From: Antedon bifida
Lineage: Eukaryota; Echinodermata; Crinoidea; Comatulida; Antedonidae
Length of the DNA: 64,000 nucleotides
Reading direction: 5' to 3'
NCBI GenBank assembly: GCA_963402885.1
Contig: OY727097.1
Location: 27,087,401 to 27,151,400 of the forward strand
The translations under genes and the position numbers were made by a program. The notes under the pieces are model-generated. The model was given only the letters and a program-made list of their open reading frames with translations, searched no databases and was not told where the DNA came from. Position 1 is the stretch's first letter. Every line of letters starts with the position of its first letter. Of this stretch, positions 1 through 64,000 are shown in pieces.

Positions 1-452
1 ACCTGACGAACTAATTCAGTTTTTTAAAGGTAAATTTAGGTTGGGGAAATAAAATTATTAAATATATAATACAGATATGCCTATTGGGATATTGTAGGTA
101 CTTCAACACGAGTTTCCATGTTAGATATTAGTATATAAGTCCTTTTTAACAGAATACATGATTGAATGAATATTGGTGGTGATCCACAATATTTAAAAAT
201 TTATAAAAAAAAAGTTTGTCTAGGTTGGAGAATAAGATTATTAAAATATATTAAAGAATATGCCTATTGGGATATTTAGGCACTTCAACACTAGTTTCCA
301 TGGCGGGTTAGATAGGTCATATTACACAAACCCTTTTTAACAGAATATATGATTGAATGAATAGTGATGGTGAAGGCACAATATATCGAACAATATAAAG
401 CAGTGAAATCCACAACCCACTAAGTACTATAAAAATGTAACCATTTACCTAC

Positions 453-640
453 CTTCTGACAGCCCAGATTGATCGGTTTCCGACGTACCGTATCCCGTGA
501 AGAGTTGTCTCGCCCGTAAACGTACATACTTTATCAGTTAAGCTGGATTTTTTACGATGTTTTTCGACATTCGAATCCGTTGTCTCCCGACTAATCGTAA
601 ACATCGGATAAACTTTACCATTTTCATTCATTTTAATCAA
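453..640 (-). CDS. DEG/ENaC channel gene D, first coding exon only (rest lies left of the window)
   Basis: Seen: an open frame from an ATG at 640 to AGAAG|GTAGGT (exon end 453), encoding a short cytoplasmic N-terminus that ends TTLHGIRYVGNRSIWAVRR. The HG pair before the first membrane segment is the conserved DEG/ENaC gating motif. It is nearly the same as exon 1 of gene A (6886-7070): same VYPMF stretch, same phase-2 donor. Known: DEG/ENaC/ASIC subunits form trimeric Na+ channels in the plasma membrane. The remaining exons should lie at lower coordinates outside the window, so nothing can be said about pore or ligand. The ~300 bases upstream also match the flank of gene A, which supports a recent tandem duplication. 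Confidence 0.82.
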
Positions 641-930
641 GCATTAATGGCGAATAATACCTTGGTGTACCTTACATCCGTAGCAATCAATCAGATGACA
701 AAGCAACTCTGCTGATTAAGGTACGGAACTCGTCAACATAAAATGGTTGATTCCCAATTGCCGAACTCTCAGAATAAAAATTACACTGTATGGACTAACG
801 ATTTCTACATCGACAACAACGTATTATCACCGATGGACAGGATAATGTAAAGTTTAATATAATGTAATCTAAATCACCCGTGTATTCATAATAGCAAAAT
901 CGTGTCCGAAGATGTAACTACAATCAATGA
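641..930 (-). promoter_or_regulatory. 5' flank of gene D, duplicated upstream of gene A
   Basis: No gene here. The stretch aligns by eye with 7071-7365 upstream of gene A: CTTACATCCGTA, CAATCAGATGAC, GGCAACTCTG-like, TTCCCAATT and TGTAACTNCAATCAAT occur in the same order and spacing. The block probably carries the 5' UTR and promoter of both genes. I could not point to a TATA box with confidence. Confidence 0.5.
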
Positions 931-1561
931 TTTATTGACTTCTATTGTTATAACTGACATTGTCTGCATTTAATATGTGTATGTATAATCTGCGTTTATC
1001 TATTCAATCTGTACTTTTTACTTTTGTAAAGAATACAATTGTAATTTATAATTTTTGCATTATAGATTTTTCTGTTTATTAAAACTCAATTACTGTTACT
1101 CAATCACAGCTCAATGTTCACGCATGAACAGTTATGAAGTACAGTGAGGACGTCATAATAATATTCATATTAACGCGCGCGTTGAATCGAACAATACTGT
1201 CTGTTGATAAGAGGTCATAGATTAGGTTTTTTAATAATAGTAGTCTGTGTATTTGAAAAGCAAGATTTGGGAAGCGACAATAATTGGTAGTTATTGATTA
1301 TTGATTGATGAAACCGGAAGGCGGTTATTGAGCGGATGTAGTTGGAATTTAATTTGAAATCACAGTTGTTACCCGTATGCTACATAATACTATGTTGAGG
1401 AGTCTTTAGGCATATTAATTAGATTTTATTAATACTGTAAAAATAAATAACGCCATGATGCCTATCAGCATCTTGGGTTGCTAATAATAGTATATACATA
1501 GTTTTAAACAAATTATCAAAGTGATAATTCCAAAACTTTAAAAAGCTATCACATTAAATAA

Positions 1562-1780
1562 CCTGTACAAACTAAAATGAAATTTCACCCGTGAAAACCA
1601 AAACGAAATTTCACCTGTATAAACAAAAACGAAATTTCACCTGTATAAACCAAAACGAAATTTCACCTGTATAAACCAAAACGAAATTTCACCTGTATAA
1701 ACCAAAACGAAATTTCACCTGTATAAACCAAAACGAAATTTCACCTGTATAAACCAAAACGAAATTTCACCTGTACAAAC
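1562..1780. repeat. 26-bp tandem repeat, 8 copies
   Basis: Eight head-to-tail copies of a unit containing AACGAAATTTCACCTGTATA. The first copy (CCCGTGAAAACC variant) and the last (CTGTACAAACG) are diverged and the central copies are almost identical, as in a recently expanded minisatellite. It lies between gene D exon 1 and the 3' end of gene A. The rest of 931-2184 shows nothing I recognise. Confidence 0.9.
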
Positions 1781-2184
1781 GCAGCAGAAACGCGTTCCAT
1801 TTCTTCAAGCTGTATAATGCACCTGCAAGTGCAGACAACTCAATTGTCTCCACTGTTTAACGAAAACCCACCAAACTGCTAAGTAAATCTCTGTTTTAAA
1901 TATAGCCTATTGTTCTAATTATAGACAGAAAACCATTTAAACTCTTATTATGGTTTCAGAAGTAATGGCTATTGTTTCATTTTTTTTCAAGAAATATTGA
2001 ACTTTATTTGTCTTACTTGTTTCCATATCATTATTCAATAAATTGTTGAATAATGTAGCCGCCTTTTTGTGTCGTAGTGAAAGCAATTTCATTTAAGTGA
2101 AATCACTTAGGTGTCTCTTTACTTAATTGTAAACACTAACGTACACGTTTCAATGCATATACATTTCAAATCGACTATTTCTTT

Positions 2185-5100
2185 TCATTTACTGATTGTG
2201 TGCGTTTTAGTGGGTCTAAACTCTTTCGTTTTAATCAAACGCTGTAGAATTGCGACAAAGACAAAGTCCAGCAATTCAACAATAGTAATCAAACTCATTC
2301 CACATATTAAACCCATGTTTCCTCCAAGTTCGGCTGTAAATAAGAATATTTTTGTTTACCTTTTAAAAAAATGCAAATCTTACAAATATAATATGCCTAT
2401 CATTTAGTGCGCTTTATATTGTAAACTGTATTTACTTTAGTGTTTGATTGCAGTGTCCAATTTAAAAATTAATATTGTTATTATTAAATTGTAGGCCTAA
2501 TAAATAGCAATAATTGTGATCAACTTACAAAGCAACTGGTTCACAGAGTATGACGGGACGAGTTCAACAACGGTCATGTCCAAATCTTCAAATGATATGC
2601 TAACCTGAAGAATGTTTTCCCTGAAATATGCACAATATTAGAGTTGAGATACATACTTTGAGACTGGGGCACAAGGTACGAAAAGTTATATAATCATATA
2701 TTTGCTCAAGCTTTTGCGGCTTATCTTTCGCTCTGGGAAGGGTATTTAAAGAAATGCTCCACACACGCCGTTAAACATGAAAGTGTATCAGCCCTTGTAG
2801 GCCTACTCGATGACAAAAAATGGTTTCATAAAGGTTGTACACCTTTACAGTTGCACCATCTCTTACACTTTTTACAAGCCGTCTGATTGTTCCAGCTACC
2901 ATGCCTTTACATTCGACGTTTGATCCAGTTGTGTGTCGGCCATACTTCTCACTATGACGCAGCGTAACGACGCGTACGTAAGCGCAACGCAAGTATTTGT
3001 CATTAGGTTATGTCGTGATTGATCAAATTATTTTCGTTGCGTACTCGTCCTAGTTGAAACTGATCCTAACTTACCTTACGTAATCCTTTGTATATCCATC
3101 ATTAATTTCAAATGATTGTATCGTCGCTGGATCCGGCCATAATGTGCTGGATGTACGTGGTTCATATGTTAGCTGATCACATGCTACTGGACAATCGCAT
3201 GAAACATTTCTATCACTAACAAAACGATCTGTAAAGTAAAAGTATTTACATTTTTTTTTTAAGTTAAATATTTTGAAAGGTTAAAAAATTTTCAACATAA
3301 CGTCAATGTGAATGTTCAGAGGACAATGAATGAATGTGTGCATATCCCTGTTCTAAATATACTTTAGTCTGGATGGCTGAAATAGAATTGTACAAGAAAC
3401 AGCAAACAGCGTTTTAGCATGTACAAAGAATACATTTTTTTCTCGGTTGAAGCAAGGAAATATTTTAGTTTGTTTAAGCTTACAGAGGTTAAGCCTAAAT
3501 GATGCGGATAACCTAACGTCCACAATGCATAATTTTTTCACCTTCAAGCATCAGTTAGACCTAGAAAGTCCAAAAATAGTAAAATTGACTGAAAGTCAAT
3601 GGTTGGTTGAATTTAACAGTTTACTTTTATCTTTTATTAGTTTAAACAGTATTTTTTTCTACGGAAGTGATTCACTTTATTAAAACTGCGAAATGGCCTA
3701 TTCAAATCGTTTTTATTATTCTTCATTTTTCATGTTTTTAAGGGATATACATCTTTAACTTACTATAAGCCGCATCACCACAATTAATGGTCTGTAGAAC
3801 AGTACATTCTGGAACATCACCTAAATAAAAAAGAAAATCAATGAAATGGTTTTAATGGACATTTGTCGAATTGGTTCAAAGGGGCTGAACCAAACCTAAC
3901 ACCGATTTGAGGCTAATCTGGGCACTTTATTATATCATATTTAGGGCCTTTGATGATCACCGAAAACATCAAGATAAATGTCGGTCATTATTTTTTTAAA
4001 TCATCGAAAACGTATCTGGAAAATGAAGAACGTTGAAACTTTGCGGATTATGACAATCTTTCAATTATCTTGATTCATTAAGAATAGACCGCCATAGCAT
4101 TCATTCTTTCAGTACAATATCAAACTCGAAATTATACCACGTATCTTATATATGGATACAAACAGTTTTTTTTCATATAGCTACCGATTTAGTGCTGAAG
4201 GAGACAAAATGACAAGACATGTAAATTGTGTGCTTTATGAGAAAATCAAGCTACTTTTTAAAAAATAGGTTGCAAACTATACTAACCTATCATATTAGTT
4301 AGTTTACATCCGCATTTTGCGACGACGTAATCAAATCTGCACTCCTCAATACAAAGAGCCTTAGTATATGTGCCTGTGTATTGAAGCTCTTTCCCAGTGC
4401 ACTTTGATGAGTATGGGTCTGGTAAAGACTTAGTCTAAATTGAAAAAAAAATTAGTTTATTTTTCCAATCTGTTTAGCAAGTAAATGTGAAATATAAGAC
4501 AAATTGTTTCTTTTCTCTGTAGAATATTTTGTAAAGGTAGTATTACTTACTTGTACTCCCTTTAAAGCAATTTCTGTATGAAAACCAGGAGATACTGAAA
4601 ATCCAAACGACTTTACAAGAGGAAGTTCATCTGCAGGATGTATCATCATCTGGAGGGGAAAAAAGATTAAGCTCTGTCTACATTATCAAACTAGTTTGAA
4701 AAAGTGTGATGTGCCCCAATATGACGTCATCGTGTCCATTATGGGCACATCACATGTTTTTGATTACTTTAAAATAGAGAAAATTTATTTTTTAATCTGT
4801 TATACATTCTTTGTTAAACGATTGCTATGTAGTGCGGTTTAATGAGCTGAAATAAAAAAAAATAATAAAAAATAATTAAAATACTAAAACTTGAAAGTTG
4901 CAAATAAAATTATTGGTATAAATGTTAAAACGTTGGAATATATTTGAATTTAAAAGATTGAACTAACAATAACCATCACTTAATAGAAGAAGCTAAGAAT
5001 TTGTTTTATTTTGATGAAAACCAGTCGACTGCATAATTATTTCTTCCATCTATAGTAAGGCTTTTTTCAATTGTAAACTTTGTCATATTCATTTTTACGG

Positions 5101-7070
5101 TTGTTACCCATTAATTTTATGATATTTTAATGATCACGTTATCTATAATTGCAGTTGCATTTGTTCTTTTGTATAGTGTTTAATATTTAACCTTGCCATT
5201 CCATTTGTAAACAGAAAAGGAAATAATTTTTCTTTGTGACTAGAGATCGACATACCACTTCGTATTGATCACCATCTAACCTGAGGTGAATTTAAAAACG
5301 TTTCAGAATATATCAATATTAAATCAGTGTTTCGTAAATAGTAGGGTGTGTCGAAAATGAAATGTTTACATGTAGATCAAAGGTGACCATAGCAACCTGA
5401 GCAAGTATTTCTTGTTAATGATGGTAACGATCAAGTTGAAACATACAAGAAGGGAATAAGAAAAATAGTGAAAAAACGTGGTCCAACAAAAATCTTACAT
5501 ATCTACAATGTTTCATTAAACATTAAATAGATGCCTGCATGTGGAACTTCAGCGTGATAGAGCCGCAGCGCAATGCCGTAGACGCAACGCAAAGACGTAG
5601 ACCAATGTCAAGCGACAGTTTCAATAATCGCTTGTGATTGGTCAAGTTACTTACGTTGCGCTCTATCTCACTGCGTTGTGTCTCTAGCGGGAACCATTAA
5701 ATGGAGGCAATGGTAAAAACGAATTGGCGTACCTTAATTCCTTTAATGCCTTGTTCATGACCAGTATGATCTGTATCATTGATATTAATCTGCAGGAATA
5801 AAGAACTTGAGACGCCAGCATGCGATACATTACGCGTCGTCTTAAACGTGTAACACACCCCAAAATCAATTATGTCAGTTGTAAAGTTGTCTGGCCCACA
5901 ATCTTCTAAACTCATCCATGTACACTTCGTAAGTAGGTCATTAATAGAGTGACTTGCTCTTAGGTAAAGCTCTGTAAGGTTCCAATGGTTTATATTAGAA
6001 AAATTTGCATAATTTCCACTGAAAAATGCGCGAATGTACTTCAATTCTTCGTCGGAGACCTGCGATTGACGCAACTGGTTGTAGTTGCAGAATGTAACGG
6101 CGGGAAACGCGATTTCGTCGTAGTGAGCAATGGATATCTTCGTTGCAACTGGGTAAGACCTGTAGTTTACAACGGACTCTTTCAATATGATAACAAGAAA
6201 GGCTAGCGCTATGAAAACCAGAATGCACCAAATATATCTGTAATAAATGTTTATTTAATTATTAATTCAAATTATAATAAAACAAATAAGCAGACCGTTT
6301 TTAGTGCGAGAGAAGAATACATTTTTGTTTATAGACTCGACACTATTGAAGGAAGTGTTAAAGTTGATGATGAATAGGGAAAACTTTTAATCCATGAAAA
6401 TATGAAGCGGAGATTTTATATTAAGCCTACCTCATTGAGATTATAGAAAATACTACTATTGCACTAAAGTTGTTTTTTTCTCCATTAAAATAGATTAGAT
6501 ATTTCAACACAATTAATGTTTGTTCATTGTTGAGGTTGGAATAACATTATTAAACAAAGATATATTGTATATAATTAAAACATTTGAATTACTAAATCCA
6601 TTCGAATAAGCGCCTAGTTTAATAGCCTCTATGATGGTAAATTTACACACAAACCAATGCCTAATACAAAGCATAATTTCTTAAATGGTTATATAATCGT
6701 TTACCATTGGCGTAACTGCTATGAGTGCTGACGGACTAAACTCAGAGGCCCCGGATCTTATGGGGGCCCCTTAGCAGTGTCCAGAGGAAAAAACAGGCAT
6801 TAAAATATGTCGAAAGGGGGCCTTCAGCGTTAGAAGGCTCCTGAGGCCAGTGGTCTCAGGCGTTGCGCCACTGTCGTTTACCTACCTTCTGGCAGCGCAG
6901 ATTGATCGGTTTCCGACGTAACGTATTCCGTGAAGAGTCGTCTCGCCCGCAAACGTACACACTTCATCAGTTAAGCTGGATTTTTCAGGCTGTTTTCCAT
7001 CATTGGAATCCGTTCTCGCTTCCCGATTGCTAAACGTAAACATCGGATAAACGTTACCGTTGACATTCAT
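2185..7070 (-). CDS. DEG/ENaC (ASIC-like) sodium channel subunit, gene A, 8 exons
   Basis: Exons joined in frame: 7070-6886, 6237-5733, 4649-4551, 4434-4287, 3820-3764, 3228-3075, 2620-2529, 2333-2185, giving 462 aa. An upstream in-frame ATG at 7115 would add 15 residues; I chose 7070 because it aligns with gene D. Features in order: HG motif (LHGIRYV) at the end of exon 1; TM1 (WCILVFIALAFLVII) at about residues 64-86; the post-TM1 signature FPAVTFCNYNQ; extracellular cysteines including FGVCYTF, CGC and CDCPVAC; TM2 with GLICGMSL near residues 420-430. Known: family members are trimeric Na+ channels, often gated by protons or peptides. The selectivity motif GxS reads GMS here where ASICs have GAS. 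Length is slightly below the ~510 aa of vertebrate ASICs because the extracellular loop is short. The ligand cannot be predicted. Confidence 0.92.
3590..3754 (-). mobile_element. MITE family 5 copy (one side) abutting the exon 5 donor of gene A
   Basis: Read on the minus strand it starts TTAA then AGATGTAT and shares CAGTTTTAATAAAGT and flanking sequence with the copy at 50109-50330. The TTAA is at intron positions +6 to +9 after the exon 5 donor (exon end 3764). The far terminus is not clear. Confidence 0.6.
4670..4762. mobile_element. MITE family 1, truncated copy in intron 2 of gene A
   Basis: Starts AGCTCTGTCTACATTATCAA preceded by TTA, and has the family interior GTGATGTGCCC and GGGCACATCAC. 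The right terminal repeat is lost. It lies 20 nt upstream of the exon 3 acceptor and carries an intact TGACGTCA (4722-4729). Confidence 0.8.
5548..5695. mobile_element. Degenerate MITE family 2 copy, intron 2 of gene A
   Basis: Palindromic stretch with the family 2 interior (GACGCAACGCAA, CGCTTGTGATTGGTCAAG, TTGCGTTG-like) and an eroded right end GCGGGAACC. No clear target duplication. A related fragment at about 2950-3050 sits in intron 6. Confidence 0.55.
6705..6873 (+). mobile_element. hAT-like MITE in intron 1 of gene A with perfect 8-bp target duplication
   Basis: 169 bp, ends CATTGGCGTAAC and GTTGCGCCACTG, flanked by TCGTTTAC at 6697-6704 and 6874-6881. Ends of the CAGTGGCG type and 8-bp duplications are typical of hAT elements. 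The right flank falls inside the intron 1 donor region of gene A (exon 1 ends at 6886). It is the same family and plus-strand orientation as 14907-15057. No coding capacity. Confidence 0.85.
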
Positions 7071-7365
7071 GATCAGACTAGGTTCGGACGTTACCAGAAC
7101 TGGTGAATGATACATCGGAGGCTAGGCCTATATCTTACATCCGTAACTTTCAATCAGATGACTAGGCAACTCTGTTCATTACGGAGTCGAGTTCGTCGAC
7201 ATAAATGGCTGGTTCCCAATTCTAATCAATCGATGTCCACGTAATGATGTGTTATTAGCGATTTAAACACGAGTACAATTCGAAGTGCAATATACAATTT
7301 AAAGTACTCGTGTGTCTATGGCAACATCGTGACCAAAAATGTAACTGCAATCAATAAATGGGTGC
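7071..7365 (-). promoter_or_regulatory. 5' flank of gene A, homologous to 641-930
   Basis: Conserved with the flank of gene D (see that entry), so it probably holds the promoter and 5' UTR shared by the two duplicates. An in-frame ATG at 7113-7115 falls inside it and is the alternative start of gene A. Confidence 0.5.
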
Positions 7366-8244
7366 TTGGATTTAGATTTTATTTGATTTTTTTCCGGACT
7401 CATCGCGCTCATACAAAATCAATAGTAGATATTTATAACAAACACCTACATTTTAAATTAATTACAGATAAAGGGTAAACCTTTATAGTTACAAATCATC
7501 GTATGCATTGACTGACATTACTAACGGACGTACAATAAATATTGACGATATATAAATATACACTTTCCCACAGAAAACTAACACAACTTAAGATAACGTT
7601 TTCATTTCCTAGAATTATAGATGTTTCGATGAAGTTTTTTTTCACAAGTAGGCTACAAACAAATGAAGTCCATTTCAGAAATGAATCAATCAATCGTGTT
7701 TTTATAATTATATCGCTTTTGAATGTGTACTTTATTTATTTTTGTTTTAACCATGTTTCATGAGGTAGCCCATCCAGCAAAGCTGATCATTGGGGCCCTC
7801 GAATACCTTTTTGTAGTGTGATTTTATAGTTTTCCGGTATTTTTTTATATATTTAATATACGCTGTATTCTGGTTTTACATTTCTATTCAACTAATAATT
7901 TTACTTTTCTAAGGAAGGAAATGTTAAAGTCTTTCAGTATTCATTTATTCATGGTCAAACACAGTAAAATATGTATATCATGGGTTTGAAATTATTTTCG
8001 TTTGTTCTAAGTTAAGAATTCACATACAATATAAAAATGAATTAAAAAGGTTAACATTTGGTAAAATAGAAACAAAAACACAACGTTTAAAATACAGATA
8101 AAATACATCGTTTAAAATACAAATACAAGCAAGATTGGTTTGTGCAAGGGAAGTGATCTACGTTTCCAAGTTTCATTGAATTGCCTCAATACAGTAGGGA
8201 GAAATTTCTCATCTTGGGTACACTCTCTTGGTGGAGAGGGTGAT

Positions 8245-8268
8245 ACCATGGAGCTATAGCTCCATGGT
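8245..8268. repeat. Perfect 24-bp palindrome
   Basis: Symmetric about GAGCTATAGCTC with CCATGG at both ends; no spacer. It could extrude as a hairpin or be a target or footprint of a transposon. No repeat family recognised. Confidence 0.9.
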
Positions 8269-8627
8269 GATACTATAATATATTTAGCGTTCTTACTATC
8301 TTTAGCTAATATTATTCTGTTTTAAAGATTTTCTCTACTGTCTTCATACTTTGTTTATCGAGGCTATAAAACCAAGCTATTGCACAAAATGTTAAAACTG
8401 ATCAAATTACTGATTGATAAAACAACACCAAGATTATATTGAAAACATGACATTTCTTCACACGTTTTAAAAAATAAATCCTCTGTTTGCACCTATTGGT
8501 AACACATGTTGAATTTTCTTTTAGTTTATCATCAATTATTGTACCTAAATATCTATGATGTTTTACAATCTCAACCTCTTTTGATTCGCTTCAACTGTAT
8601 TCTGTGTCTTTTATGTGTAAACTGACT

Positions 8628-8754
8628 TTGGGGTTGGGTCAACCGGCTCAGCTACAGTTCACTTAGGTTGACCCTGGTCTCCCCAATTTCAGTTTTTTTG
8701 TTATGTATATACTGGAATAGACCGAATAAATAATGAAATGAAATAATTGTCAGC
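8628..8754 (+). mobile_element. LINE-like 3' tail
   Basis: CCCTGGTCTCC, then TATATACTGGAATAGACCG, ending in the simple tail AATAATGAAATGAAAT. Short tandem tails of this type are common at the 3' ends of non-LTR retroelements. No reverse-transcriptase frame nearby. The family assignment is inference. Confidence 0.4.
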
Positions 8755-9448
8755 TCACTGTGGTTTTTATCTTTTATCTATAATCTTGTTATAACATCTC
8801 TTATAGTGTTGCTCCAAACGGCATTCGTTATCAATCATTACCCACCTAGGTGAGTAGGCTTTAAGGCTTTCAGACTAGCTTTCTTTGATTAATATAGGAT
8901 CTCTGCAAAAATCGATCTTCGCTTGACGCACCGGTAATTGCCTTTCAATAATGTCTTTGGATTAGATTCCATTGTAAAAACATTTAATTTTATCATATCT
9001 AGTTAAATTATTACTTCAGTTCAACTTAATAAGCAACAATAGCGGTGTCATCAGCATAATATGAATTAATGCATTTAGTTTGGCTATAATGGGTAAGTGC
9101 AGGCGGTGAAATAAATTTAGTTTGGACACATAAATCCTATGTTAATGATGGGTTCCAAACAATCACCGAGTCAACCTTCAACTATTTTCAATCATGGAAA
9201 TATTAATAAATCTTAATATTCTTAATCAGTCTTGATATTTTTCTTTTTTCCTAATAATAAAGATAATAAAATCGATTCCACAACATTGTTGAAAACAAAA
9301 TCTAAAAATCGACCAAGCAACGTACGTACCACAACAACAAAAATATTGTGTTGATGGGCTGCTACATCCATTGAAATGGAATAAACTTTTCAATTTTACT
9401 AAAACACTGAAAATATCAAAATATTCAGCACCATTTATCGACGCAACT

Positions 9449-9634
9449 ATCTATCTGTCTAAACTATCAAACTTTATGTGACAAACAAAAAATATGATGT
9501 GCCCATATATGGACATGATGATGTCATATCACGACCATATTTGAGCATATCACTACCATATTCGAGCATATCACTACCACATTTGGGCACATTACACTTT
9601 TTTGTGAAACTACTTTGATAGTGTAGAAAGAGCT
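9449..9634. mobile_element. MITE family 1, diverged copy
   Basis: CTGTCTAAACTATCAAACTT at the left, TTTGATAGTGTAGAAAGAGCT at the right, and the interior TGATGTGCCCATATATGG. The internal block CATATCACTACCATATT is repeated three times. Confidence 0.8.
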
Positions 9635-10555
9635 TTAGGCAACGTTAACCACGGTATTATTAGAACAAACGTCATTGAAATTATAAATTTATTTCAGGAT
9701 TCCAACGAAAATAAACCCGAATAATTTTTTTACTACCCTTATAAATATTTCCTTTTCTAAAAATATATTTTCCATCGTATCACAATTTTGTCACATAATT
9801 AATACCTTTTTTACATAAAAGAAATATTACTATATTATTTTATAACTGTACTTTAAAATCTTTTATCTCGTTTGTTCATACTTTCAGTGTTTACTTACTG
9901 AAATTGAAGTCTTATTTCTTATATTTTTTTTATGTATATTTGTTAATAAAATTGATTTTAAACAAACAAATGAAAAACTGTCTTACCATAAACAATAGTC
10001 AGTGAGAATTATTACAATTTGAGAAAAACTATTTTTTCGCTGTGAGTGTATACAGTAGGTCTATACTTGACTGATAATTGACTAAGTAATTAGAGGTCTA
10101 TTTGGAGATCAGCTAAATATTACAAGTAATAGAAGTAGCTACTTAAAGACCTGAACAGTTTATAATTATGTTCTATTTTTTGAATACCTTTCTAATATTT
10201 TACAGTAAATTAAAAAATTCTTTTATATATATGTGAACTTTATTCAATTAATCGTACATTTTTTTTGGTATTATAATGGTAACCATAAAAACGTGTATTT
10301 ACAGTGATTTTTACACACAAAAAAATTATTTATAAAATATATACATTGATTATTTACAGTAATGATAATAAAAAATTATATTGACTATTATTGGAAACAG
10401 AAGTCATAATAAAATACTGAATAAATACAAAGTTTCATTAGAGGTTTACAATTTTTTTTTTGTTTCTTTTTCGTGCCTTTTTGTTTAGTTTTATTTGTCA
10501 ATTTGACGAAAGGAAGAACTTTTTTTCTTTGTTCTCTCACTTAAATTAGATAATT

Positions 10556-10695
10556 AAATATATTACTTATCTGGAGGACCAAACTTAAAGCCTTGGCTTA
10601 ATGTGTCCTCCTCACACAATTGTATTTATTAATTTATGTTTCTGTTCATATTGTATTATATTGTGTGAAACAATAAACTTGAAACAATCAATGGA
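10556..10695 (+). mobile_element. LINE-like 3' end
   Basis: GGAGGACCAAACTTAAAGCC, TGTCCTCCTCACAC, then AATAAACTTGAAACAAT. This resembles the 3' end of a dead non-LTR element; it has no coding remnant. Confidence 0.35.
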
Positions 10696-11756
10696 AAAAA
10701 TGTAGGCCTATACATATAATATTATAAGTATCAAAAATAGCAGATAGTGTTTAGGAAGATTCTGCATATTTGCAACGGCCTACAAATGAACATGGTTATA
10801 AGCAAAAGTTATATATTGATTGATTGAATCTGGCATATGAAAGTGCTTAGTTGTTTCTATTAACTAATTGAAAATACCAGTGTGTGTGTTTTGTTTTCCA
10901 ATCGTTAGCTACCGTTTCCACTACAAACAATGACATTTAAAGGCACTTCAAAACAGTAAAAGTCTTCCTTTAAATTCATTTATTATAAATCTTTGTCTGA
11001 TAGTGTACTTAATTAACTAATTGCGGAAAATATTATATACAGTTACTTCTCTATTGGTCAATAGACAAAGTCATCCTTACAAAATCCATTAATAAACAAA
11101 TGATTACTGCGCACGCGCAAGTTCTGAACTCATGACACGTACATTTTCTAAACAATTAAATTGCCCCGGGTCCCAATATTCTTTGTTATTTTAAGAAAGA
11201 ACATTATTTGACAAAATATTCTCATGAAAATAATTGTCCACAAAGGCAAAAGTAAATATTAATGCATCAGATATTACTAGGCCTAATTCAAAAATCGATG
11301 TTATTGATAATTATTTATTTGGAATTAAATACATCTTGATACTTAGGTTTCGCAACAATGGTTGAGATTACTGTGTTTTACGATCAAAATAATGATTGAA
11401 GGTAACTACGAATGTATAGCATGCGCAGCAGACACTAATTAGATATATTTTTGTTTTCGTACGGCAGTAGCAAAGAAAATGTGAGCGTGCGCTGACGTAA
11501 GAAAAAGAAAGAGAAGTCTTTAATTAATTATTACCTAGTTCAGAGGTCCATTAGAAACACAATAACGAATCAATTAAATAATCGATACGGCGTAATGAAG
11601 AGGCTCATGGGAAATGGATAACAAAATAATAAAAGTAATAATAGTGTAGGCCTACTACCTCGAGTTACGATTTCTGATCATTCTATTTGGTGTACATTTA
11701 GTCTGTTTTCTGTAAACTACTTTTAACAATTTTAACATTCACGGCAATTCTTTGTC

Positions 11757-14700
11757 ATGGAAGCTTGGTCAAATGTGGACACATTTTCGGCAAACCAGGA
11801 AAAAACGAATGATAACCGGCTAAGTTTTAGGCCTACTAACTATATCGTGCATCCACGGGATGGCGTAAAGTCTGACGATGTTGGTAAAAGTAACTCTTCA
11901 AAGAAAAAACATATTATTGATGATTTGGAATCGTTTTCACAGAATACTACTCTACATGGGCTCAACTATGTTACAAGTAAGGAGTCGTCCACAGCTAGAA
12001 GGTATGTTTACCCGTCTGTCTGTTGGTCCGTTGCGTTTAAATTTGGCATTAAAACTTGCTGCTTTTAAATGCTATTACATTTAATTACTTTTTTTTTTAT
12101 GAATATCTGTATATATTTTTTGGGGGTGGTGTTGGAGGTGGCTGCCCATGTATTCAGAAATCAAATGTTTCTTTAAGGTAATTTATATTTTGTGGTTCAT
12201 TAAACTTTTCAAGCCGAATTAACATTGAATGTTCATGTTGCAAATTTAAAACACACAACTTGATTCAGATAGTGGAACACCAACTCTTGTAAGAGATGTT
12301 GATAATGTGTCCAGTACAGTACGCGTAATTTATTAAGCTAATTTTTATTTTTCTTGTTCGTTATATTCTTTCCTAAAAGGTTGGCTTGGACAGTGATTGT
12401 CACAGCAATGATGATTGTGTTCATATACATCGGGATAATAAACAATGTCCTACGGTATCTAGACCGTCCCATCAACACCATCATATCAATGAACTATCTG
12501 TTAGATATGGACTTTCCGGCAGTGACCATCTGTAATTACAACCAATGGAAAGCCTCCATTGTAGGACCAGACAATTTTAATATGTTATTTCTGCTTTCCT
12601 GGTCAAGCTTGAAGTATCCGGATCAAGAGACATTGGATATTATCAATGCAACTAAAAGAGATTTTGACTTAACTGATTTTAACATGACTCATCAGATTGA
12701 GGATATGCTGATGAGTTGCTCGTGGAAGAATGCTGAGAGATGTGGTCCGCGAGATTTTAGGCGAGTAGTGACCCAATGGGGTGTATGTTACACATTCAAC
12801 AACCCGGAAAACTCAAGCCAAATAAGGAAAGTAAAACAGTCAGGTAGTAATTATGGGCTAAGTATGCGACTGAAGGTCGAGCAAGAAGAATACATACATG
12901 GCGATAATACTGGAGCTGGAATCAGGGTGCGTAAAATTACTTTGCGTAACATAACTTTACCTTATGGTTTTAGGTTTAGGATAACGTTCGATAAATGTTG
13001 GGTTCATATACATACTTTACTTTAGGCAATTTATAATTAATTTGCCATATCAACAAAAAATATAAAAAAGAACAAGTTTTACATAAAGTAAATGAACTTA
13101 AATTCACTGATTCTATATCGTACTATTTGATTAAAACTCGTTTTAAATGTTATGTAACTACAATAATTTCCTAAAATTGTTAAGCTAAACTGAATATGCC
13201 GATATATTGTCTGACATTTTTAATTAACACGAATTTTGTTACCAATAGTGACCTTTCATTTTCATGCAACATCGCCACGCAACTACGCAGCTATTGAGTC
13301 TAATTACATTTCAACTCAATAGTTGTTCCTATTGTTGGTACACAGTTGATTACCTACTAGTCTAGGTTCTAGACTGAAATTAGTAAAAAGATAAATATTT
13401 TGACACATATGGCGTTTCATACGTATAATACATGAGCTCGTATTTTCAGACTAAAATCGAAACGCCGACTGGTGGACTAAGATAAAACGACAGAAATACA
13501 GACTTGGGGCAAGTCTAATTACATACTTGATATTGCACCATGAACGAGCAAAAAGCGTCATAATACCACTAACGAATTCAAAAATTCAAAATTTGTACCG
13601 GGCCATCAAGATGTATACTAACGTTATTAATATTTAAGAAGAAAGACGCCGAGCAATTGTGATAATTAAAAAACAAACAAAACTCTTCTTCTATACATAT
13701 ATTAATATCCTAATAACCAATTCCATAATTATACTTGTGTTATCGACTAGAAAAATAAATTGAATTTTACAAGGAGAGCAAATTGACCCACGTTAATAAA
13801 TCAAATACAAATTGGTAATGTCAACATTTGAAACAATATCACCAATTTAGGAGAATTTCCTAATTAAATAAAGATCGGTATCAGCACAAATTATAATGAA
13901 ATTATTAACCTATTTGACCTAAAATTCCATCAAAATTGAGGGGAAGACAAAGTCGACCCGACAACGACGGCGTGACAAAGATGGCGCGACAGCGACAACG
14001 CGACACAACGAAACGCGACTGGCGGCGTGACAACGACGGCGTGACAAAGATGACGCGACAGCGACAACGCGACACACAACGAAACGCGACTGGCGGCGTG
14101 AAAATGGAAACATTTTACAAATTGCGGTCATAATGACGATGCAAAATTTTAAGTCAATTATGTAATGACAGCATCGATAATTATTAGGATGGTAAATAAA
14201 CAATTTAAAATCAGATTTGAAAATTTATTTAATGACTACACAAAATACGGATGATGATGACGTCAACAATGACAGTGATAAAAGTGTATTGGATGACGAT
14301 GAAGATGATAACGCCACGATAGTCCGGGTAATAATAATGATAATAGTAGAATACAAAGACACTTTTATTTTTTGTCTTTAGGCACATGTGGCCAAGGATT
14401 ACCAATAGTAAATTAATCACTGTCCTATCAAATAGCCCCTGATACAGGGGCTATTTTGTGAACCAGTTCACTCCCTACTCTTCTCGAATGATGAATTCTT
14501 TAAAGTACACACATGTTATAACTGTGTACACTGGATCTATGGTTTATAGTCCTTATCCGAGAAGACTTGTTCCACCACCAGACCTATGAGTGAGTCGGCC
14601 TCGAACCCTTGCCGATATTGTTGGCTATTTAGGTACGGTAAACGGCGCCCCTGCCTTAATCACGCGGCCATTTGACTCGTGATAAATATAACGATGATTA

Positions 14701-17700
14701 TGATCATGACGATGGTAATAACATGTAACTACAATAGTTTATAACGGTGACGAGAAATTATGTTGAAGCCTATGATTTTAATTTGAAATATATTTTACAG
14801 ATAATGGTACATGAGCAAGGACAGATACCATTGGTAAAATCCTTAGGGTTCTCCGTCTCCCCAGGGTTTGAATCTCACGTTGGAATGAGACATACAAAGG
14901 TAAGTACAGTGTCGTAACGGCTATGACCGCTCACTGGCTAAACTCAGAAGACATTAAAAGAAGTCGAAAAGGGCTAAAAAACGACCTAAGTCTCCAGTGT
15001 TGGAGGGCTACTTAGGGTCCCTAAACCAGGGCCTCATGCCTCTGCGTTACGCCACTAGGTAAGTAACAACTACTATCAAGATTCTGTGACGTCTGTATGA
15101 ATATTCTGAAGGATATCACAAAGAGATTATACCCATCTCCTCCAACAACATTTTAAACACGAGCGTCAAATATTTCGTCAACGATGTGTGTGCTGTCACG
15201 TCACCGATGTGTGTGATGTTACGTCACCGATGTGTGTGCTGTTACGTCACCGATGTGTGTGATGTTACGTCACCGATGTGTGTGATGTTACGTCACCGAT
15301 GTGTGTGATGTTACGTCACCGATGTGTGTGATGTTACGTCACCGATGTGTGTGATGTTACGTCACCGATGTGTGTGATGTTACGTCACTGATGTGTGTAA
15401 TGTTATGTCACCGATGTGTGTGATGTTACGTCACCGATGTGTGTGCTGTTACGTCACCGATGTGTGTGCTGTTACGTCACCGATGTTATGTATTACAAAT
15501 GACTGTTTTTTTAAATCATTTTTTAACTACAGAAGAATTTCTCCTTTGGAATATCACCATCAATGAGACACATTCATTTGAATTCGATTTTCATTATCAA
15601 TAATAGGTGTATTTTTATTAGGCCGACACCGGTTTCAATTCCATTAATGTATACCGCGCACAGGCTTTGTATTTAACGTATCTCCCTAATGTATTTCAGT
15701 TCAATACATTGATTGACTTCGACACCTAATCATAATGCTTCCAGACCTGTAGCTATACAGGCTGCAACCATTTCTAAATATCGACCAATAACAAATATGG
15801 CGCCGTAATGATCTTTTTAAATACTTGTGCAGCAATGATGCCTTAATGTGATGTATATAGTCTTGTTTTTATAATGCATTTCATTTAAAGGCCAATTTAC
15901 AGACGAGTGGTAATGTTCAGCAATAACGGTAGATAAGCGGAAAGCAAACATATAGAAGCTATGTTATTTACTACAACGCGGAGCGGATGGGCAGTTAGCG
16001 CGGAGCGGATGGGCAGATAGACAGGTTCTACGTGGAAAAAGCGGGAGGGGGATAGGGGGGGGGGGGCAAGCACGCGGTTTTCCGCTTACCGTTTCCGCTC
16101 GTCTATGTAAATTTGCTTTTATGCAGAAATAAATAACAGTATCATAAATCTAATTTGTGTAAATACTTTGGACGATGGTTTCCCTCAAAAGACAGCTGTT
16201 TATTGTCACACAAGACAAGACAAGACATGATACAGTACGGGAATCGGCTGTCATACCATCAGACGCAAACTAATAGTCACACCCCTATTCCCATCGATCA
16301 TGATTAACATGGGTCTCGTTTATTTTTCTGTTGTATTAGGTTGAGAATTTACCATACCCCTACCCGTCAAATTGCAGACAAAGGGCTTTGAAATACGGAC
16401 CGTACACGGCACAAACCTGTAATTATGAATGCTATGTGGATTACGTCATCAAAAACTGTGGTTGCCGGGATTATAGAATGCCAGGTTTGTTTATTATTAT
16501 TATTTATATGCAATTATAAATCAGACATAGGCCTAACCAGCCCCCTAAGCTCTTCATAATATGGATTTTTAAAAAGGCGCGCATCAAACGGCTCCTATTA
16601 TGGATACAATGATAACCCCTATTATGGTTGAGTCCAAACGAAGCCCCTATAATGAACAGATTTCACCAACCCTATTGGAAAAACGGAAGGGGGTTGGGAT
16701 TGGTGAAATGGATATAAGAGGAGAGAATGCCATTTGCCTTTTTAAATAATCACCTGTTATTATTTACATAAATGTAATCTTTCAGGAGACGTGCGAATAT
16801 GCGACGTTTACGAGACAATAACTTGTGTAAATAATGCAACGTGTAAGTATTAGTGATTTGATTTGATGAAATCAGACAACGTAAAATGTATTACTGGAAA
16901 TCCGTACCTTCGTGTATTTATTTTCATAAAAAAAACCCAACGCAACACCGACTGTTCTAAAGCGTGGTTCCCACTATCGACGTAACGCAACGCAGCGACG
17001 TATTGACGTGCTGTATTGCGTGATCACAAGTGGGAACCGACGACACAACAATGCTGCTAACATCGTTTGGTTTCACGCAGGTTTGATTTCACGCAGGCGG
17101 GGCAAACACAATTAATGGAAGGGCATTTTCTTACGTTGCGTAGGTCGCATTACGTTGCGTCACCAGTGGGAACCAAGCTTAAGCGGGGTCCGTTCAAGAT
17201 CATAATTGTTTCTTCGGGAAAGTTAGTGATCTTCACCACAAAGTTAACCATTTATATTGTTGTTTACAATAATATGGTAAACAAAACTATGTTTAAAATA
17301 AATCTTTTCAAATATTTTAAAAACTTTTCAGTTGATTTTATTTTGGAGGGGGAAAGGTGTTCCTGTCCAACCGCGTGCTCGACTGGTGTTTATGACGTCA
17401 GAGTTTCGTCAACATATTGGCCCTCTTCTTACGTCACTAATATGTATTTAGGACCGATGAACGTTTCAGAGACCGAAGCAAGGTGAGTCTCTCTTAACAA
17501 CACCTCGAAAAGAAGCCCATGAGCTTCTTTTTTTCGTAATCTTGGTTGAACCATGGAGGAAATATCTGTATATTTCCTCCATGGTTGAACGGGCTTCTAC
17601 GAGGTTTTACTGTATTTTGTTTCTTATCATCTGTTATCATATTTATCATTATCTTCCTCGTTTCAATAACTATCATATACCATATCATCTTCATAATTAT

Positions 17701-19316
17701 CTTTCCAAAGGCAACTTCGTCATAATAATGGCGATATTCATAAAAATAATCAATATTTCTTTTGTTTTTATCTTCGTCACTTTTCTTTTGATCAAAAATG
17801 TGATGTGCCCATATGGACACGATGACGTCATATCACTACTTTATTTGGGCACATCACAATTTGTTGTCAAACTAGTTTGATAGTGCGACCGAGCTAAGTC
17901 ACAAATGACGTCATCAAATAAATTTAATAACAATATCCTTTAGCAGTATCATTATCAGAATCACACCTTAATCAATATCATCTTAACCTAGGGCCTAATG
18001 TATGTCAAATTGATAAATATTGACCGAGTATTGTGTTTGGATTTTTGAGCGAAATTAATTTGCGAAGTGAGAGGAATAATGATACTAATAAAAGGTCAAC
18101 AAATAATCAATGACAAATAATCAGCCTTGCTCGTTTAATGTTGAAGAGTAACATATCAATTAAGGGCCGATCTACTTGGTATAATGTGATACTTATAAAG
18201 AATAATTATGAATTGAATAATATTGAAATCAAATCAACTTACCCAAGCTAAGCAGGCCTAGTTGGAACTCCTTCCGGTTGCGTTACGTTGATAAAAGGCC
18301 GACGTAACGTCATTCCTTCCCTGTATGCTTCGTTTCGTTCTACAGATTATTGCTGCTATCCAAGCATTGCAATACTTAAATTTGTCTCAGCTAAAATCGT
18401 ATTTTAAACATAGCACTTGTTTTCGATATTCTCAAATGAACACTAGCAGTATTAATTGTAAGCAATTAGCAGTAAACAAGGTCATTACTGTGTAATTTCC
18501 ACATTTCTGATGAAGCAACAACTGAAATATTCCAAAAACTGGTCATTGGGACAGGCCGAAAATTACGCATGCGCAATCAACAACACGTGATGGTCTAAGC
18601 TCTGTCTACCCTATCAAACTAGCTTGACAAAAAATGTGTGATGTGCCCAAATATGGTGGTAATATAACCAAATATAGTAGTGATATGACATATATGGGCA
18701 CGTCACATAAAGTTTGATAGTGTAGACGGAGCTTTAGACTAGAAGCTTCACTCAACGCAAACATTTATGATGTACTGCTTAGTAGGAACATTCATGTACT
18801 TTTTATGAAATCAGTGTATACAGTATATGAAGCAACATTTTGATATTTAGATCTTAACGCTATTTCGATATTATTTTACCAGAAAAAATTTACTTGACGT
18901 AAAAATATATTTTGAAGAGTTGAGTTTTGAGAAGGTAGAGCAGATACCCGCCTATGACCTGCTGAGCTTATTAGGTAAAGTGATTTTGTTTTTTTAACTT
19001 TTAATTTAAAAAATTATTTTAGGCCAGAGTTATTCCTTACCGTACAGGGATTTTGGCTGAGAAGAAATTAATGTTTTCGTAAGTGTTCTCAATGTGCTAA
19101 GATTGAAGTACAATTACGTAAGATAATGGGCAAACTGACCAATTACATAACTATAAACTTTTAAAACATGAGTTACTAATCTAATAGGCCTAAATATCTT
19201 TTTCAGGTGACATCGGCGGATACATGGGTCTACTTTGTGGCATGAGTTTAACAACTATATTTGAATTTGTCGACTTTTTTGTCTGTGTTTTCAACAAAGG
19301 TTGGAAAATCCGATGA
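11757..19316 (+). CDS. DEG/ENaC (ASIC-like) sodium channel subunit, gene B, 8 exons
   Basis: Exons joined in frame: 11757-12001, 12380-12926, 14801-14899, 16340-16484, 16786-16842, 17332-17482, 18883-18974, 19207-19316, giving 481 aa. N-terminal cytoplasmic part of ~80 residues with TTLHGLNYV; TM1 (VIVTAMMIVFIYIGII) at about 86-106; FPAVTICNYNQ; WGVCYTF; SVSPGFESH (exon 3); CGCRDY; CSCPTAC followed by YWPSS; the pre-TM2 strand KNLLDVKIYFEEL; TM2 with GLLCGMSLTTIFEF; stop at 19314. The tail after TM2 is short (KGWKIR). Lengths of exons 3, 5 and 7 equal those of A and C. It is divergent from gene A across 4.6 kb. The exon 3 donor is duplicated by a hAT-like insertion (see findings). The gating stimulus cannot be inferred. 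Confidence 0.93.
13358..13520 (+). mobile_element. Dispersed repeat R1, copy 1 (intron 2 of gene B)
   Basis: Contains TTCTAGACTGAAATTAGTAA and ends CAGACTTGGGGCAAGTCTAA; both ends can fold as small hairpins. A second copy at 58856-59010 keeps the full order with ~85% identity by eye. No coding capacity; class unknown. Confidence 0.75.
13955..14101. repeat. GC-rich tandem duplication (~70 bp x 2) in intron 2 of gene B
   Basis: Two copies of a unit with GACAACGACGGCGTGACAAA and GCGACTGGCGGCGTG. The base composition is much richer in GC and CpG than the surroundings. The short open frames across it on both strands are by-products of the repeat. Confidence 0.8.
14437..14690 (-). mobile_element. 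tRNA-derived SINE, copy 1 (intron 2 of gene B)
   Basis: On the minus strand it has an A-box-like TGGCCGCGTGATTAAGG, a B-box-like GGTTCGAGGCC, then a body with AACAAGTCTTCTCGGATAAG and TATAAACCATAGATCCAGTG. The same body follows a tRNA-like head at 56625-56850. The 3' part ends in a hairpin, AGCCCCTGTATCAGGGGCT. Confidence 0.75.
14907..15057 (+). mobile_element. hAT-like MITE inserted at the exon 3 donor of gene B
   Basis: 151 bp, ends CAGTGTCGTAACG and CGTTACGCCACTA. Flanked by a perfect 8-bp duplication GGTAAGTA at 14899-14906 and 15058-15065; that octamer is the last exon base plus the splice donor. Same family as 6705-6873 (shared CTAAACTCAGA and CTATGA). Confidence 0.9.
15180..15487. repeat. 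23-bp minisatellite, ~13 copies, intron 3 of gene B
   Basis: Unit GTTACGTCACCGATGTGTGT plus GAT or GCT, repeated with very few changes. Each unit holds TTACGTCA, close to a CRE/ATF half-site. Copies abut directly with no spacers, so it is not CRISPR-like. Confidence 0.95.
15889..16117. mobile_element. MITE family 4, copy 1, intron 3 of gene B
   Basis: Left end AGGCCAATTTACAGACGAG after TAA; right end CGCTCGTCTATGTAAATTTGC. The inner part has CGGTAGATAAGCGGAAA and TTTTCCGCTTACCG as inverted arms, plus a G run near 16055. Related to 33780-33990. Confidence 0.75.
16961..17179. mobile_element. MITE family 2, intron 5 of gene B
   Basis: Ends AGCGTGGTTCCCACTA and GTGGGAACCAAGCT, flanked on both sides by TAA. 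The interior has GACGTAACGCAACGCAGCGA. TWA duplications are characteristic of PIF/Harbinger elements. Confidence 0.85.
17546..17590. repeat. 20-bp-arm inverted repeat with 4-base loop, intron 6 of gene B
   Basis: TTGAACCATGGAGGAAATAT, then CTGT, then its reverse complement with one mismatch. It lies inside a longer imperfect inverted repeat whose outer part (CTCGAAAAGAAGCCCATG and GGGCTTCTACGAGGTTTTAC) recurs at about 45400-45425, so it is probably a small foldback element. Confidence 0.8.
17790..17895. mobile_element. MITE family 1, left-truncated, intron 6 of gene B
   Basis: GTGATGTGCCCATATGGACA, an intact TGACGTCA at 17823-17830, then AACTAGTTTGATAGTGCGAC and GAGCT. Confidence 0.8.
18598..18733. 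mobile_element. MITE family 1, full copy, intron 6 of gene B
   Basis: AGCTCTGTCTACCCTATCAA to TTTGATAGTGTAGACGGAGCT, flanked by CTA and TTA. Interior with GTGATGTGCCC and CATATATGGGCACGTCACA. Confidence 0.88.
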
Positions 19317-19324
19317 GTTGTACT

Positions 19325-22300
19325 AATAGTCCGGTGGCAGGAGGGGGGAATCACCACCCGAAAGGGGACAAATTGCCATCCAACTTTTCTAGACCAGAAT
19401 TTTTCGTAGATTACGAATATGGAAGGTAATCGATCAGGATAGGAAGCGTTTTCGAGATATAAGGGGTCAAAGTTCAAAATTGACCAATTACAACAATGTA
19501 TTATGTATATGTATTATAACAAATTTATTAAAGCACAATTTGGTCTTTTATTACATTTTTATGATTATAAGTGTCTATTCAATCACCTTATGAAAAAAAA
19601 ATTCTTTGTAATTAAGGGTCAAATGTCAATATTGACCAATCATAGAACGTACCTATAAAACCAAATAAAAACTTATATTTAATAAAAATTGGATGTTTTC
19701 TCATCCTGTTAATCAATCATACGCAATGTAAAAGAGCGAATACATCATTTCATCAGTTGACATAAGGTCAATTTCATCAGTTGACCTAAGGTCAAAGGTC
19801 AACATTTTAATACACGTATTAGTTAACAAATAAATGCAAAGTTGTCCAAACTATGATATTGATGGTTTTACAAGTAATCAAATTATTTGATTAGTAAAGT
19901 TATGTTATTTCATTTTAATTTTGATTAATATAATTATAATTGATACTGTATTTAATCAAATCAGACTTTGATCAGGATAGGAAGCGAATAGGAAGAGATA
20001 AGGGGTCAAAGTTCAAAATTGACCAATTATAACAATGTATTATATACATATGTATTATAACCAATTTATTGAAGTTCAATTTGGTCTTTTAATACATATG
20101 TATGGTTATAGGTATCTATTCAGTCGCCTTATAAAACAAATACTTTTCAATTAAAGGTCAAATGTCAATATTGACCAATCACACAATTTGCATATAAACC
20201 CAAATAAAAACTAACATTTAAGAAAAATGTTATGTTTTATCATTCTGTTAAGACATCTATCAATCATACACAATCAAAAGAGCACATTTATCATTACACA
20301 AGTTGACATAGGTCAAAGGTCAACATTTGAACAAGTGATATACTAAATAATGTAAAGTTGTTCAAACTATGAGATCGATGTTCATAAATGTAATCACGTT
20401 ATTTGATCAGTGAAGTTATGGTATTTTTATATTTTTCTAGTGCGCATTATTTTAAATGTATTAATATAATACTGTAAAATAAATAATAAAATTATTAATA
20501 TTATGACGGTTAAAATGTTATGATGTTAAAATGTTACGCTGACCTTCAATGATTTGCCACTATACAGTTGAATTTATTAGGGCTACAATATTCGTTTTTG
20601 GAAAAGAAACTACTATTCATCAGAACCAGAGAATACCAATTCGTACAGGATAGGGCATAGGCAGATCCAGGTGGCCAAACTCAATCCACAACTCACTACA
20701 CAGACAGACCACAATTTTTATATAGACACAGATAGTTTGGCCCATACAGGAAAGAGTTTCCTGTACACAAAAGATTCTAAAATAACCCATATGGATTTGC
20801 CCGAATGAACCCTCTAAGGACCCTTTTGGGATCTCTATGTGGTGTGCTACATAAGGCCCTGTATTAGAAATTAATATGGGGTAAATAGTTCATAGATGAA
20901 CTAAAATGTTCACCCTCAATCTTTAAATAACATTTATGGATTTGCCCAAATGAACCCAAGGGCCGATCCTTCATGGACCTTTCGGGGTTCTCTATGTGGG
21001 TCTACAAGAGACCCTATATTGGAAATACTGTATGTGGGGTGAAAATGTGGGTTCATAGAGATATAATAAATATCCCTGTGCACCCTCGATCATCCATAAG
21101 AAACATTTTATGGATTTGCCCAAATTAACCCAAGGGCCGGTCGTTCTCCATGGATGGACATTAAGCCCCATAATGGAAATAGAAGGGGTGACACTGTGAG
21201 TTCATATAGACAGGCGCGGCCCATGGAATAAAGCTGCCTGTGCACTCTCGATCCTTAAGGAACACTTATGGATTTGCCAAAATTAACCCCTCAAAGGCCG
21301 GTCCTCCATGGATGGACATTAAGCCCCATAATGGAAATATAAGGAGTGACAATGTGGGTTTATATAGACAGGCACATGGAATAAAGCTGCCTGTGCACTC
21401 TCGATCCTTAAGTAACCGATTTGGATTTTGCCTAAAATGAAACAGCAGGTCATCTATTTAGACCCTTCTCTACTGTATGTTTAGTTCTACATTTGGCCCC
21501 TGTATCAGATCAATGCATTTGGCTACATAAGTTATTGTGTTAGAAATATATCGGGTAACTAAAACTGTAGGTTCCAATATTATGCCATGGGAAAAGACTG
21601 TCTGTGTACCCTCAATCCTTTTAAAAGGAACCCATATGGATTTGCCAAAATGAACCAAGGGTAACTTCTCTATGAACCGTACATTCCGTTTATTGGAGAT
21701 ACATGGATACCTGATTGAAATTGCTCAAATGTTTCTGAAAGACATTGTACTGTATAGTAGTAGTATTCCCCTTCCACACCTCTTTGAATTAAATCCTCCC
21801 GATAGGCTCTTATGTACAGGATTTCAAAGCAACAATCACACTTGTATTTTTCAAGCAGTATAATCTATTAGATTGAATAAAAATATCTATTATAAACAAT
21901 TTGCCGTTAGAAATCTCTATGCCATGACGTTATTTAGATGAGAAAAACAGGTCAAAGGTTAAAATTACAGAAAAATAGTGTTTCAGTCACTTTTTGAAAA
22001 AAATGTTGCATTATGGCAAGTATAAACATATATATTGTGAACAATTTGATACCAAAATTGGCTCCTTACGACAAATATTTATTAATTTATGTTTTTATAA
22101 CCTTATTCAATTATGTCAAAGGTTAATAACCACACTTCCGGTCATTTTCAAGCAATATCATCTGTTACACTGAATATAAATGTATATCTTGGGAACAATT
22201 TGCTCCTATTTTTAATTCTCTCTGACCTGCTGTTACTTAGATATAGCAAAAAGAGGTCAAAGGTCAAAATTGCTAAAAATGGGGTTTCCGGTCAATTTTA

Positions 22301-22572
22301 CAAAGAAAGTTCTGTTAGAGCTAATATAAACATATACATTGTGAACAATTTGACACAAAAATTATCTCACTAGGTCCAGAATTTCCAGAGATATAGCATG
22401 TTTTTATATTGGTCAATTTTGAACTTTGACCCCTTATATCTCGTAAACGCTTCCTATTCTGATCGATTACCTTCCATATTCGTAATCTACGGAAAATTCT
22501 AGTCTAGAAAAGTTGGATGGCAATTTGTCCCCTTTCGGGTGGTGATATCCCCCCTCCTGCCACCGGACTATT
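19325..22572. mobile_element. 3.25 kb element with ~165-bp terminal inverted repeats, no transposase seen
   Basis: The left arm (19325-19489) starts AATAGTCCGGTGGCAGGAGG; the right arm (22407-22572) is its reverse complement with a few changes. If the ends are GTCCGG and CCGGAC, both are flanked by TA. Inside are a ~535-bp direct duplication (19432 onward and 19971 onward, both GATCAGGATAGGAAGCG), many GGTCAAAGGTCAA blocks and six copies of a ~160-bp unit. No long open frame. It starts 8 bases after the stop of gene B, so part of it is probably in that 3' UTR. Confidence 0.75.
20785..21665. repeat. ~160-bp tandem repeat, six diverged copies inside the 3.25 kb element
   Basis: Each copy has TATGGATTTGCC(C)(A/G)AA followed by a variant of TGAACCCAAGGG (starts near 20792, 20934, 21107, 21261, 21415, 21632), then TTCATATAGACAG or similar and CCTGTGCACCCTCGATC. 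Short open frames here are repeats of the same unit. Confidence 0.8.
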
Positions 22573-22741
22573 TCGATTTCTGACGACTGCCGACGACCTA
22601 CCTAGGTCAGGTCAATTGATGTCGTCGGTCATCACCCGAAACCATCAACTGGGATGGGAGCGAGGAAACGCTTCCTAATATCCTTTCATGCGCACAGTGA
22701 ATAAACATGACGTTGTACGTCGGTCGTCGAAAATCTGTCTA

Positions 22742-22902
22742 AAGCCGATTTTCCACTAGGCAAATTTGTTCGCGCTAATCGCGTGTCAGCTTATACGCAT
22801 GTGTAGAGAGGGGTTTGGAAGATGGAAACATGAATACACATGCGTATAAGCTGGCGCTTTCGATTCGCGCGAACAAATTCGTCTAGTGGAAAATCGGCTT
22901 AT
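22742..22902. mobile_element. Palindromic MITE
   Basis: AGCCGATTTTCCACTAGGC at the left, CTAGTGGAAAATCGGCT at the right. The inner arms CAGCTTATACGCATGTGTAG and CACATGCGTATAAGCTGGCG pair as well. Left flank TAA, right flank TAT. Confidence 0.8.
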
Positions 22903-22905
22903 TAA

Positions 22906-23984
22906 GTGGAAATCAACAACTGCTGAGGTATTCGAGAATTTTTTCAACAGTTAAATACTCATATATGTTTACAGTGTTTTGTCTTCAAAACGAGTTATTG
23001 ATTGTGGTCAGTACGATTAATTTAACATAGTTTTATCAATAATTAAAAAAATGTATATTATTTTTGTATGAGTTGTAAATGTAATTATATATTTTAACTT
23101 CAGCTATTTTGGTACGTAAATGTTTTCTGTAATTGTAACATAGTTTTATCAATATTATTATGATACGGCGGTATAAATTTAAAAATATATATTATTTTTG
23201 TATGAGTTGTAAATGTAATTATATATTTTAACTTCTTAACCAAGACTATATTAAAGACTACGGCTGATTTTTGTTTTCTGTAATGGCATGTACCAATACT
23301 ATACAAATTACCTTCAACTAATGAAATAAATCGAAATAAAACAAATACAATAGACCTATAATAGAGTATATCAACAAAATTAAATCACGAAATATGACAA
23401 TAAATAAATATAGGTCTACTACTCAATGTCTCTCATTGTTATTCATTTACAAACCGTTGTGTCTTAAATCTATAAACTATTATACTCTCTTATTAATGTA
23501 AATATATACCATGTATAGGCCTATTATCACCACCTTTATAACTTTTACTGGTCCTCCTCTTACACCAAGAATATCTAAACTACTTTGTTTTCTTATCATA
23601 ATTAATTTTAAACATATTGATTATTCTACATTAAAACAATTTGCGGGTGGTTGTATACTTTTTGGAATATATGAATTCGAAACTGCAGGTATATAGGGAA
23701 ACATTGGAATCGATATTAGTTTGTCGGAATCGCGCGTTGAAAGCATTTTGTTCTTCAGTTTCCTAGTAGATCTAGAAAGAACAATCTGAAAGCATTGTTC
23801 TTCAGCCTGGATGTAGCCAGACTTTTCAATCGCTTCTATTGTGTCTGCCAGATGATTCAAACCCAACGAAGGCAAACCTCCGAGGCCTACTTCTGAAGGG
23901 CAGTACAATTAGGCCTAGCCTAGGTTAACATTTTATTTAATTGAGAACAGTTTATATAGTGCTACTTACTGAAAGCGTATAATT
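22906..23984. other. AT-rich stretch upstream of the TMEM45-like gene
   Basis: No exon supported. It has a ~90-bp direct repeat (TAATTATATATTTTAACTTC at about 23081 and 23216, each preceded by TTTTTGTATGAGTTGTAAAT). The last ~100 bases probably carry the promoter and 5' UTR of the next gene. Confidence 0.5.
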
Positions 23985-24884
23985 ATGGGTAGCTTTCCTG
24001 GTCATGCTATGTCCGGGATTTCTTTCCTGGCATTGGCAACATTTTGGACAATACAGCAAACTTTTAATCCTACGTACGCTAGCTACCAACGAACTGGTCG
24101 TAGAGGTGATAGAAGGTTACAGAGATTGAAGAGATTACCAGTTGAAGGAACTGTAGTGCTTGTTGTTGGTGTAATCGGGATTATTGGTGAACAAGTTTAC
24201 AAAACATGGAAATGGAGGCTTTTTGATGACAACGGTGTTGTAGTTTATTCTGACGTCTGGCAACACTGCACTATGTACGCTGTATTCGCAATCTACGGAG
24301 CTTCAAAGATCGCTGTTGGAACTTATTTGAAAGGCGCGGAAAGGTGGACAAAAGTCTTCTTAACGTTCGCTTACTTCGTAGAATGTATGTTATTTTATTT
24401 TCATCTCCATGGGCGAACAGAATTAAATATACGGTTACATACATTAGAAGTGCTCGCTGTGTTTATGTGCGTGTTGTTCAGTGCGGGTGAAATCTGGTTC
24501 CCGCGAGATGATGTCTTGCCGTGGTTACGCACGTGGGCTACGTTTCTCCAAGGTACTTGGATGTTGCAGGTTGGGTCAGCGCTTTATCATCCTTTGCGCA
24601 GCGATGATTATTCATGGGATGAAGACGACCACTTAAATGTCAAATTCTTCTCAATGATTTTCGCATGGCACTGTATTCTAGGGATTGTCGTAGTAACCTT
24701 GCAAATTATCCTAATAAAAACAACGATGAGGTGCGTATTTGGAGCGCTGCCATCCTCTTATACTGGAATGAATGGCGAAGCCGAGGAGAACCATCTAGTT
24801 TTTATCGGCGGTAGAAACAATACCAGTGATGAAGAATGCCAAATATTTAGCCAGGAGATTCTAACAAGCGAAGAAGAAGGTTAG
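23985..24884 (+). CDS. TMEM45-like multi-pass membrane protein, single exon
   Basis: 299 aa, one uninterrupted exon. Seen: start MGSFPGHAMSGISFL (family: MGxFxGHAxPGxFF), hydrophobic segments spread over the whole chain, the block YSDVWQHCTMYAVFAIYGASK (family WQHSTMYLFF), FYFHLHGR (family FYYHVHxR), LQGTWMLQVG (family LQGTWFWQIG), WHCILGIVVV, and an acidic C-terminus ending LTSEEEG. This order matches TMEM45A/B (DUF716), usually ~275 aa with seven predicted membrane segments. Their molecular function is poorly defined. The ATG context and the family-like N-terminus fix the start. Vertebrate TMEM45 genes have introns, so an intronless gene here may be an old retrocopy, but the frame is intact. 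It stands between DEG/ENaC genes B and C with no evident functional link. Confidence 0.9.
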   Translation: MGSFPGHAMSGISFLALATFWTIQQTFNPTYASYQRTGRRGDRRLQRLKRLPVEGTVVLVVGVIGIIGEQVYKTWKWRLFDDNGVVVYSDVWQHCTMYAVFAIYGASKIAVGTYLKGAERWTKVFLTFAYFVECMLFYFHLHGRTELNIRLHTLEVLAVFMCVLFSAGEIWFPRDDVLPWLRTWATFLQGTWMLQVGSALYHPLRSDDYSWDEDDHLNVKFFSMIFAWHCILGIVVVTLQIILIKTTMRCVFGALPSSYTGMNGEAEENHLVFIGGRNNTSDEECQIFSQEILTSEEEG

Positions 24885-25280
24885 CAATTTGCAACAACTA
24901 ATCGACATTTCTTAAATATTCGAGCGAAATCCTCGAATTTTACTCGAAAATTCGTGCGTGGTAAAATAATAGAAGTTTAAATAGTATTAAAGTGTACCGC
25001 CACTGTATTTTAATCAAACACATGGACAAATATGAAGAAAAAAAGTTCTTGCCATTTTAATTTACATACATTTTATACCTTTTAATTATTCCATTGTAAT
25101 AAAAACAGGTAAAGTTTAGTTTAGTAGTTAGTTCTAGCCTAGAAGTAGAAAGAAAATGATATTGTTTTTTCTTGTTATTGTTTTGTATCTTTTTAGTCTA
25201 CCGCTCACTATGTCGGTCGGTCGGTAAACACTAAATTAAGCAAGCGTCTGCAGCCATGTTCTTCCCAATGTCACGCCTAC

Positions 25281-25431
25281 AGCTTGGTTTCCACTACTAG
25301 GACGCAGAGTAGCCGGGATTTAAGAGAACAGAAAGTTATTTCACCAATCACGATTCGATGGATCATTTATAATCGCGTTGTGATTGGTCAAATTATTTGC
25401 GATGTGCTTTCGTCCATGTGGAAACCAGGCT
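25281..25431. mobile_element. MITE family 2, in the presumed 3' UTR of the TMEM45-like gene
   Basis: AGCTTGGTTTCCACTACTAG to ATGTGGAAACCAGGCT, flanks TAC and TAA. Interior with AATCGCGTTGTGATTGGTCA. Confidence 0.75.
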
Positions 25432-25542
25432 TAAAGCATTACTAAAGCATTTTTTTTTTAATGGTTTAAGCTCCACAATTTGTTGTGAGTTCAGTTGTAA
25501 AGAAGGCTTTATTGAACAGTACTGTGTAAATTTATGTGCATG

Positions 25543-25548
25543 AATAAA
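25543..25548 (+). terminator. Candidate polyadenylation signal AATAAA for the TMEM45-like gene
   Basis: Hexamer 658 bases after the stop codon; other weaker candidates exist in the 3' flank. Confidence 0.4.
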
Positions 25549-26096
25549 ACTTTATTAGCCAAACAGTTTCGTAAATACTGTTTAGTTTATATTTTACTAC
25601 CTGTACATTCAGAATAATATGTTAATATGTGAATAAATTTGCATATGATCAAGATAATACTAATTATTACGATAGTTGAACAACTGAATACATTTAACTA
25701 TATTGTTATCTACCAATACAACCACCACTAGTATATAACATATTATTATAAAACTATTTTTTATCGATAGGTGTAAGAGAAAAAATGTGGGTAAAAAATG
25801 TCAACAAGTTTAATTATAATCTTTTCTGTACATGTTTTCCAATTCAAGAGGTTTATAGTTGGAATAAAAATATTTAAAACAGTTTTAATTATTTACAATG
25901 ATAATAAAAAGTTAAAATTACAACGATGTCTCTACAAATGTATAGATGATGAAGAATCATCCAGTCCAGGATGAATAGACAAATTATGACGTTTAGAGAC
26001 GATTAAGGATACAGAGTATATTAATCAGGACGTTTAGACGAATGGAGACGTTTAGACGTCGAATCAAGGTGCTTAGACGTCGAACCAAGATGCTTA

Positions 26097-26275
26097 TGCT
26101 TGGTTCCCACTAGAACGTAACGCAAGGACGTAAACGCAACGCAAGCGTTTTAACCAATGACAAGCGAAGTTATAGACAGTTAGCAATCACAAGCGAATAA
26201 GCCATCGCTTGTGATTGGTCAATTCACTTGCGTTGCGTTACGTCCTTGCGTTGCGTCGCTAGTGGGAACCACGCT
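26097..26275. mobile_element. MITE family 2, 3' of gene C
   Basis: TGCTTGGTTCCCACTAG to CTAGTGGGAACCACGCT, flanked by TTA at 26094-26096 and 26276-26278. Long inverted arms GTAACGCAAGGACGTAA and TTACGTCCTTGCGTTGC. Confidence 0.88.
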
Positions 26276-26295
26276 TTAGACGTACGAATCTGCAT

Positions 26296-26450
26296 CAGGA
26301 TATATAGACGGTTAGGATAACCAGATCAATCAGGATGTATAGACGAATCATAATGTTTTCTGACAAATCATAGATAATATATAGACGGTTAGGATAACTA
26401 GATCAATAGGATGTATAGACGAATCATAATGTTTCTGACGAATCAGGATT
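26296..26450. repeat. ~76-bp tandem repeat x 2 downstream of gene C
   Basis: ATATATAGACGGTTAGGATA followed by AGATCAAT, GGATGTATAGACGAATCATA and ATGTTTTCTGAC, twice. Related shorter GACGTTTAGACG units lie at 25975-26090. It falls in the likely 3' UTR of gene C. Confidence 0.8.
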
Positions 26451-26476
26451 GAATGTGTCATGATGTACACATTAAG

Positions 26477-29400
26477 TCATGGCGTAACGGGTCTTTTCTT
26501 CCAACCAACGATGAAGTTGCAAAAAAGCAAGTCAAAGAATTCAAAAATAGTTGTCAAACTCATTCCGCAAAGTAACCCCATAAAACCGCCAATATCACCT
26601 GGAAATAAAATAAGATGGTATTAACCAATGTCGGCTACTTGGGGTTTGCATGTAACGCCGCCAAAAGTAACGCCGCCAAAAACATCGACGTTGAGATTAT
26701 TATACGTGTGTAACTTTGGCAAGCGCAATGGGTACGATATTAAAGTGGAGTATAAATTGTTCACACGGCATATTGTGTTCAGTATTCAGTATAATGTTGC
26801 GTATTTAGCACGCGACGCGACGATGGAGCGCCGGTTAGGACACTGGACATATGTTTGTATACTCACTCATCAAACTACTTTTTTCATATGCTGGAACTTG
26901 CCGTATTTCCGAAAAGCTCATTTCTTCAAAAAATATGCGAATTTCCAGAAAGTTTCGTCTGTAAAACAATTATTATAATGGTTATATTAATTATAACAAA
27001 ACGTCTCCATTATATGGGTTTTCCCTGAATATTGCATACAACATTTTGCTTCTCGTCCGTTTCACGTAAAAGCGTCTCGCTTAGGGGTGTCGCAAAGTAT
27101 GGGTTCTACTGTACAGTCAGGGGAAAATGGCAAAAGGCTTCCTACTTTACAGGATTTTTATCAGATAGTCTATATTGTTTTGACAACTCTTGTAACATGA
27201 CGACAGTGCTGATTTTGCCATTTTTCCCCAGACTGTGTATACAAATGTGATACTCTGAAAGGAAAGAGTTGGAGTTTGATAATAGATGGACGATAATTAA
27301 ACCTGACGAATATCCAGAAGTCGTCTTACCGAGCATAGTCTGTAGTTAAGTTCAAAGTAGGTAAATACTCATTCGATAAGAATTCTGATGGCCAGAAAGT
27401 AGATGAGATGGCGGGCTCATACGTCTCCGAGAAACAAGCAGTCGGACAGGAACAACGAATATGTTTATTCACAAAATCATCTGCAAAAAACGAAAGTTTA
27501 AACAATTAGTTTTTATACAGGATTTTGTTTGTTTTCAGTTTGTTTACTATTATGGTAATTGCCCAGTCACGTGCTTGAATACATTTACTAGTTTTTTGTT
27601 TGTTGATTGGCAATAAAGAATAAGAATAAGTATAAAACTGTTTTCTATATTCCAACAAGTCAAACATTTGAGAAAGCTGAACTAAAAAAGTACATGTTTT
27701 TGAAAGCTGTTTTAAAAGCTAACACTATGAGTAACATGACAGACTAAAAAAAAAAGAATTTACAAAACCAACCTGAAACTGGAAATATGCATTGGACCGT
27801 TTCAAGAGGACTGCATACCCGTACGTTTCCTGCATCGACAGAAATACAATATTAAATCAATATTTAAATAGTTAATTCGTAAATTTGTAAATTAATAAAT
27901 GTAATCTAACCAAGGAATAATGTCAAAATAACTATGCAGTTACGGCGGGAACTAAATATTTTTACCCCGATAAAACTTCATGGTTCGACGCAACGCAACC
28001 ACGAATGTGATTAATCACAAGCGACAGAATGATCCACCGCGTCGTGATTGGTCAAATTAAGCGTGGTTCCCACTAGAACGGAACGCAGCGACGTATTTAC
28101 GCAAAGTGATGTATTGCGTAATCACAAGTGGAAACCGACGACGCAACAGAAATCGCAAGTTTGATTTCAAACAGGCGGGGGCAAACACAATGATTGGAAG
28201 GGCATTTTCTTACGTTGCGTAGGTTGCGTCGCTAGTTGGAAACAAGCTTTACGATGATACATGCTTGCGTTGCCTCAAAGTGAGAACAAAGCTTAACGTA
28301 TGATTTAGCTTCTCAGTGCCTGAGGCATTTATTGCAATAATCGATGTGTATAATATTACCGTAGGCCTACATAAAAAAGCTTCCTAAATACTTACATCAA
28401 CGGGTTATTTATTTATTTACTTCTATTATTTTTCACTGATGTTTATTGTAAATATTTATTATTTTCTAAGGTTGCTTATTTAGCTTAACAGATCTGTGCT
28501 CTGCTCAGCTCCTAAAATATGCATCCTCCATGTACTTGATTGTAGTGGTGGTAGTATGTGGAAAATAAATTGAATTGAATTGAACAAGAGTAAACAAAGT
28601 TTACTGCAGTGACTACAGTCAGATATTATAGTGAACTATAATATCTCTATGCTACAGTAGAACACTTACCTTTTTACCCATAACAATTGATAATAAATTA
28701 ATAATCGATAGGTAACAACAAAGGAGCAATAAAATAGAGATTTACCAGGCATTTTATATTCTCGACAGCCACAATGTTGGATAATATAGTCCACTTTGCA
28801 CAAATAATCACAAATGGGTACTGTATACGGCGAGTGTTCCAGCTTTTCATTGGTGCAGTTTGATTCATACGGATCTTGTAAATTAAACACCTTCAATGAT
28901 AAAGAAAATAATAGTTATACTTTGCAAGATCTAGCAAACGTAGTTTTGATGACGCAGGGCCCTCCTAAAGAGACAAGTGACAAAACGGATGTCTATAACA
29001 AGCATGGTTCCCACTAGCGACGCAATAACGCAACGCAGCGACGTTTTGACGCAAAGTGCTGTATTGCGTAATCACAAGTGGGAACCGACGACGCACCAAT
29101 GCTGCAAATATCGCAGATTTGATTTCACGCAGGCGGGGGCAAACACAATTATCGGAAGGACATTTTCATACGTTGCGTAGGTTGCGTTACGTTCCGTCGC
29201 TAGTGGGAACCACGCTTTAGAACGCTTCCAATTTGATGACAAAATATCTCCCAGTCAATGGTTTCACCAACAAAGAGCGAAGCCGTAAACCTGCCTGGGT
29301 CGTCTTAGGCCAATGTTTTGTAGTCAAACAATGAACTTTTGGATCTGTCAAGCAATGAAGCGTTACAGGAGGTCAAATTGCTGTGCAGAATACGAATAGC

Positions 29401-29519
29401 CGATGCGCAGCAATTACGAACATTAATTAATCGTTGAAAACTTAACATATAATGATATATTGTTTTAATATAGATGATGATGATGATGATGCTAATTATG
29501 ATGATGGTGATGATGATGG

Positions 29520-29606
<87 letters not shown>

Positions 29607-31727
29607 CAGCGACGATGATGAGAATGTTAATAACGATGTAATATAAAAGTATACCAAGTTTTACCCGTGTTTTTCTCATTGCAATGTGAGTTTCAAATCC
29701 AGGTGACAGTGAGATACCGAATGAATTCACCAGTGGCAGATGTCCTTGAGGGTGAATCAACAACTAAAATAAAAAGATAAAGGCCCATTTACACTAGGGC
29801 GATAACGATCGACGATAAAAAGATAAAGACCCATTTACACTAGGGCGATAACGATCGACGATAAAAAGATAAATATGCATTTTTCATACCTAAAACAAAA
29901 GAATTTAAAAAAGTTTTCATCCTAGAACTATAGGATTATCATCTATGCTGCCTTTGACGAAAATAATATTTCCACACGTCCAATCAAATGACGTCATGAT
30001 TAGTAAGAGCAATAATATCGTTACAATACAACGATTTTATTGTTTTTATTGATCATGACGTCATTTGATTGGATTTTCAAAAATTTTATTTTTATCAAAT
30101 ACAGCATACATGATTATCCTACAGTTCTAGAACAAAAACTGTTCTAATTTCTTTCGTTTTATCCAAGAAAAATGTATGTTTATCTATTTATCGTCGATCA
30201 TTAGCCTATCGCCCTAGTGTAAATGGGCCTTAAAACTGTTAATTTTATGCTGAAATATTGTATCGTTATATTTTGAACATACAGTACCGAGAATAGAATT
30301 TGAAAGTAAAGAACGTGTACACTAAACGGTCATTTATCCAACATTTGACAGCATTATAGTGTGCTGATGATTTTCATAACATAATATTTCTATTCTCTTA
30401 AAAATTTATATATTTATAATCTTATGCCTACTACCTTAAATCCAGCTCCGGAGTTTTCACCAAAACTATATTCGTACTGTTGGACATGCAACCGTAACAT
30501 CAGGCCGAACTCACTCCCAGTTTGCCGGGCCCTCAATGCTTTACCATCTGCCACGTTGTTAAACGAGTAGCATACGCCGAAATCTGTTATGATAGTCGAA
30601 AAGTTGCGAGGATCACACGGCTGCACTCCTTGCCATGAGCAAAACAGTAGGATCGTTTCGATTTGATGTGCAAGTCTAGTCGCCGAACTCGTCATGTTAA
30701 TGGATTCATAATTACGTAATGCTGCAGTTACTGTATCCCAGTCGACCCCATCCGGGTCTAAAATATAAGTGGATTTTGACATGAGTTTGATGACGGTTGA
30801 TGTGCTTTCGTCTAACTCAGACAGACGAAACTGGTTGTAGTTGCAAAGCGTAATGGCGGGAAATTTCAAGTCATCGACGTAGTTGAGGCTCATCACAGTG
30901 TTGATCGGACGATCGAAGTATTTTATGATGCTTACAACAATACCACTATACACTAACCATGACATCATTCCGACTACTATTAAAGTCCATGTAACTCTGT
31001 AAAAAAAAGGAGGTTAAACAGTAATTTATATACGAAATAAATGATTTACATCAAATACCGTACAACTTGGTAATGTTGTAAAAGGGATAGTGTAGGCCCT
31101 ATGTATGTGTTGAGCAATACATCGCGCCATCGCTACTATGTATTCAGAGGGTCTTTAATAGCTATAACTCTTTCATTTGTATTCATACCACCGCATGTGA
31201 AAGAGCCCGTTCAAAGTTCGCGCCGCTGTTCGAATGAATAAGCGAACCAATGAGAATGATAATTCTTCGAAGTAGCTTAGGCCCAGAGAAATCTGAAGTT
31301 AATTGATCAAATATCTGTCTACTCCGACGTAATTTTACTTTATGCACATTTGAGAATACTTAAAAAGACATTCTCTCAGAAACTCGGAAGGAGAGGCTAG
31401 GCCTACATTACAAAATACTGACCTTCGGGCAATAGATGAATCTTTACCCGTTATGAAGTGTAGACCATGTAGAGTAGTGAGCTGTGAAAACTCTTCCAGA
31501 TCACTGATCACATACTGCAACATATCATCGTCACTGTCGCTGTCACTACTGTCATCCTTCTTCTTCTTTTTAATCTGCTTTGCCTCCTTAATATGTACTC
31601 TTTGTGGTTGTTTCTTTTTCTTTTTCTCTTTCGCAATAGGGATTGAGTAGACTATAGTGGATATAGCGTCCTCCTGTTTGATGGGTGGTTTCTCCGCCCA
31701 GGCATACATGTTTATTCTAGGCAGCAA
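26477..31727 (-). CDS. DEG/ENaC (ASIC-like) sodium channel subunit, gene C, 8 exons
   Basis: Exons joined in frame: 31727-31423, 30996-30435, 29763-29665, 28890-28746, 27829-27773, 27480-27330, 26958-26867, 26598-26477, giving 510 aa. The cytoplasmic N-terminus is long (~100 residues), with lysine runs (KEKKKKK, KKKKK) and an acidic serine run (SSDSDSDDD) before LTTLHGLHF; A and B lack these. TM1 (VGMMSWLVYSGIVVSII) at about 109-127; FPAITLCNYNQ; FGVCYSF; CGCREY; CSCPTAC with TFWPS; FLEIRIFFEEM; TM2 with GLLCGMSLTTIFEFFDLL; stop at 26477. A downstream ATG in exon 1 (MYAWAEK) is an alternative start. Exons 3, 5, 6 and 7 match gene B in length. Exon 7 (92 nt) is weakly marked and was placed by homology to B. 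Confidence 0.92.
28060..28248. mobile_element. MITE family 2, intron 4 of gene C
   Basis: AGCGTGGTTCCCACTAGAAC to CTAGTTGGAAACAAGCT, flanked by TTA on both sides. The adjacent 27976-28056 is a second, degenerate copy. Confidence 0.85.
28478..28585 (+). mobile_element. Retroelement 3' tail, intron 4 of gene C
   Basis: TGTGCTCTGCTCAGCTCC, then GTATGTGGAAAATAAA and the tail TTGAATTGAATTGAA. Tails of a few repeated pentamers are usual for LINE or SINE 3' ends. Confidence 0.4.
29001..29215. mobile_element. MITE family 2, intron 3 of gene C
   Basis: AGCATGGTTCCCACTAGCGA to TCGCTAGTGGGAACCACGCT. Very close in sequence and length to 16961-17179 (shared ATTTCACGCAGGCGGG). The flanks do not match (ACA and TTA). 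Confidence 0.85.
29473..29607. repeat. GAT/ATC trinucleotide microsatellite, intron 3 of gene C
   Basis: About 45 GAT units with a few GGT or CTA interruptions. Poly-Asp and poly-Ile reading frames across it are artefacts. Confidence 0.97.
29781..30230. mobile_element. MITE family 3, 450 bp, intron 2 of gene C
   Basis: AGGCCCATTTACACTAGGGC to GCCCTAGTGTAAATGGGCCT, flanked by TAA at 29778-29780 and 30231-30233. The left end (~47 bp, with CGATAACGATCGACGATAAA) is duplicated in tandem. It starts 17 nt upstream of the exon 3 acceptor. Confidence 0.9.
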
Positions 31728-33779
31728 TCTACCATAAATACTGTATATCGGTTGTTTGTTGTAAAATCACTATTTCGGGTAGCTATTGCAACCCCTAAAA
31801 AACAACAACATTTTGGTGTTGATGCATTTAAGGCACAGAATTTTTGATAACTGAGCATTTGAGTCTTCTCGTAAAAGACTACGAACTATAGGTTCAGTGT
31901 ACACAAACTGTTCGTGTACACATTGCGCAACAGAACCTTGGTCACACAGCCAGTGTCGTGGACAGGTAAGAGCGCGCTGGAAATGGCAAGACGTGACCCT
32001 ATGGAGTAGAAGCATGTACTGTAGTAGTAGGCCTAAACATCTATCATAAGCAACCAATGATCGTTGGAATGGCGGTATTTACCAAATTTATGGGAAATTA
32101 CGTTGCACAAATACATATAAAAACTAAACACAAGGGTATTAATAAAGCGAAATCAAAACATTATTTAAAAACTAAATTTTTACCAATTTGTTAGATAAAA
32201 TTTAAGCGTTTTTTACAAAGTTTTAAAAGCGTTTTTAAAACGTCTTTATTAACATTGCATTTTTAAGACAATACATTTTGCAGCAAAACGTAATAAAACG
32301 TTATAAAAAACGTATGTACAAAACTATTTAAAAACTAAATTTTCTTTACATAAATTTAATCGTCTTTTTACACAGTTTCAAAAGCGTAATATTGCATTTT
32401 CAACACAATCAATTTTTGCAAAAAAAAACGTAACAAAAACTTTAGACTACATCATTATCACGCTATTCTAAAAATTCCTGTATAGTACAAATTAAACCCG
32501 TTATTGGTTACACTAATTATAGCTCCTCATAATAAGAGAGAATAATGTTATTGTTTATTCAAATTACAGTGTAACACAAACATGACCAGAGCCACAAATC
32601 AATAGAATAGACCCTTGAGACAAATTAAGTACATTCATTAAATGTCGCGATTATGTTGATGATGACTTAAATTTCCTATTACTCTGTTAATTACTCGTTC
32701 ATATTTTTTCAGAAACCTGTTCAAGTTCATGTAGGAGATGTAGGTGACAACATTTGTACGTCTAGTCTTCTAAAACATAAGGGAACCGACAATGACTTGT
32801 TAAGCTTTAATTGTTTTATACGAAATATTGGTATCATAATCTCAGAAACATTAACAACATAACGTAAGAGAGGCAAAGAACGTTCACAGATTGTGCAGAA
32901 TTTTAAGATTTTGATTATACGATGTATTCATTAAATTGGTGATTAAACACACTTATGCATTTGAAGTCATGTACAGCGGCAAGGTAAAGGAAACCTTAAA
33001 ATTAAACGTTATTTAACACAAAGACTTTTTTATAATGCTTTTAAAAAAGTGACAATAAATTATTTTTAAACGTTTTCAAAACTCCACAAACGCGTTTGTG
33101 AAACGTTATATTGAAACGTTTCTATTTCTAAATACGTTAAAATAACGTTTTTTAACATTTTATTGGAACAATATTGCGTTTATTTATACGTTTAAACATC
33201 GTTTTTAAAACGTTTCAATAAAACGTTTTTTTAACGTTCGCAAAACTCCACAAATCCACGTTATTAAAACGTATAATTATAACTTTTTCAAAAACAAACG
33301 GATACGTTTATATAACGTTTTTTTCAACACAAAATTGTTAGCTGGGTTAACCAGCCTAATAACGATCACGACATTAAAAGCAATCATTTGGGTTCATCTT
33401 TGTAAATACAATGACTATATTTTAGTGCAATCTACTTTCTATAGAATATTAAAATATTTTATAGAAATTATATAGACACAAAAAAAAACGTGGGGTATAA
33501 CAAATTGACTTTTTGATTGCAAAGTACAAAACATTTCATTACATTACAGTGTTGTTGCCTTGGATTAATTCCATCAGAATTTGTGACGTAATAAAACTTA
33601 TAAACAAATTAATATCACAAATGATTGTCATGGCTACACGTAGGCCTACATAAATAACAATTGTGAATTGGAACGTAGTTGCTATGTATTACCAAACACC
33701 ATTTAAGGTAATATAAAGATTGATTTTCTCATTTTTATACATTGTTCCTTGGATGGCGTTTGTAATAAATGTAAAATAA
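31728..33779. other. Gene-free region with AACGTT-rich tract (32200-33340)
   Basis: No exon supported. From about 32200 to 33340 the palindrome AACGTT and its relatives (AAAACGTTT, TTAACGTT, AAACGTATA) recur dozens of times at irregular spacing, with T and A runs between; the unit is too diverged to give a fixed period. The 3' edge reads TTGTTAGCTGGGTTAACCAG. The ~300 bases before gene C's ATG should include its promoter. Confidence 0.6.
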
Positions 33780-33990
33780 AGGCCAATTTACCGTCAAACG
33801 AGCAGTAACGGTAAGCGGAAAACCGCGTGCTTGTCCTACGTGGAATCTGTATCTATCCTGGTTTTCGCTCAACCGCTCGTCCGATCCGCGTTTTGTGTAA
33901 ATGGTCGTAAGCAGTGAATACCATACAGATTCTATATTTTTGTTTTCCGCTCGCCGTTTACCGTTACCGCTCGTCTGTGTAAATTGGCCT
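33780..33990. mobile_element. MITE family 4, copy 2
   Basis: AGGCCAATTTACCGTC to TGTGTAAATTGGCCT, flanked by TAA on both sides. Inner inverted arms with ACGGTAAGCGGAAAACCG and CCGTTTACCGTTACCGC. Confidence 0.88.
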
Positions 33991-35487
33991 TAAAGATCGA
34001 CCAACAAAAGTGCCGCGCCGCTTATCTATTTAGTCTGATGCCTATTTTCAAAAACCAAATGGAGACTTTCACACAAGATCTGTTCTATTCTATTGAAAAT
34101 CCCCAAACACGGTTTTCTTCGAACCGGTTTTATAAAAAAAAAAAGATCGCGTTGCAGCTAAAAAAAACACTTTTAAAAACCTGAATTTGAATTTAAAAAT
34201 CGCTTCTTTAAAAATACGGCTATCTAATGGGTAAATATAGGTTCATCTCTACACAATTGCAATTACAATACAACAAATAAATGTACACTTACATCTTATA
34301 TTAAAACTGGTAACATCTGAATTATATCGGAGATTGTTCTACTAATGTTCTTGTCTAATTGTTTTCTGAAATACGGTCCAACAAGAAATTAAATTGTTTA
34401 AAAAAAATAGTTTCGTTACACAACTATCAGATTTAAACGTTTTAAGAAGTTTTCTTTAGGCCTAAACAACTCTAGAGAATTTCATACCTTTAAAAACGGT
34501 AAGCCTAACAAAATAAATGTAAACTTACCGTGAATCAAAACAGGTAACATATATAATGTGGATATATCTGAATATCGGATGGTACTACGATGATGACGAT
34601 TATCTAAGCTGAAGTAAAATTCTTTTGAAGCACCGTTCAACGAAAAATGCCATTTAAAAACCAAGCAAATAATAGTCAAAACTACTTTCAGGCTTGAACG
34701 TTTCCAAATGTTTTGACAACTTTTTGTATCGTTCCTGCTAAACTCTTAAACAATTAAAAGCGACCAAAAGCAAACAATTAATTCGTATATGTCATCAACC
34801 AGCGACGTCTTGTTTTAACCTTACATCGCAGAATGACGTATAACGGATAATTCATCAACATTATTCACAAAATATCCGATGGTGGAATTAGAAAAATTAA
34901 ACTCAATCAGCCAAAACGCGAACATTCTTGAAAACATCCAATCCGATTAATTCAAAGACACGACAACGGTTTCGAACAACAACCAACTTGGATACCACCT
35001 CAACGTACTTTTCATTCGATAGTCGATGAAATAATTAGGTTTCCATTACCAGAAACCCTTCATAATATATATATATAATATATTCCATTTATTACTGCAA
35101 GGTTTTTTTCTTTTCCAACATCATTTATTTCATAAAATATAACAACAAAAAAACCCATTGTGTCGTAAAATGATGGATTTTGCGAACAACTGTATTACGT
35201 CAATTAAATGCAAAGTAGTACAGTACAAAACTTGTATACCTTTATTATCAAATTTATGACATAAATAAAAGTGTAACCTTCCGTAAATGATTAAAATAAT
35301 CTTGATCGCGACAGAATTTACTTAACTGCGGCGGTTACTTAAGTGCAGCGGTTACTTGACTGCGAAGCTTACTCGACTGCGGCGTTTAATTCATTTTTTT
35401 TTTCTCGTAAAATTATTTTCATGAAAATATTGTTTGTTTAAAAAAATAGAATAATTTGAGAAACAGTTTTCATCTAACAATGAAAAG

Positions 35488-35518
<31 letters not shown>

Positions 35519-36296
35519 TTATTATTATTACCAGAATCATTTTATCAGACATATTCAGCAGAAAGCTGCACATTATCTTCTCTATACTACATGTCCGGAT
35601 ACAGAGATAGCAATGATGACAATAAATAAAATAACATGGCATTCTTAGATTTTGCCCACATCTTTCATTTATCACAGAATTTCTACGAGTAACAATTTGG
35701 GCTAAAGACCCAGGTCATTGATCACACAACGTAGACATGTGCCATCATGTACACATGAATCCAAACTTCTTTTTTTCTTCCAAAAATTCTTTAGAATTGT
35801 TGATACTCTTCTTGCTGTGTGATCTTTTTTATACATCCTGTATTTATCACTGCTTCTTTCAATACAAAATGTTTACTTTTCACAATTTGGGTTATTTACT
35901 AAAAATATTAAAAGGTCCAATTCATTGATCAGACAAACTTTAAATCCATAGGCGTTCGTCCGATTGTTCTTCTTGACGGAGTGTTCTTTTATCTATCACT
36001 GCTCCTTTCGATCCAGAATTTCTGTGCTTCCAAATTTGGTTTACTTACTAAAAGGTATTACTACCCTAGTCAATGTTCACAAAAACTTTGATAAAATATC
36101 CAGATTATATAATAAAATAAAAGAAGTTTTTGTTCATAACAAATCTAGATATATTCAAACATTGTGAACTTTAACCTTTGAGTTAACATTCTGTTCACAC
36201 ACAAACATCTAACCTTTAGAGCACAGGATAGATAAGAACCTTTAAGTGTGAACCAGGCTTAAGTCATTGGAGTTGGAGAATGTTATTCATCTTCTC
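33991..36296. other. Gene-free stretch 3' of PLRG1
   Basis: No exon supported. It holds an ~80-bp direct repeat (ATACCTTTAAAAACGGTAAG-type, near 34310 and 34520), a pure A run of ~28 (35488-35515), and three diverged copies of a ~150-200-bp unit (35650-36060) with TTTATCACTG-like and AATTTGG sequences. The PLRG1 3' UTR must begin here. Confidence 0.55.
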
Positions 36297-39200
36297 TTAG
36301 TATTTCTTCTTTCTGATAATTTCTGGTTTCCAATTAATCGGATTGGATTCTTCAGTCTAAGTGAAAATAAAAATTAGCAATCAATATTAATGCAAAAACA
36401 AACATAATAAATAAATTCCATTATAAAAACCAAAAAATATTGTAAAAAAATGAAATTCATTTTCAAATAAACATATACAGTACCAACAAAATATGTATGG
36501 AAAATCTATTTCTATTAAAGATGTAAAATGATAAAATAAATGGTTAAATTCAACCCAAAATCCATTGGCTGGCAGCCAATCTGACTATTTTTGCTTTAAA
36601 TTACAGTTTTTTCAGAAAAATAATAGTTTTCCAATCCAATTTTTGGTCAAAGTGGATAACTATTATGTGACATGAAAATGGCATATTCAACAACAACAAT
36701 TTCAAAATCATTTTTTCAGGGGGACAATACATCTTTAAATAGTAATTAGTATACAATCTTGTTTTCTGCATTTATTTAAGAATTTCAAGTTCTGAGCGCT
36801 TAATGTAAGCTAATTACCATCAGTTTACCTGAGCACTATTTAAAAACTGGTTACCCTTAGGAGCCACCAGTTGCTATTGTGACTAATGGCGTATACTATG
36901 GTCTAATGGTTAGGACATTTGCATATCAAACAGAAGGTTACAGGTTTGAATCTCGGTTGGGGTGCCTTTTTCTCATTCTCACAGATTTTCTCATCTTTAT
37001 TGTTTAAAATAATGAATTTTCAGTTTGACCAGGCGGTTTAGAATAATGTTCTGTACCTATGATGTTTATATATATTATATCAGCAGGCATGTATAAAAAC
37101 TATTATGCATAAGTATGTTGGGGCAATATAATGCAGTAAAAGATTAAACCCTATTGAATAGTCATATGCATTGTCAAGCTATACTTCTATACACTCTTCC
37201 TGATTATGCATATTAATTATTTATTTGTAGGTAACAAGAATATATTAACATTTTCACCGACATTGCTAATAACATAACTGTAAAGTGCATTACATTTCTT
37301 GGTGCAAGTTTACATGGCACCATGTGACATTTATGTTCCTCAGAACAAATCAATATAAACACTTATGATATGTGAAAATATCAGAAACAGAAAACATAAT
37401 AGATACCTTGAGAGCCAAACCAACTTAATGTACGAAAATAATGTAAATTTTCAATCATGAACAAATTGCATATTTTCACTTCCGATAAAAAATAAACCAA
37501 TCTACTCTCATTGTTACCCGCTAATGAGGACTAAGTGACTGTTAGTGATGGTTGATATAATAGTTAATCGGCAACGAATGAGTCACTTTGTCACCTAGTA
37601 GCTTATATAATATTGAACAATCTCTTTTATACGTGCACTCTTTAAAAATGTTTTATAGGCATGCTATTAAAAGTATTAATTGTATTTAGTTATAAGCGGT
37701 TTGGTATAAAAGTATAGCTTGACAATGCATACGGCTATTCAATAGGGTTTAATCTTTTACAGCATTATATTGCCCAATTAATATTTTTTACAACATACTT
37801 ATGCATAATCGTTTTTATACCTGCCCGCTTCAAATAAATTTTAAAATTGTTTTAATTTTAAATGAAAAATATTTTGGTATATGTAAAATAATAAAATAAC
37901 CATAGAGGGTGAAATTCAATAGATACTATTTCTAAAAAATTGTGTTCAACGCTGGAAACATTCCTGTACAATATGGTTGCAAAAAAACAGTCATGAACAG
38001 CTCAGCCATGTACCACTATGCGCAGCAAGCCTATGCAAAACATGGCATATTTTAAATGTTCTTCATTTGTACAGTGCATAGGCAGATCTAACCAAGGCCC
38101 AACCATCCACAGCCTCACTAAATTCCAGACATTCAAATATAGGACATTAGGTAAAGAGAAAAACTTAATTTCACAATTGTTAGGCCTCCCGGTGACCCCT
38201 ATTTCAAAATCCTTTTGCCGACACCGCAGTGTGTTTTAGTGTTAGAAATTATAAATATATATTTATTAGATCATTATATAATAAAAATAAGAAAATCAAT
38301 TTCACATACAATCGAAATTTAAACAAAAGCATTGTGAAAAAACTAATAAAATAAAATGTTTTTCATTCATCATGAAAAATAAAACAAAAATAAAAACAGA
38401 ATTACAGAAAAAAATATGTCTTGGTAGGTAAAATAAACATTAAACAACCTACAACAGTACTGTAAAATACATTATAACTTACGGCTGTCTCATCCTCTTT
38501 ATAAATCTTAATCGTCTTGTCGGCTTCAGCGGTAATCAAGCGACTCCCACTTTTATCAAAGCTGCACGCAAAGATTCCAGATTCGCTGTCTAGCGAGCCT
38601 GGCTGAGCCAGCGCCTGCATTCGTTGGAAGTTGTAACCAGTTCTCCAGTCCCAGAAAAACATTGATCCATTATCACCTAATGAGAAATGAAATTAATGGA
38701 CATGTGGTGCCATGGAGAAATATTGAATTTATACTCTATAACATTTTACTGTATTGTATTTAAATACCTGTATATTTAAATTGATTAGCCTTATAAAGAG
38801 AAAAAAACAAAGGGATGTTCAGGTTCACATATCTCTAAATGTGTAACACCATGGATTTTATACACACGTTTTTTATTGAAACAGCCATATTTAAAAAAGG
38901 GGAGATTTTTTTGTGAAGCGAACAAAGGGACATAGATGTACACTATGGTCGTCAAGCCCTATTTAACTTTGTTGTGTCTTGAAAGTGTTCTCTTAATAGG
39001 GGTTTAGAAGATTTTTAAATACCGTAAATATTCAAAGCATTTATTGTTCAAGAGGGATTTTACAAAGGTGGGAGGGGGGGAAGAGGGACTTTATTTGGGG
39101 GAGGTGTTTTTTGGGTGTAATATGGTAACATGAATAATCTAATCAAATAAATAATTAATATTGAAAAATGATAAGATAAAGTAAAAATTGTATCAAAATG

Positions 39201-42200
39201 CTTGGTATTGTAGACCATGTCAATCGATAAATTCTTACTACTACTACGGGGTATATATTTGAGTGGGGAGTTTATTCAAATCGAGGCATTTATTTGAATA
39301 AATACGGTAAGAATTTATGAAATTCTATATGTCTGACCTCCAGAAACCATGACTCCATCCGGATTGACCGCCAGACAATTGATGATTGCATTGTGTCCGT
39401 TTAAATTCTGCATGAAGTTGCCTTCTGGAAACTTCCATTGTTTAATGTTATCAGGAGAAGCTGATGCCATCATATACCTTGAAATAAATATGCAAATATG
39501 TTATTTGCATAAATACATAATCATTTGCATAAAAACATTACCTTATACTAATTTTATTGTATTATATCATAACAGAGTAAATTACTTTCATATTATAAGG
39601 CTGTGAGGGCGCTGTCATTTTTTAAAAACTAAAAATATATATACGCTTTAGTCCATAAAATTAATATTAATTTATAGACTACTATTATATAACACACTTG
39701 CACTGATGAAGGGCTAGCGTTGGCCGAAAGCTCTGCTAATTTTTCTGGCTGTTTTACTTTATCGTTTTGATTTAGATTTTTGCTTATTTTATTTTGTATC
39801 TCCATTGAGATCCAGCCACTGATATCCACATTTTTTTTGCCTTTGGACCTATTATATAACACATAAAAAAATTCCTGTCACTTGATTGGACGATTGTGGG
39901 TCACATGGTGTGCAATAATACGTACTATTTAACGATACCCTACTTAATTACTTACAGTTTAGGATGGAGTGCAAGAGCTCGGACACTCTTCTTGTGATTG
40001 GTGAGAGTAGCTCTTGACTTGCCTGCAGCCAAGTCCCACAAACGTATCGTAGAATCATGACTTCCACTAATGACCTGTAAGAAACATTTTAAAGGTGAAA
40101 GGTTAAAGGTTCTATAAATTATACAAGAGAATGTAATTTTGAGTCGAGTGCCAGAGTTGTTAAGGAGCACTTCAAATCACATTCACAATATTGGCATAGA
40201 TTCAATGCATTTAACATCATCTACCAATGTGTGTGAATGCAGGCTTAATTAATGTATGTTTACCTGAGGTTCTGCTCCCTGACATTTAATATCAGCTGCC
40301 TATTTGTGTGTGAATGCAGGCTTAATTAAGGTATGCTTACCTGAGGTTCTGCTCCTTGGCATTTCACATCAGTACCTATTTGTGTGTGAATGCATGCTTA
40401 ATTAATGTACATTTACCTGAGGTTCTGCTCCCTGACATTTAACATCAGCGACTGTATTTGTGTGTCCTGTTAGTGTGTGAATGCATGCTTTTGTTCGCAT
40501 GTCCCACACTCTGATTGTAGCATCACGTCCACACGTACAGAGAACGTCTATGGTGGGATGAAGATCCATGGCGTAACATGCACTTAAATGTCCATGGTAG
40601 TGACGAATAACCTTATTCTGTTCCAAATCCCAGCATTTTACCATTTTATCTTCACCACAAGAGAAGAGATATGGCTGCCGTTCACTGACTGCCAATCCTC
40701 TAACGGAACTCACATGGCCAGTGAGAGATAACTTTAACTTGCCTGATGCCTAAAGAACACAGATTAAAAATAGAGAAAAGTTAGTTTTAATAATAAATTT
40801 ACAAATACATTTGATTCCTAAAAAGTTGTCTGTATAATTTACCTTATTATTCATAATTTTCTGTCTGAATAAAAATGTAATGAATCTTATTTGTATTACA
40901 AAATCTTTTATTCTTAGTTACAATTTTTCATAAAATTCATTGTTTTTCTTTATTTATAGTAGTAAAATAATTTATTGATTTAAGTTATTAACATATAGTT
41001 ATTTAATATCTGTTCTTACCAAATCCCATATTTTAATTAGCCTGTCCCCAGCTCCAGTAGCGAACCACGTGTTAGCTGGTTCAATAGCGATAGATCGTAC
41101 CCATCCAAGATGTCCACTTATAACACGATACAACTTCCATGGCGCATGCCATTTTGGTTTTGGCATTGTGGGTGCTTTCCTTGAAACCAATGCTTGTGAA
41201 TTTTTTGTTCCAGAAACAGCAACAAGGGCCTATAAATAAATACAACTATTTATTGAATTTTCAATAGCTACATAGGATAGTCTGATACTTCTGTGAATAC
41301 AATATTATTTGATTATTTTAGTATTAAGGAAAATTTAATGTAAGTAGAGTTAGCTAAAACTTTACTTTGGCCCAATAATGTCAAACAAACAAAACTTCAA
41401 ATTAGTTATTAGCTACTTATATCAAAATAAATATACCTTTGATGGACCCGTTCGTTCTGGTATGCTTGCTCTTCTCTGAATCTCATCTACGCCAGCAGCA
41501 GTTCTTTGTTTGTCTAACCTACAAGAAAGCCAATTAAATACAAATATTGAAAGACCTAAAGCTCTGTCTACACTATCAAACTTTATGTGACATAAAAATG
41601 TGATGTGGCCATATATGGGCATGATGATGTCATATCACTACCATATTTGGCCACATCACACTTATTTGGCAGTGTAGTGTAGACAGAGCTTAATACAAAA
41701 GATAACCACCAGTGAACTCTATAACATGAATGGATGACAAAATCAAACACTTGCAAACTTACTGCGACTGTGATGGCGGTAATGACGCCAGTACTGAGTT
41801 TATACCTTCTGAGCTCAGCGCCCTCTGTTGTGCAGCTGTTTCTGCACTTAACCGTACACCTGTAAAAAAAATGTAATAAAACAAACATCAGTATTATGCA
41901 TATCATACATCATACATCATACATTTTTATAAAGAAGTCAATACATAAATAACAGTCAAAAGAAAAAACATCAGGAAAAAACAAAAGAGAAACATATGAA
42001 TAGATTCAGGACAACCCAATTAATCGTAAATAAGAATTACTTTTCATTGGGGTCAGAATAAAATATCGAAAAGCACAAAAAAAAAAAAAAATGAAGAAGT
42101 ATGAAAAGAAATAAACAAACTACTCATAATACGGGACTTTTCTTAAAATAAAACTAGAGGTCCAAAAACACATTTTAGAATATATACAAGATTTTCTAGA

Positions 42201-43586
42201 AAAACAACCCAAGGGTGTCCGGTATTGGGAGAGTTGGCTGTATTACAGCAGCTATAGACCACCAAATTGTATAAACATCAATATATTCAGAGCCAAGCAC
42301 CTGAAGAATGAGGTACTCCTCATGAAACAGCCTGTAGTGCATTCATTAAAATGTTAAAGTTACAACTAGCATCTTTTGACTATTTATAAAAAAATAACAA
42401 TATTACCAGGTTCATTTGGAAATGGATGTCCAGTAGTTATCTGTGTTTCCAATTCAGATTCTGGTCCAGTTTCTAAAATTTAAAGGTAAATAAAGGTGAT
42501 AAAAATTGTAAAAATGAAGTGCTGATCCTGTTTTTATCTTATGAATTTTGCAATCTAGGAAGATATTGTATATGATTAGGAAAGAAAAATTATTTTTACC
42601 TTCTGGAATGTCATTATCGTTTACTTGAGGCCTGACAGATTGAAATGAGCTGGCTCTGGTTGCCATCAATTGTTTTACTAAGCCATACTCATCTCTAGCT
42701 TTACAGCTTAGCTTGGTACGTTCACTAATGGAAAATAAGAAGAAAATACAGTGAAAAATATGCTTATACACTCTGTGGTGTTTTTTCGATGGGTTTTAGG
42801 CAATCAATTGTTTCTACTTTTTTCAATCATACAGTGATGTATTATAAGCCAATCTTTTAAAAAAGAGTTGAGTCTTTATCATAAAAATAAATCTTTTTAC
42901 CTTGCTTCATTTAAATCTGGTGGTTGAATATTATCAGCGATAAACATATCATGTGACCTCTTTAGTGAACGAAATACAAGAGTATGAACTGAATGTTTAG
43001 TCACTTCAGGCTAGAAAAAAAAAGTTCCGTAAAATTTTTAAAAATTGAAGAGATGCAATCACGCCGGTGGTGGATACAAAAAAAGTCTCAATTATTATCT
43101 TTAATAAAATATATCAATGGATAGAATATATTAATATTTAATAAAGTATACAGAATACATGCAATGTATATATGCAATCAACAAAAAGAAAAATAGAATT
43201 ATGCAAAAAAAAAAATTAAGAAAAAATATGCATTAATTTACAAATTTATAAAAATATGTAAATAAAGTATTGCAAAACTGATTTCTGTACATTACGACAA
43301 TAAATTGATTAGATCCAAATGCATAATACACGATTGGAAGGTAGTTTGTATGGCTAGGCCCTTATGCCCGAGTCATAAGATGTTTACAGCCGGGGAAACT
43401 GAAATCCACCCCCTGAGATAGATGATGATAACGGTACGTGGCTGGGCCTAGAATAGGCCAGATAGAAATCTATTTTAAATTTCAACCTGACGATTACAAG
43501 GAAAAGTTTATAGCATGTTCACAAGAATTATTACATCTAAAAATGATATTATGTTTTATTCATCTTACCTGTGCCTCCATTGCCAT
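36297..43586 (-). CDS. PLRG1: Pleiotropic regulator 1 (PLRG1/PRL1), WD40 spliceosome protein, 12 exons
   Basis: Exons joined in frame: 43586-43569, 43010-42901, 42724-42600, 42472-42407, 41859-41763, 41518-41437, 41229-41020, 40749-40417, 40074-39956, 39477-39338, 38676-38483, 36356-36297, giving 517 aa (human 514). N-terminal block [19 protein letters not shown] at about 10-30, a variable linker, then [27 protein letters not shown] leading into seven WD repeats (about 200-495) with GH...WD spacing, e.g. [33 protein letters not shown]-terminus [19 protein letters not shown] as in the family. Known: a component of the Prp19/CDC5L complex in the nucleus, required for pre-mRNA splicing. The last intron is 2.1 kb and repeat-rich. 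A longer start from M-A-M versus the second Met (43580) is undecided. It is head-to-head with the kinesin gene. Confidence 0.97.
36576..36738 (+). mobile_element. MITE family 5, partial copy, last intron of PLRG1
   Basis: GTGGATAACTATTATGTGAC, GGCATATTCAACAA and the end TTTCAGGGGGACAATACATCT followed by TTAA; all three occur in the same order at 50270-50331. Confidence 0.75.
36884..36967 (+). mobile_element. tRNA-like sequence (SINE head or tRNA pseudogene), last intron of PLRG1
   Basis: A-box-like TGGTCTAATGGTTAGGAC and B-box-like GGTTTGAATCTC at tRNA spacing. The anticodon arm does not form a proper 5-bp stem with a 7-base loop, and the acceptor ends pair poorly, so it is not a functional tRNA. 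Confidence 0.6.
37081..37828. mobile_element. ~750-bp element with >100-bp terminal inverted repeats, last intron of PLRG1
   Basis: Left arm with ATGCATAAGTATGTTG, AGATTAAACCCTATTGAATA and GCATTGTCAAGCTATACTT; the right arm (37705-37828) carries the same in reverse complement. A second inner palindrome around 37510-37600 has AAGTGACT and AGTCACTT. No open frame. Confidence 0.75.
40221..40416 (-). repeat. Two extra copies of the exon 8 end and donor in PLRG1 intron 8
   Basis: Two ~76-bp units downstream of exon 8 repeat its last codons and donor: each encodes [10 protein letters not shown] and then GTAAAC or GTAAGC. Both lack the GGACACACAAATACAG-type stretch of the real exon and read ACACAAATAG before the coding part. 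See findings. Confidence 0.85.
41560..41690. mobile_element. MITE family 1, PLRG1 intron 5
   Basis: AGCTCTGTCTACACTATCAA to AGTGTAGACAGAGCT with TAA on both sides; it lies 41 nt upstream of the exon 6 acceptor. Confidence 0.9.
42125..42243. mobile_element. MITE family 6, PLRG1 intron 4
   Basis: AATACGGGACTTTTCTTAAA at the left and GGTATTGGGAGAGTTGGCTG at the right; same ends as 49578-49700 and 60511-60704. Confidence 0.65.
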
Positions 43587-43833
43587 AGTTTTAGGCAAAT
43601 AAAAAAGAAGATAAAACGCACGCTCGACGACGAACGAGAGGCCAAACAAAAATTGAACTATGAACTCAACTCAAAGACTTGCCGCCGTGACGTAATAGTT
43701 GCCTAGCTGACTGTAAACTGACGGAATCTACAACGTTGATGGTTTCTAGTAACTCCGCTGAAAAATACTATAATTTTCGCATTTAATATATATAATAACT
43801 TCAAAGTCAAGTTTTGTTCTGTAGATAAATATC
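43587..43833. promoter_or_regulatory. Presumed bidirectional promoter, PLRG1 (minus) and kinesin (plus)
   Basis: The two divergent genes have only ~250 bases between the PLRG1 ATG and the candidate first kinesin exon. The stretch is locally CpG-rich (CGCACGCTCGACGACGAACG) and contains TGACGTAA (43688-43695), a CRE/ATF-like site. No TATA box near either start. Confidence 0.5.
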
Positions 43834-46800
43834 ATGGTAACCATAAATTTGTATTGTATTGTTATAATGTACAATTTAGATAGGTTTGCTAGCCTTGTTT
43901 TGGGATCATCTCCTAAATGTTGTAGGATCTAGGCCTAGTAGGCCTATCTGTAGGTACTGATGATGACTGTTGTTGTAGTCTCCTACTAGGCCTACTAAAA
44001 AGGCAGGATTCAGTGGTTAGTTAGGCCTAAATAAACATAGGAATAGTAGAGTCCAGGGATGATAGTGATCATATAGGTAGCAGACACCTAGGTTCATCCC
44101 AGACCTCTTCCAAGTCTAGTAGTTTTGATATCCAGGATAATTAATAAATAATAAATTAATAACTTGCCAGCCAAAGCCCTACTTGAAACTATATTCACTA
44201 TTTTTGTTGGTTTTATTTATTTTCAGTCTAAAGCAGTTTCAGTCAAAGTTGTTGCAAGATGCCGACCATTTACAGACACAGAAAATGGAAAAGGAGCAAC
44301 AAGAATCATTAAGATGAGTGGTGATAAAACAACAGTGCAAAGTCCACAGGGAGGATCTGGACAGGTACAGCACCAGAAGAAGTTGTATCACATTACTACC
44401 ATATTTGGGCATATTACTACCATATTTGGGCATATTACTACCATATTTGGGCATATTACTACCATATTTGAACCCATCACAGCTTTTACAATAGGCCTAG
44501 TAGCTGTGTAACTATAACCCCTGTCTGACTGACAGTAGGATACTGGTTGTGTGTTCATTTTCTCAAATACATATTGTATTGTAGTTTGAAATTAAAATTT
44601 AATTTTTACCTTTGCAGGAAAACACATTTGCACTGAGCTCAAGTTATTTCTGGGATGCTAAATCAGTAAGTATAATACACATATTTAGGGTGGTGGGCTA
44701 ACTCTAGCTCAATACCCACATTTTTTTCATGACTAAAACAGTATTACCGTAATAATAATAAATTTTAATAATTTTATGTTATTCCTTCATTTTCGTAGAT
44801 TCAGATTTATAAAGAAGAATGCGAACCATTGTTAAAAGAAGCGCTTTCAGGATACAACGTAACGATCATCGCATCCGGTCAGACCGGTAGCGGCAAAACA
44901 CACCTCTTGTCGGGCACTGATGATGACCCTGGAATGGTGCCAATGGTATGATTTTGTTCCGCTTACCCAAAGTTACAATTAACAAAACAGTCTCCTACCA
45001 CTAGAGTTAATCGCAACATAATGTTTAGATGTGTATGGTAATATTATAGCAATATGTAAATAAAGAGATATTCGGTTTTCTTTTATTTCAGTTGATAAGA
45101 AGTCTTTTCAAGCATTTGAACTCAGATTCTAAGAAAGATAGTTTTGTGACGGCTTCATTTCTAGAGGTAAATTTATTATAAAATACAGTATTGTTTTGTT
45201 TTTCTGTTACATTTTACTGTATTCCATAATTGTACTATTATTTAAATCTAAATTTCCAAAACATCTTTGCAGATTATGGATGAAAACCTGACTGACCTTT
45301 TGAATCCTCATGGCAATGAGATGAAAATACGACAACATCCACAAGTTGGAATGTAAGTTACTTTACACCATTGATAACCAATAATTGTAATACCGTAAAC
45401 CCATGGGCTTCTTTTCGAGGTTTTGCAGTAACCTTTTTAAAAAATTCAACTATTTATGTGTGGGTGTACTACCTACCTACTGTAACATGACACAGGTGTA
45501 GGAAGTCCATATCATTTTTGAAGATCTTTTTAGAGGTCTAACACTATCAGACTATTTTGCAAAAAAAAATGTGATGTTCCTAAATAATGGTAGTGATATA
45601 CCCAAATAATGGTAGTGGTATGACATCATCATGTCTGTATATGGGCACATTATATTTTTTTGTCACATAAAGTTTGATGGTGTAGACAGAGCTTAAGACA
45701 AAGATTTAAATTTATTTTATTTCCTTTTGTTTATAGATTTGTTGATGGTTTGTCTGAAATAGTCGCTACAAGTAGTGATGAGCTGACAGAGTTGTACAAT
45801 CAAGGAAACAAAGCTAGAAAGATGGGCACATCAGATATCAGAGCTCATCGACAAAGGTGAAGAAATAGAAAATGTTTAGTGTTTAATATATGCCTACAGT
45901 TAATTTGCAGTTTTTATCATTGAAGAATGCCCTATGATAATGTTGGCTGATTTCTTATCATTGCACCATATCTCTTACTATCTTATAAAATAAATGTGAA
46001 TGATAATTAATCTTCAGAGCTCATGGGTACTTCACTATCACCGTAGAACAACGTGAAGAGAATAGCACGCATTGTTTGAGAAGCAAGATTTTATTTGTTG
46101 ATCTCGCTGGTAAGTTTTTTTTAGTTCGCAATGAAAGTTATAACAATTCACAATTAAAGTAACAATTCACAATAAAATAGTGTTTCCTATAATTATATTT
46201 TAAATTGTTCTATAATTTTTAGGCTCCGAGGGTGTACAAAGCAAGGACTTAAGGTATGTCTGTATGACTGATTTCTATGGAAAAACAGAAAACAAAACAA
46301 AAAAGCTTTACAATAGATTATTTATTAAGTTAAAAATTAAAGGCTACAAAATAGTAAATATAAAGTAGGTGTTAGGCTTTGCATATTAATTTTATGTTTT
46401 TATCCCTCTAGCCTCAGTGCTTTGAACAGAGTTATAACAACACTCGGTGACCCACGAAAGAAGGGAGGTCATGTGCCCTACAGAGACTCCAAGATGACAA
46501 GACTCCTACAGGTAAATAACATGCATTTCAATGTTTCAATTCATTTCTAAAGACATTTATTTATGTCTATGAGACAATAGTAAAAAAAAAAAACAATGAC
46601 AAATTGAAATGTAAAATAATGGGACGCAGAATTTACTTGAATGCTTTGCTCTAAAGCTCTGTCTACACTATCAAACTAGTTTGCCCATATATGGTAGTGA
46701 TATGACATCATCATGTCCATATATGGGCACATCACATTTTTTGTCACATAAAGTTTGATAGTGTAGACAGAGCTTAAGAATATACAGTGTATAAATCTCA

Positions 46801-49800
46801 ATTTATGGTTTTTCAGGACTCGTTGGGTGGAAATGCCAAAACGCTGTTGTTTGCTGTTGTATCTCCTGCTGATACAAACTACAATGAAACAATTGCCACA
46901 CTTCAAATGGCTCAAACAAGTCACAACATCTCCAACAACGCCAAGAAGAACGCTGTAAGTTAAACCTGATTTAAAACCAACATATAGGTTGTCAGAAATC
47001 ATTGTAAATGGGGACAGGTTCACTGTAAATGAGTTGCTTAAAAGGGGTTGCAGAATCATACTCTTCACCCAAGTTTACAAATGGGTACCTGGTAAGGTCA
47101 AGACACAACTTTACGCTGATTAGCTGCATTATGGGAGTATGTTTTCATATGTGTTTAATCCAGAAATGACCAGGGTAATAATACAGTAGACCCATGTACA
47201 GTGCTTAGAGGTTTCACAACATTAAGCTCTGTCTACACTATCAAACTTTATGTAACAAAAAATGTGATGTGCCCATGGACAGCATATCACTACCATATTT
47301 GGGCATATCACTACCCTATTTGAGAACATCACACTTTTTTGGTTTTTGACACTAGTTTGATAGTGTAGACAAAGCTTTAGGTACTTTATCAATCCAGGAT
47401 ATTATTATACAAACTTCTTCATCTCAGTAAAATGTTACTCCTTTGTTTTGATTTTGAAGGACGACAGCACAAAAATGCTTAATGAGCTGCGAGATGAGAT
47501 ATCCCGTCTGAGAGAGAAGTTGGCCACCAGTAATTTGAATGAGGCAGGAAGCAAAGAAGATGTTACTAGGATGCAGGTACGATTTGGGGTGCAGCTTACC
47601 TGATTCTTAGTGCTGTATCTCCACACATGTCAATATTTATCCATGGAAGGTTAGGTTAAGATTTAGCGTCTATGATACAGGCCTCGCATCTGAAACACAT
47701 AAGATGCTGTATTGCAGAAATTTCCTATGATACTGGACTGTAATTTAGACAGGTTGTGGAGTTTTAGATGGAGTCTTGAGTGTTATAGTTTAAGATGAAT
47801 ACTTGAATCGAGGCTGGAAGTGAAAAGTCTAGTTTGTGAGAGGAAATCTACTAATAATTTCAACAACAGGGGAGGCAAATGTCCTTTTAGAATCAGCTAG
47901 ATGATTGTAAATAAAACATCAGATTTTTATTCTGCTTTACAAAAAAAATCTCTAAGGAATGTACCAATTCCTATAATAAATCATAACATGTGATAACAAA
48001 CACTTTACTTTGGAATGAAACAATTCCTTTTCGTTCCTCCTCATTTAGGAACTTATTAAAGACCTGCAGATAGCAAAGAAACAGACATGGGAAGAGAAAG
48101 AAAGGTTGTCCATACAATATGAAGATGACAGGAAAGTGAACCTTGCAAATAAGGTAGTCATTCTTTTACAGCTTTTCGTAATCAAAGGCAGATTATGTCT
48201 GAAAAAAACCCAAATGTTTACAATAATGTATTATTGAATTTTGTAGGGTATCTTGCAATATGTGATGGGAGACAGTATGAGGAAAGGGAATAATGAAGTC
48301 CAAGAAAAACTGCTTCTTATGCAGAAAGAAAAAGACCAGGTATTATTCAATTATAAGATGTGCATCCCATGTGGAATGCATTGCAATTCAAATAAAATCA
48401 CAGTCCTTGGTTTAGACTTAAAAATTAGTTACTCCAATCTGAGAATGATTTTGCTCACTATGGTTTTTACTGAATGTAATACTAAATATGGAAACTGTAT
48501 GATATATTTTAGTTGCAGGAGGAATACAAAGAAAAACGGAAGCTGGTGGATACTATGAAAGAAAACCTGCAGATAAAGATTGTTGATTACACTAAAATAG
48601 CGGAGAAAGGTAAGGCACACGCAATGCAATGCATCATAATATGCAACTTTACAACTTAAGTTAGTATAGTCACTACAGTAGAATATACCAATATTAATGA
48701 TGTGCAAGGGTACTTACCTGAAGCAGCTGGGAAATGGCAGTTGATTCAATCTGAGAGAGGATGTGCTGGCCCAAAACTGCTACATACTCTTAAGCTCTGT
48801 CTACACTATCAAACTTTTATATGAAAAAAATGTGATGTGCCCATATATGGACGATGATGATGTAATATCACTCCCATATTTGGGCACATCACACTTTAGT
48901 TTAGACAGAGCATTATGTGTAAAAAAGTACAAAATAATTATTTCTTCACATTTTTAGACAACAAAGGAAATGAGGCAGAAACCAAAGCTAAAGTTAGCGC
49001 AATCCATGAACTGAAGGAAAAAATCAAGAAAGAAAGTGAAGTGGTAAAAGATGTAAAGAAAAGGCTAAAAGAATTACAAGACAAACAAAAGAGAGAGAAA
49101 GAGGTAGATACATGAATCATTCTCATATAAGAAAGGAAATAAAAATATATATTTTTTTCTGTTTGTTCACTATAGTAAGGAGCTTTTAAATTTGCAAAGA
49201 CCTATGACCTACGCATATTGTGTCATAGGTCGTAACATAACTATTTCCTAGCAGTCATAGGTCATCCAAGGCAAGTAGAAAGAACTACATAATAAGCTAT
49301 ATATAGCCATTGGCACTAACAAAAATGATTTCATTTTTGTAGGAATTACGAGCACAAAACCGAGATTTGCAATCAAATCCCAAGATGAGAGCTATGGTAA
49401 TGGAAGAAGAACGGAAGAGATTGGAAATTGAGAATACCGCCCTCTTGAAAGAAGAACTGGAACGAATGAAGCTAGAAGTGGACCAGCAGAGAGCAGAAAT
49501 ACAAGTAGATTATTATTATGAAGTTTACCTCAAATAATATAAATTTTGTAGAAATAAAGATGCTCAAATTATCCTTGTACTCTCCCAATACCGCACTTTC
49601 TGAAAACTAGAAACTCTCCCAAAACCAGACTTTTCTCGAAGTCCAAAAAAAAAAAAAATTCTGAATACCAGGCTTTCTGGAAAACCAGACATATTCAAGC
49701 AAAACTGACAACTCCTTGGCTACTGGACTGCTTTTGAGAACACCTTGTGTAGTATGTTATTATGCAAATATGCAAATGAGTCCACCTGGAATAACTGTAG

Positions 49801-50868
49801 AGTATGTATAAGTAACTGAATTCTTTTTACTCTTTAGATGAAAGTGGCACAGGGTAAAACATATACCACAGAGGAAGCCATGCACCTTGAAATTGATTTG
49901 ATGAAAGAGCGTGAGGAGAGGAGTGTGGTGGCAAGGCAACTTGAGGGCCTAGACCTAGAGAAGAATGCGATACAACAAGAGCTTGATGAGGCTTATCAGA
50001 AACATTCAGAAGAACTGGAAATTCAGCAACTACAACATTTTCAAGTGAGACAGAAATGTTATCCCAAATATTTGTAGAATAAACTGTTGGAAGAACTTGT
50101 TGTGTTAAAGATGTATTGTCTCCCAAAACCTGAAAAATAAAGATTAATTAATAAAATCAGACTTTGAATATGCCATTTTGCAGTTTTAATAAAGTTATTC
50201 ACTTCTGGAAAGAAAAATCAACAAAAATACTTATTTCAATTATAAAAAGACAAAAGTGAATAACTATTATGTAACAGTGGCATATTCAACAAAAAATAAA
50301 AAAAAAAATTTTCAGGGGGACAATATATCTTTAAGGTCTCGATAGAATTCAAGAAAATGATTGGTTTACCCTTTCATGATCAATGCTAGAATTTCTACAT
50401 AATTCACCTAATACTGTCATGGTCTAATTTTCATTTATTTAAATATTTTTACATCTTCAGCATTGAGAATTTAACTAACTTTACACCAATATATTTCCCC
50501 ACCAGACGTTTCGCAACTACCGTGAAGTATTTGAAGAACAGAAAGCAGCATTGGAACAGCGTTTCCGCGGTCTTTTGGAAGATGCGATTCAAGATGCCGT
50601 GTTCCTTTCAACACGAAACTCTGAACTTGTACAGGAAAACCAGGCATTACGCCAAGGTAGACGAACGCAACAAAATTCATTTTTTGGTTACAATTCTATC
50701 AGTACCAATAACTTCTTGTTACATGTTGCAATTATATCCGTGTAGCAATGGTATATATATTATTTTTTTATATAATTTTTTTTTTTAGAAATTGCCGAGT
50801 ATAAAGATAAGCTGTCAATCAAAGGTGTTGGAGCAGGGAGTCGACCTGGGTCAGGAATAGCTAAATAA
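43834..50868 (+). CDS. Kinesin-like protein, N-terminal motor with degenerate switch regions, ~20 exons
   Basis: Exons 2-20 joined in frame: 44227-44364, 44618-44665, 44799-44945, 45092-45166, 45273-45352, 45737-45856, 46018-46109, 46223-46253, 46412-46511, 46817-46954, 47460-47576, 48049-48153, 48247-48339, 48513-48609, 48958-49103, 49343-49504, 49838-50044, 50506-50656, 50789-50868. The first exon is a guess: ATG|GTAACC at 43834-43836. Total ~709 aa. Motor ~3-325: [12 protein letters not shown]-loop GQTGSGKT (90-97), VDLAGSE (231-237), [22 protein letters not shown]. Switch I reads RQRAH (202-206) instead of SSRSH, and ~14 residues of loop 11/helix 4, including INKS, are missing. Residues 330-680 are coiled coil ([13 protein letters not shown] and long E/K-rich heptads), with [12 protein letters not shown] and [19 protein letters not shown] near the end. 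Subfamily not resolved; I would not call it KIF3 or KIF1. Confidence 0.88.
44386..44482. mobile_element. MITE family 1 fragment with 23-bp internal tandem repeat, kinesin intron 2
   Basis: Four copies of ATTACTACCATATTTGGGC(A) starting 22 nt after the exon 2 donor; terminal repeats lost. Open frames reading through it on either strand are spurious. Confidence 0.7.
45537..45693. mobile_element. MITE family 1, kinesin intron 6
   Basis: Degraded left end AACACTATCAGACTATTTTG; right end TTTGATGGTGTAGACAGAGCT followed by TAA. Confidence 0.82.
46655..46774. mobile_element. MITE family 1, kinesin intron 10
   Basis: AGCTCTGTCTACACTATCAA to TTTGATAGTGTAGACAGAGCT, flanked by TAA at 46652-46654 and 46775-46777. 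The best-preserved copy. Confidence 0.93.
47225..47376. mobile_element. MITE family 1, kinesin intron 11
   Basis: AGCTCTGTCTACACTATCAA to TTTGATAGTGTAGACAAAGCT, flanked by TTA on both sides. Confidence 0.92.
48793..48912. mobile_element. MITE family 1, kinesin intron 15
   Basis: AGCTCTGTCTACACTATCAA to TTTAGACAGAGCA, flanked by TTA on both sides; the right arm has an internal deletion. Confidence 0.88.
49578..49700. mobile_element. MITE family 6 fragment, kinesin intron 17
   Basis: ACTCTCCCAATACCGCACTT, AACTCTCCCAAAACCAGACT, GGAAAACCAGACA; related to 60511-60704. Confidence 0.65.
50109..50330 (+). mobile_element. MITE family 5, kinesin intron 18
   Basis: AGATGTATTGTCTCCCAAAA to TTTTCAGGGGGACAATATATCT, with TTAA directly outside both ends (50105-50108 and 50331-50334). 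Sub-terminal inverted segments with ATATGCCATTTTG and GGCATATTCAACAA. TTAA duplications are typical of piggyBac; TWA (Harbinger) is also possible. Confidence 0.82.
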
Positions 50869-51881
50869 ATATTGACTGTATTGAGTGAAAGTGATCGCAT
50901 GCTTGATTAAAATAGACCGAACGTGACTTCAGAACACAATTAACGATCATGCAATAGAATATTCATGGTTTTAAATTATTCTTGCTTAATTTATCAATTT
51001 ACCAAAGCAAGTCGTTGCTCTTCTTAGTGGAACTGCATAAAATGTTTTTCTGAATGAATGATAGTAGGCCTACTTTACGCAAGTAATGGCAAGTTAGTTT
51101 TTTTAAGTAGAAATATATATTTTGTAAAATAATTTTCCACACAAAGCACATAGTTAATTAATAGCCATGAAATTACTCCTTGATTTAGCAGTTTTCTAGT
51201 GGGAAAAAATAAGTACTTTGACCATGTTAAGTCTTTCACATGTAATTTGATTCAATGTACAGGATAATTGATAATTAAAATTTATCTGTTAAACTTTGTA
51301 AATATAGACGCCTTGATATTTATTCATCAATAAGCATTTCAGAAATTATATTTATATCGTATCAAAAGACAAGCTTTCAATTCGTTTTATTAATTTCATG
51401 TGATGTACTATTTAAATTATACAATAGCATTATAAATCATGTATTATATTATATGTAGTAGGAAATTTTTTGTTGTAAGTTTGTTTTGAAATGTTCACCT
51501 TTTAGTTTAGCGTACACCTTGTAACTTTTTTTTGTGTTTTCTTATGTTTCATACAAACAATATTTTTGTTAACAGGATAGAAATGTTCATTTTGCATTAA
51601 ATATCTTAAGACTTGCAATTATTTCTTTCTATCATAAAAAATTTTGATATTCAATCATTATAAACAAATTAATTTTTCTCTGCACAAATAAAAAATGTAA
51701 TAAAATTGCAGACAAATGAAAGTAAATAAAAACCTTATCTTTGTGACTCCCAACAAAATAAAACACCAACAAAATTATATTCTTTGTCGATATTTTATTC
51801 ATTTCATATCAGAAAAACCATTTTGATGTTGAATGGTCATTAACAGTTTGTCATATTTGTCTATTCAATGGTGTTATTTCT
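50869..51881. other. Convergent 3' ends of the kinesin and RPS3A genes
   Basis: Only ~1.0 kb separates the two stop codons. Plus-strand AATAAA-type hexamers lie near 51684-51770 (AAATAAAAAATG, GTAATAAAATTG, ACAAAATAAAAC); a minus-strand AATAAA (plus TTTATT) lies near 51790. The two 3' UTRs therefore probably end within tens of bases of each other or overlap. No gene inside. Confidence 0.55.
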
Positions 51882-54224
51882 TTAAACGGCATCCAAGACC
51901 GGTGGTTCATACCCATCTGGTCTTTCTACTCTGGTGCCTGTTTCGTCCGTTGACGATACAGCGGCCTTAGTGCCCGAACCTTCACCGTGCATATCCATGA
52001 GACGGCCAACTGTAAAATAATCAACAGAATGTCATTAATCACCATATTCAAAAAATGGATTACATCATTTAATATACATCTATCTAACCCGCTAGCCTTA
52101 CTAACTCCATAGATATCAGCCTAACACTAAACCTAACTCTATTAAATACTCTTTTCAATTCTGAAAAAAAACATGGCAAATTTCATCAGTTGTAAACGAG
52201 GACACCATCCAAATATTTCTACAGCATTAACAAAAACAGGTAATGCCTTGCGGTAGATTTTCAACAATAATTTAAGTTTACCAAACTCTAAAGAGGAAAT
52301 CAATTATACAACAGCCAAATAAGGGACCACCTTTAGGACCAGATGAAGAGAGGGCCTTCAAATAATGGACCACATTTGGGACCAGATAAAAATAAAACCT
52401 TTAAATAAAGTATACATTCATTAGTGATAAGTTATGGTTAAAATGTCTACTCACTGTCAAACTTTGGTTTCCTTAGTACCTTTACTTTTCTTACATAGAC
52501 ATCGTGAAGTGGGTAAATTCCTTGACATGCCTTTTCAATGTCACGGCCAATACTGTCTGGGATACTATTTGTAATTGAAAAAAAAAAACGCAATAATTAA
52601 ACAATAGTAAAGATCTACTGGCCAATAGCCAGTAAAACCCATGACAGGCATGTAAAACTTCGCATTTTGGCAAGTAGTTTTTCACAGAAAAAGCATGCTC
52701 ATATGAATGATGTAAAAAGAACAAATTGAAAGAGTAGACTTACAGTTTATTGACGACTTCTTTGAGATCGTTACTCTGGCATTCCTTCGTCATGACCTCA
52801 ACCATCTTCTTTCTGATGGCACGTACCTGGGTACTCTGTGCGTACGATGTCTTCTTGATTTGGTTGTCACGCCTCTTGGTGAAACCGATTGAGAACACAC
52901 GTAGTGTGTATCCATCAGAGGTCTTCACGTCAACATTGGCTTCGATAAGAGTCTGAACACAAAAAAAAGTGTGCCATAATTTAGTGAAAATACTATTTCA
53001 GATACGACAACTTATAGAAATGATTTTGATTGGTTGAAAAGCTCAGAACGGTAAACACATACCTGCCATTTCTTCACCATGGAGCAGCACTTGTCTCTGG
53101 TGAGGCTCATGCCATGGAAGTTGGTCAAACAACTCTTTCCTTGCACTTCTTCTACAACCAACTTGAACTTGCGGAAGGCAACTTCATCATTTTGCAGATC
53201 AGCCAAAGAGATCTCAAACACTCGTCCCTTCAGACCATCGGAAGCAATTTCTGAAAATGAATGGAGTATCATTTATAAAAACATATATGTTTCATATAGA
53301 GTATAAAAGTGTAAGTAAGTTAGTACAATGTAAACAATGTGAAACTGTCAACAGGAAACAATGTGTTAATAAATTTAATTGATTTCAATATGCAAAACAA
53401 AAAAGTTTTTTAACATACAGAACTACACGATAAATGATAATATAAACATACTTGTTCCTTGAGTTCTTGTAACGAGGGTCTTGCCAATGTTTCGAATGTT
53501 GAACATAGATGGCGCTTTCACATCATACCATTCTTTTTTGATGAAAGGGTCCACACTATGTAAACAAAATGTACGTCAAGTTATTCCATGTATTTTTTTA
53601 ATTATCAAATTTAAACAGTTATTAATTAGGCCTAGGCCAGTTACAGCAGATTCGAGTTTGTCCAAGTTACAGCAGGACTTTATTTATATAAATGTATAGG
53701 CCTATTTATTGAATTGTACATGGACCGAATCGTCCCGCTAATGTAATAACTCTAGGCCTACCTAGGCTAGGGCTTCTGCTAGCCTACCCTACAGTACACT
53801 AGCTAGCCAAATCCCGTAAATATAGAAGGACTGCTGCTGACTGGCCAAGGCCCAAGCTAGTCTAGCTAGGCCTAGCTACTACAGTACTAGCTAGCCTAAA
53901 TATTTTTACATGTATATTGTCCTTCTTTACTATGAATTAATTAAAAATATCACAGCATAGGGAAACTACTGACGGACTATATGATCGACTCATTTCGGTA
54001 CAACAGTACAGTAGCCTATTCGCCTACCCTATCCAATTCGACTTCAGAGAGGACATTTTAATCCAGTATTTATCTTATAAATCAAGAAATCCACACAACT
54101 CTTACTCAACATAATAATAAAGTGATAATTTTTATATTCATTTCTATCATTATTTTACATACATTTTCTTTTTGGTACCCTTTTTGCCACCTTTTGTTAA
54201 CCGTTTATTTTTCCCGACAGCCAT
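51882..54224 (-). CDS. RPS3A: Small ribosomal subunit protein eS1 (RPS3A), 6 exons
   Basis: Exons joined in frame: 54224-54163, 53555-53452, 53250-53063, 52952-52744, 52564-52455, 52009-51882, giving 266 aa (human 264). Start [16 protein letters not shown]; then [98 protein letters not shown], and C-terminus [14 protein letters not shown]. All blocks follow the eukaryotic eS1 family. Role: structural protein of the 40S subunit near the mRNA exit side. A pyrimidine tract (CTTCCTCTTTT, minus strand, about 54245-54255) just upstream could be a 5' TOP start. Vertebrate RPS3A introns host a box C/D snoRNA; I saw no clear C box (RTGATGA) in the introns here. Head-to-head with PDZD11. Confidence 0.97.
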
Positions 54225-54861
54225 GGTGGATCACTGCAGGTTAAAAGAGGAAGTTTCATGGCATGCTGGGAAGATTTTGGGTCAAATGTCACTCAGAGGA
54301 GGATCATCGTCGCGGAAAAACGTAAACAAACATTTTTTTATAAACCATTCTGTATTAAACTTTTCTTTTTAAGTGAAATATTTAAGATAATGATTATGTC
54401 TGTGTTTTATAAAATGAACACTGGCGTAGGCTAAGCAAATTAAGTAAAGTAGGCCAGCAGCTAGCTAGGCCTAGACTAGTCTTCAAGCTAGCCTCTCTCC
54501 AAAAGACAGACAGAGTCGGAGAGGGAGGAGGAAGTGGCACTCTCTAGCCTGCTGGGGAAGTTGATAGATAGGCTAGCTAAACTATGCTAGGAAAGCTCAT
54601 AAGTGGCAAATGATTAGGCTATGATGAGATGAAAAACATGACCCCCATTAGCCTAGCTAGGCTAGTGTTGGTAATAAAATTAATGATTTATTTTGAAATT
54701 GTTTAAATAAATATTTATATATAATAAATATTTTTTTGTTTTCATTGTATATATATATGTATGTATGACTTATGTAAATAATTCATTGTTTTTTTATTTT
54801 GTATAGGCCTAGAGGAGAACATGATTTGTTTTTAATACATCATATCATATGCAAAAACACT
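54225..54861. promoter_or_regulatory. Shared upstream region of RPS3A and PDZD11
   Basis: ~640 bases between the two ATGs. It includes CGTCGCGGAAAAACG near 54308 and a tract dense in TAGGCCTAG and CTAGCTAGG (54440-54670). An acceptor-like TTTGTATAG at 54798-54806 suggests that the PDZD11 coding start lies in a second exon after a 5' UTR intron. An in-frame ATG at 54799 is part of that acceptor and is unlikely to be used. Confidence 0.5.
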
Positions 54862-57855
54862 ATGGATGAAGATGAGATCATTCAAGTGTCCCTTCCACCT
54901 TATGAATTTCCTCCCCCTTGGATACCACCAGAGCAGGTAGGTTTTGTGATATTTTTTATCAAACTAACCACCCGATTTCTAAAATGAAAATATTGAAATT
55001 AATAATAATAGACTTTTTGCCCGCTCTCTAAAATCAAGAACAAAACTGAAAAAAATACTCAGTAAGGCCGCCTAAACATAAAATATGTTGAGAGTTAAAT
55101 ATATAATCTGTGCTATAATTTAATGAATGATGATCGCAATTAATTTATTAACTTATTGTTATTATTTTCATTTTACAGAGACGCAGCCATCCTGATTATG
55201 CTAGTACTTTGAATCAATTTCTTTCTCGTACAGTTCGTTTCGCACGATCAAGACAGACAAATCAGGTGCATATGACTTGGCTAATTGTTTAAATATAAAA
55301 TAAAGTAATTTTTTGAAAACTCATCTGCATCAATCAATTTTCTCCACACAACAGCTTATAAATTATAGAATTCTTAACACAATGTTTTCATTTTTAGAGA
55401 AACAATACCTCTCCTTTTAAGCTCTGTCTACACTATCCAACTTTATGTGACAAAAAAAATGTGATGTGCCCATACAGTATATGGACATGATGATGTCATA
55501 TCACTTTTTTGTCAAACTAGTTTGATAGTGTAAACAGAGCTTTAGGCTATATTAATGTAACCCTCCAATATATCACATAGACATAACATCAGATAGAGGG
55601 AGGTATAATAATAACCAACATCATGCATTATATGTTATAGTAAATTACATATCTAAATACCCTACTGAAAAAAATCACAGTTGGCTAAAGCATTTTAAAC
55701 ACAATTATTTTCTTAAAATAAGTAACTATTATTATTAACAGTGTCATGATTTCTTTTTGTCATATTTTAGTTTGGTTTTCACATAAAAGGTGGCAAGGAG
55801 CATGAGCTGGGTCTTTATGTGTCAAGGGTGAGTGAAAGGTTACAACATTAAATGAACTAAAATGTGTACCAAATTCTTTACCATACATACAGTATGTGTA
55901 ATGTATGTACACAGGACCAACAGCTTTGCGTCCCATCCAAAGGACAAGGGAATCAGAATAAAGTATCTTGACTGAAGGTTACAAGAAATATGACACAGAC
56001 AGGTCTCGAACACATGCTTCTCACATGCTAGTCCTAATAACCCTGACCGTTATGCCATACTTCTCAACTCTAATTCATAGTAAGTCTGTACCTGGTAAGA
56101 ACATAGTGGTCACTTAGGCCTACAATTTAGATAAAATCGTAATACTCCGATTTTTGGGGATTCATTTAAAGATGTTGGTCGATCTGCAAACACCTGCTGG
56201 CTGGTATGATTCATCAGGTTAGATGAAAACTGACCTAAACCCAAGACACCTTTCCATCTGAGCACAGATAACACTGATTTGTGCTTATAAAAAGACACAG
56301 TCACAATAATATTTTGTTTTTCTGTAGGTAATGCAAGACTCAAATGCATACCGTGTTGGTTTGAGAGTGGCAGACAAGATTTTAGTTGTCAATGGTTATA
56401 ATTTTGAAACATTAGATCATGATGAGGTATAAACAACTGACCAATGATATTAAATTGTTAAATATATTGGTTTAAACACTAAGGAGACACTCTTATAGAT
56501 ATATAGGATTCGTTTCTGTGTTTTTTTATTTATTTATTCTTTATACTGGGTAGCCTCTTCAGTCTAAGACTGTTCTCTCAGAGGGCCCAGTGTATATATA
56601 TAGGATGAGTTTGTGACATTGGCTGTATGTGAACTAGTACCCCGGGGTAACCCCTACTCGTTTTGAAAGATGTACTAGGTTCTTTAAAGTGCACATGAGC
56701 CAGATGTGTACACTGGACCTACGGTTTATAGTCCTTATCCAAGAAGACTTGTTCTACTACCAGAACCATGGAGTGAGGGAGACTCAAACCCTTGCCGATG
56801 TTATGGCTATGTATTACGTTTCCACTGTCTTAAACGCTCGGCCACTCCCTCACTTCACAAATTAAATTATAATGAAATATGTGAGTGAAAAAAGTTTAAG
56901 CTAAATGTGCGAGATCCTCATCGTAAATACAAATTAAATACAAAATAATCTTTAAAAAGTTCAAAAAATGAGACATGAAGTCTTGTAATATTTTTGTGAT
57001 GTAATATATTGATTGTAAAATATCAAGTGTTAGGAAAATGATATACTTGGATTACGTCTTACAAGATCAATTTATATAAACAGATACAATTGTTGTGAAA
57101 TAGATACAATTTAAGAAATTTGACTATGTCATTCTGTAAGAGAAAAACATTGATAATAGAAAAACAGAAACAATCATTCTATATGTATACTGAATTTAGA
57201 ATGTTTCTAGGTTTCAGAAAAATCCATAATTTATATTTCTTGATTTTATTGATAAATAACATAAACAATGATTTTTAAACATCAACACTGGAGTTTTGCT
57301 TGGTGTTCGCCTCAGCGATGTGTTCCAACGTGATGTGAAAGGAGTATACATAATACAGAATACTCCTCGTTTAGGACACCCTTATTCGGGGAAACCCCCA
57401 TTAAGGGGACACTTTGTTGGGTCCTAAAAGTGTCCCCTAAATAGAGGTTCTATTGTGTAGTATGTTCATATTTTTTTTTATTTTTTCAGGCAGTTTCTGT
57501 TTTAAAAGAAGCTAGAGATGTAGAAATGCAAGTGAAATATTTTCCTTATGGTAAGATAATACAGATAGTAGGACCTCTATTAAGGGGACACCTTAAGAGG
57601 GGTTGTTTCAAAAGAAAAATTCTACTGTATATCAATTTAATACAAATGTTCAGATATTAAACTTATTAGTCTTTTCTGAAAAAAAAAACATTGAACAAAT
57701 ATTTCTTATTTTTGTTAGGTTATGATAAGCTTTGTCGGATGTCAGAGTTACAGCAGAAACGATTAGATTATCAAGAATATGAGGAATATGTTAAAAAAAA
57801 TTCAACCAATAAAATAAACAGCACTCTACGAGACAGTAGCTCAACCCACTCTTAA
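54862..57855 (+). CDS. PDZD11: PDZ domain-containing protein 11 (PDZD11), 6 coding exons
   Basis: Exons joined in frame: 54862-54936, 55179-55265, 55771-55827, 56328-56426, 57490-57550, 57719-57855, giving 171 aa (human 140). N-terminus with LPPYEFPPPWIPPEQR followed by HPDYASTLNQFLSRTV, as in the family (PAYENPPAWIPPHER, HPDYNNELTQFLPRTI). One PDZ domain from about 45 to 125: carboxylate loop FGFHIKGG (canonical GLGF-type), VSRVMQDSNAYRVGLRVADKILVVNG, and the helix start DHDEAVSVLKEA. A C-terminal tail of ~45 residues, basic and Ser/Thr-rich, is longer than the vertebrate tail. Known: PDZD11 binds C-terminal tails of Ca2+- and Cu-ATPases and PLEKHA family proteins at the basolateral membrane and junctions. 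The MDEDEIIQVSLPP start replaces the human MDSRIPYDDYPVVFLPA. Confidence 0.95.
55420..55541. mobile_element. MITE family 1, PDZD11 intron 2
   Basis: AGCTCTGTCTACACTATCCA to TTTGATAGTGTAAACAGAGCT, flanked by TTA on both sides. Confidence 0.92.
55985..56075 (-). mobile_element. tRNA-derived SINE head, PDZD11 intron 3
   Basis: On the minus strand: A-box-like TATGGCATAACGGTCAGGG and B-box-like TGTTCGAGACCTG, followed by TGTGTCATATTTCTTGTAAC. Different tRNA head from the other two SINEs. Confidence 0.65.
56625..56850 (-). mobile_element. tRNA-derived SINE, copy 2, PDZD11 intron 4
   Basis: On the minus strand it starts GGGAGTGGCCGAGCGTTTAAG (Ser/Leu-type A box), has the B box GGTTTGAGTCTCCC, then AACAAGTCTTCTTGGATAAG and the shared body up to about 56640. 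Same family as 14437-14690. Confidence 0.85.
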
Positions 57856-58116
57856 GCCCCACCAGCTGGAAGTAGAACTGCGAGACACTTGACACTGGTT
57901 AGAAGTTACTTAGCTGAAACACATTTAAAGAATTATGTACACACATATGCAACATTCTAAGACATGGAATAAACCTATATTTTCTTATTAAGAAACTTGC
58001 TAGTCTGCAGATTCCTTTTAAGCAAATTAAAATGCAATTAAAGTGCCTATATGTAGGCCAATGGATTGTTTCGTGGGCCAAAGTATTTTAATATATCTTG
58101 TACACGAACAGACTAA

Positions 58117-58260
58117 AGCTCTGTCTACACTATCAAACTAGTTTGACGACAAAAAAAAGTGTGATGTGCCCAAATATGGTAATGATATGACATCATCGTG
58201 TCCATATATGGGCATATCACACTATTTTTGTCAAACTAGTTTGATAGTGTAGACAGAGCT
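58117..58260. mobile_element. MITE family 1, PDZD11 3' UTR
   Basis: AGCTCTGTCTACACTATCAA to TTTGATAGTGTAGACAGAGCT, TAA on both sides. A second, partial copy follows at 58381-58450. Confidence 0.92.
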
Positions 58261-58752
58261 TAAGGGATCATATCCCGGTGTGCTGATCTGGGTAGGCACG
58301 GCAGGCTTGGGTCTGTAGAGGACCTAAGCCAAATTCCTAATTTTCTTTTCACAAAGAATTGAGTTCTTTTCACAAAGCAACTGTGATGTGCCCAAATATG
58401 GTAGTGATATGACATCATCACATAATGTTTGATAGTGTAGACTTCACAAGAGTCAAAATTTAACCTCCTTGGTTGAGGTACATAGAAAAAGTTAATGAAT
58501 AAACATAAGATAAATACATTTTCTTATTGCCATGTTAAGAGAGCTGATACTGTAGATTTTAATAGTAATGCAGTATATTTATATTTCCTTATTTTATTTT
58601 TATTATATATTTACTTTTTAACCTCTAGTTTTGTATTGGTAATGATGAATTTTCTAGAATATCAGGTGTGGGTTACACTATTTTGAAAGCTCATTAGTGA
58701 CAGTATTAGAAAAATAATTATTGATGTGGTTTGTAGTTGCACCTTGAAATGT

Positions 58753-58758
58753 AATAAA
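58753..58758 (+). terminator. Candidate polyadenylation signal AATAAA for PDZD11
   Basis: Hexamer 898 bases after the stop codon, followed by a T-rich stretch. The intervening 3' UTR would include the family 1 MITEs. Confidence 0.4.
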
Positions 58759-58855
58759 GTTATTTTTTTTACAATTGAAACATTGTTCGTTTTCTCTTTA
58801 ATACTATAATTTATATTTATCTATTAAGTAATAATCAGTCCAGGTAAATCACAGA

Positions 58856-59010
58856 CAAGTCTAAGTTCTAGACTGAAATTAGTAAAAAGATAAATATTTT
58901 GGCACATATGGCGTTTCATGTATAAATTTGTTTCAGACAAAAATCGAAACACCAACTGATAGACTAACATAAAGAAGATACTAACTACAGACTTGGGCAA
59001 GTCTAGTCAC
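58856..59010 (+). mobile_element. Dispersed repeat R1, copy 2
   Basis: Same order as 13358-13520: TTCTAGACTGAAATTAGTAA, CACATATGGCGTTTCAT, ATCGAAAC(A/G)CC, CAGACTTGGGCAAGTCTAG. Confidence 0.75.
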
Positions 59011-59044
59011 AAACTAGCAGGCTTGTATGCACCTGAGTGAAAAT

Positions 59045-59115
59045 AGATGTTAATGTAATGTAATGTTGTTCGATTTATAAAGCGCTTTTACAATCAAAAG
59101 ATTGTCTCAAAGCGC
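59045..59115. repeat. Short repeat with AAGCGCTTTT...AAAGCGCT inverted arms
   Basis: TTGTTCGATTTATAAAGCGC, then AAAGATTGTCTCAAAGCGCT. Sequences of this kind (TTTATAAAGCGC) are found widely as SINE tails in animals; the assignment is tentative. Confidence 0.4.
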
Positions 59116-60510
59116 TGGGAAAAAAAACAGAAATAAATTACAAAGAAAAAAGATGAAACTGCTTTCTAAGAAAACAAGATGAGATTAAAACACTTTCGCA
59201 ATTGAATCTACTAATCAATCGTATTTCTCTTCAGAAAAAATGGTTTGTATTTCAAATTGCTAACTCCATTGCGGTCGCACATAAGTGTTCACAGAAGTGA
59301 AAGAAAAACCCTCATAAACATCAAATTAGTATGGATTGATACTTACATTAGATTAAGAACAATATTAGTTGGCAATTATTTATGAGATGCTTGTGATTAG
59401 AATTGCAATTCGGCAACATAAAAAAAAGCGTTATTTCCATTAAATTTAGTTTTCCTTTCGCTTATGCTAATTAACATATTGCATCTTTGTAATTGTATGT
59501 AATAAATGAAAGTAATATGTTTTAAAATGTTTAGTAATATGAAATTAATGAATGGTATATGTTTGAAAATGAGTTTGATTCTAACTTGCATGCAAGGCTG
59601 CTGTGGGTCTATTAGAGGTCTAATCTGAAGGAAAACCTCAACTTCCAGGTAAATGAAAACCATAGAACTGTAGGGTACTTTTCAGTACTTTTTCTGTACA
59701 TGAGTTAAAGCAGTTCAGTTTGATAAGATATATATATAATAATGTACCATATATCCTCTGGTAAACCCCACTAGAATATGAAATTGGGCCGACTTTGGGG
59801 GTGGGACTATACCAGAAAACCCTGATTCAGGAAAAAAAATGATTGGTAAGCATTTCTTGTAAAAACTCATCTGGACTGCCTAGAGAGACATCCAGAGCTA
59901 AAAGTCAATACTGGGACTACATTTGGGGATATGCCTGTTTGTGAAATCAGACATAAAGAAAACCAGAAGTGGGATTATACTCGAGGATATACAGTATATA
60001 TATAGAATAAAATCCTTTAATAGAAATTGACCCAAGGTCATGTACATAAATATAACAAACTTCACTCTCATGACAAGAAAATGAACGTTCATATCATGTT
60101 ATTTGAATTATTTATTAATTTTGTAACGCAAGATTTTAATGTCTTGTGTTCTCGTAAATAATGTTCTGTTTATCGTTTCATCATGTTCACTCGCGTGAGA
60201 AAACAAAGCATGACCGTATTATAAAATTCACAATAAAAAATGTAAATTTTGAACATGATTATTTGAATTACAACTGACAACAATTGACACAACAGCAAAA
60301 AAAAAATAATGTACAAACATGCATAAACAATGCACAATAAATACAAATTTGTCAATGTACGAGATTTTATTTTAGAATGGATTAAATCTACTAGATGTAG
60401 AATTGAAGCTCAATATCTTGCTTGATTTAATCTGACTGTATTAGGTGGCGAAAGTGTTGTCTATTAAAACACAATTAGGTAATTTTATTGTAACATTAGG
60501 TTCACGTAAT

Positions 60511-60704
60511 ACAGTCAACTCTCCCAATACTTGACACCTTTGGGCTGGCCTAATACAGTATGTCTGGTTTTCGGGAAAGTCTGGTATTTGGAATGTGTTT
60601 TTAATGGTAAAAATGAATTTGGGACATTTTGGTCCTCAAGAAAAGTCTGGTATTGGAAGAGTTTCTGGTTTTCAGAGAGTATGGTATTGGGAGAGTCGAC
60701 TTTA
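60511..60704. mobile_element. MITE family 6, full copy
   Basis: ACAGTCAACTCTCCCAATAC to GTATTGGGAGAGTCGACTTT as imperfect terminal inverted repeats; several internal TCTGGT(A/T)TT motifs. Fragments at 42125-42243 and 49578-49700. Confidence 0.78.
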
Positions 60705-62224
60705 TATAGATACAATTTGTCTGCACTTCAAACAATTGTTTGTTGTCAAAAATTGTTTTCCATTGCAGTACACCGTACTACTCTTTAACATCTCTGAAAA
60801 TGTTATCATTCTAAATGTGGCTTGATATTGAATTACCGGTCAATAAAATAAAATCACATCAATGACAACATCGTAGAAAGTCAAACTAAAGTTCATAATA
60901 TACATCAGAATTCTATTACAATATCCTGTTCAGAATCAATAAGATTTATCAACAACAAATTCATTACATAGCTCTTTGACGCCATTAAGATTCTATTTGT
61001 ACTAGAAATTATCTTATAAAGCCGTAAGTCTAGTCGATTTCTCTCGCATTTAATTTGATTTATTTATGGAATAACTTGGAAATCATTCGTATGACGGTTG
61101 AGGCTATCAGCACGGTTTACTATGCGTGTAAATTAGAATTTTCTATTTTCACAGTTGACAGTGCTGAACAATGTTTGTTGTTTTCTATCAGCACAGCCAA
61201 CCATGCATCTAGTATAAATGAATAACAAATAATCATATGATTTATTTATATAAACAAGCGAACAAACAAAATCAATTATTATTATATCAATCAAATACAA
61301 TAATGAGCGAGGATAGCAACCAACCGGGCAAATAATACGCACAGGACTGTTTACACCGTGAACATGCAAATACACAGGTTCGTCACAGCGACCCCGGTAA
61401 CTTTTTACGTCGCTTACACCGGCCTACATTTCCGCATTCCTGAGTCCCGGGTACGACTCAGGTTACACAATTCCGGATCAACTCTGCATTTTTGCTGGCG
61501 GTGTAAAAGGGGTCTTATTGTCAAGGTCAATCATGCACCATAATTATGTTCTGCAAAGACAGAACTATAGGCACACATTCCACTGTGACCTATAAAGACT
61601 TTCCATCAGTAAAGACCACACCAATTATGTACTGTTCTTTATGAATATGAATTTCGAAATAATAGAAATTAAATGATATGAAAATATCTACATTACAAAT
61701 GAACCAAATTCGCAAAAGAATGTATATAATCAATTTCATTTATTCAATAAATCGGAAAGATAATATTATTATTCAATATAGGTACCTCAATTAATGCACT
61801 CCTAATTTGCATATTAGAAAGATAAATACAAACTATGACCCTTCACCTTCTCAATTGTACAACAGCACTTGCATAAGAAGTAGTAATCACAAAAAAATGT
61901 ACATTAAATATAATTTACTACTAATTTTGAAAATATTTTGCACTTATTAATTTAATTACAGCAGTGAAATATGGTACATTAAACGTGCTGACATAAAATA
62001 CAATATCTTATTATTTGACAACTTTATTACTAATATATTAAATTAAAATATATAATGCATTCCGTGACTCTAATCACATGGCATCATAAAACATAACATT
62101 CAATTTTGTAGATTAATAGATAGTATTTTGTTTGCACATTCATACTGTGTAACTGCTTTAACTTTCATCAAATGTTATTAGCTATCACATGTACTGTTAG
62201 CCTACATGTTAGGACAGTATGAAA

Positions 62225-62362
62225 CCAGAACAATGTCCTATTGTTAGCCATGTACTATTACATACAGTATAGAACCTAGTAGTACAATGTCCTATTCTTA
62301 GCCATGTACAATTACATATAGTAACCTAGTACAATGTCCTATTCTTGGCATGTATAGTACAA
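62225..62362. repeat. ~56-bp tandem repeat, about 3 copies
   Basis: AACAATGTCCTATTGTTAGCC, GTACAATGTCCTATTCTTAGCC and GTACAATGTCCTATTCTTGGC, each followed by ATGTA and TACATA(C/T)AGTA-type sequence. Confidence 0.8.
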
Positions 62363-64000
62363 TACCAACTACACAGTATGCGTGATGTAATCAGAGCTAT
62401 GGAATACAAGTATTATTTGATCACATTACTTAACAACCTCCCTAGACTATACTTAAATATAAAAGTTTGTTATATAACACATATGCGGATCAAATTTTGA
62501 AAATTACAACGCAGAGGGTAGAATATTAGATTACCGTACGTTCAGCACTTCATGTCACACACCTCCCACCCCAACCCACCCCAATCATCCCCACACACCC
62601 CAATCATCCCCTCCCTATTTCAAAATCCTGGATCCCCCACTGTAGCATATGTAATATAATGGTAAATTTAAAACTGAATATTTATTTTGAATTTGAAGTA
62701 CAATTACACCTAAATTTGTATTTAATAAGCTTATGATAGGAATTTTATTAATACTGTAGCAGGGAGTACATAGATGTCTATATTTTGGAAAATTGTATGC
62801 ACCAATAAAAAAAATAAGGGGGATGGGGGAGAAGGGGTGTAACACAATCCAATGCAAATTCTCCTGCTTTAAAAACAATAATGCATGTATTTGTTGATCC
62901 ACTAGAAATAATAAGAAAAATTCAAGTCCAGTCATTTGATGTGAAGATAGCCATGTTATACAGAAAAAAAAGATTAAGAATGTCCATATTATTTTGAGAC
63001 TTTTTTAAGACTTTCAAACGATGCTATTAAATTTGGTATACACAATCTATAAATTTCATTCTAAAATTAGAAAATTCATTTAATATTAATATGTAAATGA
63101 ATTTTGATTTGTTTGCCTTTGGTACACAGACGAGAATTCATTATTGACGCAACTCCTAGGTAGGCACGTCAATATTAATTCATTAAATTGTTTTTCATAG
63201 CAAACTGAATAATTCACAGGAAATATTCTCCGACTGGAGAAATCAACATTGATGAATCGTTCAAGAAAGCTTACGACAAATCTGCCTTAAATAAAACGAT
63301 TTTGAATTTAATATTTTCTAATGGGTATGTGATATTGTCAGTGATATTAAATGTTCAGTGTTCTGTGTAACCAATGCTGCGGTAATAGAGGTTTCTTTTT
63401 TTCTTGCACTAAAAAAGACCATTCAAATTAATTCATACGGATAAGTATTAAAGGATGTCCTGTTTTGGGAATTTTAGCATGATACACTGGCATATTGGTC
63501 ACATACTGTAATTTATCATATGTCTCCTAATTACCAGTAGTTAAAAGATAGTCACATAGTTTTCCTGGGTCATTTCTGCAAAATGAACATTCTAAAAAAA
63601 ACGTTTTCTTTTAAACATTCCCAAAAATAAACATAGTTTCTTATGTACATTTCTGTAATCTATATCAACTCTAAAAACCAATATTAATTTTTCTTCCAAA
63701 AAATCTCAAATTATGTAGGCCTCTGGATCGACTTAACTAAATTAAATAAATGCAATACTTTTTAAAATAATGAATATATATATCACATTTGTACACTATA
63801 ATAGATAAAACTCTCCAATTACCAAACTTATACTAATTTATTCAAATTGATAAGTTTTAATGCGATTCATTTCATTATAATAATGAATATTCATTTATCA
63901 CATGTCATTGGCACAGATACCCATCCAAAAACTAATTATTCAAATAAATGAGTTCAATTTAATGTGATTTATATCCATGCCTGGCGCACATAATTATTCT

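Follow-up and report, generated by a model that had tools for sequence, protein, structure and literature searches.

A hAT-type MITE at a splice donor of an acid-sensing-channel-like gene in Antedon bifida duplicated the donor that it hit

The window analysed here is a stretch of 64,000 nt of Antedon bifida DNA (GCA_963402885.1, OY727097.1:27,087,401-27,151,400, forward strand), and positions are counted within it. It contains the acid-sensing-channel-like genes A, B and C, and the insertion lies in gene B. Spliced from six inferred exons, gene B gives 414 residues. These match Pfam ASC (PF00858) at 5.6e-74 (250.2 bits against a cut-off of 23.6) and acid-sensing channel 1 structures at 4e-48. 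By these matches, the host gene qualifies as a member of the DEG/ENaC (Pfam ASC) family, and its exon 3 is, by homology, a real exon. Gene B looks complete, with its last exons outside the 414-residue model; the start of a later exon, with a second membrane segment, lies near 19206. The parts of the gene that matter here are the following.

11757..12001, plus strand: exon 1 of gene B (inferred)
12380..12926, plus strand: exon 2 of gene B (inferred)
14801..14899, plus strand: third exon of gene B (99 nt), starting and ending in phase 0 and translating to IMVHEQGQIPLVKSLGFSVSPGFESHVGMRHTK; 12 homologues of it were read in the tandem array
14900..16339, plus strand: intron 3 of gene B, 1440 nt, containing the MITE
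16340..16484, plus strand: exon 4 of gene B, which continues the frame of exon 3 when the inner donor is used

Intron 3 also holds a minisatellite shortly after the MITE (15180-15485), with a unit of about 23 bp (GATGTTACGTCACCGATGTGTGT type, judged by eye).

Exon 3 ends in AAAG at 14899, and the intron opens with GTAAGTA from 14900 (below, a slash marks such a junction). A first-pass annotation of this DNA had placed a 151-bp element directly behind exon 3, flanked by an 8-bp duplication consisting of the last exon base plus the donor. Both the element and the duplication are confirmed in the sequence at these places.

14899..14906, plus strand: first copy of the target site duplication, GGTAAGTA, the final exon base plus the inner donor; GT at the equivalent place in 13/13 exon copies
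14907..15057, plus strand: MITE copy, 151 bp, with an internal loss of about 36 nt relative to the 187-nt family consensus; 11.3% divergence over the aligned positions (17 of 150)
14907..14919, plus strand: 5' terminal inverted repeat, CAGTGTCGTAACG
15045..15057, plus strand: 3' terminal inverted repeat, CGTTACGCCACTA, with final base A where the consensus has G
15058..15065, plus strand: second copy of the target site duplication, GGTAAGTA, the outer donor; a perfect 8/8 match to the first copy

The repeat finder reports an inverted repeat of 12 nt (92%) between the ends of the MITE. It also reads the direct repeat as 9 nt, AGGTAAGTA, because the target copy ends in A and the family consensus in G. 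The true duplication is 8 bp, as seen in the sibling copy (TCGTTTAC) and in other family copies. The duplication boundary first given thus holds for the length of 8 bp, on which the siblings agree, and departs from the literal direct repeat of 9 nt. A different true boundary of the element, which had been named as a finding that would overturn the reading, did not appear; the sibling copies fix the boundary. There is a transposon insertion at this donor, far beyond chance.

The family to which the element belongs has a second member in the window.

6705..6873, plus strand: sibling MITE, with its own perfect 8-bp duplication TCGTTTAC at 6697-6704 and 6874-6881

The target and this sibling align locally with a score of 96, and the maximum over 500 shuffles is 57.5. 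A search of the genome with the target element gave at least 53 matching stretches, with 40 of 581 candidates scored. We examined 41 copies, namely the 39 best non-self places in the genome plus the two window copies. In 33 of these, both ends lie within 4 mismatches over 24 positions, and the other 8 were dropped for poor ends. The consensus of the 33 end-resolved copies is 187 nt long with ends CAGTGGCGTAACGG...GCGTTACGCCACTG. Their 8-bp flanks are identical in 14 copies, within one mismatch in 25 and within two mismatches in 29, counts that favour agreement, since the choice of ends by the script leaned partly on the duplication match. The exact 11-base family end has 1031 matches in the genome against 79 for a reversed control, and a 14-base family end has 225 against 0; these are counts of ends, up to two per element.

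The family elements are short, lack coding capacity and are present in many copies. We take short terminal inverted repeats of the CAGTG/CAGNG type to be the hAT end motif, and the consensus ends fit it. By its 8-bp duplications and the consensus ends, the element fits a non-autonomous hAT-type MITE, and the hAT-like identity proposed at first is supported by the family termini and the 8-bp duplications of sibling copies. Sequence of hAT transposase is present in the genome, as 39 matches to Dimer_Tnp_hAT. Another short inverted-repeat family, with ends like AAGCTCTGTCTACACTATCAAACT, occurs in the window at 18597-18734, 46650-46779, 47219-47382, 55419-55542 and 58113-58264; 143 inverted pairs were found, and these five copies are among the longest 25.

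Gene B sits in a tandem array of acid-sensing-channel-like genes (G000:C10:27.05-27.49 Mb) that includes genes A, B and C of the window. We read 13 copies of exon 3, from ten array stretches plus the window; a further array gene (L088) gave no exon 3 match. Twelve copies are on the minus strand, and gene B alone is on the plus strand. The two neighbours within the window are as follows.

4551..4649, minus strand: exon 3 of paralogue A, single donor CAA/GTAAGTA, without the element
29665..29763, minus strand: exon 3 of paralogue C, single donor CGG/GTAAAAC, without the element

Shortly upstream of the paralogue C exon there is a long imperfect palindrome (29849-30203), with two 174-nt arms that are 80% complementary.

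A GT donor is present at the identical phase-0 place in all 13 copies of exon 3. A second GTRAGT within 250 nt of the donor is absent from 12/12 element-free paralogue exons, and two exact family-end patterns have no match within 250 nt in the 12 copies other than that of gene B. Because the 13 copies share the donor, and the 12 without the element have a single one, the intron is older than the insertion, and the donor next to the exon is ancestral. By this comparison, which is with tandem paralogues and not with an empty site of gene B itself, the inner donor (14900) is ancestral and the outer donor is the copy produced by transposition. The one donor at the same phase-0 place in all 12 element-free exons upholds the original suggestion that the donor was hit and copied, with the first donor kept whole. 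An element-free orthologous intron that already carried two GGTAAGTA copies had been listed as the observation that would speak against it, and none appeared among the paralogous introns examined. Gain of the intron by the MITE, that is, an introner, is rejected, the intron position being common to 13/13 exon copies.

In the account that we favour, the MITE landed on the 5' splice site of an intron that was already old, in a member of a tandem array of acid-sensing-channel-like genes. By coincidence the 8 bp duplicated at the target took in both the donor and the exon base before it, and the insertion therefore copied the donor instead of destroying it. The spliceosome would mainly use the inner donor (14900), and the MITE and the second donor would be removed along with everything else in the intron. 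With the inner donor intact and the element spliced out with the old intron, the insertion should be close to neutral. A minority of transcripts may come from the outer donor and would then stop after five extra codons. We consider it very probable that this account, in which the insertion duplicated the donor, the inner donor is used and the effect is near-neutral, is the right one. The inner donor joins exons 3 and 4 in frame, leaving the ASC protein unchanged. With a generic splice matrix, not trained on Antedon bifida, the score is 11.86 for the inner donor and 10.40 for the outer one, against 5.6-12.3 for the remaining five donors of gene B. Counting against the account, the outer donor is also strong, the second best among all GT sites scanned in intron 3. 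The insertion, its boundaries, the duplication, the donor position common to the paralogues and the intact reading frame are shown by the sequence; predominant use of the inner donor in RNA and near-neutrality of the insertion are what we infer.

Some transcripts might use the outer donor, so that nonsense-mediated decay would lower or tune expression of the channel. The outer TAG/GTAAGT, at 10.40, exceeds four of the five other gene B donors. The extension that it would add is 159 nt, a multiple of three, and reads VSTVS followed by a stop as the sixth codon, 141 nt before the outer junction. This bears out the first description of two identical donors 159 nt apart, with an outer reading that stops five codons in. 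A stop 141 nt ahead of the junction would favour nonsense-mediated decay. Against such a poison extension, the inner donor scores higher and marks the place where the exon ended ancestrally. The RNA fold of 14890-15075 does not exceed those of shuffled sequences in stability (z 0.05) and so suggests no structural switch; a structure hiding a donor is rejected on the same value. On balance, we think it rather improbable that the copied donor acts in this way. The identity of the two GGTAAGTA copies despite the 11.3% divergence of the element is at best a weak hint of constraint on the outer copy. Identical copies flank 14/33 of the family copies, and selection on the outer copy is unsupported.

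The outer copy could also serve as an acceptor, a point absent from the first-pass annotation. Since the element ends in A and the duplication begins with G, the outer copy gains an AG, and at 15056-15065 this acceptor AG is fused to the donor GT as TAG/GTAAGTA. The arrangement delimits a further feature.

14900..15058, plus strand: putative nested GT-AG intron, 159 nt, whose AG (element A plus duplicated G) abuts the outer donor

On such a reading, 14900-15058 would be removed first and the remainder afterwards, leaving the mRNA unchanged. Joining 14899 to 15059 would restore AAAG/GTAAGTA (product CATACAAAG/GTAAGTAAC), and the MITE would amount to a nested intron that removes itself and leaves the original donor exactly as it was. 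The juxtaposed AG/GT of a recursive splice site, or zero-length exon, is found in the sequence. By the generic matrix, the AG at 15057-15058 has an acceptor score of 6.22, ranking 6 among 60 AGs of intron 3 and falling inside the range of 3.4-7.2 for the five acceptors inferred in gene B. The sequence CTCAT, which resembles a branch site, occurs 22 nt upstream of this AG, and there is a CTAAAC at 15021-15026. However, the AG hinges on one base at which this copy departs from the family consensus, and the pyrimidine tract is no more than moderate. The A that ends the target copy is also found in 3/40 other copies (L014, L027, L037). According to PMC8605326, recursive sites within Drosophila introns require that a cryptic exon with a donor of its own follow downstream. 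Among the GT sites further along intron 3, the highest score is 4.94 (in the minisatellite), under all six gene B donors; the paralogue C donor scores about the same (4.95), so this point is indecisive. Two-step removal by recursive splicing seems to us unlikely, and it is just as doubtful that the MITE is a self-removing intron. In the literature that we searched, none joins recursive splicing, a transposable element and a target site duplication, and the cases found are related, not identical.

Members of the family and its relatives were also found at other donors. Searches for family ends followed by donor-like sequence returned the target, L049 and L050, with 0 in the controls. A one-mismatch search on the other side gave 14 hits, 4 of them with intact GTRAGT (6 hits in its reversed control), and is the source of L092. 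The reciprocal search gave 13 hits, 3 with intact ACTYAC (L049, the target and L094), and 1 in its reversed control. Hits without the intact hexamer were left out of closer reading, with the exception of L093. At L050 (G000:C9:3710736-3713754, reverse strand), a MITE lies in the donor of an LDL-A exon (PF00057, 5.8e-6), where the donor C/GTAAGTG is followed by the MITE copy and then by CGTAAGTT, the duplication being CGTAAGTG and CGTAAGTT. At L092 (G000:C9:27384700-27385300), the donor belongs to a fibrinogen-like exon (PF00147, 2.3e-5) that ends ACA/GTAAGTA, and a divergent 271-bp relative sits precisely in this donor between identical copies of AGTAAGTA. At least three coding-exon donors in the genome, as judged from homology and splice signals, are therefore hit (the target, L050 and L092). 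In all three, the duplication takes in one exon base and seven intron bases.

Four further places were set aside. L049 (C15:8397412), with duplication GGTGAGTA and GGTGAGTT in the same register, is a possible donor hit whose candidate 22-residue exon has no Pfam family. L091 has GTAAGTG at one end, without a clean duplication. L094 has GTAAGTC in one copy only, about 60 nt past a likely donor, and so is not at a donor. L093 (G000:C12:8658250-8658850) is a relative with GGTAAATA at both ends and no open exon seen upstream. L093 ends in A before its duplication (CACTA/GGTAAATA), as does the target.

It is very unlikely that the transposase prefers donor-like sequence and that the family thereby targets splice sites, the three coding-exon donors in one register notwithstanding: GTRAGT or ACTYAC at offsets 0-2 occurs 3 times among about 952 family ends (1031 minus 79 in the control), against 2.2-2.9 donor-like duplications expected (P of 3 or more 0.37, with ends treated as independent), the search that yielded L092 had 6 hits in its reversed control against 14 of its own, and by a hand estimate from 29 duplications the register that the three share is also where GTRAGT is most to be expected. 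Donor hits are about as frequent as chance predicts, and a preference is unsupported at a sample of about 952 ends.

Several known systems resemble parts of this arrangement, as far as the cited portions of the papers describe them. hAT MITEs such as Mar of Drosophila (PMC3517528) are likewise short and non-coding, with terminal inverted repeats, an 8-bp duplication and many copies. Maize Ds/Ds1 is an element of the Ac/Ds system that also makes an 8-bp duplication and supplies the host gene with extra splice sites, and in its exonization bypassing the host donor often brings an early stop (PMC5432752). The splice sites of Ds1, in that account, are inside the element, whereas the extra donor of gene B is a duplicated host site. 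Introners from DNA transposons can co-opt splice sites from the target duplication, but in the part cited they create a new intron (PMC9860276), and the gene B intron is old and present in 13 paralogous exon copies. Ratchet points have an acceptor fused to a donor, a layout that gene B has at the level of sequence; those covered in the cited part of PMC8605326 are mostly in long introns, unlike the 1440-nt intron of gene B. Donor-splitting stwintrons have an intron nested at the donor of another intron, as in the gene B layout, but those in the part of PMC12403724 cited are without target duplications, which the gene B element has.

The event is real, well defined and mostly ordinary, in that a hAT-type MITE duplicated the donor that it hit. 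It provides a clean natural case of a transposon striking an essential splice site, most likely harmlessly, because the target duplication restores what the insertion breaks. It also provides testable material, with identical tandem donors around a 151-bp insert and at least three such cases in one genome. In one of them, gene B, an acceptor adjoins the copied donor, which is how a recursive splice site born of a transposon would be expected to look. If the nested intron were true, transposons would have a way of giving rise to recursive splicing and to donor-splitting twin introns in animals.
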